Below, one piece after another: positions 1-64,000 of a DNA stretch of 64,000 bases (the first letter of the stretch is position 1; the number at the start of each line of letters is the position of its first letter). Both the position numbers and the translations under genes were made by a program. Under the pieces are notes generated by a model. That model made no database searches and was not told the DNA's origin. It saw only the letters and a program-made list of their open reading frames with translations. The DNA is taken from the NCBI RefSeq assembly GCF_000340215.1, contig NW_006921541.1, positions 3,383,527 to 3,447,526 of the forward strand, given 5' to 3'. This DNA comes from Pseudocercospora fijiensis CIRAD86. Taxonomy: Eukaryota; Ascomycota; Dothideomycetes; Mycosphaerellales; Mycosphaerellaceae.

Positions 1-894
1 CATGATCTCCCGCGAAGGTCACCGTTGTCTCGCCTGAAGTATAGTCCTCGGGAAATTCCTCCTCATCGTAGCCCCATGAACCGCAGAAGGCGTGCTCGTT
101 TCTTTGCTTTGTCGAGCAGATCCCCAAGTGTGATGCCATCTGGATTCGAGATGTTATCTGAGGGTGGTTCCCAGTCGTAGTAGCCGTTGTGATCTTCTCC
201 TCTTGAACAGCAACTCAAGGCGACTTTCATCTCATAGATGGGGAGGTTCACAAATCTGAAGGCTTCTGCAGCGCATCGGTACCAGCTTGTCGCAATCTTG
301 GAATTGGGCCCAGACTTCTTTGGCGCAGTGTGGATGACAGCGAGAGTGGCGCTCATGTCTCAGCGGTCTGCAGAGGCGGCATCGACGTCGCCACTTGACA
401 CCATCAATGTGTCCTTCGATGTTAATTCGTGGTGCATTCTTCTTCTTGACCTTGATCTTCGGAGGCTTGAGAACAGGTCCCAAAGTAGGCGACAGGTTGA
501 TAGTATCTCTGAATTGCTGGGTGACTAATTGTGATCTGAGCAGCTCACTGCGGTTGAGCTCGGACAAGATCATCTCCAGAATCTCAGGGATTGCGAAAGC
601 TCGAGCTGCGACATCCGTTGCATGTGGTGGTCGTCGCTCGTTGTACAGCTTGGTGGGCATGGTCTCGCTGAAGTACTTGGAGATGACGCGGGCATCAGCC
701 TGCGCAAGCCGTACTTCATCTGTCAAGCCCGGTGCAATGTGCTCAACTTGAACCATTAATGCCGACAGTCTCTGTACCAGGTCTTGCTGATGGCAGAGAG
801 CATTTCGGGCATTATTCCCTCGGCGGCCGCGGCCCATTTTGCTGTGTCTGGTTCGTAGTGTTGTGGCTGTCGTGTTGATGTGTCTGGTTATCAT
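1..894 (-). CDS. F-box-domain protein, reading frame broken or spliced
   Basis: The minus-strand frame opens at ATG 892-894. An F-box-like segment lies at about residues 100-140 (AIPEILEMILSEL, then QQFRDTINLSP), as in adaptor subunits of SCF ubiquitin ligases. Near 350-390 coding character moves to another frame (TSWYRCAAEAF ... DGITLGDLLDKA). This could be a 43-nt intron with a weak donor or a frameshift. A second shift near 95-100 leads into an acidic tail (GYDEEEFPEDYTSGE) that runs off the left edge. A later ATG (MGRGRRGN, about 19 codons in) could be the true start. Two shifts suggest a pseudogene or assembly errors, but the segments fit together as one family member. Many fungal F-box paralogues are fast-evolving. 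Sure of the F-box, unsure of integrity. Confidence 0.5.
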
Positions 895-1239
895 TAGTGC
901 CGAAGAGGATTGCCCTTCTTGATCAGTAATAAAGGCTCAGAGAGTGTATGCTAATCTGAATGTCGCGGCCCGACGAAGTGAAGACTTTGTGAAATGTGCA
1001 AGTGAGGACCTCAAGCTTGTTGCAACCCCGCCTGAATGAAGGTTCTCAAGAAGGTCGACGAGAGAGAATTGCTACACTGTGAGTCATGAAAGCTTCAGCT
1101 TGTTGTATCGAAGACATCGCCATCTTCGCCAACGTTTAACACTCTCAATATTAGTGATCTGTCTGACGTACTCATACTCGCATGTTAGGGTGTAGTAGCT
1201 ACATGCGGATGGGCGAGACTGCATGACACTCCTCAGGTG
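895..1239. other. no gene seen
   Basis: This is unmutated host-type sequence, upstream of the F-box gene on the minus strand, with only short out-of-frame ORFs. It probably contains that gene's promoter, but no specific element was recognised. Confidence 0.4.
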
Positions 1240-1590
1240 TGCCGTCCGCGCAGTCCGCCAGGCAAGAAGACAGCGACCGTGAACTTCGGGAACAGCAACG
1301 TTCTGGTGAATCTCGTAGGGAAATTCGAAGAAGCGGCGGAAAGGCACGATTACGGCGAGGCGGGCTTTAGCCGCCTTCTCCTCCTCCTCAAGCAGGAACG
1401 CTGCAATTTCGGCTGCTTTCTGCTTCTCGAGCTCCTACGCGGTACGGGCTGCCTCGATGGCCTCTTCTTTCTTCTTCTTTGCAGCGAGAGCTTGGGCTTG
1501 GCGAAGTTCCTCCGCAGCGTCGGCGTCGGTCTTCTGCCTTACAAGAGAGGCGTAGTGCTCGAATGTGACCGGGTGGCCTCGAACTGTGTA
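1240..1590 (-). pseudogene. charged coiled-coil-like coding remnant with in-frame TAG
   Basis: One minus-strand frame reads as a highly charged Ala/Lys/Glu segment (DADAAEELRQAQALAAKKKK, then EEAIEAARTA), meets TAG at 1435-1437, and resumes directly with ELEKQKAAEIAAF and LLEEEEKAAKARL before a more ordinary stretch (FEFPYEIHQN). Amino-acid composition is the same on both sides of the stop, which points to a nonsense mutation in a once-continuous helical protein. I do not recognise the family. It could also be an exon of a spliced gene including the stretch at 1639-2086. A short intron removing the TAG was not found. Confidence 0.3.
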
Positions 1591-1638
1591 AGCTACAGTA
1601 TATTAGCAGCAACTCGGTGACATTCTATCGAAGCACGC

Positions 1639-2086
1639 CTACTTCTTCTGATAGGCTTGCTGCGAGTGGCCTCGCGGCAGACGTTGGCGTAAGTGCTGAC
1701 CATTTTGTTCTTTTGGTGTGCAGAAGGGGATTTGTCGAATAACAGCAAGGAGGGAAAGGATATGTTTTTCTTGGATGTATTGAGATCGGTTCCGCGCCGC
1801 GTTCTCTCGAAGTGTGCAGAAGCGTATCTGGGTTAGGTTTTGGGAGAGTCGGAGGCGTTCATACCAGTGCGCAGAGGTCAACAGTAAGAGGAAGTTGCGT
1901 CGGCTGCGAGATAGACTGACGTTCTGCCTGTTCGCCCGGCATGGCAGCGGGCATGACAGGCATCTGAGCTTGTGTAGATGGTGGCTGCTGCTGGCCGTAC
2001 ATCTGGCGCAATGCCTCAAAAGTTCGATTATTAGGGACGGCCGATGGCGAGGCAGCAAGAATGAATGCGTCTTGTCCCCGCCCCAA
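1639..2086 (-). other. possible exons of an unrecognised protein
   Basis: The minus strand from 2086 has a plausible coding frame rich in Gln, Pro and Met (FEALRQMYGQQQPPSTQAQ). It reaches a good donor (GTATGA) near 1858 and may continue after an acceptor near 1800 in the frame NRSQYIQEKHILSLL, which ends at 1639. No family was recognised and no convincing start was found, because the ORF begins at a TTG. It may belong with the charged remnant at 1240-1590. Low confidence. Confidence 0.22.
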
Positions 2087-2584
2087 TTCCCACTAGTGAA
2101 TCTGGCGAGGAGTTGAAGTTGCCACCGCTCAAGCCCCGTACGAAACTCGTGAACCAGGACCGGCTATGAAAACACATGTGTAGACAGGCTCTGCTCCTAT
2201 GCTTTCAGCCATATTCCATCTTGCTGTGCCTTCAAGATCAATTAGTCAGTTGAATTGCTATGACGACTGTCCTCTCCCAGGTGCGACAACGCCACCACGG
2301 ATTTCGATATATTGTGATTCGATGTAGACATATAGGTGAAGCCAGGAAATTTGGTCAAAGAAAGGCCAGAGGCATGATTGTGGCTTGTGCAGCTGTTGGC
2401 GGAATGCCGGGAAGGCAGAGGGAGAACTTGAATTGATGACTTGCACCATCGTGAGAAGCAAACATTTGGTGTCTCGAAATCAGAGGTGGGACATCTCTAC
2501 CAGAGCGCCGATGCCATGCAAAAGTTGCTCACTGCATCAAGTCAGCAAACGGAGCAAGCAAAATCATACGCTGTTCTTTACAAC
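2087..2584. other. no gene seen
   Basis: The stretch lies downstream of MDM35 and holds only short overlapping ORFs on both strands without domain character or codon bias. Nothing is supportable as a gene. Confidence 0.4.
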
Positions 2585-3032
2585 TCAGCTGCCTCGCGGA
2601 GAAGGCTTCATGTGCTCTGCGTCGTTCTCCTTGTTGTCTGCTCTTGCTTCTTCAAGCATCTGATCTATTCCTCGCTCTTTCAGGGCTTTCTGTAGAAGGA
2701 CGATCAGCATGCTGGAGACATAGTGCGCAGGGAGGTGGTCACTGAGGATTGGACTTACGCCAAGACACTCTTTGTACTGCTTAAACAAAGGTTCACATTC
2801 ATCATTCTTTGCTGTACCTCGCAGAAACTCTGCAGCACTGTCAGAAACCATAGATGAGACTCAGTCATCTTGGCATGAAATGATGGCGTACTTTCTGAGT
2901 ACCATTTGAGGAAGCATGTATCGTATCGCCTATACAGGGAGTATCAGCATCGGGAGACTTGGATTGCGTGCCACTGAGTGATAAGGCTCACTCTTTCACC
3001 TCATTGCATTCGGGCGCCAATGAAGCTGACAT
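2585..3032 (-). CDS. MDM35: Mdm35, intermembrane-space lipid-transfer chaperone
   Basis: Four exons, 3032-2992, 2929-2892, 2829-2759 and 2689-2585, join in phase into an 84-residue protein. It has the twin CX9C fold: C9-X9-C19 and C38-X9-C48. The family signature WYSEKFLRG lies between the two pairs, and KALKERGIDQMLEEAR follows. Mdm35 (human TRIAP1) is imported by Mia40, oxidised in the mitochondrial intermembrane space, and binds Ups1/Ups2 to carry phosphatidic acid or phosphatidylserine between membranes. All introns are GT..AG; the exon 2-3 junction was set by restoring the conserved SEKF. Exon 3 ends in Gly where relatives often have Gln. It is divergent from CCT7, 285 bp away. The length and motifs match the family. 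Confidence 0.93.
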
Positions 3033-3317
3033 AGTTGTACTTCACGACGAAAAGCAGTATGAGTTCGTGGATGCAAGGGGAGGCGATGTCAAGGCAAATC
3101 CGAGACCGAGAGAGCCTGAGGCAGCACTTCTCGGCCGACCTTCCTCCTTTTCGCGACACGACTTTTCCAGAAATCGAGACACGCGCCGAAGCTCTGCGAA
3201 ACACATTAGACGACCGCATTTGCAGCACTTCACTCACCAATCTGTACTCAAGCGCACTGCCTGGAGCTCAAGTAAATACTAGCCGGATTGAGAAGAACCA
3301 AGTGAAGGACTTTCGCC
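3033..3317. promoter_or_regulatory. shared divergent promoter MDM35 / CCT7
   Basis: The 285 bp between the start codons of two oppositely oriented housekeeping genes must hold both promoters. No TATA box or named factor site was identified with confidence. Confidence 0.5.
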
Positions 3318-5050
3318 ATGTCGTTCGGCGGGCAGACGCCAACAATCATCGTCCTGAAAGAGGGTAGGCAGAAATGGGCACACCACATTCAGAAGGCACA
3401 GGCTGATTATGCAAAGGAACGGACCAGTCACAGGGTCGCGGACAGATCATCTCAAATATCAACGCCTGCTTGGCAGTTCAGTCAACCATTAAGAGCACAT
3501 TAGGTCCCTACGGTGGTGACCTCTTGTTAGTCGACGAGAATGGCAAGCAGACAATCACGAACGATGGCGCAACGGTCATGAAGCTTCTCGATATCGTGCA
3601 TCCAGCAGCCCGAATCCTCACAGATATTGCGCGATCACAAGATGCAGAAGTCGGAGACGGAACCACCTCAGTCGTGGTTCTGGCAGGAGAACTTCTGAAG
3701 GAGATCAAGGAGCACGTGGAGCAGGGTGTGAGTAGCCAGGTCATCATCAAGGGCTTACGGAGAGCCGGCACAATGGCTGTGAACAAGATCAAGGAAATTG
3801 CAGTCAGCACGAGCGAGGGCAACCAGCGGGAAACACTCAGAAAACTGGCTGCAACGGCAATGAGCAGCAAGCTCATCCACCGCAATTCTGACTTCTTCAC
3901 CAAGATGGTCGTTGATGCCGTTCTCTCTCTTGACCAGGACGACCTGAACGAGAAGCTCATTGGCATCAAGAAGATTACCGGTGGTGCACTGCAAGATTCG
4001 CTGTTCGTAAACGGCGTTGCTTTCAAGAAGACCTTCTCATATGCCGGATTCGAGCAACAACCGAAATCTTTCAAGAACCCAAAGATCGTGTGCTTGAACG
4101 TCGAGCTGGAATTGAAGAGCGAGAAGGACAATGCAGAAGTGCGTGTGGAGCAGGTATCGGAATATCAGGCCATCGTGGATGCGGAATGGAAGATCATCTA
4201 CGATAAGATGGAGGCGCTTTACAAGACTGGCGCAAAGGTGGTTCTCTCGAAACTTCCAATTGGCGATCTTGCAACACAGTACTTTGCCGACCGAGACGTT
4301 TTCTGCGCTGGTCGCGTTTCATCAGACGACCTCGAGCGCGTGTGCCAAGCGACAGGCGCCAGCGTTCAATCCACCTGCTCCGACCTCCAGCCACATCACC
4401 TTGGTACCTGCGAGATCTTCGAGGAGCGTCAAACAGGAAGTGAGCGGTTCAACTTCTTCGAAGGCTGTCCAGGTGCCAAGACTTGCACACTTGTGCTTCG
4501 TGGCGGTGCTGAGCAGTTCATCGCGGAAGTCGAGCGAAGTCTTCACGATGCAATTATGATTGTGAAGCGTGCAATCAAGAATCAGACGATCGTGGCCGGT
4601 GGTGGCGCATGTGAGATGGAGGTCTCAGCATACCTGCACGGCTTCGCGGATAAGAATGTGCCGCACAAGCAGCAGAGTATCATCAAGTCGTTTGCTAAGG
4701 CATTGGAGGTCATCCCGAGACAACTATGCGATAACGCTGGATTCGACGCTACGGATATCCTCAACAGACTGCGGGTAGAGCACCGGAAAGGCAACACTTG
4801 GGCAGGTGTCGACTTCGATCATGAGGGCATTCGGGACAACCTGGAGGCTTTCGTGTGGGAACCAGCACTTGTTAAGATCAACGCCATTCAAGCTGCCATC
4901 GAAGCTAGCTGCTTGATTCTGAGTGTAGACGAGACGATCAAAAACCAGGAATCACAGCAGCCCCAAGCGCCAGCGAGAGGCCTGCCGCCCGGAGCAGCAC
5001 AGCGAGCGATGCGAGGCAGAGGCCGTGGCATGCCAATGCGTGGAAGATAA
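3318..5050 (+). CDS. CCT7: T-complex protein 1 subunit eta (chaperonin CCT7)
   Basis: Exon 1 (3318-3363) gives the conserved start [17 protein letters not shown] 53-nt intron (3364-3416) follows, and exon 2 (3417-5050) completes a 559-residue protein, the normal length for this subunit. Group II chaperonin signatures are present: TLGPYGGD near 43-50, NDGATVMK near 64-71, the ATP-hydrolysis motif GDGTTS at 95-100, and AGGGACEME in the C-terminal equatorial domain. The C terminus ends in the eta-type [12 protein letters not shown] tail. CCT is the cytosolic eight-subunit double ring that folds actin, tubulin and WD-repeat proteins. The junction restores the family sequence [15 protein letters not shown]. 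Nothing unusual was seen. Confidence 0.97.
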
Positions 5051-5298
5051 TGGAATTCATGAAAAATAATTTGAAAGAGCAGTGACGTGTACATCTTGTG
5101 CATAGCCTGCGGCGCAAAAGCTGTACTAGATGCTTGCCCAAGGAAGAGGTCTCCAGGACCATGTTCACGCTTAGTATCTTCTCTCTGCTTCCCTTGCGTA
5201 TATGCATTCTCACTTCCTCACGTATATGACTGATGTGCGAGCAGACCTATCATTCCGAAGTCGACAGCCCGGGCTTTCTGCATTGCTGTGCCAGCTCC

Positions 5299-5848
5299 TC
5301 ACTCTTCCATCATGTCCTCGTAAGCTCGCTGAGCAGCCTTGCTTTCGAGCAGGACGACATGACCCAAGTACTCTCCTTGCTTATCAAAGACCTCACCCCT
5401 CTCCCCAACCGTAGCGCCGACCGCCAGGTCTCGATCGCCACAGCAAAGCCTGCCGATAGGTTTGCCCTCGTAGGACAGCACATTGCCTTGACTGTTAACG
5501 CGGAGGCCGGTGAGGACGCGAAGCTCGTGGAATTTCTAAAGCACAATCATGATCAGTCCGCAGAATCTCCTACATTTCCGGTCTGAGAATTCTCACCAGT
5601 GCGAGGACATGGTTCTTCATATTCACAAGCCAGGTCGCGAGACGTTTCATGCCGATCTCCTCGAAGGCTTCTTCCTCGTAAATCATCTTGAGCACATCGC
5701 TGTCCTCGCCCGGGAAGTCCTTTTTGATCTCTTCGACTTCTTTGCAAAGATCTCCGTGGAGCGTTATCTCCTTTCCTTGATCGCACAATGCTTGTTGCAT
5801 CTCTGCGATGGTGTCGCGCGCTGGCGAAGATGTTTCTGGAGTCGTCAT
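5299..5848 (-). CDS. small acidic protein with LEA/DUF3659-like tail
   Basis: Exons 5848-5597 and 5535-5299 are separated by a clean intron (GTGAGA..TTTAG) and give a 162-residue protein. The N-terminal half is acidic and helical (KEVEEIKKDFPGEDSDVL). The C-terminal half has two glycine-punctuated strand motifs (SYEGKPIGRL and GEVFDKQGEYLGHVVLL), with a G-x-V-x-D-x-x-G pattern like the DUF3659/LEA-like repeats of fungal proteins. That assignment is by pattern only. There is no signal peptide or membrane segment. It converges on CCT7 and diverges from the BTB gene at 6133. The gene is probably real because the splice sites keep the frame; its function is unknown. Confidence 0.72.
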
Positions 5849-6132
5849 TGTGTCGCTGGTGCTGGTGATGTTGGTGTTTGTGTCGGTGTTGGAGTTGAGG
5901 AGGTTGGAAGAGTGGACAAGTGATGTTGTGTGAGGAAGACGATCGCGAAGAAAGTGAGGATAAGTCCACCAGATGCACGGTCCAAGTCGATGTGAGAAAC
6001 TTCACTTCATTGTTGGCTATAGACCAAGCTCAGAGCTTCACACATCCACGACAATTACATCAACTCCGGAAACCTGTGTATTTACCAGCCATTCACAAAT
6101 ACGGAGGCCATACTACTGATTGACGATTGGAA

Positions 6133-6945
6133 ATGGCGAACGTATCAAGCATACGACGACCATACTCCAGTTTGGAAGAGTGAGTGCTGACAAAACGAAC
6201 AAGAGATGACTTCACTAACAGCATTATCAGCGCAACGGAAGAGCTTGTCAAAGTCACAGTCAGCTACGACGCCACCACAGCCCACCATTTCGTCAAGCGG
6301 AAGCTCCTCTGTGAGACATCGAAGTGGTTCAAACAGGAACTGGGAGATGAAGCAGTGTCTCATGTGCGGATTCACAAATGTGTGGGCACCTACGAATGCG
6401 TAAAGCATTATATTCATTGGCTCAACACAGGAACACTTGCCTCAGAAGACACTCAAGTTCCTGTGTGGGACGAACGCATCGAAGACAAGGAGTATGAGCT
6501 GCTCACTTTATTATGGTACTTTGGAAAGAAGTACGGCATATCAGGATTTCAAGACGCTGCGATCAGCGCCATGCTTGCTAGGATGGAGTCAAGCAAGGCT
6601 GCCGGGGAGCTGATCTTGGTGGGTAAGAACTGCATCAACTTCGCTTACCATCCAGACGCAGACCCAAGCCGCGATCTGAAGCCCCCAAGTAAACTGCACG
6701 AGATCTTTGTCGAGATGTACGCAACGCAGGACAGCTCATCACACCTTGAAAAGATCCAGGAGGGACTTTCTCCAACCTTCCTCGCGGACCTGTGCAAGCG
6801 CCAGAATGCTCAGCTGCATGCACGTTCTCTGCGTTCGGCCTCGAAACGACTGGCTGAAGATAACGCATGCGACTTCCACCAGCATGGAAGTGAGGAGGTC
6901 TGCTATGCTGGAGGGCCAGCGGCGAAGAGGCAGCGGAAGGAGTAG
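6133..6945 (+). CDS. BTB/POZ-domain protein
   Basis: Exon 1 (6133-6179) starts with ATG and the residues MANVSSIRRPYSSLE. The intron 6180-6230 has textbook signals (GTGAGT, CACTAAC, TTATCAG), and exon 2 (6231-6945) completes 253 residues. The first half follows the fungal BTB pattern: a strand pair (VKVTVSYDATTAHHFVKRKLL), SKWFKQEL, a central YECVKHYIHWLNTG, and LLTLLWYFGKKYGISGFQ. The tail is basic (KRLAEDN, AAKRQRKE) and may be a nuclear localisation signal. Fungal BTB proteins of this type are mostly uncharacterised; some serve as cullin-3 adaptors (family knowledge). Substrate unknown. Confidence 0.82.
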
Positions 6946-7579
6946 GGTAAGAGGATGAGGTACCCTCCACGAGCATTATTCATTACTACAAGCAGAACAG
7001 CTTGCGGCAATCTTCCAATGCACGAACGACACATTTCATTCTGCAGTCGCGGCAGAGCTCGTCGAGTTGAGGATCGAGAACAGGCAAAAGATTGCGTCCA
7101 TGAACAGCTGAAGCTCTCACAGCCATGCTGCGAACGAGCCGTGCGAGAGAGCAATGATAAGATCGAGAACCGGCGTCGTCTGGGCTGAAATCCTGCAAGC
7201 CTCAGACTTTCAGAAGGTACAGGTACGGAATGCTCCTTACGAGGAGACCTCACATCAAGAGACTTCCTTAGAAGAATGCCTCTCACAGGAACGTAAAGTT
7301 TTGCTCGCGCGATCAGCTTCTCGTGTTGCTTGCATGGGCCCAGAAACGTGCGTGTCTGAGAAGTTCCCGTCGGTCCTGATAAATTTTCGTTGATTCGCTC
7401 CGCACTCTTATGGTAAGAAGCACAGTCGGTCTGCAATGTGGAAGGCTCAGTTCCACCGCTCGAACGGAGTTGCTGCTTCACGATTCGCACCCGCCACTTA
7501 CTTCGAAGAGCTCTAATACACTTCGTTTCCGCCTGCCCACTCGCTCTCTACACGTTGCATCGCAAACAGTGTATTGATA
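6946..7579. other. intergenic, no gene seen
   Basis: The stretch contains the 3' end region of the BTB gene and the promoter of the second BTB-like gene. A 195-codon minus-strand ORF overlaps the BTB 3' end, but its Arg/Ser-rich translation resembles a shadow of GC-rich sequence rather than a protein. Confidence 0.45.
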
Positions 7580-8672
7580 ATGGCGTTCACTCGCGGAAGC
7601 GACATCAAATCGACTGACATGTATGGTTCCTTTCTTGGCACTGGGAGTTTGGCTGTCACTGATTTTGCGCTACAGTCTCACTCAAGACATCGTTTTCGTC
7701 TACGTAAAGACACCATCGACGCCTCAGTACCAATGGCCTCATTGGAAGCGCTTCACCGTCCTTCGCTCGACTGTCACTAAAAGCGACTCGCCGATCTTTC
7801 GCTCATGGCCTTCGTTCCGCGACTGGTGCATCATCTCTGCTCGTCCCGAGTGTTTTGCACCATGGATCCAGTGGCTAGAGCGCGGAGTCATCACGCCAGA
7901 AGCGCTGCATACACAAAGCGACATATGGCCACATGAGAAGGAAGAGCTACCCGTATACGTCCACCTCGCGAAATGGTACGCCTAGGCGGTGTATATTGGA
8001 GACAATCGCTTCGCCGCGGCCATTCTGAAGGCGTTTGTCGAACAAATCATGGGCCCGGACAAGACAAATCTTCCGAGATCGGAAGCGCTATGGATGGCGA
8101 GAGAGCCAATTTGGAAGGTGATTCTATGGGCGTGGGCAGCAAGACTGGCGTGTCTCACGTGTTTGGAAACTGAAGAGGTTGAGGAACTGCTTCCGCCGGA
8201 CTTCCTACATATCATCAGAGGACTTATGCATCGGCACGGCAATGACAAAAGGGCTATTCAATTGCAGCTGAACAGCGCGGTAGCGGAGCTATTTCTAGAA
8301 GTTGATCGACTCACTCCGCGGAAACTCGCTCCACTGGACAGGCCTCGCCGAGCGTCTGCAGCGAACGCCTTGGTCTCAGAAAGCCGGTGGGAGTTTGGAA
8401 GCGCTCGGCCACGTAGGTTCTCAGCTGCAGCTGCCTTTCCATCGGTTCTTGATAGCACTACAGCCAAGAAGGAACCCAGTGTGTCAAGTTGGCTTTCACG
8501 CGCGAGAGAGCGCAGTGCATCCGAGAGCGCAGACAGTGCCTGTTACACGCCCTCGGAGACGGAAACTTGTTCGACTCATATCGAATTAGGTGAGAGTGAG
8601 ACGAGCACGCCGTCTCGTCCAAATTTCGCGTCCCGCACCATGTTTGGGGCTTTGGGTGATGAAGAGGCTTGA
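7580..8672 (+). pseudogene. BTB-like protein interrupted by an in-frame TAG
   Basis: Exon 1 (7580-7620, MAFTRGSDIKSTD) splices through a good intron (GTATGG..GCTACAG, 7621-7675) into a single frame running to 8672. It is broken once by TAG at 7983-7985. Coding character is continuous across the stop: VYVHLAKWYA before it and AVYIGDNRFAAAILKAF after it, the usual helix-to-helix passage of fungal BTB-like proteins. No intron can remove the stop. Without it the protein would be 344 residues with a low-complexity Ser/Arg C terminus. It converges on the prefoldin gene, with 6 bp between the stop codons. Either a fresh pseudogene, a readthrough case, or a sequencing error. Confidence 0.68.
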
Positions 8673-8678
8673 TCGCAT

Positions 8679-9250
8679 TCAAGCAGAAGCTGATATCTGC
8701 TGCATTTGGGTCTGAATTTGCAGAATCTGTCATTATTAGAGCGGGTTCAAGGTTGAAATACATGATAGATGCACATACCTCGGTCTTCTTGGCTTCACTC
8801 TTGTCCTGTATGTCCTTGATGCTGGATTCTATTCGCTTACTTTCAGACGAGTGTCAGATTCGGGAGTCAAAGCGATGGAGACGGGCAGCTTTTCCGCTCA
8901 CATTTCCTTCTCGATGTACTCCAGTCTGCCATCAACTGTGGTTTTGGCTTCGGTCGTGTCTTGCTTCAACAGCACTGGCCCGACCAATTTGTAGATTTTG
9001 GCATCGTCTTTGAGAGAGTGGAATTCCTGAAGTCGTTAGATAACGGGATATTACTGACATGAAGGAGCGTACCTTCTGCACTCCCTTGTTCTCCTGTTGC
9101 TGTGATTCGAGCTTTTGACGTGCGGAGACAAGAGTAGTGAGCTCTAAGGAATGATCAGACATGTTTAGTACTTCAAGAACTGTGGTACATACGAGTCTGC
9201 AGGTCTTGGTACTCGTCGGAAAGTGCCTGGAGTTTTGCTCGCTCGGCCAT
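8679..9250 (-). CDS. prefoldin subunit 6
   Basis: Five exons (9250-9193, 9143-9073, 9026-8902, 8839-8779, 8726-8679) join in phase into 120 residues, the normal size of a beta-type prefoldin. The N-terminal helix is ELTTLVSARQKLESQQQEN-like (here QLTTLV after splicing). The beta-hairpin region carries KIYKLVGPVLLKQD and VDGRLEYIEKEI, and the C-terminal coiled coil carries KRIESSIKDIQDKSEAKKTE. These match Pfd6 (yeast YKE2). Prefoldin is the cytosolic hexamer that hands unfolded actin and tubulin to CCT, whose eta subunit is also encoded in this window; I take the proximity as chance. Intron density is high for so small a gene. Confidence 0.92.
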
Positions 9251-9875
9251 CGTGATGATGAGGAGCGCAGGTCGAGACGAGCTTGGTTTGAAGCGGCTAC
9301 TGCAACATATGTCGGAGGTTTAATCGCGGATACAGCAGTAGACTTGGATGCGTGTCGATGGGAGCACGATGAGATGAAGTCGAAAAGTAGCAAGGGTTCA
9401 CGCTGTCACATGAATGCCAGATATCGCGGTTCCCGGCTCACGGTCACGATTTGAGAAAGTGGTTTGGCCTTGTAAACGGCTCGACGAAGATCCAAAAAGC
9501 TCAGACTCATCCTTCTTGCCCTGAACAATGTCAATACCATTCACCAGACTCCATTCTGTTCATGTCATGACCAGGTACATTATTTCGTGAACACGACTTT
9601 CGTCACTCCGCCTGGTTGCTCCTTCCACTTCGGTTGCCCCGCGATCGCGCTTCGCTCGACCGCCAAAGCTGGTCTCGGCTCTGCAAGAAACACAACAGTA
9701 CATCTCCTCCATCGCTGGCCCAAACGCCGCTGCAGAAGTCAAGAGACTCCGCTAGAGGTATCTACATATATCGCTCGGCGCCAAGCATACCAACATCTGC
9801 CTGCTTCCACCGAACAGCCAAAACAAGAGCTTCCTCCATCATCACCGCTGCTGAAAGCAGCACCCGCCGCCCAGC
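9251..9875. promoter_or_regulatory. divergent intergenic region PFDN6 / VPS4
   Basis: The 625 bp between two start codons hold only short overlapping ORFs. The segment before VPS4 is pyrimidine-rich, as fungal leaders often are. It must contain both promoters; no specific site was identified. Confidence 0.45.
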
Positions 9876-11232
9876 ATGTCGAATACTGATTTTCTCGGCC
9901 GCGCGATCGAACAAGTGAAGAAAGCAATTGAACAAGACACTGCAGGCGAATATGAGAAGGCATATCAAGCATACTACCAAGCGCTGGAGCTCTTCATGCT
10001 GGCACTGAAATGGGAGAAGAACCAGAAGTCGAAAGAGATGATACGGCAGAAGGCCGGTGAATATATGGAGCGAGCGGAGAAGCTGAAGAATCATTTGGCA
10101 GAACAGGATGGGAAACGAAAACCGGCGGCGATGGGTGCTAACGGCAAGGCGTCGAATGGGTCCGGGAAAGGCAACGACGATGGTGATGAGCAGGACGCAG
10201 ACAGTAAGAAGCTCAGAGGTGCTCTGCAAGGCGCAATATTGACAGACAAGCCCAACATCAAGTGGGAAGATGTGGCAGGTCTGGAGGGTGCGAAAGAGGC
10301 GCTTAAGGAAGCGGTCATATTGCCCATAAAGTTTCCACATCTCTTTACCGGAAAGCGACAGCCTTGGAAGGGAATTCTATTATATGGTCCACCCGGTACA
10401 GGAAAGTCATACTTGGCAAAGGCGGTTGCGACGGAAGCAAATAGCACTTTCTTCTCAGTATCCTCGTCAGATTTGGTGTCAAAGTGGATGGGAGAGTCCG
10501 AACGGTAAACACGGAACGTTGCCATGAATTTATGTGTATAGGCTGACCTTATATCGCAGTCTCGTGAAGCAGCTCTTCAATCTTGCTCGCGAAAACAAAC
10601 CTTCAATTATCTTCATTGACGAAATCGATGCCCTCTGTGGTCCTCGAGGCGAAGGCGAGTCCGAAGCATCAAGAAGAATCAAGACCGAACTACTCGTCCA
10701 AATGGATGGTGTGGGACGCGACTCGAAAGGTGTTCTGATTCTTGGCGCAACAAACATTCCCTGGCAACTCGATGCAGCTATCCGAAGGCGTTTCCAGCGA
10801 AGAGTACACATTTCCCTGCCCGATCAACCCGCTCGAATGAAAATGTTCGAACTGGCGGTTGGATCTACACCCTGCGAACTGCAAGCAGACGACTATCGGA
10901 CATTAGCGAAATACTCCGAAGGCTACTCCGGATCTGACATCTCGATCGCCGTGCAAGACGCGCTGATGCAGCCTGTACGAAAGATTCAAACCGCGACACA
11001 TTACAAGAAGGTGGAAGTTGATGGACAGGAGAAGCTCACGCCCTGCAGTCCCGGAGATCCTGGTGCTATCGAGATGAATTGGACGCAGGTCGAGACGGAT
11101 CAACTGCTTGAGCCTCCATTGCAGGTGAAGGATTTCGTGAAGGCGATCAAGGCCTCGCGGCCGACTGTGAGTCAGGAAGATCTCAATCGGAATGCGGAAT
11201 GGACGAAGGAGTTTGGTAGTGAGGGCGCGTAG
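9876..11232 (+). CDS. VPS4: vacuolar protein sorting-associated protein 4 (AAA ATPase)
   Basis: Exon 1 (9876-10504) and exon 2 (10560-11232) splice (GTAAAC..CGCAG) to 433 residues, close to yeast Vps4. The N-terminal MIT domain covers about residues 1-75 ([32 protein letters not shown]). A low-complexity linker follows, then the AAA domain with Walker A GPPGTGKS at 171-178 and Walker B IIFIDEID ending near 232. The arginine-finger region is [10 protein letters not shown]. The beta-domain insertion and the terminal helix ([13 protein letters not shown]) complete the family pattern. Vps4 disassembles ESCRT-III at endosomes, the plasma membrane and the nuclear envelope. Intact. Confidence 0.97.
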
Positions 11233-11429
11233 AGCTGGCAATTGGACATACAGGCAGAGATGGCGTTTTTCGCTGGAGCATGAGGCTTATGAGCGATGAG
11301 CGTTCGAGTGGTGTTGCTGCTGTATGACTTTAGAACGCGCCAGATAGCGCCGAATTTTATGATACTCCTTTGGATCGGTTGTTTGCCAGCTATCCCGCGC
11401 GATCAACAAATTTGGTGCCTTCGTATACC
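11233..11429. other. VPS4 downstream region
   Basis: Unmutated sequence between VPS4 and the STAND relic. It may include more of the relic's decayed 3' part, but no frame could be followed. Confidence 0.3.
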
Positions 11430-11852
11430 GTACTAGCAGTGCTTATAGACTTGTTATTAAAGTAATACAATTCACAAAGTCGCCCTCTTTGGAGAGCTTC
11501 CTGAAATGCCTTTTCACTCTGTCGAACGTAGAAGAGCCGTCCTCGCCTTTGATTTCTATAAGCTTACGCTGTATTTTGATCGAATGAATTGAGAGTCTTT
11601 AAGGATTGAAGACAGCCTCTGCTATATATTCACAGTCGTATTATTATCTTTCGCTTTGCCACTCTCCTTGAACTCCTTCTAGAAGACATTGCGGATGGCC
11701 TTACTATAGTCTGCTACTCTTTGCATCTCGCGGCCGAGCTGAAGCCAATCATCGTCGACGGCATCAGCGCCTTTCTTGGTTTCGTGAATAAACTTGACCA
11801 GCCTTATGGAGATGTCCACGAAAGTGACGATCGTCCCAGCAAGGTCGGCCAT
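11430..11852 (-). pseudogene. relic of a STAND (NLR-like) protein N-terminal domain
   Basis: From ATG 11850-11852 the minus strand reads MADLAGTIVTFVDISIRLV, KFIHETKKGADAVDDDWLQL and GREMQRVAD. This is the helical N-terminal domain found ahead of NACHT/NB-ARC modules in fungal STAND proteins (SesA/Helo-like families). TAG at the position after AIRNVF looks like a mutated Gln codon. After a second stop and a frame change, coding character returns as KLIEIKGEDGSSTFDRVKRH and FRKLSKEGDF, which is also typical of that domain. The nucleotide-binding and repeat domains are missing. Fungal STAND proteins act in non-self recognition and programmed cell death (family knowledge). It lies within 300 bp of the island border. 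Confidence 0.6.
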
Positions 11853-12146
11853 GACGGAGCAGCTTCGATCAAGTCGAGAAGCGTTGCCAGACGAGACTGC
11901 GTGATCTCATCTCGAAAGCCCTCATGCTGCCTTGTCTGCCTTGTTGTTGCCAAGATAGGCAAGACGGTAGAGAGTGGCGGGCGCATGCATCTTGTAATAC
12001 ACCAGCGACAATGCTTTTGGACAAAGTCGTCCTATGAACCTGGATTATACCGCCACCTTAGCAGGTTGTCAGCATTCCTGCGAGACTGCATGCTCCAAGC
12101 GAATACAGAGCTTGGAGATAGCTTAATTGTCTACTAGCACAGTAAC
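11853..12146. other. host flank of the transposon island
   Basis: Unmutated sequence between the STAND relic and the left Copia LTR, with no gene recognised. It ends with GTAAC, the probable target-site duplication of the Copia element. Confidence 0.4.
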
Positions 12147-12266
12147 ACTTGATGTGAACTGTGATGTATTCAGAAGAGGGCTGATCTGCAGGAAGCCCAA
12201 AGATGAAGTGCGCAGTTTCAGCCTCAGGCATCATGCACGTGATACTATATGCTACACACTTCAAGT
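12147..12266 (-). repeat. Copia 3' LTR, unmutated copy
   Basis: It aligns without gaps to 22301-22420. In the 114-bp core all of about 20 differences are transitions toward A/T in the right copy, almost all at CpA/TpG sites. This copy keeps its CpA and TpG dinucleotides, so it escaped RIP. Confidence 0.85.
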
Positions 12267-12479
12267 CACCCCCTTATCGCGTGTGTGTGGCTAAACAAAG
12301 CAAACAAAGGGTATTAGGTATAGAAACAACTAGACTACTTTTAGGCTATTGTAACAAAGCAATCTAACAAATAAACGAACAAACATATCGCCGACCTAGG
12401 ATTAATGCTACCCCCGGGGTACTATTAGCTAGCTAATTAGAGGCCGGTAAGCTAGTACAATGAAACCATCTATTTAGTA

Positions 12480-14954
12480 CTTAGTAGCAGGCTAAGCGGC
12501 GCTCTTAATAGCAGCCTTATAATCTACTAAGTTTAACTATTAAACAAAGCGACTATACTTAAGCTTATTAAGCGGCTTAGTAAAGCTATTAGCGATCTAG
12601 TCGTATATACTAATCTAGGTAACGGCGACTATACTATTAGCGATCTTCTTATAGATATAGTAGACTCTAGCGTCTATATACTTAGTATAGCTATCGACAC
12701 TCGTTAACTAAGTAATAGCGATTACTAACTAATTATCCTTGTATAGTATAATAGGCTTAATAGTACCCTTGTAACTAATTTCCTCTAACAACCGAGCTAG
12801 TATAATAGCCTCCTTCGCACTAGTTATTAACTAAACATACTCGGCTTCTATAGACGATAGTATAATAAGCGTCTAACGGCTAGACTTATATAATAGAGGT
12901 CCGCCGGTAATAGTAAAGTAGAAGCCTCCTATAGAGCGACGAGTAATCGGATTATTAGCCTAGGAAGCGTTACAGTATCTAACAAAGTTAAGCTCGTTCT
13001 TATTCTGTATACCTTAGAAGTACAAGCTACGGCTTAGAGTGCTAACTAGGTACTTAATAAGCTAAAGAAGCGCGGCATAGTACTCCTTAGTCGGGTTAGA
13101 AATGTATCGTAATAGTAGGCCTATAGTATAGCAAGCATTAGGTCGTGTAATTATAGCTAGCTATAGCGCTTTACTAACACCTTCCTAATACTAAGTCTTA
13201 AAGGCAGCGCTAGTAGTATAGCCCTTAGGTGTATACTAAATCGATATCTTAACGTATCGAGATACTATTAGTATAGTAGGAGCTACTCGGCCCTGTATGC
13301 TATACTTCTTACTAAGCCTATTTAAATAGGCATCTTAAACGACGTAAATAGTACGCTAATCGCGGTTACGAATAATCCGTATACCGAGATAGTAGTATAG
13401 GTCGCTTAACTCTCGTATATTAAAACGGTCCTTTAGCAACTAAGCTACTACCTCTAGTGCTAATAGAGTGTAGGCGATAATAATTATATTATCTACGTAG
13501 ATAACGATAATAGACCCGCTAATAAGGTGTTTAAACACATATACATTAGCTACTATCGGTACAAAGTCTAGGCTCTTTAGGTACTTTCGAAGCTCTTCGT
13601 ACTATAGCATTAGTAACTGCTTTAGACTATATAGTGCCTTTAGTAATAGACAGACTATATTCTTGCTACTACGGTCTTTAAAGCTATGTAGCTGCTTAAC
13701 GTAGATCTTATACTTATTACCGATAAGCGTATTAAGGAAGGCTGTTAGGATGTTATATTGCTTAGCCTCTAGGTCGTAATAAGCAATTAGGCTAAATAGT
13801 ACTCGCAGCGTAGATAGCTTAGCGACAGCCGCATAGGTTTTATTATAGTCCTGTCCCTTAATCTATATAAAGCTATAGACAACCTATCGAGCCTTAAACC
13901 GGCTTACCTTACTATTAGCGTTACGCTTAATAGTAAATACCTATCGGCTACGGACAACCTTGCGACCTCTAGGTACTTCTAGCCGAGAAACGTATACCTA
14001 TATATAGTTGTCTATTAATAACTTGTATTTAGCTTTATAGGCCTCCTTCTATTACGGCTAGTGCTACGACTCCTTAGCGGCCTTAAAGCTCTTCGGAATT
14101 GGAATAGCATCGTTAGGCTTCTGTTTAGCAATATAGCAGGCGGCTATAAAGCCCTTTATATAGGCTATTAGCATATTAGCAAGGGTGCGGCGCTCCTTGC
14201 GATAGGCGCCTATATTAGCTAGGTAACTACGTAACAGTTTACGAGCGCTCTTATTGCTTCGTATCTTGCGTATAGAACGACTACTAGTCTCGGTTAGCCG
14301 CTTAAACTTAGGCAACTAACTAGGCTCACCTTTCTTAGCCTACAGATTATATATAGGCTACTCCTTAGCGGATTAGAAACTATCCTTATTACTTAGAGGT
14401 TAAATAGTCGGCAGGTTATCCTCGAGCGGTAATAGATTAGCGACTTCATTAGCTACCTCCTAAGCTAGTTCTTCTAGAGCATCTTCCTATTAAGCTAGAA
14501 TATGCTAAACAATACTAGCAGCTTCCTAAGGTAGCGGTGCCTCGTTACTTATAGAATTGAACAGAGCCGGCATAATAGACTCGAGTATAACAAACTCGTC
14601 CTTAGCTAGGTCGTTAGGATTAGCGTATAGATTCATGCCCTCTAGAAGCAATAGCTTACTAGCCGTCTTAATAAATTAGACATCCTTTAATAGAATAACC
14701 TTATACTAGTTAGGGAGGTAAATTATATATTTTCCTAAGTCTACTAAGTCCTTAGCATAGCCGACTAGCTTGCTAACAAGGCCTCTACTATCTATCTTCT
14801 TTCTATAAGCAACTCCGTAATTATATATAATAGTAGTATAGCTATAGGCACGAAGATATTAAAGGCGTAGCTGCTTTCGAGACTAATTAAGCTCCCTAGC
14901 TACAATAGCATAGGGGCTAAGACCTTCTAAGGTTCTAGGAGTAATATTAAGGAC
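12480..14954 (-). pseudogene. Copia reverse transcriptase and RNase H
   Basis: On the minus strand the RT active site reads YVDN (canonical YVDD, with the last Asp altered by G-to-A) near 13475-13520. It is followed by LRDRF-like and YLGIRI segments, and then the RNase H part (ITRRSIGGFYFTITGG, SSIEAEYVQLITSAKEA, KYIDARVYYI). Many stops occur at former Gln and Trp codons. The LINE insertion lies immediately upstream, so RT is separated from integrase by about 4.9 kb. Confidence 0.82.
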
Positions 14955-14972
14955 CTATATAGCAGTAGTAAC

Positions 14973-17900
14973 CGATCCTCGATAAAAAGAAAAAAAAATG
15001 GCAGCGAACAATTAGAAACGAAGGGAAGACAGTTAAGAAGGAAGGGAGGACGAATAGAAAGTACTATATACTAGGGCAGAGGAGGTACTAAAGGCGGAAG
15101 ATAGAAGAACCCCTAAGAGGGTATACAGGATAATGATCTTAGAACTCCTTAGAGGACTGAAAGCAATCTATAACTAGGCAAGCTACGTAATTACAAAGGT
15201 AGCTAATACAGTCGCAGCAAAGATTACGAAGAAACAATAGGAAATAAGCCTAAACTACCGCACCTAGGCAGTAGTAGCTAGTTAGGAGGCGCTAAAACCC
15301 CCGAGGATAGTAGTTAGAGTCTACATTACGGACCTATAAGAGCAAAAGGAAATCTAAGGACTTATAGGGAAAGAGATTGTAGAAAGAATCGCAGTTAAAG
15401 AGGTAATTAGGGCTAGAAACGAAGGAAAAGGGGTAATTAAGCTGTTTATAGTACAAGAGCAGGACAAAAAGAAGCTAGAAATACATAAAGAATAGACAAC
15501 TAAGATAGGGAAAACAGCAAAGGTCTCCTAACAGCAATTTATAATTATAGCCTATAGTATAACAAGAAGCTTTAAGGAAGAACAGGATATTAAGAGCCTA
15601 TAGAGATAAAACCAAGCTATATGCCTAGGCCTAAAGATTACAAAAGTAGTATAGATTAAAAGGAAAATCGAAGAGACTAAGAAGCAGTCTTCCCTAATCA
15701 TCTAGGTAGGGAGTATAGAGCAAGCTAATATAGTGCTAGACTAGGGATTGTTCTAGGACTATAAGAGATTAGAAACAGAGATATATAGAAGCACCTATAG
15801 GATAATGCAGTGCTTCAAATGTTAACACTATAGACACTTAGTAGCTAAGTATATAAAGACAACTAACACCTACTCCTATTATATAGGGGATTACTAGGTT
15901 AAAGAATGCAAAGCATATAAGGGAGAAGTAAGATATGTATGCTATACTAAAAGACACCCCTCTTAAGCGAAGGAATACCTAGTAAGAATACAGGTAGCGA
16001 GGAAGGCAAAGGAAGCCAGAATCAATATACTAAAAAGATATATAACAAGCTAGGGCAGCTAGGTACAGAAGCAACCTAGCTAAGTGCTACAAAAGAGGTC
16101 TAGACAAGATAATAGGTTTACATTCAGGGCCTTACTAGCATAAGAGAATCACTAGCAACTAGGGAGACTAAGATACCTTAACATTGCAGGAAAGGAAGTA
16201 GGGCAGACAAAGCTCAGTTAAATATTAGTCTAAAGTAAGGGAAGACTAAAGGAAATTATATAGGGAAATAATATAGATAAAACCTAATAAACATTACAAC
16301 ATTACTGAATATTATATAGTACAATGTTAACAAGAGTAAAGACAAGGTATAGAGGAGTTTCCTTTAAGTACTAAACCTAAAAGAATATTACATTATTGCA
16401 ATCTAAGAGCCCTAGCTCAACCTATATACAAAGAGACTAGTAATAGTTAAAGACCTAAGATACTACCTAATTATCTACAACTAGGGAGCCCTAAGGATAT
16501 GTATCTATATTAGTAAGGAGATAGATACAGAAACCTAGCAGGCTATACTATAGGAGGATAGGGACCTAACATTAGTTTAAGTAGAGACATCCTAAGGTAC
16601 ACTCTAAGTCTACTGCATATACAACCTACTACTAGACTTAAGAAGCAGTACCTAACTAAAAACCCTAGAAAGACTACCTAGAGTTATCTAGGGGAACACC
16701 TACTAAATCCTACTTAGGGATTTCAACCTCTACTACCCCCTCTAGGGCTTAGACTTTACCCTAGCTTACTACTTCCTAGTAGGAAGACTAATTAACATAT
16801 TAGAGAGGGAAGAAATAGAAATTGTTACCCTAAAGGGACTAATTACTTAGGAGGCAAGAGGAAGCAGTAGCACACTAGACCTATACTTTGCATTATATTA
16901 GATTAGGAATAGGATTATAAGATATAGGATTAACTAGGAACTAGAAGAATTATTAGACCACTTCCCGGTATAGATTAAACTGAATGTCTAAGCTAATTAG
17001 GAAAGGGAACTAGAGGAGAAGCTTAACTAAAAGGGTACCTAATAGGGCAGGATTAGGGAGGAACTAGAAAGGGACCTAAAACTAGAGGAACTCTTAACAA
17101 AGCACCTACTAAGGCTAGAGGACATTAACAAAGCAGTAGAAGAACTAATAGGAATCCTAAAACAGGTAGCTAGAAAGCATACCTTAGCAAAGAAACATTC
17201 ACTATACTAGTAACTATACTAGACTAGTAAATGTATAAGGAAGGTTAAAGTAGTAAGGAAGGCTAGGAGGCAGTAAATATAAACCTATATCTAGGAAGCA
17301 TAGGACAACTACAACAAAGCCTATTAGGAAAAGAAGATCTAGATTAAGAAAGACAAGATACAAGAATAGAGATCTATAATAGGAATAATTATAAAGAAAC
17401 TAGAAGAGATATAGAGGATAGCTAAATAGGTAAGGAGACCTAAATAGGATAAGGATATGCTACTATAATTCCCGGACATTATAGACTAACAAGGACAAAT
17501 GCAGACTACAATAGAAGGGAAAGCAAGAGCCTTAGGTTAACACTTCTTCTATAGAAAAGTATAAGCAGACCTATTAGACATAAGGGAGATAGAACAAGAG
17601 ACTCTACTACTAGGTATACTAAGAGACACCTAGGTTAAACCCGAAACCATTAAAAAGATCCTAAAGAAAATTCTAGGCAATAAGGCACTAAGAGAAGACA
17701 AGATCTATAACAAACTTCTAAAAGCATATAGGAAGGGGCTAGCCCTAGCACTAGCTAATATCTTTTTACAAAGCCTAGTACTAGGACACTACCTAAGACT
17801 ATTTAGGAAATCCCTAACAGTAGTGCTAAGGAAGCCCTAGAAGGAAGACTATATACAGCTCAAGGCCTATAGACTAATAGCCCTACTTAATACAATAGGT

Positions 17901-19858
17901 AAGGTGCTAGAAAAAATTGTCGCTAAAAGGCTAACAACCTTTACCGAGGAAAGGAATATCCTTCCTAAAGGCTAGATAGGAGGAAGAAAGAAGAGGTTAA
18001 CACTAACAGCTATAGAACTAATTATAGAACAGATTAAGTATATCTAGCACTATAGTTAAAACTAGGTAGCAACCCTCCTCTCCCTTAATATCTTAGGAGC
18101 CTTTAATAATGTCTCCTATAAAAGGCTCCTATATATACTTAAATAGAAAGCTATACTAAACTAGATAGTCCAATTTATCTAGTCCTTCCTATAGGAAAGA
18201 TTAATATAGCTTATTCTAGGCAAATTCAAATTAGACCCAATGCTAACTGAAAAGGGAATCCCCTAAGGATCAATACTCTCCCTAATCCTCTTCCTTATCT
18301 TTATAGTAGACCTACTCCTACTCCTAGAATTAAAAAACACATTAGCATTAGGGTTTGTAGATAATACGAACATCCTAGCCTAGTCTAAGACAATAGAAAC
18401 TAACTGTAAGATCCTAGAAGAGAAGCACTAGGAGTATAAAAAATAGGCAAGGAGGCATAGAGCAAAATTCGCCCTAGAAAAGTACTAGCTTATCCACTTT
18501 AGTAAGGCTAAATCAACCTATAATATAAAGCAATTAATCACTATCTAAGGCTTTGAAACCCAACTATTAGCAGAGCTTAGGGTACTAGGGATCTAGCTAG
18601 ATCTAAAACTAAATTAGGGACTATAAGTAAAGAAGGCAAAGTAGAGGGCAGATGCTAACATACAATCTATTAATAGGCTTACAGCCTCTATATAGGGGGC
18701 TATATTTGAGAAAGCTAAAGTTATATACAAAGCAATTGTTAAACTAGCAATGCTATATAGAGCATAGATATAGATAGCCTAGGAGAAAACACTAAAGAGG
18801 ATTAAACAACTAGTTAGTAGGTCCCAAACCTAAAGCCTAAAGAAAATCCTAGGAGTATACAAAACTATACTAACAAGGGTAGTAGAAATAGAATTAGGGA
18901 TCCTACTAGTCAAATAATACTTCAAGGGACTAAGACACTAATATGCAGCAAAGATAATAGAATACCTAGCCTAATAGACTATCTAAAAGGTACTAGACAA
19001 GATAAAAGCCTAGTACATTAGGACTAGGAGGCGAGACAGACTACAAATAACTCCCTAGAAAGTTAAAGACCTAGAGCAATATAGAGTCTTAATAAGAGAA
19101 ATGCTAGAGAAAGAGCTTTAAGGACTAAATATAAGGCTAAAGGAAGACAAACTAAAGGGAGAGAAACAAAGCCTAGCAGAATCAATTGCTAGATACCTAT
19201 AGGAGTAGGAATAGAACAAAACACAAGTTAGACTAGGAACCCTAAAGGTACTAATCAAATTTGGTTAATATAACTACTAACTCTATAAGGACCTAAATAG
19301 GGCCGAGGCAAGCCTAGCTATCTAAATTAGATCTAAATACATTAGATTCAGATCTTACCTATTTAGAAGAAACGTCCTAGGAATTGAAAGCAGGGCTTAC
19401 TAATATAGCTACCAATCTCAGAACCCTAAGTATATGCTGCTAGTCTACCCTTAATAGTTAGAAGGCAGAAGCGATTAGAGACTAAAAGCAATAGAAAGGG
19501 AATACGATAAGCTAATCTAGAGCAAAGAAGACCTAAAGAGGATAGTAAAGTAGATTATTAAACAGGGATTTGTACAACAATTCGCACTAGTAAGGGAAAC
19601 TAAGGAGTAGATAAGAAGGAGGGAAGAAGAGGGGGAAAGAAGGGTAGGGCAGTAGGCAAGGTAGTTAGAGGGTAACAACTATAACACTAGTATACCCTAG
19701 AGGAAGGAGAATAAGAAAACAAGGAAGATCAATACTTGTAAATAGGACAGGAGGGAGGTTTTTACTAACTAAGTTGGTTTCCTACCTAAAACAATATATA
19801 GAAACAGACCTACATAGGCCGAAAGGCACTACAATAGGCAAATGAAATATCTATCTAT
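14973..19858 (+). mobile_element. non-LTR retrotransposon (Tad1/I-like LINE)
   Basis: Flanked by an 18-bp direct repeat, CTATATAGCAGTAGTAAC, at 14955-14972 and 19859-19876, which is its target duplication inside the Copia pol gene. ORF1 carries a CCHC knuckle near 15800-15960 (CFKC, then H and C). ORF2 has an endonuclease motif LLRDFNLYYPL (canonical GDFNLHHPLWG) near 16700-16750. The RT segments are LLSLNILGAFNNVSYKRLL, GIP-GSILSLILFLIF and FVDNTNILA near 18350. The 3' end is a short CTAT simple repeat, as in some fungal LINEs. The stop pattern shows RIP decay. The duplication is perfect, so the boundaries are secure. Confidence 0.88.
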
Positions 19859-19876
19859 CTATATAGCAGTAGTAAC

Positions 19877-20960
19877 TGCATACGGCTATAGGGCCTTTAG
19901 TAAATTCGTATAGAGCATTATCTTCCGAGCGGTCGTATATACGATATAGTTGCTAACCTTAGCTAGGCTATTCTAAGTAGAAGAATAAGGTGCTGTAACC
20001 TGTAGTATAATGCCCTAATTACGAGCCTAGCTTAATAGCTGATTTCCGCCGTATTTACCCCCTCTATCGAGGCGGTAGATTAGGATCGAATAGCTAGTTT
20101 GTATACGGACGTATATACGATAATCCTTAATAGCTACTATAGCCCCTAACTTTAGTAAGCTAGTATATTCGTATCGATAGGCTAACTTAGCGTATATAAA
20201 CAATGTAAAGTAGCGTTCCTATAATAGACTAGGGTTAGTAATAGTAACTACATCTATATAGACAATATAATAGATTGTAGATAGTCGTACGCGCGGCAGC
20301 CGATTGTATTCCTTATATAATATAGCTATACGATAGGCAATGCAGTTGCGGAAGTCCTTCTTAGCACTAGTAATAATAATCTAACCCTCAGATTCTATTC
20401 TTAGCAGCTTGCGGTAATAAATATAGCTATATCGTAGATGCTATTTATCTATAGTGCCTATAGGCACCCCCTTCTTTAATAAAAGGGCAACTACTTTACT
20501 ATCTAGACTAGAGGTTAGTATATATAGATAAGGGAGACTATTCTTTCGGTATATCTAAGCAATAGTAACCTTAGAGCCGTTAATAATAGTAAACAGAACA
20601 CGCTTGTTATTCCGATAGAAACAGCCCTTATCGGCTAGCTTCTTAGTAGATAGGAGGTTAGCTACTAGACCTAGTATATACAGTATCTCTAACAACTTTA
20701 TATTGCTAACACTATGCTCGTTAACTACCTCTGTCTAAGCAACGCCTACTATTGTTACGTACTTCGTATTGCTACTAAACCGAATAGGAATGTAACAGCC
20801 TTTATACTTAAGAAGCAGGGCAGGGTCGTTAACTATATACATGCTAGTACTAGAGTCTACAACCTAGTTAGTAGTACGAGTCGCTATAGTAAGCGCTGTA
20901 GATGCCGTATTACTAATAGTAATCGCATTAAAGGCGTAGTTGCCGCCTAAACTAGGTACT
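19877..20960 (-). pseudogene. Copia protease-integrase region
   Basis: The minus-strand frame shows the pre-integrase signature (LSTKKLADKGCFYRNNKRVL, then HLRYSYIYYRKLL) and the integrase core with RLDRGGKYGG and TAPYSST, a RIP-altered form of the usual TAPYSPQQN. It ends at the LINE junction at 19877. It is interrupted by stops throughout. Confidence 0.78.
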
Positions 20961-21049
20961 AAATCCGGACGTAGATTGTTGTAGAATAAGGGTAGTGTAT
21001 TCTTAGCAAATAGGCCTTGCGTACTAGGCTAGGGTTGCTATTATTGCTA

Positions 21050-22000
21050 TGTAGTTAGTCTACGCTGCTGCTACTACTATTACTGCACCCCCTTCTTCTT
21101 AGCCTTCTGCTACTTACGGCGCAGTCGGTCTTCCTCCTTTAGATAAGAGTCTTATTATAGTAGCGATTAGAAGGGTGCGACCCCTAACAATAGGCGCACT
21201 TCTTACGGTTAGACTAATAACTATTCTAGTTGCTTCTACCGCAGCCTCGACTATTGCTATTATTATTATTATTTCCGCGGCTACTACGACCGCTACGGTT
21301 CGAGTTACCTCGACTATTGCTATTGCTATTGCCTTATAGTTGCTAGCGCTAGAGACCGAAGAAACTATTGTATTAGGCCTAGTTCAATTAAGCTATATTC
21401 TTATTAAGTAACGCGCTAATAATATTGTTAAGGGTGCTGTCGTTAATAGTATATTCTAAGGCGCGCATCTACTTACGTCGTATCTATACGAAAGCCTCGT
21501 AGAACGGTACGATTTGTATAATAAATATATAGACAGCCTAGTATTAACTAATAGCTAATTTAGTATCCTTTAAGGCACCGAGCTTCTTCTTATATTCGTT
21601 ATAGAACTTCTTAATGTCCTTGCTATTATACCGAAGGGTAATATATTCCTAGTAGAGCATAAATTTAGTAGACCTACCTTTACTAGTGTATTTCTTCTTA
21701 AGGAAGTCCTATACTTCCTAGGATATAGACAGACTAAGCAGTAATTGTTAAATGTTACTAACACAATTAGGAAAGATCTAGGTACGTGCTATTTAATCTT
21801 TAGAGTCCTATTTATCTTAGCGGTCTTCAAACTCCTTAGAAGACTTACTAGAGGCCTTAGAAAGGGGTCGCTAGCGGGTGCCTTATATATAGCGCTAGAC
21901 CGACATACCTTTAAGGGCGCCTTTAGCGGTATACGACTATAATAGGTAATTCTCCTTATTCTTTAGCTTAGGAATGTTGCTTATATAAGCGCTAGAGGTT
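21050..22000 (-). pseudogene. Copia Gag with zinc-knuckle region
   Basis: One minus-strand frame carries the Gag helical core (YITLRYNSKDIKKFYNEYKK, LGALKDTKLAIS) and, further on, a knuckle-like KCAYC-GSH segment ahead of a basic low-complexity tail. Stops are frequent. Confidence 0.65.
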
Positions 22001-22300
22001 GTAGGGGGAGCTATTACGGACAGCGACGGCGATAATATAGAAAGAGACTATTATAGACTCGTCTTAAGAGGCGGCCGATAGGCGCGCCTAGGTCTTAGTA
22101 TAGCGGACAGCCGACACTATTGTTATTAACCGACTCGAGTCGGACTAGCACCTGCTAGAATACTCGAGGGCGGCGGCGGCGACGATAATAGTGTCGGCGC
22201 AATTTTTAGTAACGAGCGCTAGCTACGCAGTAGTCGGAGTAACTATTAGAATACGTATTAAACGTATTGTACGCGTTAGAAACGTAGGGGGCTTATAACT

Positions 22301-22420
22301 ACTTAATATAAACTGTAATGTATTTAGAAGAGGGCTAATCTATAGGAAGCCTAAAGATAAAGTGCGTAGTTTTAGCCTTAGGCATTATATACGTAATACT
22401 ATATACTACATACTTTAAGT
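22301..22420 (-). repeat. Copia 5' LTR, RIP-mutated copy
   Basis: The RIP-mutated partner of 12147-12266. CpG sites are kept while CpA/TpG have become TpA. It is followed by about 190 bp of AT-rich sequence (22421-22610) without a recognisable feature, which separates it from gypsy-1. Confidence 0.85.
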
Positions 22421-22615
22421 ATAATAATAACAATATAATAAATATATTGTATTATAGCCTAATATTTTAAAAATAGAAGAATATACAATCTAGTAGTAAC
22501 AACTATATTCTATATATTAGCTAAGGACTACTAGGCAATAATCTAAGGAGTCCGAGTCCTATATTTTACTATTCTAAGAAAATTAACTAGGGGATTTTAG
22601 GAAACTTAGGATCTA

Positions 22616-22924
22616 TATAAGAACCTAAGCAAGTGAAGTCTCCTATTATGCCTTAGCAAGCCTATATAACAATTATATAATGTTATTACGTATACTACGG
22701 TGCTGTCTCGCTAGCGTAAAGCCTACTTAGTATATACGCGGAAAAGCTTAGTCGCTCGTACGGATATACTCGGTTGCCGGCTCGGTATATATACTATCCG
22801 TACGTAGCCTAGTTAATAGTAAACGCTCTGCCCTGTTCTAAGAAAGGTACGGTTTAGTTCTACTTTCTACTACGGCGATTAGTAGAGGGTATTCTATACG
22901 TTGCTATATACCTATTTTCTTATA
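22616..22924 (+). repeat. Gypsy-1 left LTR
   Basis: 309 bp, starting TATAAGAACC (ancestral TG changed to TA) and ending TTATA (right copy TTACA). It differs from the right LTR only by transitions, as far as I compared by eye. Confidence 0.92.
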
Positions 22925-22959
22925 GTTCTAAACTGTCTACCCTTCGTAGCGGCCTATAG

Positions 22960-24370
22960 AACCCCGAAAGATAAACGTAAGTAATCTAAATACGCCGAGC
23001 GCGGGAAACGCGTAGAATAATGCCCTAGGAGCGCCGATAGTATTAGAAAACGACGTAGCGATATAATAAGACGAAGCCGAATATTAGGCGCGCCGAGAAG
23101 CGACCTACCTACGGCTCGAACGATTTCTAGCTAAGTAAGAAGTACTTAGGCTAGAAGTATAGGCTTAAGAAGCTAAGCGAGAGAATACGCGTCTTCGTGC
23201 CCTTAGGGACGCCGGCGATACGCTAGCTCCGAGTAGCGGTACTACCGGCGAGGGTCCTACGAGGACCCTATCCCTAGATAAGGACGAGGACGAGGAAGAA
23301 TTAGCTAACGAGTCGATTTAGAGGCCTAAATCTTAGAGAGCTAAATCTGTCTCGTATCGACTACCTTTTTCCGAAAGTGCGCTAAGCGTAGCTACTATAC
23401 CTAGTATAAGCTACGCAGTCGCTAGTCTTGCGGCTATTAAGCCTCGCCTAAAGGAACCTAAGCCCTTTAAAGGCGATATAATTAAGGAGTCGAGGCGATT
23501 CCTTCGAGAACTTTCTATTACCTTTATACTATCCGGAGCTACCTATTATACGGACGAAAGCAAGGTGCTTTATAGTATTATATATCTCGTAGGCGATACG
23601 TAGGAGCGATAGTATAATAAAAATAGCCTTAAGGACCTATAGAATTATACCTATTAGGACTTTAAAACCTTCTATCGGGACTACGTCGGGGACCCTATAA
23701 ACCGTATACTAGACGTAACCCTCGAGTATAAGGCAGCTCGTTAGCGTAAGGGATAGTTAGTCTAAAGCTTTGCCCTTAAGCTCGTAGTGCTCGAAGACTA
23801 ACTTAGCGACTATAGCGAGGAGTATAGGATCCGCTATCTCTTCGTTAAACTCTAGCCGGCGATTCGTAGCGCGATTATTAAATACTATATAGTGCTAACG
23901 ACGCGTTACGAACTCGTAGAGCTTACGACGCGTATCGAGACCCCTAATAAGCTATCTAGCAAACGTAAGGATCGTAACTATAATAAAACCGGAGGTAGTA
24001 AAGGCAAGAAGCGTCGATCTAATAGTTAGGCCTATAAGTAGTAGTTAAATTGCGACCGTAGCGTAGGCGGAAAGTATACGAAGGGCGATAACTCGTAAGG
24101 CGGGTATAATATTAGTAAGGTCGAATGTTATAGCTATCGCTAGAAAGGCTATTATAAGAACGCGTACCCGAACCGCTATTTCTAGAAAGACGACAACCCT
24201 ACGGTACGTAAGGTAGCCGCTAACGCTAAAGAGAAGAAGAACGACTCAAAGGCTAAGGAAAAAGACAAGGCATTTCCTAAGAGCTAGGGATAGGTACGGA
24301 ATCTTAACTAAGTAGCTTAGTAGTAGTAGTACCTACGGGACGCGTACGCGGAGCAATCGTTACGTAAGAA
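22960..24370 (+). pseudogene. Gypsy-1 Gag
   Basis: The frame contains the retrotransposon Gag core (EPKPFKGD, KVLYSIIYLVGD, ALKLVVLED) and a basic, Gly/Lys-rich nucleocapsid-like segment with a degraded CCHC (VECYSYR, then KGYYKNAY) near 24120-24170. RIP stops are frequent. Confidence 0.75.
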
Positions 24371-24379
24371 GGGAAAGTG

Positions 24380-27300
24380 TCCGTCGAATGCTTATTAGAT
24401 AATGCTACTAATATTAATATAGTATCTTAAGAATTCGTTCTACGATACTAGCCTTAGCGGATTATTAATACCGTACTACCTAGTACCGACAGTTTCTAGG
24501 GCGACTAAGGATACTACTATAGAGCGTATTATTTGCGCTTACGGATCGCCGACTCTATAGGCTAAGAACGTATTACTACCGGAGTGTTCTACGCTTTCGA
24601 GATATCCCTCCCTAATATTATTCTTAGTAGGCCTTAGAGGCGCGATTAAAAGGTAATCGTCGATAGCTCGACGGATGCCTAGACCTATAGGAACGAAGCC
24701 GTAGCGCGTACGATACGTATACGGGAACTATAGGAATTCTAGAAGGATATACGTAACGCTCTATATATATATACGATTAGCGTTCGCTAACTTCGCGATA
24801 TCGCTAAGGGTTCCTCCTTGCTAGAAGAATTTAAAGACTTCGAAGACGTCTTTACTATAATACCCGAAGCGCGACGTAAGCTCCCCGAAGATATAGAGTA
24901 TACGATCGACCTAATCCCCGGAACGAAGCCGCCTTATAAACCTCTCTACTATTCTTTAGGAAGAGAGCTTAGCGACCTTCGTAATTACCTAAGCTTAGCC
25001 TTAGAGAATAATTAGATCTAGCTTAGTATAAGCGAGGCGGGTACGCCGATCCTATTCGTACTAAAGAAGGATAGTAGTCTAAGACTCTACGTCGATTATA
25101 GGGGGCTAAACGAGATTACTATTAAAAATCGTTACCCCCTGCCTCTTATTAGCGAAACGCTTAATAGGCTTAAGGACGCCGAATAGTATACGTCCTTAGA
25201 CCTATAGGATACGTATTATCGTATCTATATTAAGCGAGGCGACGAGTAGAAGACTACGTTCCGTACGCGGTACGGGTACTTCGAGTATAAGGTAATGCCT
25301 TTTAGGCTTACTAATACTCCTACTACGTTCTAAGGATATATTAATAGGGCGTTAGCTAGCCTTATTAATATTTGCTATATCGTCTACCTTAACGATATTC
25401 TTATTTATAGCAAAACGCGAGAGGACTATATACGAGACGTACGCGCTATCCTTACGCGGCTCCGGAAGTTCGCCTTATATACGAATAGAAAGAAATGTTC
25501 CTTCTAGAAGAAAGAAGTCGAATTCCTCGGGTTTATCGTTAGTACCGAAGGCGTATCGATAGATTAGCGTAGGGTAAACGCTATTACTAAGTAGCCTCGC
25601 CTATTAACGCTAAAGGAGGTTTAATCCTTCCTTAGATTCTACAACTTCTATCGGAGGTTTATTCTAAATTACTCCCGAATCGTTATACCGCTAACTGCCC
25701 TATTAAAAGGCGCCGTAAATAGCCGGAAGCTAGGTTAGGTCTAGTAGGGCGAAAGCGAGGAGCAAGCGTTCCGCTAGCTAAAGGCTGCCTTTAGCTCGGC
25801 CTCGATATTACGATACTATAATCCTACGAAGCCCCTACGTATCGAAACCGATACCTCTACGTTCGCCTTAGTAGGGATTATATTACAATAGAGCGAAGAT
25901 AGGAATTAGCACCCTATTACCTTCTAGTTACGAAAAATAGTCCTAGCCGAGACGAATTATAAGACCTATAACTAGGAGCTCCTAGCGGTTGTCGAGTCCT
26001 TTAAGTATTAGCGCCCGTACCTCGACGGCGCTTAGTATACGACCTGCGTAGTTAACACGTTATCGACTACGCTAATCTTAAGGGCTTTATAAAGATAAAG
26101 TAGCTTATCGGAAAGTAGGTAAGATAGGCAACCTTCCTTATACCTTTTAACTTTACTATTAAACATCGGGCTAGTAAGCGAAATCTAGCCGATATACCTT
26201 CGCGACGTAGCGACTATAAAAGCGAGTCGTAGGCAGCGAACAATCTTCTCTCTATATTATAGTCGAAACTAGCTCTATAGTTAAATCTGCCCGAGGATAT
26301 CGAGCCGATTATAAAACGCATCTCTATTATATATATAGGGATGCGAGACGCTAGTATAGCGCTAGCGGAACGCAAGAGTTTTATTAGCAGTCCCGTAAGA
26401 GTAGCGGCTACTATCGTTAGGAATAACGGGCCCTACTACGAGACGCCTAATATAATCCTTAGTTTTGTACGTACTTTATAATAGCTAGAGTAAGCGAGAG
26501 GAGGAGGCTTATACGAGACAAGCTTACCGTCGGGTAGCTTAGGCTCTTTAAGTAGTTCTAACCTCCCGGCTAGCTATTTACGTCGTAGTAACCTTATCTA
26601 TTACGGCGATGCGCTATATATCCCTAAGGACTACGTATTACGTACGTAGCTAATATGTATATACTACGACGACCCTTTAGCTAGACACTTTAGTATAGCT
26701 AAGACTATAGACCTAATACGCCGAAAGTACTTCTAGCCGAAAATAGCCGAGGATATTGCGGCCTATATCCGTACCTATAGAATCTGTTAATAGTCGAAGG
26801 CGAAACGCTATCGCCTATATAGCGAGCTCGCTACTCTACCTATACCGACCCGACCTTAGTAAGAATTAACGATAAACTTTATTACCGATCTCCCGCCGAG
26901 TAAGCTCGGTGCCTACGTATATACTACGATCCTCGTAATAGTCGACCGCTATACGAAGATAAGCCTCTTTATCCTAACGACGAAGAAGTATATAGTAGTA
27001 GAACTCGCGGATATCCTTTAAAGGGAGGTAATTAGGCGTTTTAGAGTACTATTAGGCATTATTAGCGATCGTAGATCGCTTTTTACTAGCTAGTTTTAGA
27101 GCGACTTCTGCTTTAAAGCGTATATAAAGCGTAGGCTTAGTATAGCCTTCTACCCTTAGACCGACGGGTAAACCGAACGCGCGAATTAGACCCTCGAGCA
27201 ATACCTTCGATACTATTACTCTAAGAATTAGGATAATTAGGCTAAACTGTTGCCTTAGGCGGAGTTTGCCTACAATAATAGCGTTTATCCTACGTTGCGT

Positions 27301-27796
27301 ATAAGCCCCTTTAAGATGCTCTACGGCTTTAACCCTAATTTAATACTAAGCGTAAATAAGCTACTAGCTCGGGACGAGCTAACTAAGGGAAGGGCACTAG
27401 TAGCTATCGACGCTACGGAGCGACTACGACAAGTATATAAAACGCTTACGGAACGCTAGTAGAAAGTAGTAGAATACTAGGCTAAGTAATACAATGTATA
27501 CTATACTACTAAGATATATAGTATAGGTAACTTAGTCTTACTATCGACAAAGAATATTAGCTTAGATATCCTAAAGAAGAAACTTAGCCCGAAGTATATA
27601 GGGCCTTTCTGTATTATTAACGTAGTCGGAGCGTAGGCGTACCGCCTAGCACTACCGTTAAGTACGAAGATCTATAATGTTTTCTATATTTCCCTCCTCG
27701 AGCCTTAGTATAGGCGCAATAGCGAGGAATATAAGATAAGTATGCCCGTCGCTAAAGGTAATAAGTAGTAGGTAGAAACAATCGTAGCAAAGAAGA
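24380..27796 (+). pseudogene. Gypsy-1 Pol: protease, RT, RNase H, integrase
   Basis: The RT domain starts near 24818 (LEEFKDFEDVFTIIPEARRK), followed by [20 protein letters not shown]. The active site YLNDILIYS at 25386-25412 is a G-to-A change of YLDD. RNase H lies near 25800-26090 (LRIETDTSTFALVGII). The integrase has an HFSIAKT zinc-finger region near 26690, a core near 26880-27170 (ITDLPPSKLGA, ISDRRSLFTS), and VGPFCI-type C-terminal segments. A 64-codon stretch at 24818-25012 is still open. Confidence 0.85.
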
Positions 27797-27816
27797 TAGA
27801 CCCCGTAGTAGTTCGG
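27797..27816 (+). repeat. hAT left terminal inverted repeat
   Basis: 20 bp exactly complementary to 55611-55630. The same terminus recurs at 31697-31716 with one C/T difference (TAGACCCCGCAG). Confidence 0.92.
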
Positions 27817-28015
27817 TTTCCGAACTACTAAACGTATATAGTTTGGTTTCTTAGCGGCGAACTAGCTCCCTAGTTCCGGTTTGGTTTTTTCGAACTATAT
27901 AGATTCCTAGTTTAAACTAGAGACTGTATTGGTTTTACTATAAGGACACTCTTATTCGACTGCCGGCTACGATTGCCGGCTATAATAGTAACTCTGTTAT
28001 ATTTACTACGCTCTT

Positions 28016-28230
28016 TTACCGTTGCTAGGGCGTAGTTGCCGTTACTAGGGCGTAGTTGCTATTGCTAGGGCGTAGTTTTGCTACAAGGACACTCTTATTC
28101 GACTGCCGGCTACGATTGCCGGCTATAATAGTTACTAGGTTGTATTTACTACGCTTTATTACCGTTGCTAGGGCGTAGTTGCCGTTACTAGGGCGTAGTT
28201 GCTATTACTAGGGCGTAGTTACCGTAGTTG
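28016..28230 (+). repeat. hAT subterminal 20-bp repeats
   Basis: Two clusters of a 20-bp unit, TTGCCGTTACTAGGGCGTAG and variants, are separated by a repeat of a block that includes GCCGGCTACGATTGCCGGC. The same arrangement recurs in copy B at about 31914-32137. Subterminal repeats in hAT elements are usual transposase-binding sites (family knowledge); binding here is inferred. Confidence 0.75.
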
Positions 28231-28369
28231 CGAAAGCTTACCTATATAACGTTACGTAGGCGGTAACAATTAGGGCTTCGCGATATTCTTATACTTTTAA
28301 CTTCTTCCTCTATACCTATACCGATAATAACTACTATACGCTACGCCCCCGCCCCTTTCCCTTATAATA

Positions 28370-29790
28370 GTAAGAGAGAAGCGCGCCGCGCGCTAAATAG
28401 AAAATAGAACTAAAGACCGCGAGTTTGTTTTACCTAAGCGTCTAACTAAAAAGCGTAAGACTAAAGAGGAGTACTCTACGAAGAAGAATTCCGTACGAGA
28501 CCGCGAGAGAAAGGAGAAGATAGATAAGGATAAAAGAGCTAAGGATAAGAGAAGAAAGGCGCGGAATAAGGCATTCTATCGATAGCTAGCGCCTATAGAA
28601 AAAAGTAAAGGTTAGAATAAGAAGACAACCTAAGAGAAGGCTAAGAGGAGGAAAGAATTACGGCTAGTTTTCGAGCGTAAAGTTCTAGTAGCGTAAGTTA
28701 ATCTAGCTAGCGGCCGTAGCTAGTAGCTATAGCCGGTAGCCGTAGCCGGTAGCTATAGCCGGTATATTTTTCTTTACTACGTTAACTAAAAGCATTTAGA
28801 CCTATAGCCGCTATCTCTATCGATACGACCGATAGTAACGGAGATGTTTAGATAGCCGAGAACAATAATACTAGAGTTTAGGATACCGCGATAGAGCTTA
28901 ATACTACGAATAAAGGAACTAAAAAAAGCGAGGAGATACTATACGTCGATCTAGTAACAGGTATAGTCTTAGAGCCTAACGCTATAGACGATAAGCGCTA
29001 GGAATAAATCGAGTATAGTTAAAGAGACGAGATACTAGTAAAGGGCTAAGGTATAAGTCCTATTAATCTAGAAAATTATAGTTAAAGCTACTACGAAAAG
29101 CTAGTAAGGATTAGAATCGAGACTAGTCGTCTTTATATCCTCGATATAGAGTAGAAGTTTCTTTATTAGTATTAGAGCGAAGCCTTTACGTCTATAAAGG
29201 TAAAGTAGCTTGCGATTAATGCGATCGGGGCTAGGTATCTAAGGACGGTAGAAGTATTACTATAGGAGGAAGGGGTATAGGTAATTATTCTATACTCGGC
29301 ATATATAGCCGGCGTTCGTAGCCGGCAGATACTAACAGTTAAATAGAAAGCATTTCTCGAAGGCAGAGTGCTACTACTATATAAAATCTTTACTAAGGCA
29401 GAGAGGGCTTATATCCGGAATCTAAGCTACTAGTAGGATAGGTTAGCGTTAGAATTCTCTAAATCTCTATATAAGCCTCCGAAGGATTACCTATTTTAGC
29501 GATACGGCTTTATCTAGACTACTCCGTAGATACCCGAAGAAGCTCGAGCGCTCTTTAAGATCTTTACTAAGAAGCGGAAGGAGTTCGAGGATTAGGATTA
29601 GTTAATAGAGCTATTAGTTAGTCTTAGGTTTCGTAGTTAGACTCGGCCTAAGTATTTACTTATCGAGTGTCTTATACCGAAAGAGGATAGATTAAGACTA
29701 AAAACGAGCTTAGATTCGTTAGGTATAGTAGCTCGGTTCCGTTAGTAGGAGAGAGCCGCCGTATAGAAGGCAAAATTTAGGCAGTTAGGG
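28370..29790 (+). pseudogene. hAT ORF1, unknown protein (copy A)
   Basis: A charged N-terminal exon (RDRERKEKIDKDKRAKDKRR) is followed by an intron at 28693-28799 (GTAAGT..CATTTAG) that restores frame into PIAAISIDTTDSNGD. Further conserved-looking segments are EKLVRIRIETSRLYILDIE and ALFKIFTKKRKEFED. A second intron (copy B coordinates 33219-33266) contains TACTAAC. Both introns carry GCCGGCTA-type units. Stops lie at Gln/Trp positions. No family recognised; copy B equivalent at about 32280-33700. Confidence 0.6.
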
Positions 29791-30049
29791 TAGCTAGGAA
29801 AGAAATTCTAGTAGTTAGGCTAGCTAGGGTAGCTAGGAAAAAAAATCTAGTAGTTAGGTAGCTAGGAAACAAAAAAAAAGGTAGCTAGCTATTTACTACC
29901 TAGCTATTCCTAACGATACGATACTATAAAAGAAAGGGTATTTCCCTATAGCTACTAGTACACATCTACCACTCCTAAGTCCTAAGTCCTTACCTTACCG
30001 TACGAAACCTTAAAATATACCGACCGACATTGCATATATACTAGGCGCT

Positions 30050-31696
30050 ATACTAGGAAGGGTAATAACGAGACGATAGTCGAAACAGTCTAGTATACGA
30101 GCGAGATTGCGACAACGTCGAAAGGAGGTCGTATACTTACCTTCGAGCCTATCGAGTCCTAGACGACGATTAGGGCTAGATTTATCCTCTCCGAATCCTA
30201 GTAGTAGGAATTTATTATAGGGTACTACTACCTAGTCCTTACCTTTATAGAGTCTAAGTAGAAGGTTGTTCGGAGATATAAGAATATCGAGTATTAACCC
30301 GGAAATCTTCGAAAAGGCTAGCTAGGCGTATCTTTAGAAACCCGAGTATATAGAGCAGTTTAGTTAGTAGGTCTGTAAGATATAGTTCCCTTTATACTTA
30401 CGTTCGAAGGAGTGTAAACTCCGGAAGTACTCGATACGATAGGGGAGTAAGGAGCGAACGGATATATTCTAGAAGTTCTTTATAGAGGGGGCATTGTACC
30501 GTTATACGACTTCTCGACTTAAAGGTTAACTAGTAATTGTCTGTAACTTCTACGGTTTAATCTTAAAATACCTAAAACTAGGGGATAGGAACTTATCGCC
30601 TACGAACTATCTCTATTCTAAATAGTATCGGGAATCTTAAGGAGAGAGGAGAGTTAATATAGATATAGCGTTCTAGAAAGAGGTACGTCTTCTAAAATGC
30701 CGGCTATAGCTGCCGGCTATAGCTACCGGCTATAGCTACCGGCTATAGATTCCGGCTATAGATTCCGGCTACTTAAATCAACCGTAGAGGTCTAGCTAAT
30801 TATTATAGGCTATGCTTAAGGAAGCTCTAGGATTAAAGGCTACCGATTTCTCCCCCGAAGACTTTAAGCAACTAGTAAACGAAATGCTAGCTATAAACGG
30901 TCTTCCGGAAGACTTCTACGAAAGGGAGTCTATATAGAAGATATACCTATATCTTATAAACTACCCTCCCCTATTTCTCGGCGCGATAACCTAGCGTATT
31001 ATATTCGAAAAGAACAAAGAGGCTACGTTAGACGATATTTAGGAGATCCTCCGTAATACTCGCCGAGTAGCTATTACTATCGATGGCTAGTTAAGCCGGA
31101 CTATAAGAGCCTCCTTCCTCTCGATTATACTATACTTTATTAATTCGGATTAGAAACTCTAGGAACTTATAATCGGATTCCCTAAAATTCTAGGTTCCTA
31201 TACTAGTAAGGATATAGCGAAGCTTGTCTATACGGTAATAGATAGGGTTAGCGTAATAACGAAACTAATCTCGATTACTACGGACAACGCTAGTAATAAT
31301 CGAATATTGTATAAGGCGTTGTATATACAATTTACTCGCATATATCTTTAAAATTACTAATTGTATCGATAGGGTCGAGTATATAGAGGAGATTACAAGG
31401 TCTACAATCTAGCTTAATCTTCCGAATATTAAGCTCGCTACGATTCCGGATACGTACGACAATACGTACGATAATAACGATAAAGAGGAGCCTATTAATA
31501 GCCCTAGCCCTATTAAATCGGAGCCGACGTCGTTGCTAGTTGCATCCCTATAGAAGTTTCCCTACCTCGCTTATATAGTTCAAATCGCGATCCGAGCCCT
31601 CTTTAAGACGCTTAAAATTGCACTATTAAACGACGACTAATAGAAGATCCTAGATAAGGATAAAGCAAAGTCGAAAGTCGAGAAACTTATTATAGT
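30050..31696 (+). pseudogene. hAT transposase, truncated (copy A)
   Basis: Contains the first catalytic segment (AITIDG near 31070-31090) and TTDNASNN near 31269-31292, typical of the RNase H-like fold of hAT transposases. An intron at 30683-30808 (GTACGT..ATTATAG) holds six GCCGGCTATAG-like units. It is cut at 31696 by the terminus of copy B. Confidence 0.82.
30700..30776 (+). repeat. GCCGGCTATAG tandem array in transposase intron
   Basis: Six units of about 11-12 bp (GCCGGCTATAGCT and ACCGGCTATAGATT variants) lie within the transposase intron 30683-30808. The same array is present in copy B at about 34612-34688. Confidence 0.85.
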
Positions 31697-32279
31697 TAGA
31701 CCCCGCAGTAGTTCGGTTTCCGAACTACTAAACGTATATAGTTTAGTTTCTTAGCGGCGAACTAGCTCCCTAGTTCCGGTTTAGTTTTTTCGAACTATAT
31801 AGATTCCTAGTTTAAACTAGAGACTATATTAGTTTTACTATAAAGACACTCTTATTCGACTGCCGGCTACGATTGCCGGCTATAATAGTAACTCTATTAC
31901 ATTTACTACGCTCTTTTGCCGTTGCTAGGGCGTAGTTGTCGTTGCTAGGGCGTAGTTGCCGTTACTAGGGCGTAGTTTTGCTATAAGGATACTCTTATTC
32001 GACTACCGGCTACGATTGCCGGCTATAATAGTTACTAGGTTGTATTTACTACGCTCTATTACCGTTGCTAGGGCGTAGTTGCCGTTGCTAGGGCGTAGTT
32101 ACCGTTACTAGGGCGTAGTTGCTATTGCCGGGGCGTAGTTGCCGTAGTTACGAAAGCTTACCTATATAACGTTACGTAGGCGGCAATAATTAGGGCTTCG
32201 CGATATTCTTACACTTTTAACTTCTTCCTCTATACCTATACCGATAATAACTACTATACGCTACGCCCCCGCCCCTTTC

Positions 32280-33700
32280 CCTTACAATAGTAAGAGAGAA
32301 GCGCGCTACGCGCTAAACAGAAGATAGAACTAAAGACCGCGAGTTTGTTTTACCTAAGCGTCTAACTAAAAAGCGTAAGACTAAAGAGGAGTACTCTACG
32401 AAGAAGAATTCTATACGAGACCGCGAGAGAAAGGAGAAAATAGATAAGGATAAAAGAGCTAAGGATAAGAGAAGAAAGGCGCGGAATAAGGCATTCTATC
32501 GATAGCTAGCGCCTATAGAAAAAAGTAAAGGTTAGAATAAGAAGACAACCTAAGAGAAAGCTAAGAGGAGGAAAGAATTGCGGCTAGTTTTCGAGCGTAA
32601 AGTTCTAGTAGCGTAAGTTAATCTAGCTAGCGGCCGTAGCTAGCAGCTATAGCCGGCAGCCGTAGCCGGTAGCTATAGCCGGCATATTTTTCTTTAATAC
32701 GTTAACTAATAGTATTTAGACCTATAGCCGCTACCTCTATCGATACGACCGATAGTAACGGAGATATTTAGATAGCCGAGAACAATAATACTAGAGTTTA
32801 GGATACCGCGATAGAGCTTAATACTACGAATAAAGGAACTAAAAAAAGCGAGGAGATACTATACGTCGATCTAGTAACAGGTATAGTCTTAGGGCCTAAC
32901 GCTATAGACGATAAGCGCTAGGAGTAGATCGAGTATAGTTAAAGAGACGAGATACTAGTAAAGGGCTAAGGTATAAGTCCTATTAATCTAGAAAATTATA
33001 GTTAAAGCTACTACGAAAAGCTAGTAAGGATTAGAATCGAGACTAGTCGTCTTTATATCCTCGATATAGAGTAGAAGTTTCTTTATTAGTATTAAAGCGA
33101 AGCCTTTGCGTCTATAAAGGCAAAGTAGCTTACGATTAATGCGATCGGGGCTAGGTATCTAGGGACGGTAGAAGTATTACTATAGGAGGAAGGGGTATAG
33201 GTAATTATTCTATACTCGGTATATATAGCCGGCGTTCGTAGCCGGTAGATACTAACAGTTAAATAGAAAGCGTTTCTCGAAGGCAGAGTGCTACTACTAT
33301 ATAAAATCTTTACTAAGGTAGAGAGGGCTTATATCCGGAATCTAAGCTACTAGTAGGATAGGTTAGCGTTAGAATTCTCTAAATCTCTATATAAGCCTCC
33401 GAAGGATTACCTATTTCAGCGATACGGCTTTATCTCGACTACTCCGTAGGTACTCGAAGAAGCTCGAGCGCTCTTTAAGGTCTTTACTAAAAAGCGGAAG
33501 GAGTTCGAGGATTAGGATTAGTTAATAGAGCTATTAGTTAGTCTTAGGTTTCGTAGTTAGACTCGGCCTAAGCATTTGCTTATCGAGTGTCTTATACCGA
33601 AAGAGGATAGATTAAGACTAAAAACGAGCTTAGATTCGTTAGGTATAGTAGCTCGGTTCCGTTAGTAGGAGAGAGCCGCCGTATAGAAGGCAAAATTTAG
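32280..33700 (+). pseudogene. hAT ORF1, unknown protein (copy B)
   Basis: Near-identical to the copy A gene apart from RIP-type transitions. Its second intron, 33219-33266, is 48 nt and consists mostly of two CCGG-motif units, a TACTAAC branch site and TAAATAG. It splices in phase before KAFLEGRVLLLYKIFTKAER. Confidence 0.6.
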
Positions 33701-33959
33701 GTAGTTAGGTAGCTAGGAAAGAAATTCTAGTAGTTAGGCTAGCTAGGGTAGCTAGGAAAAAAAAATCTAGTAGTTAGGTAGCTAGGAAACAAAAAAAAGG
33801 TAGCTAGCTATTTACTACCTAGCTATTCCTAACGATATAATACTATAAAAGAAGGGGTGTTTCCCTATAGCTACTAGTATATATTTACTACTCCTAAGTC
33901 CTTACCTTACCGTACGAAACCTTAAAATATGCCGACCGATATTATATATATACTAGGCG

Positions 33960-36870
33960 CTATACTAGGAAAGGTAATAACGAGACGATAGTCGAAACAG
34001 TCTAGTATACGAGCGAGATTGCGACAACGTCGAGAGGAGGTCGTATACTTACCTTCGAGCCTATCGAGTCCTAGACGACGATTAGGGCTAGATTTATCCT
34101 CTCCGAATCCTAGTAGTAGGAATTTATTATAGGGTACTACTACCTAGTCCTTACCTTTATAGAGTCTAAGTAGAAGGTTGTTCGGAGATATAAGAACATC
34201 GAGTATTAACCCGGAAATCTTCGAAAAGGCTAGCTAGGCGTATCTTTAGAAACCCGAGTATATAGAGCAGTTTAGTTAGTAGGTCTATAAGATATAGTTC
34301 CCTTTATACTTACGTTCGAAGGAGTATAAACTCCGGAAGTACTCGATACGATAGGGGAGTAAGGAGCGAACGGATATATTCTAGAAGTTCTTTATAGAGG
34401 GGGCATTATACCGTTATACGACTTCTCGACTTAAAGGTTAACTAGTAATTGTCTATAACTTCTACGGTTTAATCTTAAAATACCTAAAACTAGGGGATAG
34501 GAACTTATCGCCTACGAACTATCTCTATTCTAAATAGTATCGGGAATCTTAAGGAGAGAGGAGAGTTAATATAGATATAGCGTTCTAGAAAGAGGTACGT
34601 CTTCTAAAATGCCGGCTATAGCTGCCGGCTATAGCTACCGGCTATAGCTACCGGCTATAGATTCCGGCTATAGATTCCGGCTACTTGAATCAACCGTAGA
34701 GGTCTAGCTAATTATTATAGGCTACGCTTAAGGAAGCTCTAGGATTAAAGGCTACCGATTTCTCCCCCGAAGACTTTAAGCAACTAGTAAACGAAATGCT
34801 AGCTACAAACGGTCTTCCGGAAGACTTCTACGAAAGGGAGTCTATATAGAAGATATACCTATATCTTATAAACTACCCTCCCCTATTTCTCGGCGCGATA
34901 ACCTAGCGTATTATATTCGAAAAGAACAAAGAGGCTACGTTAGACGATATTTAGGAGATCCTCCGTAATACTCGCCGAGTAGCTATTACTATCGATAGCT
35001 AGTTAAGCCGGACTATAAGAGCCTCCTTCCTCTCGATTATACTATACTTTATTAATTCGGATTAGAAACTCTAGGAACTTATAATCGGATTCCCTGAAAT
35101 TCTAGGTTCCTATACTAGTAAGGATATAGCGAAGCTTGTCTATACGGCAATAGATAGGGTTAGCGTAACAACGAAACTAATCTCGATTACTACGGACAAC
35201 GCTAGTAATAATCGAACATTATATAAGGCGTTGTATATACAATTCACTCGTATATGTCTTTAAAATTACTAATTGTATCGATAGGGTTGAGTACGTAGAG
35301 GAGATTATAAGGTCTATAATCTAGCTTAATCTTCCGAATGTTAAGCTCGCTACGATTCCGGATACGCACGACAATACGCACGATAATAACGATAAAGAGG
35401 AGCCTATTAATAGCCCTAGCCCTATTAAATCGGAGCCGACGTCGTTGCTAGTTGCATCCCTATAGAAGTTTCCCTACCTCGCTTATATAGTTCAAATCGC
35501 GATCCGAGCCCTCTTTAAGACGCTTAAAATTGCACTATTAAACGACGACTAATAGAAGATCCTAGATAAGGATAAAGCAAAGTCGAAAGTCGAGAAACTT
35601 ATTATAGTAATAAGACGGGATAAGGCAGAGAGCCTCGCTCTCGTTTTATATAAGGTATAACTTTTGTCCGTAGCCGGCACCTATAGCCGGTAACCTAGTA
35701 TAGTTCTAACTCTTTTTCTCTAGCTTCGTCGTCTAGCAATATATACGAACTCGAGCTTATAGAGATATAACCGATTCGAGGCTATTTAAAAGAACCTAAT
35801 CGAGCGCCTTAAAACCGATGCCTAGAATATCGTATAGAATAAGCGATAGCAAAAGCGGCCTCCTTAGCGCCTACTCTGTTTTACCTAAGACGTTAAGACC
35901 CGGTTCGATTCGACTTTCTATATAGTTACGAGGGGATATACTTTACGTACCGCTCTCGAGATCTATTAGAGTTCCGAGGGTATTAAGTAGCTCGGCCTTA
36001 CCGCCGCCGAATAGCGCTAAGTAGAGTATCTCGTCGATATTAGTAAGTATTACGCGAAGGTTACTACTACGATTAGAAGAACCCGAGGACCGACGATCTA
36101 CCTTATCTTTACGTACTATAACTAGCTCTTTAACGAGCTCGAGGAAACCGTAGCTAAGCTAGCTAAGAAGAGCGTTCCCTAGAAAGTAGCTATAACGAAA
36201 GCTATAGACACCTCCTATACTAAGTTATATAAATATTATAGTACTACCTTTAACTCGTTCGGGGATATCTATAGCGTTACGTACTTGCTTAACCCGGTAG
36301 AAAAGGATATATACTAGCAGAGGCCGGAATAGAAGGCGGACGAGGTATAGCCGAAGCATTACTAGACTATTCTAGAAAAGATGTTCTACGAGCGTCGGAA
36401 AGAAACTAGTCTAAATACAGCTCCTATAAAGAAAAAGAAGGTTTAGAAGGCTCCGATATTATACCTATTTCGTAGGTAGGAAGTAGAGGTAGAAGAGGAA
36501 GCAACTACTAAAGTAAATAAAGAAGAGTTCGATCTCTATTAGCGCGCGAGTAAGTATAAACCCGTAGGCTCGGAAAGAGGGCTAATAATCTCTAGATCTT
36601 ACCGGTCTTCTAGACGAATTCGGAGACGATATTCTCGCTATATAGTAGCGGTTAGAGCCTAAGTTTCTAACGATAGCGTCGGTCGCTCGGAACGTCCTCG
36701 CTATCCCGAGCGTAGGTATAGGCTATAAGAGGTCTTTTAGTATCGCTCGTTACTAGGGCCGCTTTAATCGAATATACTCGCCTACTACCTTCGAATCTAT
36801 TATAGTATTCCGATACTATCTCCTCTACTAGAATCGCTAAGGTAGGTTACTAAAGATTATACTAAAGGAG
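33960..36870 (+). pseudogene. hAT transposase, full-length but RIP-decayed (copy B)
   Basis: It carries the same N-terminal half as copy A, with TIDS in place of TIDG, and introns at 34595-34720 and 35655-35723, both with CCGGCTA units. The second has the donor GTATAA and the 3' signal TTCTAAC..CTCTAG and splices in phase (LVLYK / LRRLAIYTN). Downstream come the VKTRFDSTFYIVTRGYTLR segment (canonical RWNSTY) and the C-terminal dimerisation domain (FLTIASVARNVLAIPSVGIG, then RSFSIARY) near 36640-36860. This last part is in another frame from the acidic segment before it, so a further intron or shift is present. Confidence 0.82.
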
Positions 36871-37382
36871 TTAATCGAGGAATTAGAAAACCTTAAGATC
36901 GAAGAAACCTAGGAGCGCAAAGAGAATACGAAATTTAGTCTAAGCGAAACCCTAATTAGCGATAACGAAGAGGAGGAGGGCGGAGGTAGAAGGCGATACC
37001 GGGTCGAGAAGCGGAAACGTATATAGGCTTAGAGTAGCTTTAAAGAGACGAAGCGTTTACGTATAAGGTAATATAGCCGGCGTATATAGCCGGTATATAT
37101 CCGAAATATGTTTCGAATTCCTAGGACCTAAACAGACTAGTTACTATAGCAACCGACCCCGCTTACCTACGGACTATTTCTAATTCTCTATTCGCTCTTC
37201 CTCTCCTTCTTCCCTTTCCCTATATTCTTAAAGATAAATATACCTTAAGGATTCGGCTCTTCGGGCCTTCCTAAGCTAGCTGCCTCCCCTTCCTTAAGCT
37301 ACTATCCTTTATTCGAATCTAACGATAACCTACTAAGGCGGTTTAATAAAAGACTATTTGTTCTAGAAGATAAGAAGTATTA

Positions 37383-38050
37383 ATGTCTCCTTACGATTAT
37401 ATACTTATTAATTTTCTAGGTCCTACCGATATACCCTCGTTACCTAAACGCGTAGATAAATATCTTTAGAGGCTAAAGGGTAAGGGTAAAGTAAGCTAAG
37501 TATAGGGAGACCGTAGCGAGAACGAGATATCGGAAGAGTAAGGCTCTCCGTAGTATATACGAAGGAAGGGGGTTCCTCGGAAAACAGTACCGAAAAATAA
37601 GAAGGCTATAGGTAGATAGGAGAAGGCTAAAAAGAGTAGGCGGACGAAGACTATCGCGAAGAAAAGTTATCTTTCTATTAAAAGAAAGGGAATAAGGCAG
37701 GACTCGACGATAAAGAAGCGGCGCTTTAAACTAGGTACTATTGCCCTTCGCTAGATCCGGCTTTTCTAAAATAAAAGAGGGACCGAGCTTTTAATCCCTA
37801 AGACTCCCTTCTAGCGACTCGTCTGAGAAATTATATTAGATTTTTAGTCTAGTATACGATTTACGGCTAAGGCGATTAGTACTCTTTAGGAAGCTACGGA
37901 GGCATTTCTCGTAACCGAGCTTAAGCTTTTAAACCTCCTTACTATCTATACGAAGCGGGTTACTCTTTAAAATAAAGATATATAGCTTCTAGCTAAAATT
38001 CGGCGTCGGTTTATAGCGGATTAGTTAGAAATTGTATTTAGTCGTTAGAT
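37383..38050 (+). pseudogene. histone H3-like gene 1 in the hAT element
   Basis: One frame from ATG 37383-37385 keeps coding character through 38050. The first 110 codons form a long Lys/Arg-rich tail (KGVPRKTVPKNKKAIG, KKSRRTKTIAKKS). Codons from 37713 match the H3 histone fold in order and spacing: KKRRFKLGTIALR-IRLF, then TELLIPKTPF-RLV-EI, then IRFTAKAIST, EATEAFLVTELKLLNLLTIY, and TKRVTL-NKDI-LLAKIRRRF. The hyphens are TAG/TAA/TGA at sites where H3 has Gln or Arg, as RIP would leave. Loop 1 has the same length as canonical H3, so it is not CENP-A-like on that criterion. Tail lysine spacing is not canonical, unlike gene 2. Confidence 0.85.
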
Positions 38051-38179
38051 TAACCTAGGAGGAGGCCTATTTTCGCATCCTTTTACCGGCTATAGGTGCC
38101 GGCTATATTTCTAATTTTATCTCCGCGCCGTCCCTAAATCTAAGGTACGAAGTAGAAACCTAGCGCTCTATATTTACCC

Positions 38180-39136
38180 GGCTATTACAGAGACGAGCTA
38201 TATTTAGATTAGTTTCTTCGCATATCGCGACCTAGCGGGTAGTAAGCGAAAGGGCGATAGAACGTTTATAATACGTCTCTATTTAGACCTAAAACATAAA
38301 GGTCCTAAGGAGCCCTAGTATCCTAACTATAAGGAGATTCTTTAGTATTAGCACTTTAATCCTCTATACTACGAGGCAGATAGTAAGCCTATAAGAGAGA
38401 AACTTTAACGAGAAATTCTCTATAATACGTAGCGCTATTATATAGCTATAGATACGTACTAAGTCCGGCAACTCGAAGAAGAATTAAGATAGCGTATTAG
38501 CGACCGAGGAAGAGATCGATAGTATACTAGTAGAGTCGAGGTCTTATAAGCGAAGCATAAGATAATATAGGCTCTTAGTCGTATAGAGTAACGCACTATA
38601 TAAATAACTAGGCGTACTACTCTTATTTACTTACGACCTATATCCTAGGATGCTCTTCTTATACTTTTTATACTCTTTTCTAATACCTTACCTATAATCG
38701 CTCCGCGACAACCGAGTAAATATAAGCTATAGGATTTCCGCTCGGTACCTTAGTCTTCGAGATACGGCGGAGTTGATTCTCTATAATACGTAGCGCTATT
38801 ATATAGCTATAGATGCGTACTAAGTCCGGCAACTCGAAGAAGAATTAAGATAGCGTATTAGCGACCGAGGAGGAGATCGATAGTATACTAGTAGAGTCGA
38901 GGTCTTATAAGCGAAGTATAAGATAATATAGGCTCTTAGTCGTATAGAGTAACGTACTATATAAATAACTAGGCGTACTACTCTTATTCACTTACGACCT
39001 ATATCCTAGGATACTCTTCTCGTACTTTTTATACTCTTTTCTAATACCTTACCTATAAGCGCTCCGCGACAACCGAGTAAATATAAGCTATAGGGTTTCC
39101 GCTCGGTACCTTAGCCTCCGAGATAGGGCGGAGTTA
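38180..39136 (+). pseudogene. unknown coding-like frame and 361-bp tandem duplication
   Basis: A plus-strand frame from about 38183 reads ISFFAYRDLAGSKRKGDRTF, LYLDLKHKGPKEP and HFNPLYYEADSKPIREKL, with stops only at likely Gln codons. It then enters a 361-bp unit (38415-38775) repeated once at 38776-39136. The frame in the unit is charged (VRQLEEELRQRISDRGRDRQ). No family recognised. The two units are nearly identical, with transitions between them. Confidence 0.5.
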
Positions 39137-39677
39137 AATTTAGAGCGATAGCCGGCACTCGTAGCCGGTATATAGAGACGGTAGTAGGCCTTTTCCTACT
39201 AAATAACTAGCTTGTTTAGTATAGCCTACCTAATATTTCTTATATTTACTAGCAATAGGCCTAGGTTACTTATAAGATTACTATAGCTAGTAAAGGCATT
39301 ACTAAAGAATATCTATACTATAGTAGGATACTATTATTACGCCGGCTATTTATTAAAAGGAGGCTTTCGCCTATTACTATGCCGGCTATATATGCCGGCT
39401 ATATTTCAAAGTCTGCCGTACCTGCCTTTTTTAGCCGTGGCTGCCTTTTTTAGCCGTACCTACCTTCTTTCCTTACTCTAACGTTACTATAATATAGGCT
39501 TGCGCGAAGCTTACTCTATTACCTAGCGATACCGCGATACTACCGCTATATTCAACCTTCGTATCGATACCTATACCTCTACGCTTTATATCTACTACCT
39601 CCGTAATACCCTCGCTCCGCGCGCGCCTTCGTATACCTTCGTAACGTACTTTTTTCCTCAATTCGACGACTTTTATA

Positions 39678-40350
39678 ATAGCGAGTCTACTTAACTAAGT
39701 TACGACGCCTCGCAAGAAGGGACCTAGTGCTTCTACGGGTCGCAATAAGACCGGAAATAGTAGAACGAGTATAGTACATTAACGTAAGAAGGCTGCTACT
39801 ACTACCGCTAGCTCCGGTACTAGAAAGGGCGTCGCGAGTAAGGCTCCGCGTAAGACAATAGCGGGTAAGGCTCTACGCAAGACGACAACTAGCGCTTCTA
39901 CTACTAGTAGCAATCGTACGAAGCGTCGATAGCGCCTAGGAAGTAAGTCCTATTTATAGCCGGTAGCGTAGCCGGTAGCGTAGCCGGCATTCTTACTATC
40001 TTTTTACTAATCCTTCTTTAGCCGTAGCCCTCCGTTAGATTCGGTAGTATTAGAAGAGTTCTAAGCTCCTAATCCGTAAGGCTCCTTTCTAACGACTTGT
40101 TCGCGAAATTGCCTAGGATTATAGAACGGACCTTCGCTTCTAAGCCTCCGCGATAGGCGCCCTTTAAGAGGCTATAGAAGCCTACCTAGTTCGTATCTTC
40201 GAATATATGTTTCTCTTCTACCTCTTTTCGGACTATACTAATACTATTTTAGCGGTCAACCTTATAGCTATCTACGCGAAGCGCATAACGATTACAGACA
40301 AGGATTTCAAAGCACTCGATTAGATTCTAAAAGGCTAGAATGTCTATATT
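39678..40350 (+). pseudogene. histone H3-like gene 2 in the hAT element, with introns
   Basis: Three exons join in phase: 39678-39942, 40022-40204 and 40253 onward. The probable start codon is now ATA (ATG by RIP). The 88-codon N-terminal exon is basic and contains RKGVASKAPRKTIAGKALRK, which matches the canonical H3 tail around K9, K14, K18, K23 and K27 with identical spacing (S10 is Gly, S28 is Thr). Intron 1 (GTAAGT..TTACTAATCC..TTTAG) splices to give GTVALR-IR-Y-KSSKLLIRK, followed by APF-RLVREIA-DYRTDLRF and ASAIGAL-EAIEAYLVRIFE. Intron 2 (donor ATATGT, RIP from GTATGT) joins FES to VNLIAIYAKRITITDKDF. The C terminus beyond that diverges from H3. Confidence 0.9.
39955..39992 (+). repeat. 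TAGCCGGTAGCG array in H3-like gene 2 intron 1
   Basis: Three units (TAGCCGGTAGCG twice, then TAGCCGGC) lie between the GTAAGT donor and the TTACTAAT branch site of the intron 39943-40021. Confidence 0.85.
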
Positions 40351-40559
40351 CGAGACGGTGCTAGGTAGGATAGATATTCTAGTAGAAAGGATGTTCGTAG
40401 TATTATTTATAAGCTTTTCTAGATACGAAATAAGCCGCTGCTACACGGCGCTATATACCGCGCTCTAAATACTCTCTAAGTATATATATATAGTATAGTA
40501 TGCTTTATTAGCCGTACGGAATAGAAGTCTCCTAAAATCCCGTTAGTACTAAGGAGTAA

Positions 40560-40620
40560 AAAGGCCGGCTACGCTACCGGCTACGCTGCCGGCTACGCTA
40601 CTAGCTACGCTACTAGGTTT
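40560..40620 (+). repeat. GCCGGCTACGCT tandem array
   Basis: Five 12-bp units with sequence GCCGGCTACGCT or ACCGGCTACGCT, degrading to ACTAGCTACGCT, follow the H3-like gene 2 region. Smaller clusters occur at about 28718-28766, 37072-37100, 38086-38108, 39144-39166, 39340-39412 and 41428-41448. Confidence 0.8.
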
Positions 40621-40679
40621 TTTAAAGAACTAAAAGAAGATAGACATTCCGGTTGATTTGTATTAGTTTAGATTTTTAT

Positions 40680-41202
40680 AAAAAGAAAATAGGGAAAAAT
40701 AAGGAAGGTTAAAGAGCCTAATAGTTATAGTTATAGGCACTATCCCTGTTTTCTAGAGTATATTATATACCTGCCTTCGTAACTCTACCTAATACTCCCT
40801 CTAAATATCCTTATACTCTACCTACTAGAAATTTAACTAGGTACCTAGACCTATAGCTGCCTCTATATCTTTTACTATCTTCTATAGATTAAAGGCCTCT
40901 TCTATAGCAGCCTCTACCTCCTTATACAATACGAAGTTACTACCTACCCTACCCTTTATATCTCCTAAATAACTAAGAGTTCTAAGGAACGAACTAGCAT
41001 TCGGCCTTAGTATAGCGAGTAACTAGTAGAACGTTCTATAGAGCTGCCTTATAGCTCTTTTATATACTATACCGATACCGAAGGAGGAGCTATCCTAGTA
41101 CTTAATATTATCGAATAGTTCGGTAGGAAAGTGTATAAACTTCTTAAGGAGGAGGACTTCTAGGGAAATCGATAAGTTCTACCTAGATCTAGATAAAGAC
41201 AT
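40680..41202 (-). pseudogene. unknown antisense coding-like frame in the hAT element
   Basis: From ATG 41200-41202 the minus strand keeps one frame (KKFIHFPTELFDNIKY, SSSFGIGIVYKRAIRQLYRT, VLYKEVEAAIEEAFNL, KIVKDIEAAIGLGT), with TAG at plausible Gln/Trp positions. It is helical and mixed-charge. I do not recognise it. It is the only clear minus-strand gene candidate in the element and lies about 0.3 kb beyond H3-like gene 2. Confidence 0.45.
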
Positions 41203-41478
41203 TCTACTAAGCAGTTAGGGAATTAAACCGTAAACGAAAGGATAAAATTCATACCTAAGGAGTACAGTTTCCGAACTAAACTATAATGCCTTATATATGT
41301 ATATATATGCTTTTGATTAGTTAGTGCCCTTAGCTGATTGTCTATAGATTTAAGGTTATATAAGTACCTTTATATAACTATATAGCCTAAGTAGGATTCG
41401 AAAATTCTATAAGTACTAAGGACTAAAAATGCCGGCTACGCTACCGGCTATACTACTAAGTCTTACAAAGGGCTTGCT

Positions 41479-41666
41479 TGTTACGATATAACACTATTAT
41501 ATATACGATAGTAGGCAGCGGTTACTATCGACCGCTACGGTCGCTATTGCTACTAATAGTAGGACTATTATATAGATAGCTTGCCTCGCGGCATTTTAGA
41601 GAATATATTAACTTTTATACCGTATAACCGTTACGATACCTTCGTACTATAACCGTATGCCTAGCA
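41479..41666 (+). repeat. Gypsy-2 left LTR
   Basis: 188 bp from TGTTACGATATAAC to GCCTAGCA. It differs from the right LTR by transitions. Confidence 0.92.
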
Positions 41667-41692
41667 ACTTAGTAGCTTCGCTTAATACTTAG

Positions 41693-43880
41693 TTGGCTTC
41701 TATACTAACTACTAGTCCTCTACCCGAATCGACCCCGGTCGTTACGGCTACGACGAGAATCGACGCGATTAGCTACGGGTCCTACCGATCTTCCGCCGAT
41801 TACTACGATTTAACTCCTACCCGTTACGACGGTACCTATTCGATTTACTACCCTTCCGCACTATACCCTACCGACGCGCGAGCGCCTTATCGGCGATCCT
41901 ATTAGTACCCCGAGGAGATAGTAGTAGTAGTTTCTACCTTTAGTAGCAATTGCCTACTATACTTAGGTCTAGGGGCAGCCGCTTTCCCTAGGAGGACCTG
42001 CTCTAATAAGCTACGCTCCTCCGCCTTTAGTCGGTTCTCCGTTATTGTCCTCTATCTAGAGACTATCTCGCCTCTACCCTCTTACTAATAGTTTACTCGC
42101 TTGCCGTAGCTCCTTCGGACTTGCTTCTAACTCCGGTAGAAGCCTCGAAATTAGCTAAGCTAGCGGTTTAACCGCTGCCCTAGTACTACAATCTCGGATT
42201 GCTAGATATAGAGCCCTATATTCTACGTATCTGTTCCTATATTTAGAACTACGTCGATTATAGCGAGAACTTCGCGACCTAGCTTAGGGTAAAGTACGGC
42301 CGAATCGACTTGCTTACCTTATACGTTCTATACTATTACCCGCTCGTAGGAAATCCGCCGCCTCTATAGGCTAAAATCGAGGAACTCTACCTAGACGCCC
42401 TTAACGGTTACAACTTCCTAGGATAGTAGATAGTAGATAAAGGAATTCTAACTAAATCGGTTAAGGAGCTTAAAGCCGCGCTCCTAACGGTACGCGATTT
42501 ACGTTATTACCGTTAATTCTACCTAGAGATCTATCTACTACCTATAGTAGAGTAGCGCCTACCGGCCCGACTAGCTTAAGTTCTACCGCGGCCTATAGTT
42601 TCGCCTATTACTACGGTAGAAACAACCGTACCGCCGGAATAGCGTTATTAGACCGCTATACTAGTGCGCCCGTTTACTAGCGTCTTATACCGCGACAAAA
42701 GATCGGAAGTATCCGCGCTTACTAAGCGTAGATCTCGGGCGCACTTATAGGCTAGGGTCGCTACGTACTTAGCGCTAAGCCTCCTCGGCTTCTACCTTAT
42801 ACGCGCTTCCCTTTTTTTAGCTACGGCCCTGTAGCTAGTTAGCCTTAGCATACCCCGCACCCGTACGTATAGCTGAGCAGCTAATAAAATCTTCTAATAC
42901 CCCGTATCCGAATGTATAGCCGAGCTAATAAAATCTAATACCCCGTACCCGAACGTATAGCTAAGTATCTAATTAGAATTGCGTCGCAATCTAACAAACA
43001 AACAAGCCTATAAGCTAACCCCTCTAAGGTAGGTGCGCCTATAGCCGAGTCGCGCGCCTAAGGCAATTAGGTACCTCCGAAGCCGCGTCTACTAAGGATT
43101 AGCCTAGTCGGCTAAGAACGTACGCCGAGAATCGAACGCGCGACCTTAACCTACAGACCGTAAAGCGCGGATACTATATTAGACCGCTACACTAGTGCGC
43201 CCGTTTACTAGCGTCTTACGCCGCGATAAAAGATCGGAAGTATCCGCGCTTACTAAGCGTAGATCTCGGGCGCACTTATAGGCTAGGGTCGCTACGTACT
43301 TAGCGCTAAGCCTCCTCGGCTTCTGCCTTATAAGCGTCCTAGTTCGCCTAATAGCTCGCTTAAATCGGTTTTCTTATAAAGGCTACTTAAGCTACGATAC
43401 CTAGCGGACGAGAATCCTTAGAAGCTAAAGGGGCCTCTACCTAAGACTTCCTCTAAGGAACCGTTAACTAGGCCTTCCGATCTATCGACGTTACCGTTCT
43501 AGGACATCGGTCGCGGCTAATTGCCTCTAATAAACGATAGCCTCGCCGACCTATAGGCTAACAAGCCGCGTAGTCGTTTCTAATATCGTACCCTAGTAGA
43601 TGCCTTATAGACAACCGAGGAGATCGATAGGGCGAATATCGCTATATAATAAAACCGTTAGCGTCGTAATTATCTTCGCGAATTAGCTAGATAGAGAGGA
43701 GTCTATCTTAACGAAGTCGTACTAGACTTTCTAATAGAATAGGCGATTTCTCCGCTATCGGCTACGCGTAAGCTAAGTCCGCCCTAGCCGAACCTAGGTT
43801 AATACGATTACTAGTAGAGGGTAGACGTATATATAAATGCCTATAGGCATAGCCGCTTACGTCGGGGCAGGTTTGCGCTA
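41693..43880 (+). other. Gypsy-2 leader region with duplicated block
   Basis: Begins with an open 70-codon segment (41693-41902; MASILTTSPLPESTPVVTAT) rich in Ser, Thr and Tyr, then decayed frames without a recognised domain. A direct repeat of about 160 bp (42646-42806 and 43177-43336) brackets about 370 bp that include a tRNA-like sequence on the minus strand. Confidence 0.5.
43115..43200 (-). other. tRNA-like / SINE-like sequence
   Basis: The minus strand reads GTGTAGCGGTCTAATATAGT, TTTACGGTCTGTAGG, then GCGTTCGATTCTCGGCG. The A-box-like TAGCGGTCTAA (43179-43189) and B-box-like GTTCGATTC (43129-43137) are correctly ordered and about 40 bp apart, as in a tRNA-derived polymerase III promoter. 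The acceptor stem is not convincing, so I call it tRNA-derived rather than a tRNA gene. Confidence 0.45.
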
Positions 43881-46740
43881 GGCGATCCGCCTAGTAATCC
43901 GCCTAGTAATCCTCCTAGCAATCTACTTAGTAATCCTCCTAACGATCCTCTACTACCGCTACCTAGTAACTTCGATCCGGGTAATTCCTCTCGTAAGCCG
44001 ACTTAGGGTTAGCCTTTGCCCTTTCCGCCGTTAGACTTATATAGTCTACTACGGGAAAGTAAGAAGCAACGCTAGAGGCACCGTCGGTATAGGGATAATC
44101 CGAGTAAGAATAGATCCTTATTAGATAGTAAGGATTCGGACGACTTCGATTAATCCTCGTCGGATAACGATAGCTCCTTAGATGCTAGTTATTATAGATA
44201 CGCCCGCCGTCGCAGATACTATTAGTATTATCGGGACTACGTCGCGGAATCGCTAGTTTCTAAAGCGAGTTATATCTAGGGGTACTACGCCCGCCCCTAG
44301 CGGCTATAGTTCGATTTAGCGTATCTTAGATTCTTCGATCCTCTACTTAGTATTATAGATTACGGCGAGGGAGACTACGCCTTAGTCGGGAACAAGATAA
44401 TATACTGTTCGGTATATACTTTTATCGAAGCGGCTAAGGATTATACTTATATCGTAGAGCGAGAGACAGTTCGTCTTAATCTCTCTCTTTACTTTCGAGA
44501 GATAGCGCTTAGTTAGTATTATAGTTACCTTTCTAGCCGTAACCGAGTAAAGCTCCGCGGCGGATACGGTCTAAAGCGCTAGGAACGTTATCTTAGTAAG
44601 AAATAGAAGGTCCCTCCGATAAAGGCGATAGATCTCCTCGATAAGTAACGCTACGACCGGTAGGATATCGCTTTAAGGCGTTTAGTAACGGACTTTATTA
44701 TTAAGACGGTGCGACTCGCTAAGGATACCGGCGTACAGAAATCGAACCGGCTCTTAGAAGCTTACCGTCGAATAGACCCGCGCCTCTAATTAAACATAGA
44801 CGAGCTAAATTGTCGTATAAAGGTCGATAAGTAGGTTACGTACTATAAAAAGCAGGCATTAATTTAGGAGCATATACTTTCGTTCTCGTCTAATCGTCGC
44901 TAAGACGCTATAACTAGGAACAATAGCCGCGCTAGTAAGGCTACCTAGTAGAACCGATACAAAGGGAACGCCTCTTATACTCTAGCGAGCTTCGCTCTAG
45001 TAAGAGTATCCCCTAACTACCGGAACCGCGATATCGACCGACCGAACCTACTACGCCTTACTAACGCCTATTAGTAGAATCGCCTACCTAACGCCCCTTA
45101 GTAGAATCGCCTGCCGCTAGTAGGAAATAGTAAAGGACCGTCGAAGGATAGTAGCCCTACCTTCCTTCTAAAAGACCTAAAGCGAGTCGATTCGCGCCTA
45201 TTTAATCGATAGGATAGAAAGCGCAACGATCGAGCTTGTAAGTAGGCTAACTTTGCCGATAATAGTAAGAAAGTAGGCGATACTATAAATAATGCTAACT
45301 AAGCCGATAACGGCTATCGGGAGGATAGTTAGGAGGATAATAGAAGAACCGACGCGGATAATTATAGCTATTTTAGTAACGCCGGAGAAGACGCCGACTA
45401 CTTTACCGACCTATACGACTCCGATCCGGGCTTAGGAGCTTACTTTGCAAGCGTAGGCGACTGCTCGCTATTAGCGTTAAACTCGGTACTATAGGCTAAA
45501 GCGTCCCTACCGGCGGCGATCTAACTATTTGCCTCTACGAAGCACGCTTATAAGGTCTATAGACGGCGATTTAAGTTAGGCAACCTTCTATACTAGTATG
45601 TCTATAAGGAGTATATAGGGGCGACGACGCCTTCTACTATTATCGAACGCATATCGGTAAACCCGGAAGTAATTTAGTCGAAGGCGCCTCCGTTAGCTTA
45701 GTAAGGTTACGTATTCCGGAATTAGTAATATATAACTTTCCCTCTTCGGTTGTTACTATCCGGTATATCTATATAGGTCTGCCTAGATACTAGCTATACG
45801 CTTACTATTACGAAAAAAGACTTCGTTTTAAGCTATCGCCCGGACGTAGAGGTACGCAAGCTACGCGAACTAATCGAAATCGGCGGTATTACCGGCGCGT
45901 ATCGCTCTAGGGAATACGTCGTATTAGACATATTTGTCCTAGTAGCAAAGACGGACGGTATAGTCTCCCTAGTACGAATAACTCGTAAGGTTTACCTAGT
46001 TCCTAAACTAAAGGCAAAAATCCTAGTCGGTATAGATACGATTACTCTAGAGAGAATAAAGATCGATATTCCCGTACGGACAGTTACTATAGCTAGTTAG
46101 GATAACGCCCGCTTTAAAGTAGCTATTAAGCGTAAGAAAGGGAAGTCGGTTTAGCGCCCCGTAAGGCTAGCGGAGGACGTAATATTAGCGCCGCGTACGG
46201 TCGCCCTCGCGCTAGTTAAGTATAGCGGTAACCTCCCTAAGGGCCGGGATTTCATTCTTAACGCCGGTTTCTTAGTCTAGCTAACTAGCAATATATAGGG
46301 ATTGTCGTTACAAGCTCCGCCGTTAGTAACGGCGTATAATTAGGTCGTAGACGCTAATTTTTCTTATATATATATTCGTAACAATGCGACGACTCTAGTA
46401 ACGATTCGAGCCGGATAGCTACTTAGTTCGTTAAGTAATAGGACTATTGCTAGGGCCTACTATATCGACGTAGCCGACTACGGACTAGCGGGATTAAGTC
46501 CTAACGCTTTTACGGCTACGCGGGATATGCTAAATGCGTAGCGGGAACACTAGTACGCGTTAGGCGTAACGATCTATAGTAACGATAACTAGGTAGACTA
46601 AATCGCTATAGCGGTCGAGCGGTACCTAGAGCTTTTTACTAATCGCTAAACGGTCGTTAATATTCCCGAGCACGATTATATACCTATCCTAACTGTACTA
46701 AATTACCTAGATCTGTTACCGCCCCCTCTCGTATAATTAA
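43880..46740 (+). pseudogene. Gypsy-2 Gag and protease
   Basis: The frame starts with a PPSN repeat (near 43880-43935), then a long Gag-like charged protein (YYQYYRDYVAESLVSKASYI, RLVTDFIIKTVRLAKDTG) and an Asn/Asp-rich nucleocapsid-like region. The retropepsin is near 45760-46130 (VCLDTSYTLTITKKDF, a RIP-altered DTG site). Confidence 0.65.
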
Positions 46741-49700
46741 CCTAGGCAAGAGGGATCGTAAAGTAGTAGATAAGATATATAACGACCTATACCGCTAAGG
46801 GAAGATATAGTACACAACCGAGCCTACGCCCTTCGGCTTTCTAGTGTTTGTCGTATAGAAGCGCGTTGCTAACGGTAAAGGTAGTATAATTAATAAGCTA
46901 CGGGCGGTAGTCGATATACGCGCCTTAAATAAGATAACAATCCTCGATAGCTATTAGATACCGCTCTAGGCGGATCTCTTTATATAGTTAGTAGGGTGCT
47001 AGTATATTAGCACTATAGACTGTCTAACCTTCTTCTACTAATAGGGCGTAAAGCCGGAGGATCGTTATAAATTAACGATTAATACTTATCGTAGCTAGGA
47101 ATAGTATAAGGTCGCTATTATAGGATATTCGAATAGTGTCTAATTCGTATAGCGGAAGCTAGATTAGATCCTTCGCGACTATCGCAGCTTTACGCGGGTA
47201 TATATCGACGATATCGTAGTGTTTTCGTAGACGTTGCCTAAGTATCTCGATTATCTAGAAGCGGTTTTCTAGAGATTAGACGCCGTAAGGATTAGCATTA
47301 GTCCGAAGAAGACTTTCTTAGGCTTCCCCTCTACGACCCTTTTAGGTTAGTACGTTAGCGGCCTCGGTTTAGCTACGAGTAAGGAGAAAATCGTAGCGAT
47401 TACCTTACTTTAGTTCCCGGAAAACGTATAGAAGCTAGAGCATTATCTCGGTCTAACTAATTAGTTGCGGCAATATATCCTATACTACGCGCAGATAGCG
47501 GCGCCTCTATAGGCGGAGAAAATACGCTTATTAAAAGGGGCGCTAGTTACCGGCAATAGTCGTCGCCGGCACGTCGCCGTTACAACGCTAGGTAAGAACG
47601 ATTAGTACCGCGACGAGCTAGTAAAAGCGTTTCGCTTATTACAATCGATATTCTACGAGCCCTCCTTCCTATACTATTTCGACTCTAACCGTCGCTTATA
47701 CGCTAATATAGATTCCTCTAAGAGTTTAGCTATAGCGCAGTGCTCTACTATATCGATAGGGAGGGGATCCTCTAGAGCGGGACATATGATAGGACTAGAC
47801 TCTATTCTATCTAAGGGAAGGCGTAGTTGTTTCCTTACTATAAGGTTTAGCCTATTCTATTCTTAAGCCGAGGCCTAACTTAGGCGGAGATACGATATTA
47901 GCCGATAGAGCTCGAATACTCGGGAATCGTATAGATAGTAAAGAAGGTAGGCTATTTAATATATGCTTTATCGAGGCCGACGACTATCTTTATAGACTAC
48001 TATACCGCGGTCGGTCTTACTAACTCGGTATCGATAACTACGACTACCGATATAGGTAAGCAGAACCTAAAGTTAGTAAGGGTATCGATGTTCCTTTCCT
48101 AATATCGAGTTAATATAGTTTACCGTCTAGGGCGGATATACCTAGTTCTAGACGCCCTTAGTCGACTTCTAGGGGATATAGAGTCGCCTAAGTTAACGCC
48201 GGACAAGGAGAACTTAGACCCGCTCTCTTACTATACCGACGTTACGCCCTCTTCGGCCGATCTAGAGGAAGTAGCCTACTTCTATACGATATTAGTAGAG
48301 CTAGATCCGGATTTCCGACGTCGGTTAAACCGAGCGTACGATAACGACGAATATTAGTCTAGGGTTTTACGACTAGTTCGATAAGCGTAGGCGCGGAATG
48401 CTTTAGAGCGCCTCTATTCGGAAGGAGCTAATATGCCTTCGGTAACGAAAACGCTAGTTCGGTATAAGGGTAGCAAAAATCCGGACCTATTTATAGGTAA
48501 TAAGTTTAATAGTCCGCTAGGCATTCGATTCTTCGAGAGAGACGGCCTCTTATATTTCCGTAACTAATCTTTAGGGCGCGAGCGACTCTATATCTCTTAG
48601 GCCTTAATAGGCGAGATCTTCGAGTAGGCTTACGATAACCGTTGCTACTAAGGCTTTTAGCGCGTCTTCGACCGCATTTAAGCTTCCTTCTTTATATATC
48701 GACTCGCTCGCTACCTTCGCCTCTATTTAGATTACTATTACTAGTGTCTCCTTTTACGTACCCCCTAATACGCTCCTTACGGCGAACTTTACCCGATCTA
48801 GAATATAGAGGGCCTATACTATACTATAACGATAGATCTCGTAACTGCCTTACCGGTTACGACCGATAGTTTTAATATACTATATACGATTACTTATAAG
48901 ACGTCTAAGCAGGTAGTAGTCGTCCTAGGTAAAGAGGACTAGAAGGCCTACGACTAGGGCATCGCTCTAATCGATAGGCTTTGCTTAATAGATATAAGTT
49001 TGCTAGTAGTGCTTATCGCTAATCGTAATCCTCGCTAGCTAAGCGACTTCTTTAAGGGCGTTTTCTCGCGCCTACGTACGAAGCTAGCTACGTCTATAGC
49101 CTATTACCCTTAAACCGATAGTTAATCCGAGCGAACTAACTAAACAGTCGAGACGGCGATTCGTTACTAGTTAGCGGATTATCCTAGCGAGAATTAGACG
49201 ACGTTTATCCTATAGCTATAGGCTACGCTTAATAACTCCTGTAATACGACTACCGGTTAGTCGCCGAACGAGGTTGCTATAGGCGTAAGGACGAATCTCG
49301 ACTCGCTCGATATACTATACGACTATCTGTATAATAGGGCGGTAGCGCGTAGCCGTATCTAGAAGGAAGTCTAGGACGCGATTGCTTAGGCGAACGTAAA
49401 GATAAAAGAACGGTATAACAGCAAGTATAAGCCCCTATTCCTTAAGCTAGGTAACCGTATTATACTTCGCCTATACTGTAGTTACGAAGTGCTAGGTTAG
49501 TCGTACAAGTTTAGCTACCGTTTTAAAGGGCCTTTTACGGTTCTTAAGAAAGTCGGACGACTAGCCTACTATCTCGAGTTGCCGCTATTAATACGTATCT
49601 ATCCGGTAATATCGGTTTCGTAGTTAGAAAAAGCCCCTAAAGACCTAGATCCTTTTAAGAGAACTATTAATTACGAGCCCCCGCCCGTTATAGCTAAGGA

Positions 49701-50040
49701 CGGTCTAGGTTCTAGCGACGAGGGCGATTCTTACGAAATCGAGCGCTTTCTCGGGCGACAGACTATCGTCCGAAGAGGCTAGCCCGTTCTCTAATACCTA
49801 GTAAAGTAGAAAGGGTATAGGAGCGCCTATAATATATAGTATAATATCGACGACTTAACGGGCGTAGACGATCTACGTAAAATCTACGATAACGTATACC
49901 CTCTAAAGGAGGTACCGCTATCCCGTACCCTCCGTAGGATAGTAAAGCGGACGAGAGCTCGCTAGCCTTTTTTAGAGGTTGCTAGCTCCGCCGATAAAGG
50001 CGAGGCCGGGCAATCCCTTACGGTTCGTCGTAAATCGATA
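46740..50040 (+). pseudogene. Gypsy-2 Pol with chromodomain
   Basis: RT segments are TPFGFLVFVV, RAVVDIRALNKITILDSY, then the intact active site VYIDDIVVFS near 47198-47228, and KKTFLGFPSTTLLG. RNase H begins near 47690 (RRLYANIDSSKSFG). The integrase core includes TIDLVTALPVTTDSF near 48820 and SDFFKGVFSRLRTKLATS near 49040. The tail EIERFLGRQTIVRRG, then YLVK and KGYRSAYNI near 49738-49840, is a chromodomain. RIP stops throughout. Confidence 0.85.
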
Positions 50041-50534
50041 TAACTCCGCGGCGCGACTCCTCCTTTAGAGTCGTAATCCGCCTAGGCGTACCCTTATATC
50101 GTTATCGTAACTACGTTACTTAGGCAACTGTTATACGTAGGCGCGGGCTATTCCTTATTTAGTATCGATCTTTCCGGTATCCTACGATAAGAGAGCTTTC
50201 TATTAATTACCGACGACGAATAGAAACAGACCTCGAGCGTAAGAACCGCGTCTACCGTAGGGATCGTAAAGTAGTAGCTTTTTAGTAAAAATTTCTATAG
50301 CACCGATCGCGATATAAGCGCCTAAACGTTATATTATTCGAGTCGGATTTACAACGCGCGTCTCGCCTATACTATAAGGCCGACACGTTCGACCTCCTCT
50401 AAGAAGCGATAGCTAAGGAATATTATAGAAGCGAGGATCGAGACCCTTAGGACACCGCGATAGGGAATAGTAAAATTAACGCTCCTCGCGGGGAACCGCT
50501 ACTATTAGACGGTCTAGGATCGGCTAGACAGTCC

Positions 50535-51062
50535 TTGTTTATTACCGGCTTAACGCCTACGCCTAAGCTAGAGAGTAAGGCAAGCAATAAGGATATAGTA
50601 TTAGATACTACGGTCGAGAATTATACGGCCGCGCCTAAGCTAGAGGACCTAACGGACAAGGCGGATATAGTATTAGATACTATAGTCGAGAGTCGTACGG
50701 CCGCGCCGGAGCTAGAGAATATAACGGATAAGGGAGATATAGTATTAGACGAAACGGTCGAGAATTGTATAGCCGCGCCGGAGCCGGAGGATATAACGAG
50801 TAGAGAGGATATAGCTTTAGATACTACGATCGAGATTCCTACGATCGCGGTTAGGCCTAAGGATATAGCGAGTAGAGAGGAGGCAGCCGTAGATCCTTCG
50901 ATCGAGGTTCCTACGCTCGCGGATAAGCTTAAGAATATAACAAACGGAAAGGATATAGCGCCCGGCGCTACGGTCGAGATACGTACGGCTACGCCTAAGA
51001 TAGAGAATATAGAGAACTCGATAAAGGATTCGGTAGGTAAAGGAGATACGATAGCGGATTAG
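50535..51062 (+). pseudogene. Gypsy-2 degenerate-repeat ORF, still open
   Basis: 175 codons without a stop, made of about six imperfect 25-30-residue repeats (KDIVLDTTVENYTAAPKLED and relatives). They are acidic, Ile/Thr/Asp/Glu-rich and low in Gln and Trp, which explains survival of the frame after RIP. It follows the chromodomain; function unknown. Confidence 0.55.
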
Positions 51063-51569
51063 ATCGGCGAGTATCGTAGAGAGATAGATAACGCCGCGCT
51101 CGACCTATAATAACCGCGGCTAGAGGAAAACAGTACTAACCTAACGTAGACGCTAGAAGGCTTTGTAATTCTCGCTACGGTAGAAGGCAATATCTAATAG
51201 ATCTTTCGTAGGGCGCTATAGCTTATTTCTACCGACGGTAGCTTAAGTACTAGCGAGGTTTAGACGGTCTTAAGCTATACCGCCGAGGATAGGTATATAC
51301 GGCCTTTCCTAATATTTACTAAGGACGGATCCGATATAGAGCTATACTACGTATTAACGGACGCTAGCCGATAACTATTATAACGACGCGCACCGTTATT
51401 CCTAGGTCGTAGTCGTATTAACGGGACGCTAATAGCAAGCTTAGTACTATTGCCCCTAGCGGATAAGGTAGACGAGTCCGATTAGGAATCGCTCGATATA
51501 ATAGCTCGGCCGTAATCGTAGGGAACGCTAGGCAGTAAGTTTAGTACGGCGTAGCGTTAGACTATCGCT

Positions 51570-54500
51570 AACCTGTCGATAGTGCTTCCGAATCTAGACT
51601 ATCTACTCTCCGATATTGGACGGTTTTTATTTCTAAAATATTATATACTAGCGGTTATCGCGGCGGTTAATCTAGACTATGTTTTCGATAGGAAGTCGTT
51701 TATATAGGCGGTTATAGCGCTTACTACGAAGAAGAAATAGTTAACGGAATTAGCGAAGGTATTGCTAGGCGAGGGCCGACAGATAGGTCGAGTACTCTAT
51801 AAGGCTATAGCCGACTATTTTATTAATAACGGCGACCCTCCGCTGCACTATTAAGGTAAATAGGAGTTTATTTAGAAGGGCAAAGCGTTAGAGGTTAGGA
51901 TTCCGGAGGCCGAGAAGCTATAGGACGCCGTACCTAGCTTCTTTACCCTCTACCGTAACGCCGCGGCCTACGCGTCTAGTAGCCCGGTTAACGGTACGGA
52001 AAGCGGCCCGACTAATCCCGTTAGCGCGCAGCCTCTTTATACGCCTTCGGCTTTAGAATCGGCACTACTATTAACAATACCTGCAAACCGACCGGCTTCG
52101 CTAAAATTACTATCTTTACTAGCGTATACCCTTCCTAATTTACCGCTATTATAGGTACTAGCCTCCCTAACGCAGGCGCCGAGTAACGGCTCGCCGTAAG
52201 CGCCCGTACTAGCTCCCCCTAAGCTACTTACTACTCCGATCGAGTCGGTATACGAAGAATACCTAGACCCTTCCCCTAAAGAACTCTAGTTCGAGCGACG
52301 GCGGCTCCGAAGGTAGCGTACGCGATAGACTTTAATTAATAAGCGTCTTCTTCGTACTAACGAGATACCCGAATAAGCGGCAATCCGGTAGTGCGTAGAA
52401 TACGAGGACTATAATAAGAAAGTCGATATACTAATCGCCGCTAATCCTATAGAGCGTAACAAGGCTAAAGATATACGCTTTATCTAGGCCGCGAAACTCG
52501 TACGTAACGTATACGCCGAGGACGTAGACGGTCGACTACCTAACCTCTTTCGCCTACGCCTACGTAAGCAACTCGTCGAATACTATCTAGTAAGGCTTTA
52601 GTATTACCTATACTATCTATACCTTACTGCGGGCGATCGGCGCTTCTAGATTCTACGCGAATTGCATTAGTATATAGGCAAGCTAGTTACCGATTTTAAA
52701 AACCTACTCTTTATATAACTATACTCCTTCTAAATCGTAAACGACGATTACGCCCGTAAATACTCTATCTTTAGGACCGACCTCTACTCGGACGGTTACG
52801 ATACGTAGTAGGAGATTTACGCGATACGCTTTAGCGAGTACGTAGCGCTTATAACTACGGGCGAATTAAAGGAGCTTCCTAACCTAGCTAACCTCGATAC
52901 GAATTTTCTACTAACTATTACTTTCTACTACGCGAAGTTGTAGCACTAACTTCTAGCAAATATTACCCGCTTACGCGAGAACTTCCTTAGCTTAAGTACC
53001 TATACCGGCGACCTACGATTCTAGCTAGCACCGTCTCTAATCCGTAATAGAGCCGTCGGTCTTATAGTACGCGTTATCTTACACTTCCTATAGACGGTCG
53101 ACCTCGTATAAGAGTAGTTCTACCGCTTCGTCCTAAAAGAATATCGCGATAGTATTATAGTAGGCAGTTACCTAGTCCTATATAAGCGTAGCGAGAACGG
53201 TAAGGACGTATCCTACCGTAACTACGGTAAGGAATACTAGAAGACGGGCAAGCGACCTATTAGCGAATACGTCGGAGCGACGAAGTATTATAAGATCGAC
53301 CTAACTACCTATAGCGAAGTCTAATTCTTATAGATAGTAGCTACTAGACGACTCTCGATAGTGCGCCTACCTCTACTAGACTCCTAGCTTAAGGACTATA
53401 CAGTTTAGCTACTACTAATCGGTATAGAACTTAGTACCTAGTCGGCTATATAGCTCTATAAGTAGTACAAGTCGTCCCTTAATTCTAGTAGTCTACCCTA
53501 CCTATACCGTCGCAACCTAGGTCGCCTAGCTATTACCTAGAACGTCGTCGCTTACACCTAGCAGTATATTACGGTCTATAACGCCTATACGCTTCGCGGT
53601 AAGGGCTATATATCCGCCCTCTACACTAATAAGGCGCTTACGGATACGAAGGCTACTAATACGTCGCGTACGGAACAGTACGCTTAGCTTATAGGTAGCG
53701 GTCGCTACTAGAACGGTACCTATGCCGCTAATAAGGGCAAAGGCATGCCTCTACTACTCCTTAACCGTTAATACCTAGTAGACTTTAGCCTAGTCTGCTA
53801 GCTAACTTAGATCGATCCGGTATACGCCTTATCTACCTTTATCGCCTATATCTAGACGCTTAAGGACGGCGCTATCCCTAATAGATTAGAGCCCGCGCTA
53901 ACGCTATAGTTCTACAATTTGCCGAAGACGGTCTCTACCGATCTAGTCTTCGATCCTTTAGGCGTCTAGGAGCGTATTATATAGGGTAATACTATTTTTA
54001 AGTACGATAAGATAGTAACGAATAAGAATTACTAGTAGTACAATATCGACTATACTTAGGATCCTATAGGCGTATTCCTAGTACTGTTACCCGACTACTC
54101 GCTAGACGAGACCGACCTTACTAACGCGTACCTCTTTAGTAAAATCTTCCCTCCTAAGCTCGCGACTCGGGCTAAGCCGCAACCTCCGGCCGTTGCCCCG
54201 CTAACTAAGGCGATCTAGCTAAACTCCTCGCGCGTATTACTATCGACTAAGTTAAACACTCGCTAGAAGCTAACCGCTAGCCCGTTCTTAGCGCCTCGCC
54301 TATCGTCGAAGATACCGCTACCGTCTAACCTATTCTCTACGCCTACGAAGGCTCTAGCTACGGCTTAGCTACTACCGCCTAACAATACGGTTACGTAGCT
54401 ATAGTACAAGCTCCTAGCGCTTCCGATACGCTTACTACCTTTGCCCGCTTTATAGGAAAATACTATAGGCGCCTACGGATAATACTAATATAATACGACG

Positions 54501-55090
54501 GCAATTAGTATACGTACGCTTAACTTACAAGCTCTCTACTATATACGCTAGTCCGAGTTAGTAGCAACCGAGGTGTACTAGCTTTAATAGATGCTAGCTA
54601 AGGCATAGATCCGCGAAGTAACTAAGCGCTAGATAGCCTAGTAGTATCGTCTTTCCGCTACGGTCTTAAAGGAGTCGCTTACGCTATCGCTAACCTATCT
54701 TTACTACGATTTCTTACGCGTCGCGCCGTAATAGGCAATCCCTATACTATACCTAATTAACGAGGACGCTTTTAAGCTACTCGGCGGCGTATAAGGCAAT
54801 ACTACTAAGGATAAGATCGCTAAGCTTAACGCATAGATAGCCGACTACTTTAAGCTATACGGTACTATACGCGACGCCGATACGCTGCTATTACTAGGTG
54901 CCGACTTCCCTAACATCCCTATCGATTAGTTAGACCGCGCTACTACTATAGCGGACGTAGTTAATACCTCGCTATCCGATAACAAGACTATAAAGACCGT
55001 TACGCCTTAGCCGCAGCTAAAGGCGGTTTAGACTATACCGACTAGCTTACGCGACGCCCTTCGTAACCGTCGTAATAAGCAAGTATAAAA
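51570..55090 (+). pseudogene. Gypsy-2 long 3' ORF of unknown function
   Basis: Over about 3.5 kb one plus-strand frame keeps coding character with stops mainly at Gln/Trp positions: KVDILIAANPIERNKAKDIR, NVYAEDVDGRLPNLFRLRLR, LKEYRDSIIVGSYLVLYKRS, YRRNLGRLAIT, YLINEDAFKLLGGV. I recognise no domain. A second large protein downstream of Pol is unusual for Gypsy elements; it could be captured or env-positioned. Confidence 0.5.
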
Positions 55091-55281
55091 CCGACGCAGT
55101 TATTACTAGAGAGACACGATTCTGTACCTAGCATTACCGTTCTAGTATACTGTTTAGGTTTAGCCTTTGTGCGACGCTATTACGCTCTTTTTGCCTTAAA
55201 CCTTCCTACGGTGCGGCCTGCTAAGGACCTTTGTTTTAGGACACTATAGACAGTGCCGACCTTTTTTATAGGGAGGGAGGC

Positions 55282-55469
55282 TATTACGATATAACACTAT
55301 TGCATATACGATAGCAGGCAGCGGTCACTATCGACCGCTGCGGTCGCTATTGCTACTAATAGTAGGACTATTATATAGATAGCTTGCCTCGCGGTACCTT
55401 AGAGAATATATTAACTTTTGCACCGCATAACCGTTACGATACCTTCGTACTGTAACCGTGTGCCTAGCA
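55282..55469 (+). repeat. Gypsy-2 right LTR
   Basis: 188-bp partner of 41479-41666. It retains more CpA/TpG sites (for example TGCACCGCATAAC) than the left copy. Confidence 0.92.
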
Positions 55470-55610
55470 TTGCTTAAAGCTACGTATACATTCGTACACT
55501 TCTTAAAAACCGATAAATTATATAGTTCGAACTAGCTACTTATATAGTTGCTTAGCAAACTAACCTAAACTAAACTAGAGTTTCGGCTTAGCAAACTAAA
55601 CCAAACTAAC

Positions 55611-55630
55611 CCGAACTACTACGGGGTCTA
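55611..55630 (-). repeat. hAT right terminal inverted repeat
   Basis: Reverse complement of the left terminus, followed directly by the AAAGAAGA duplication and then the rest of the gypsy-1 chromodomain. Confidence 0.92.
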
Positions 55631-55638
55631 AAAGAAGA

Positions 55639-55760
55639 TAAAGAAGCGGAAGGCGTACTACCTTATTAAATAGCGAGGGTAGCCTAAAGAATACAACACT
55701 TAGGAGCTAGCTATTTATATTAAAGATTCTATAGCGTTAGACGAGTTCGAAGCTTAAGCG
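55639..55760 (+). pseudogene. Gypsy-1 chromodomain, second half
   Basis: Joining the frame ending at 27796 (VETIVAKKI) to the one after the hAT duplication gives a chromodomain: KKRKAYYLIK, a mutated Trp, then PKEYNT and the ELAIYI segment. This is the integrase-linked targeting module of fungal chromoviruses, which binds methylated H3K9 (family knowledge). The hAT insertion splits it exactly. Confidence 0.8.
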
Positions 55761-55779
55761 AAGCGTAAGCGTAGGTAGT

Positions 55780-58143
55780 AATTAAAACAAAAGAAAATAA
55801 AACTTAAGAAAAATAGTAGATATATACTCGTTTCGCTACTAAAAAAGGCCTATTAGCCTAGTATATATAAAGAAGGCGCCGCGTAGGCGCGCCGACAGCG
55901 GACCGCCTACTCTACTTATCCTTAGAATCCTTAGCCTCCTCCTCCTCTTCGTTACCTATAGCGGTATCGATAGTAGCGATAGCCTTAGTGCTAACGCGCT
56001 AGGCGAGGTTCTAGTATAGTTAGTATACGAAGCGTAAGTAGAACGAGGCTATAGGAAAAACTATACCTAACGACTAATCTCTACTAAACTAGCTAGGTTA
56101 GTACCGATATACTCGAGGGTACCGAGTAGGTTAACGTCCGTAAGGGACCCGCTAGCGGCCCCCTTATAGGCTAGGGCTTTACCGCTAGGGGTTACTTTAT
56201 TCTTATTAGTATAAAAGACGTATAGCGCAGATAGGATAACTAACGTCGAGGTTAGTATACAAAGCGCAATTAGAGCGTATAAGGAATATACGTACAACTA
56301 TAGAGTCTAGCTCGGCCTAGAGTGCCTCTAAGGCCTCGTTAGACTCCTCGATAGAGTCGTAGCCGTCTAGGTTATATAGGTCGCGCGTAGAGCGTATAGC
56401 GCGAATGCGCGCTAGCAGCGATACTAGTAAGCGGGCCGTAAGCGGAGTATAGGTATAATAACTACTATAGTAGCGATCGTAGTTACGCTTAGTAGTAGGG
56501 TCTATATTGCCGCCTATATAAACCTTAGTTAGGTCTACTAAAGCGAGTTAGTTGCAAAGCGCAAGCGCGTAGTAAGTAGCGAGAATATATACCGTTAGCT
56601 GTTATATACTTAAAGTAACGGATATAGCCCTCTAGGACTTTTAAGGGGCGCTAGGTAGGTATAGTAGGTATTAAGGGCGGTGCGCCTATAGCGCGCTTAC
56701 CTAAGGCACGCGAAGGAGTAGCTATACTAGTAATGTTTTTTTTAGATAGATAATTAAAGAAGAAAAACTTTTAAGTAATACTAGGGAGGCGTAAGATATA
56801 AGTAGGTAGGGGGTAGGCAGATAGTATTCGGAGCGCTTAGAAAAAGAAGAAGTTTTTAAGCGGGCTTCGAATACTTTAAATACTCGCCTCGCTTTCGGAT
56901 AGCTTACGTTCTCGCGTAGCTACCGCGTTCTTAGAAATTTACTACCTCCGTTTAGGCCTTTATATATTAAGGATTACGTTCCGCGGTAGTGAATTGGTTA
57001 GATTGCACGTAATAGATTTAAATAAATTAGGGCTAGCTTCCGTCTTTCTAAACAACTAATTACATACTACTCTACCTAATCCTTCGCCTAAAGGCCTAAA
57101 GCTAAACCGCTAATTTTTATCGTAGATTCCGCTATTAAAATACGATCTCGCTACACTAACGACAACTAGCAAATCTAATACGAGGAGGTTGTAGCCCTAC
57201 TAATTGCGAGTCTAACGATCTAAAAATCTCGTATATACGACGTATATGCGCTAAGTTATACTAATTTAGCCGAGCCTACTTCTATAGCTGTCTGCCTATC
57301 TAAATACACCGATTCTTAATATATCGCTATACACTAAGTTAACACCTAGAGGTCCTTAATTAGGGCTATCTAACTAACTTCTTCGCTGTACCGTATACGC
57401 ACCTACGCGCGACTTCTCGCTATCGAGTTCTCGTCTACGTCGGAAATAGTTTGCCCTACCGAGTCGAGACGAGTATACGACTAAATTATATAGTAAATAG
57501 ATACGCGGAGGTTATAGAGGGCACTAGAAAAGTAGACCCCCTACACTTTGTTAACGTAGAAGGGCGTCGTTTGTTTACTCGTAAAGTATATAGGGGTAGG
57601 TAAACGAGTTAGTCGAGAGTAGCAATTTACGTTTATCGATAATAACTTTAGCATTTCTAAAGCGACTAGCTTATTAAAATAGCGGATATTCTTAATCGCT
57701 AAATTATCTAGGTCCTGTCTCTATAAAGTGCTATACTACGACTAATAGTTGTTAAGCTATATAGCCTATTCGATATGAAATATAGTAGTAGTAACGCAAC
57801 CTATACCCGCTAGCAACAGTTTAGCTTTAGGCGCTTCGCTAGAATAAGATCTCGAATAGCGCTAAACCTAATATAGTATAGTATAGAAATGGAAGTTACG
57901 AGCACATACACGAATTCAACTACGAAGCGCCTAAATAGAGGTAGGAAATTTAGGCAACCTCTAGTTAGTACTAGAAGTAGCCGCGCTTTAAATCTATAAA
58001 CAAACAAGCAACTACGAGGCAAATTATAACGTGCTTAGCAACTATAGCCTAGCGACAGGTACGTATAAGACGCGCAAGTATAGCGTAGAGTATAAGAAAT
58101 AGTATAATTTACTATATTGCCCTATAGCTAGGATAGCTATACT
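55780..58143. other. Gypsy-1 3' region with extra coding-like frames
   Basis: Between the chromodomain and the polypurine tract are two decayed frames I cannot assign. One on the minus strand includes an open 76-codon segment (56067-56297) with a hydrophobic span (ALIALCILTSTLVILSALYV), a likely membrane helix. One on the plus strand, about 57090-57780, reads KPLIFIVDSAIKIRSRY and later FIDNNFSISKATSLL with stops only at former Gln/Trp codons. An env-like or captured gene is possible but not shown. Polypurine tract near 58144-58155. Confidence 0.4.
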
Positions 58144-58159
58144 AGGGGAAGGAGATAAT

Positions 58160-58468
58160 TATAAGAACCTAAGTAAGTAAAGTCTCCTATTATGCCTTAG
58201 CAAGCCTATATAATAATTATATAATATTATTACGTGTACTACGGTGCTGTCTCGCTAGCGTAAAGCCTACTTAGCGTATACGCGGAAAAGCTCGGTCGCT
58301 TATACGGATATACTCGATTGCCGGCTCGGTATATATACTATCCGTACGTAGCCTAGTTAATAGTAAACGCTCTGCCCTATTCTAAGAAAGGCACGGTTTA
58401 GTTCTACTTTCTACTACGGCGATTAGTAGAGGGTGTTCTATACGTTGCTATATACCTATTTTCTTACA
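58160..58468 (+). repeat. Gypsy-1 right LTR
   Basis: 309-bp partner of 22616-22924. It is followed by ATCTA and then less mutated host sequence. Confidence 0.92.
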
Positions 58469-58473
58469 ATCTA

Positions 58474-58880
58474 TAAATATAGTATAGGGGTTTGTTATAT
58501 TTTAAACAATTAGATTAATAGCTTTTTGTTTTCCATTTATCTACAAAGTTAAACAGTCTGTGTCTAAAACTAGTACACTGCTTTTTGTTAATAGCTGGTA
58601 TGCTAGTGTTAGTAGCCTTCCGTAGTCGTTACTATCTCGACACACATTCAACAGCGTGCTCGTTTTCTACCCAAGGACTACAGTACCGCCGCTTCAAAAA
58701 AAAGTGAGATGAAGCAAGGAGAGTATATTGGGATTGACATGAAATGCTGCTGCAATGGTATCAATGCTAGAGGAAGAGGCAGTCTTGGTATGCAAACATC
58801 GCTGAAAAAGTGACACAACGTGCGAGCAGGGTTCGTCTTCCAAAGTGCAATGCAATGCAGTCTGATAGACGCTTCAAAAA
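58474..58880. other. host flank, no gene seen
   Basis: AT-rich but less mutated sequence between the gypsy-1 target duplication and the stop codon of the CBS/PB1 gene. It probably holds that gene's 3' untranslated region. Confidence 0.45.
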
Positions 58881-60938
58881 TTACCTGCTCGATCTTCCAA
58901 GTGTAAATGTGATGACAACCACGGCGCCAAGGATGACAATGGCACCTGGAATCAGAAGCTCGTTTGGCACGCCTTGAATGACCTGCTCTTGAGCTTTTGC
59001 CGGTTGTGCTTTGCGACCGCGACGGTCTGGGATGTGGCGTGCCTCGTCTTCCTCCTCCTCGTCAGACTCGTACGGCTTGCGACGTCTGACTGAGCTTTCC
59101 GGTGGGGTTGGAGGAATGATCGTAGGCTGTGGGTCGACAGTGGCTGGGATGGCTGGCTTCTCCGGATCGTGCACGAAGAGGTCGACCTTGTCCTTACGAG
59201 CTGACTGCGCAAGCATAATAGCTTCGAGGAGATCGTGGTCCGTGGTGATGGAGACGGTATCACCTTCGTTGTCGAGATAGCTCAATGCGAAGCCAGCGTG
59301 CTGAAGCTTGCCATTCTCGAATGCGGGAACGCCTCCGATTCCCTCAGCTTCAGCACCCAGCTTGTCAGCAATGACACCAATCAACTCGCCAAGACCTTGT
59401 GCAGCTATGACGTGCAGCCGATGAACACGACCACTGGGTGCCTTGAACTTGAAAGTGAAGGGCGTCTCCTCTATGTTTGCGCCAGCAAGCGCTGATGTCT
59501 GATCATGATCGATGCCATTGTGCGATGCTGAGTCAGTTGGGAGGACAGAGTCGCCGCGGTCCATCATGCCGGGCCGGTGACCGTCAGGCGACATCATAGC
59601 GAACCTATCAGGCGTATGAGGTGCGTGACTGCTGCCCTCGCCAGACATCAGTGATTCGGTATCGCCATGGTCCATCGACATCCAGAATTTGCTCCAAGCC
59701 GGACCAGCACCTTCACCCTCGTTGGTCGACATGCTGTTAATCTGGTCAAGAGTGGCGTAGGTAAGTTTGAGGACGTCTACCATGCCGACAATTTCGTCGC
59801 TCTCTTTGTTCATAACTGGAAGGTTCAGGTAGTGTCCATCATGCATCTTTCGAAGAGCTTGCTGAATGCTCATGTCCATTGGAGCAAAGTCTGGATGAGG
59901 TGTCATCACACGAATGACGCTACAGTTGCCTGGATCAAGACCTGCAGCAATGACACGGAGAACGACGTCTTTCGAGGTGAAGATACCAGTGATCTGGCCC
60001 TGATCTTGAACCAGCACTGCGGTTGTGTGGTTCTCTTTCATGAGTTGGGCGGCTTCTTTGACACTTGTGCGGACCGAGACGGTGGTTGGAGGCAGGCCGT
60101 TCAAGACTGACTCTAGTGTTGGGCCAGACATGCGGTGTCTCACAGCTTCGACGTATTGGATGATTTGCTGAGGCTGAGTTGAGCCAAGCTCGGCCTGGAC
60201 ACCCTCGAGAGCATCGTACAACTTCTTTGATGAAGCATATGCGCGCTCCAGCTTCTCCATTGCATCGTAGAAGCACTTTGTGATGTCCAAGATACCAGAG
60301 ATGTCGTGGTTCTCATCCATGACTGGCAAATGTCTGAAGCCTTTCCGCACCATCAGATCCAATGCATCGGTCGCGCTGGTGTCTGTCTTAGCACAGAGTG
60401 GGTTCTTGGTCATGATCTCTGCAACAGTAACATTGTTCGCTTTCAATCCAGCGCCGACCACTCTGAATGCCAAGTCCTTTGCTGTGAAGATACCGGCAAT
60501 GCGATCGTCGTCATCGGTCACCAAAACACAGTCTTCTCTCTTTGCAGCCATCAATTGAGCTGCCTCGGTAACGCTCAGTGTCGGCTTGATCTGGAGGGCT
60601 TGATTCGGCTTGAGTGCAAGGACGGTGCCGGGAGGTGCTTTTCGACGCTGAGCAGTGCGTCCAGCAGGACCTCGCTTCTTGCTGAGGTCCTTTTCCAGTT
60701 TACTACGAATGGCCTTATTCAAGTCAATCGCAAAACCTACGACATATCTGTAGAGCTACCCTACCTCATCTCGCTTCGACTGCTTCGCTCTGCTGGCGCT
60801 GTATGAAGTGGCATGGGTGGCATCGCTGAGGGTGGATGGGTGAGAGTCGAGCTTGGGTCTCGGGATGCCAGAGGAGGCATTGATCGTGTCGTAGCCCTTG
60901 GCCTTGGGTGTGCCTCGTGCGCCTGATGCCGTCGACAT
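58881..60938 (-). CDS. CBS and PB1 domain-containing membrane protein
   Basis: Exon 1 (60938-60765, from MSTASGARGTPKAKGYDT to SKRDE) and exon 2 (60713-58881) give 668 residues. Four CBS repeats occupy roughly residues 100-395 (EAAQLMAAKREDCVLV, IAGIFTAKDLAFRVV, GFRHLPVMDENHDISGIL, TTAVLVQDQGQITGIF, YLNLPVMNKESDEIVGMV). A PB1 domain follows near 485-570 (FTFKFKAPSGRVHRL, VSITTDHDLLEAIM), then a Ser/Pro and acidic region. A C-terminal hydrophobic helix (LLIPGAIVILGAVVVITFTL) suggests tail anchoring. CBS pairs usually sense adenosine nucleotides and PB1 mediates protein pairing. It resembles fission yeast Mug70-type proteins. Intact; function little known. Confidence 0.9.
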
Positions 60939-61259
60939 GCCGGCAATTGTCTCCTTCCAGCTCCGCGGACCTCGAATTGATGTCTGGAGCTTTGGGTGAG
61001 ACCAAACCGTCTTCTTGACCTTGACCGCAATGATCAATTGCTCAAAGAGGTCGCGGTCGCCAGGGATCGGATCGCGGTAAACAAACGGAAGTCGGTGATA
61101 GCCGGCACGGAGCGAAACGTCATTAGCGGCGGATACTCCCGCGAGAATTCCTTGGCAACACTTTCCACGAAATCAGCATCGCACCGCACTTTGCAGCTTC
61201 GAGCCGATCGCCCTCCTCCCACCACCCAACGACAACACCACCCACCACAGTCGCCCAAC
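60939..61259. promoter_or_regulatory. shared divergent promoter CBS/PB1 gene / RPS26
   Basis: 321 bp between opposite start codons. The RPS26 side ends in a long C/A-rich leader (CCCTCCTCCCACCACCCAAC) typical of fungal ribosomal protein genes. Confidence 0.55.
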
Positions 61260-61744
61260 ATGGTCAAGAAGCGCGCATCCAACGGTCGCAACAAGAAGGG
61301 CCGCGGCCACGTCAAGCCAATCCGCTGCAGCAACTGCTCGCGATGCACTCCAAAGGACAAGGCAATCAAGAGATTCACCATCCGCAACATGGTCGAGTCT
61401 GCTGCTATCCGTACATACGACCCAGTTCTCTGAGTGCTAGACAATCCGCTAATACCAAACCTCAGGTGACATTTCTGACGCCTCTGTATTCTCCGAGTAC
61501 GCCGTGCCAAAGATGTACCTCAAGCTCCAGTACTGCGTCTCCTGCGCCATCCACGGCAAGATTGTTCGGTACGGCGATGCCTCCGCTCCTCCTCTGTTCC
61601 TTCTACTAACACTTCCCTCCCAGTGTCCGTTCCCGCGAGGGTCGCCGCAACCGTGCTCCACCACCACGTGTGCGATACAACAAGGACGGCAAGAAGGTCA
61701 ACCCAACCCAGACCACCAACAAGCCACCCGGCGCTCAGGCATAA
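61260..61744 (+). CDS. RPS26: 40S ribosomal protein S26 (eS26)
   Basis: Exons 61260-61410, 61466-61568 and 61624-61744 join in phase into 124 residues. The start [20 protein letters not shown] is the family N terminus. Zinc-binding cysteines are C23 and C26 (RCSNCSRC) and C74 and C77 (YCVSCAIH). The C terminus is basic ([20 protein letters not shown]) and ends KPPGAQA. eS26 lines the mRNA exit channel of the small subunit. Intron 1 splits Arg51; intron 2 has CTACTAAC..CCCAG. Intact. Confidence 0.97.
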
Positions 61745-62351
61745 GCGAGACGACCGCACGAGGCATTATGGGACTGGGACGGAGTTCACGGGACATATGA
61801 AATGGAGAAGAGGCGCAACTTGAAAGAGCCAGCATGAGATTGGCCGCGCTATAGTGCCATGGATAGCTTCTGAATGAATCGAAGTTTCACAACCCAGACA
61901 GATGTACCTGCAAGACTGCGAATGTAGTCCTTGTCAGATGAAGCCTGTCCGACTCGCGAGAGTCTAGTCTGTCGACTGGCGCGAAAGCTCTATATGGGAC
62001 GGATGACCTTTTCTTTCCTGTCTCGCCTGAGACTCCTTCCACTGCGTGGCACTTGCCATTGCTAGGTGTCTGGCTGCACTGTGTTCATACGGGAGTCTTC
62101 TGTGGGCGTCATTGTTGCAGATTGAAGCGGACAACTCCTTCCGCCGTCTTTTTGTGATGCTCGCCAAGGTCACTTGCGGCCACTCCTATGCGTCTTCGAT
62201 TGCGGGTACCCGATCGCATGGCAAACGTTTTGTAGGCATTCCTGACCACGCTTCGGGTAAACCGATCGCGCATACTGCCAACGCTTTTATGCAATATCTC
62301 TCCTGTCTTGCCCAGGCCCAATTCCTGCGTCCTCCACAGCCAGAATGTCTG
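61745..62351. other. intergenic, no gene seen
   Basis: Between the convergent RPS26 and 2EXR-like genes. A 123-codon plus-strand ORF overlaps the 2EXR-like gene's 3' end and looks like its shadow. Confidence 0.45.
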
Positions 62352-63068
62352 CTAGCGGATAGAGCCAATGAGTTCATCGAAATCCACATCGGATTCCCAT
62401 CCACCCTGTTCGAGTAATTTTCCTGCCTTCTTGCGAATTCTTTCGGTACACTGGGCTGCGGTAGCAATTATGTCTTCAGACGGAGGAACAGCTTCGTAGG
62501 GATGATTTGATTCAGCCACAAAGCTGATGAGAGCAATAGTATCCTGCACCCCGAGCTCGCGCGCGTGCATAAATTCCGTCAACGTTGGCCTCAACTTCCT
62601 CGCCACTCTCGCATGCCGCGTCACAGCCCCCATAGACCCCATAATCGTCGAACTATTCACGGTGAAGGCAAGGCTTTCCAAGGACCGTAACTTTGCCGCC
62701 TGAAGCTCAAGTCCAACGAGAAGGCTATTCAGTCGACGCCAGACACCATCGAATCTGATCTTGCGAATATATGGCAAGACTTCTATGGGGAAGCACTCGA
62801 GCCCCTCATCGCCATCGACAACGAACGTGCTGCCACCATATAAGATCGGCTTTGTCTCAGCGTAGATCTGGCGATTGGTACATAGGAGTGACGTGCCCCA
62901 GACGGCCGTGACCTGATTTAGGCGGATTCTCCAGCCTCGCCACTTCTTCACATCGAGACTGTCTTGGATCATGTGGATTTCGATGTCGGATGCCAGGATG
63001 AATTCGTAGATGTGGTTTCGCAGTTCGGGGGGTAGCTCCAGGAGTACACTTAATCTCGACGTGTCCAT
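62352..63068 (-). CDS. 2EXR/F-box-like domain protein
   Basis: Single exon of 238 residues starting at ATG 63066-63068 (MDTSRLSVLLELPPELRNHI). LLELPPELRNHIYEFIL followed by SLLCTNRQIYAETKPILYG is the pattern of the large fungal 2EXR/F-box-like family (PPELR..IY and L..CRQIR.E). The frame extends upstream to a TTG, but the ATG is the better start. Function unknown; expanded families of this kind are common in Dothideomycetes. Confidence 0.8.
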   Translation of the reverse strand: MDTSRLSVLLELPPELRNHIYEFILASDIEIHMIQDSLDVKKWRGWRIRLNQVTAVWGTSLLCTNRQIYAETKPILYGGSTFVVDGDEGLECFPIEVLPYIRKIRFDGVWRRLNSLLVGLELQAAKLRSLESLAFTVNSSTIMGSMGAVTRHARVARKLRPTLTEFMHARELGVQDTIALISFVAESNHPYEAVPPSEDIIATAAQCTERIRKKAGKLLEQGGWESDVDFDELIGSIR

Positions 63069-63115
63069 TTGGTCCGATGCTGAAGAGTTGGGATTCAAGC
63101 AGCTTTGTCGGCGCC

Positions 63116-63181
63116 AGCTGGAGTTGTTTTAAAGAACAGTTGGAGTTGTTTTCGAGAACAGCTGGAGTTGTTTTAGAGAAC
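63116..63181 (+). repeat. three 22-bp tandem repeats
   Basis: Units AGCTGGAGTTGTTTTAAAGA(AC), AGTTGGAGTTGTTTTCGAGA(AC) and AGCTGGAGTTGTTTTAGAGA(AC), located just upstream of the 2EXR-like gene start. Confidence 0.9.
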
Positions 63182-63459
63182 ATTTGGTCAGCGACAGACT
63201 TTTCTCCACTTACCACTGTTGTGACAGCTTGTGACAGCAGTTGAGTTCGAGTCGTTCAATCACTGAAGAGGTAAGTGGAATCAGTAGAGCTAATTCTGCA
63301 CGGACTACTGTCACAATATATGACCAGAATTTCTCTGGCTGACTTCACCCTTCAAGACTAAGGTGAGCCAAACTCATATCATGCGCTTTCGAACTAATCA
63401 GAACTACCCGAATGCATGTCATCACCGACTATCATTCTCGAAACTTCTTTCCGAGTCCC

Positions 63460-63930
63460 AATGCACTCTTGTCCTTTAGAATGAAATCAAGCAGAACAAT
63501 CTCCCATCGACCGAAGAGGGCCTCCAGCCTGCTCACTTCTACATGGCCTTCTGCGTCCGACTCACAACTTCCAAGAACTGACTCATACAGAACGCATCCG
63601 AGTCAGCCTTCTCAAATTGCTCACCGACCTGCTTCTGGATCTCCTGTTTCCACTTCTCGGCCATGACAAGCCTGTCCACGTTGTACTGAGAACTGACACC
63701 CTTCTATCCGTCATCATCCGTCGCGAAACCCACTGAACCGACTGTGGCCTTCAGAGTTAACTCCTGCTGCTTCTTCTTCTTCTTCCACGTCTGGAGAAGC
63801 GGTATCAATCTGGACACCAGGACGGGCAATTCCTTCTCCGCAGACTTGCCCACAAGCATATCGACGGGAGATAACTCAAGCCTCTTGAGTTGAACCACAT
63901 CCCTCGCGTTCTCGATAGTACTAAATAGTT
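63460..63930 (-). pseudogene. decayed coding remnant, unknown family
   Basis: A minus-strand frame reads ARDVVQLKRLELSPVDMLVG, KSAEKELPVLVSRLIPLL and TLKATVGSVGFATDDDG. It then has a TAG near 63704 and continues in the same frame as YNVDRLVMAEKWKQEIQKQV, GEQFEKADSDAF, a further TAG, and VSRLEALFGRWEIVLLDFIL. Coding character on both sides of each stop argues for a pseudogene. No family recognised. Confidence 0.35.
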
Positions 63931-64000
63931 CTCGAGCCGACTATACAAATCAAGGAATAATATCGCGCCGGCTACCCTTCAAGTTTCACATCCTCGATAC

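What the first reader, a model, noticed from the sequence alone, without database searches (positions are those of the whole stretch)
37383..40350. A hAT DNA transposon carrying two histone H3-like genes
Seen: two separate frames between the hAT transposase and its right terminus match the H3 histone fold over its whole length, in order and spacing (for example GTIALR-IRLF and TKRVTL-NKDI in gene 1; GTVALR-IR-Y, RLVREIA-DYRTDLRF and VNLIAIYAKRIT in gene 2). Stops fall where H3 has Gln or Arg, as RIP predicts. Known: core histones are rarely found as transposon cargo, and I know of no hAT element described with H3. Inferred: the two genes are diverged paralogues acquired by the element, perhaps to shape chromatin on the element or evade silencing.
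Basis: partly seen in the sequence, partly recalled or inferred. Interest (0 to 1): 0.94.

Follow-up and report, generated by a model that had tools for sequence, protein, structure and literature searches.

The report
Transposon carrying two histone H3-like genes
The window holds a dead copy of a jumping gene that carries two relatives of the DNA-packaging protein histone H3; this was already published for what looks like the same fungus, but one of the two genes appears to contain introns, which argues against the published idea of how it was picked up.

Summary
Both frames match the histone family (E 4.7e-19, 4.1e-19) and lie in a ~9.6-kb element with inverted ends and 8-bp target duplications. 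Manning et al. 2013 reported hAT-borne H3 in Pyrenophora tritici-repentis; Dhillon et al. 2019 reported this very family, RIP-inactivated, in Pseudocercospora fijiensis, most likely this genome.

Added here: (1) the published "16-amino-acid insertion" in the second copy reads as a 48-bp intron (donor G kept in 3 of 12 copies) and a 79-bp intron lies upstream; removing both restores exact H3 register, so this copy is no intronless retrocopy. (2) A diverged subfamily carries both genes and both introns; the two H3s form separate clades, each holding both subfamilies. (3) Transversions alone put both cores 19-21% from host H3, and all 5 indels in the H3 frames are multiples of three, against 5 of 24 in noncoding parts. 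This suggests old, once-working genes; other selection tests are weak, and function is unproven.

The parts
27797..31696 (+). Left part of an older (outer) copy of the element, element positions 1-3906; preceded by target duplication AAAGAAGA at 27789-27796
31697..41479 (+). Main copy of the hAT element, element positions 1-9432, interrupted at 41479
55470..55630 (+). Right end of the element (positions 9427-9587) with terminal inverted repeat; followed by AAAGAAGA at 55631-55638, which pairs with the duplication left of 27797
34050..36950 (+). hAT-type transposase region (limits approximate, exons not mapped, RIPed)
   Evidence: sub-threshold Dimer_Tnp_hAT match at 36604-36960 (other copies); conserved between subfamilies
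37383..38058 (+). H3-1: H3-like gene, core from 37734, no intron in the core, long basic N-terminal stretch (true start unknown)
39690..40350 (+). H3-2: H3-like gene, exons about 39690-39942, 40022-40204, 40253-40350 (true start and end unknown)
39943..40021 (+). Presumed intron 1 of H3-2, 79 bp, GTAAGT ... ACTAAT ... TTTAG, holds a CCGGCTA-type repeat; one codon from the second intron of host H3
   Evidence: present in subfamily B
40205..40252 (+). Presumed intron 2 of H3-2, 48 bp, the '16 AA insertion' of PMC6710886; donor G in 3 of 12 copies; TACTAAT, TTTTAG
   Evidence: present in subfamily B

Best explanation
This is one RIP-killed copy of a high-copy, ~9.6-kb hAT DNA transposon family of (most likely) Pseudocercospora fijiensis, already described in print. 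Between its inverted ends it carries a hAT-type transposase and two different histone H3-like genes on the same strand. Shown: both H3 frames, element ends, 8-bp duplications, high copy number, RIP signature. Inferred: the transposase moved the whole block by cut and paste, so the H3 genes were amplified with it; being repeated, they were then mutated by RIP, mostly to stops in Gln codons; host H3 escaped because the element's genes were already too unlike it. Also inferred: copy 2 entered as, or became, an intron-bearing gene rather than a processed transcript, and both genes sat in the element, still coding, before its two subfamilies split.
For: Histone matches. Full copy of 9587 bp with inverted ends and exact duplication ATTCTAGT; subfamily B copy of 8599 bp with GAAGTAAA. 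Genome counts: 349 places for an H3-1 32-mer and 294 for an H3-2 32-mer with up to 3 mismatches, 0 for the reversed controls. Linkage: 10 of 11 hAT copies in range have H3-1 and 7 of 11 have H3-2 by exact match; 62 of 100 exact H3-1 places have an exact H3-2 on the same strand within 9 kb, 60 of them at 1.96-2.41 kb. Agreement with PMC6710886 in size, TIR, TSD, two H3 copies, 16-codon insertion, RIP, and host H3 with two introns on the sixth sequence. Introns. Both subfamilies in each H3 clade. In-frame indels 5 of 5 against 5 of 24 (p 0.002).
Against: 38 of 100 exact H3-1 places have no exact H3-2 partner within 9 kb (truncated or mutated copies would give this). Pfam finds no hAT domain above cut-off. 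Codon-position tests of constraint between subfamilies are weak: combined cores p 0.015, H3-2 core 0.026, but H3-1 core 0.31, whole genes 0.49 and 0.77, H3-2 tail the other way at 0.07. The presumed introns show 1 of 78 and 0 of 48 transversions between subfamilies, fewer than the exons, which is odd for introns. The intron scan finds 3 strings in the element; Markov controls average 0.74 but reach 3, so place and register, not number, carry the case. The species name is inferred.
Confidence: 0.88

Rival explanations
1. Published model (PMC6710886): an intronless H3 transcript or retrocopy was captured; the second copy is the same with a 16-residue insertion mutation; all copies are passive passengers killed by RIP.
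For: H3-1 has no intron where host H3 has its second one. The codon tests for constraint are weak in part. The authors recovered exon-exon junctions after their own deRIP.
Against: H3-2 has two intron-like stretches whose removal restores exact H3 register, one with its donor G kept in 3 of 12 copies, both shared with subfamily B. H3-1 and H3-2 are no closer to each other (42 of 79) than to host H3 (45 of 84, 55 of 83). In-frame indels 5 of 5.
Confidence: 0.2
2. H3-2 is a genomic (intron-bearing) capture but neither gene ever worked for the element; the constraint seen dates from before capture.
For: Weak codon-position signals; no copy without stops among the element copies scored: 148 of 150 scored histone matches carry stops, the other two being host H3 and host CENP-A.
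Against: Indels between the two subfamilies arose inside the element and are all in frame; both genes kept in both subfamilies although the spacer between them is not alignable; combined-core p 0.015.
Confidence: 0.4
3. The H3 block is a separate insertion in a hAT element.
For: The window is a nest of insertions.
Against: Near-fixed spacing to hAT in 9 of 11 copies; copies on C4 and C12 have the duplication at the outer ends; both genes also in subfamily B.
Confidence: 0.02

Closest known systems
Histone H3-carrying hAT family of Pseudocercospora fijiensis, Dhillon et al. 2019, PMC6710886 (read: abstract, Results, part 1 of 2 of the Discussion, Methods; passages; Conclusions, Discussion part 2 and supplements not read)
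   Same: About 9.5-9.9 kb, 20-bp TIR, 8-bp TSD, two H3-like copies in full elements, second copy longer by 16 codons, RIP, hundreds of copies, original H3 with two introns on scaffold 6
   Different: The paper reports no introns and infers capture of a transcript; here copy 2 shows two presumed introns, the two H3s are separate old lineages, and a second subfamily is seen
hAT element with H3L of Pyrenophora tritici-repentis, Manning et al. 2013, PMC3538342 (passages read)
   Same: hAT element with an H3-like gene between its inverted ends; H3L is neither H3 nor CenH3 proper
   Different: 5.6 kb and 2.3 kb forms, one H3L, a central ORF, little RIP, ESTs exist; Dhillon et al. found no nucleotide similarity between the hAT elements; not compared here
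[quoted passage not shown]
   Same: Fungal DNA transposons, a hAT group among them, that carry a chromatin- or DNA-methylation-related gene
   Different: An enzyme, not a core histone; that hAT group makes 7-bp duplications

Membership tests
hAT superfamily | 8-bp target site duplication | tested here: met
   Exact in the two copies whose both ends were seen (C4 ATTCTAGT, C12 GAAGTAAA) and for the outer pair in the window (AAAGAAGA); 7 other copies were fetched only in part or lack an end in the stretch held, or were not checked
hAT superfamily | Short terminal inverted repeats | tested here: met
   TAGACCC...AGTAGTTCGG against CCGAACTACT...GGGTCTA
hAT superfamily | hAT transposase domains | tested here: inconclusive
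   Dimer_Tnp_hAT below cut-off in 5 of 5 pieces, none in whole frames; DUF659 reported by PMC6710886, not found here
Histone H3 | Histone fold with H3 as best match | tested here: met
CENP-A / CenH3 | Lengthened loop 1 with Trp, as in host CENP-A (VAPPGSEVTRWQ); that this marks CENP-A is recalled | tested here: not met
   Both element genes have H3 length there and Phe in place of Trp (against L043)
H3-hAT family of PMC6710886 | Size, TIR, TSD, two H3 copies with 16-codon difference, RIP | tested here: met
H3-hAT family of PMC6710886 | Intronless H3 copies (the paper's retrocopy claim) | tested here: not met
   H3-1 core intronless; H3-2 with two presumed introns

The most novel reading that the evidence does not exclude
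The hAT lineage carries two long-resident H3 variants rather than passive gene scraps: one intronless in its core with a long basic N-terminal stretch, one intron-bearing with an H3-type tail whose K9 site is altered (TRKG in place of ARKS in the window copy). Both were kept as working proteins through the split of two subfamilies, giving the element its own nucleosome variant and blunting host silencing. Host H3 needed no protection from RIP because the element genes had already left the identity range for RIP before they were amplified.
Probability: 0.28. Interest if true: 0.75.

Novelty: already known. Interest (0 to 1): 0.36.

Why it matters
The find itself is in print, but its published origin, capture of an H3 transcript, does not fit copy 2 if its two introns are real. 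If the two H3 genes were long-lived, selected parts of the element, fungal hAT transposons would be a setting, besides DNA viruses (known to me from the title and abstract of PMC9145170 in a search listing), in which selfish DNA brings its own core histone. The less damaged Pyrenophora elements would allow a direct test.

Tried and rejected
Protein searches with H3-1 and with a transposase piece found nothing at their thresholds. The search with H3-2 gave a top hit from Taxus (P0001) that looked special; it is a canonical H3 with a duplicated end that lifts its score; rejected. No hAT-borne H3L of another fungus was recognised among the 120 of 622 hits listed. NCBIfam gave nothing, and Pfam nothing for a piece of the spacer, 38115-38500. 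The tree (8 reference proteins chosen from the 120 listed, host H3, host CENP-A, 8 element genes) cannot say whether H3-1 and H3-2 are sisters or two captures, since three groups meet without a firm root; within the H3-1 clade the A row falls among the B rows (94/84), so subfamilies are not cleanly parted there. Third-position transversion tests on whole genes between subfamilies failed; in the transposase, the best of three frames in one of four pieces gave p 0.003, the rest nothing. In the H3-2 core test one intron base was counted as a dummy first position. Dropped before counting: 28 of 100 listed H3-2 places and 29 of 40 hAT places lay outside the range of the H3-1 list, indels between 38060 and 39250, where the subfamilies do not align, and beyond 40450.

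Full report
What was claimed.

The H3 frames are real. Read through with X at stops, both match the Pfam histone family far above its cut-off (69.3 and 69.5 bits against 26.4; E 4.7e-19 and 4.1e-19). Against solved structures both match histone H3 best. Of 17 stops in the two 92-codon cores, 10 lie at host Gln positions, which make up 7 of 92 columns (p 8e-8). The region has the RIP dinucleotide pattern and both flanks lack it.

The element. The genome (73.9 Mb, 30 contigs) holds hundreds of copies. A 32-base H3-1 pattern occurs at 349 places and an H3-2 pattern at 294 with up to 3 mismatches, the reversed controls at none. A full copy on contig 4 is 9587 bp with inverted ends and the exact duplication ATTCTAGT. 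In the window the left part of an older copy (27797-31696) is followed by a second copy (31697-41479). The outer duplication AAAGAAGA pairs 27797 with the right end at 55630, which fits nesting followed by recombination (inference). An insertion of about 14 kb with 186-bp, 93%-identical ends splits the copy at 41479 and looks like an LTR element. Of 11 full-length hAT copies that could be checked, 10 have an exact H3-1 match downstream (9 at 874-875 bp, one at 1157) and 7 an exact H3-2 match; only exact matches were counted, so the true numbers may be higher. Of 100 exact H3-1 places, 62 have an exact H3-2 within 9 kb. Of 150 histone-family matches scored, out of 772 candidates, 148 carry stops; the other two are host H3 and host CENP-A.

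It is published. Manning et al. 2013 (PMC3538342; passages read) described hAT elements with an H3-like gene in Pyrenophora tritici-repentis. Dhillon et al. 2019 (PMC6710886; abstract, Results, part of the Discussion and Methods read) described this family in Pseudocercospora fijiensis: 784 H3-like copies in 471 elements, full length 9.5-9.9 kb, 20-bp TIR, 8-bp TSD, two H3-like copies in full elements, all inactivated by RIP, the original H3 with two introns on scaffold 6. Our host H3 lies on contig 6 and has two introns of 166 and 55 bp. I take the genome to be P. fijiensis; that is inference.

What does not fit the publication. The paper says the second copy has a 16-residue insertion and that no intron is present, hence a transcript was captured. 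In H3-2 I find a 48-bp stretch, 16 codons, with TACTAAT and TTTTAG, whose first base is A in the window but G, giving GTATGT, in 3 of 12 copies. A 79-bp stretch GTAAGT...ACTAAT...TTTAG stands between tail and core. Leaving both out joins an H3-type tail to the core in exact H3 register. A strict scan finds 3 such strings on the + strand of the element copy and none on the - strand; Markov controls average 0.74 and reach 3 in one or more of 50 runs. The number alone proves little, but two of the three lie exactly where H3 register demands. Intron 1 lies one codon from the second intron of host H3; intron 2 has no counterpart there (own reading). Both stretches are present in subfamily B; in one of four B copies, C17, the intron-1 donor pattern was not found. 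H3-1 has no intron in its core. Against: between subfamilies the two stretches show fewer transversions (1 of 78, 0 of 48) than the exons. The literature searches listed no other paper on H3 in hAT elements by title or abstract start; supplements were not searched, so I claim only that the main-text passages seen do not report these introns.

Age and constraint. RIP makes transitions only (established knowledge), so transversions are free of it. Over 276 core sites transversions separate H3-2 from host H3 at 53 and H3-1 at 59. So even without transitions the cores are at most 81% and 79% identical to host H3, about at the 80% limit that PMC6710886 gives for RIP. A second subfamily, met in L003, has a copy on contig 12 of 8599 bp with duplication GAAGTAAA. 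It carries both genes, while the spacer between them does not align; its H3-1 scores 90.4 bits to PF00125. In a tree of 18 rows H3-1 of both subfamilies forms one clade (100/100) and H3-2 of both another (98/97), so both genes predate the subfamilies. All 5 indels between subfamilies in H3 reading frames are multiples of 3, against 5 of 24 in alignable noncoding parts (p 0.002); in the transposase span, whose exons are not mapped, 3 of 6 are. Third-position excess of transversions between subfamilies: combined cores p 0.015, H3-2 core 0.026, H3-1 core 0.31, whole genes 0.49 and 0.77, H3-2 tail the other way at 0.07. Between H3-1 and H3-2: p 0.020; host H3 and H3-2: 0.023; host H3 and H3-1: 0.35. 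I read this as moderate support for constraint on the proteins before RIP.

Tail. In H3-2 the lysines that line up with K14, K18, K23 and K27 are kept, while the K9 site reads TRKG in place of ARKS in the window copy (own alignment). The change of Ala to Thr could be RIP; that of Ser to Gly could not be. A link to silencing is speculation.

Verdict. A known hAT-H3 element, correctly spotted and wrongly thought new. The additions are the presumed introns of copy 2, the two old H3 lineages shared by two subfamilies, and the transversion argument.

Noticed in passing
41480-55469: Insertion of about 14 kb with 186-bp, 93%-identical ends, probably an LTR retrotransposon, splits the hAT copy; a second pair of 186-bp repeats lies at 42622-42805 and 43153-43336.
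   Followed up: partly
34609-34680, 38083-38107, 39378-39405, 39957-39987, 40563-40627, 41430-41456: Short CCGGCTA(T/C)-type repeats are scattered through the element, in both orientations, one array inside the presumed intron 1 of H3-2.
   Followed up: no
38415-38714 and 38776-39075: A direct repeat of 300 bp (97% identical, spacing 361) lies between the two H3 genes; the H3-1 to H3-2 distance of other copies clusters near 1993 and 2330-2410 bp, as if one unit were present or absent.
   Followed up: partly
L039 178-8776 (G000:C12:614177-622775): A diverged, less RIP-damaged subfamily of the same element, 79% identical over aligned bases to the window copy, with its own exact 8-bp duplication.
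   Followed up: yes
L043 (G000:C5:605400-607900): Intact host CENP-A-like gene with an intron after ..PFSRLV.
   Followed up: yes
window 39940-40252 against host H3: The presumed introns of H3-2 changed less between subfamilies by transversion (1 of 78, 0 of 48) than the exons; unexplained.
   Followed up: no
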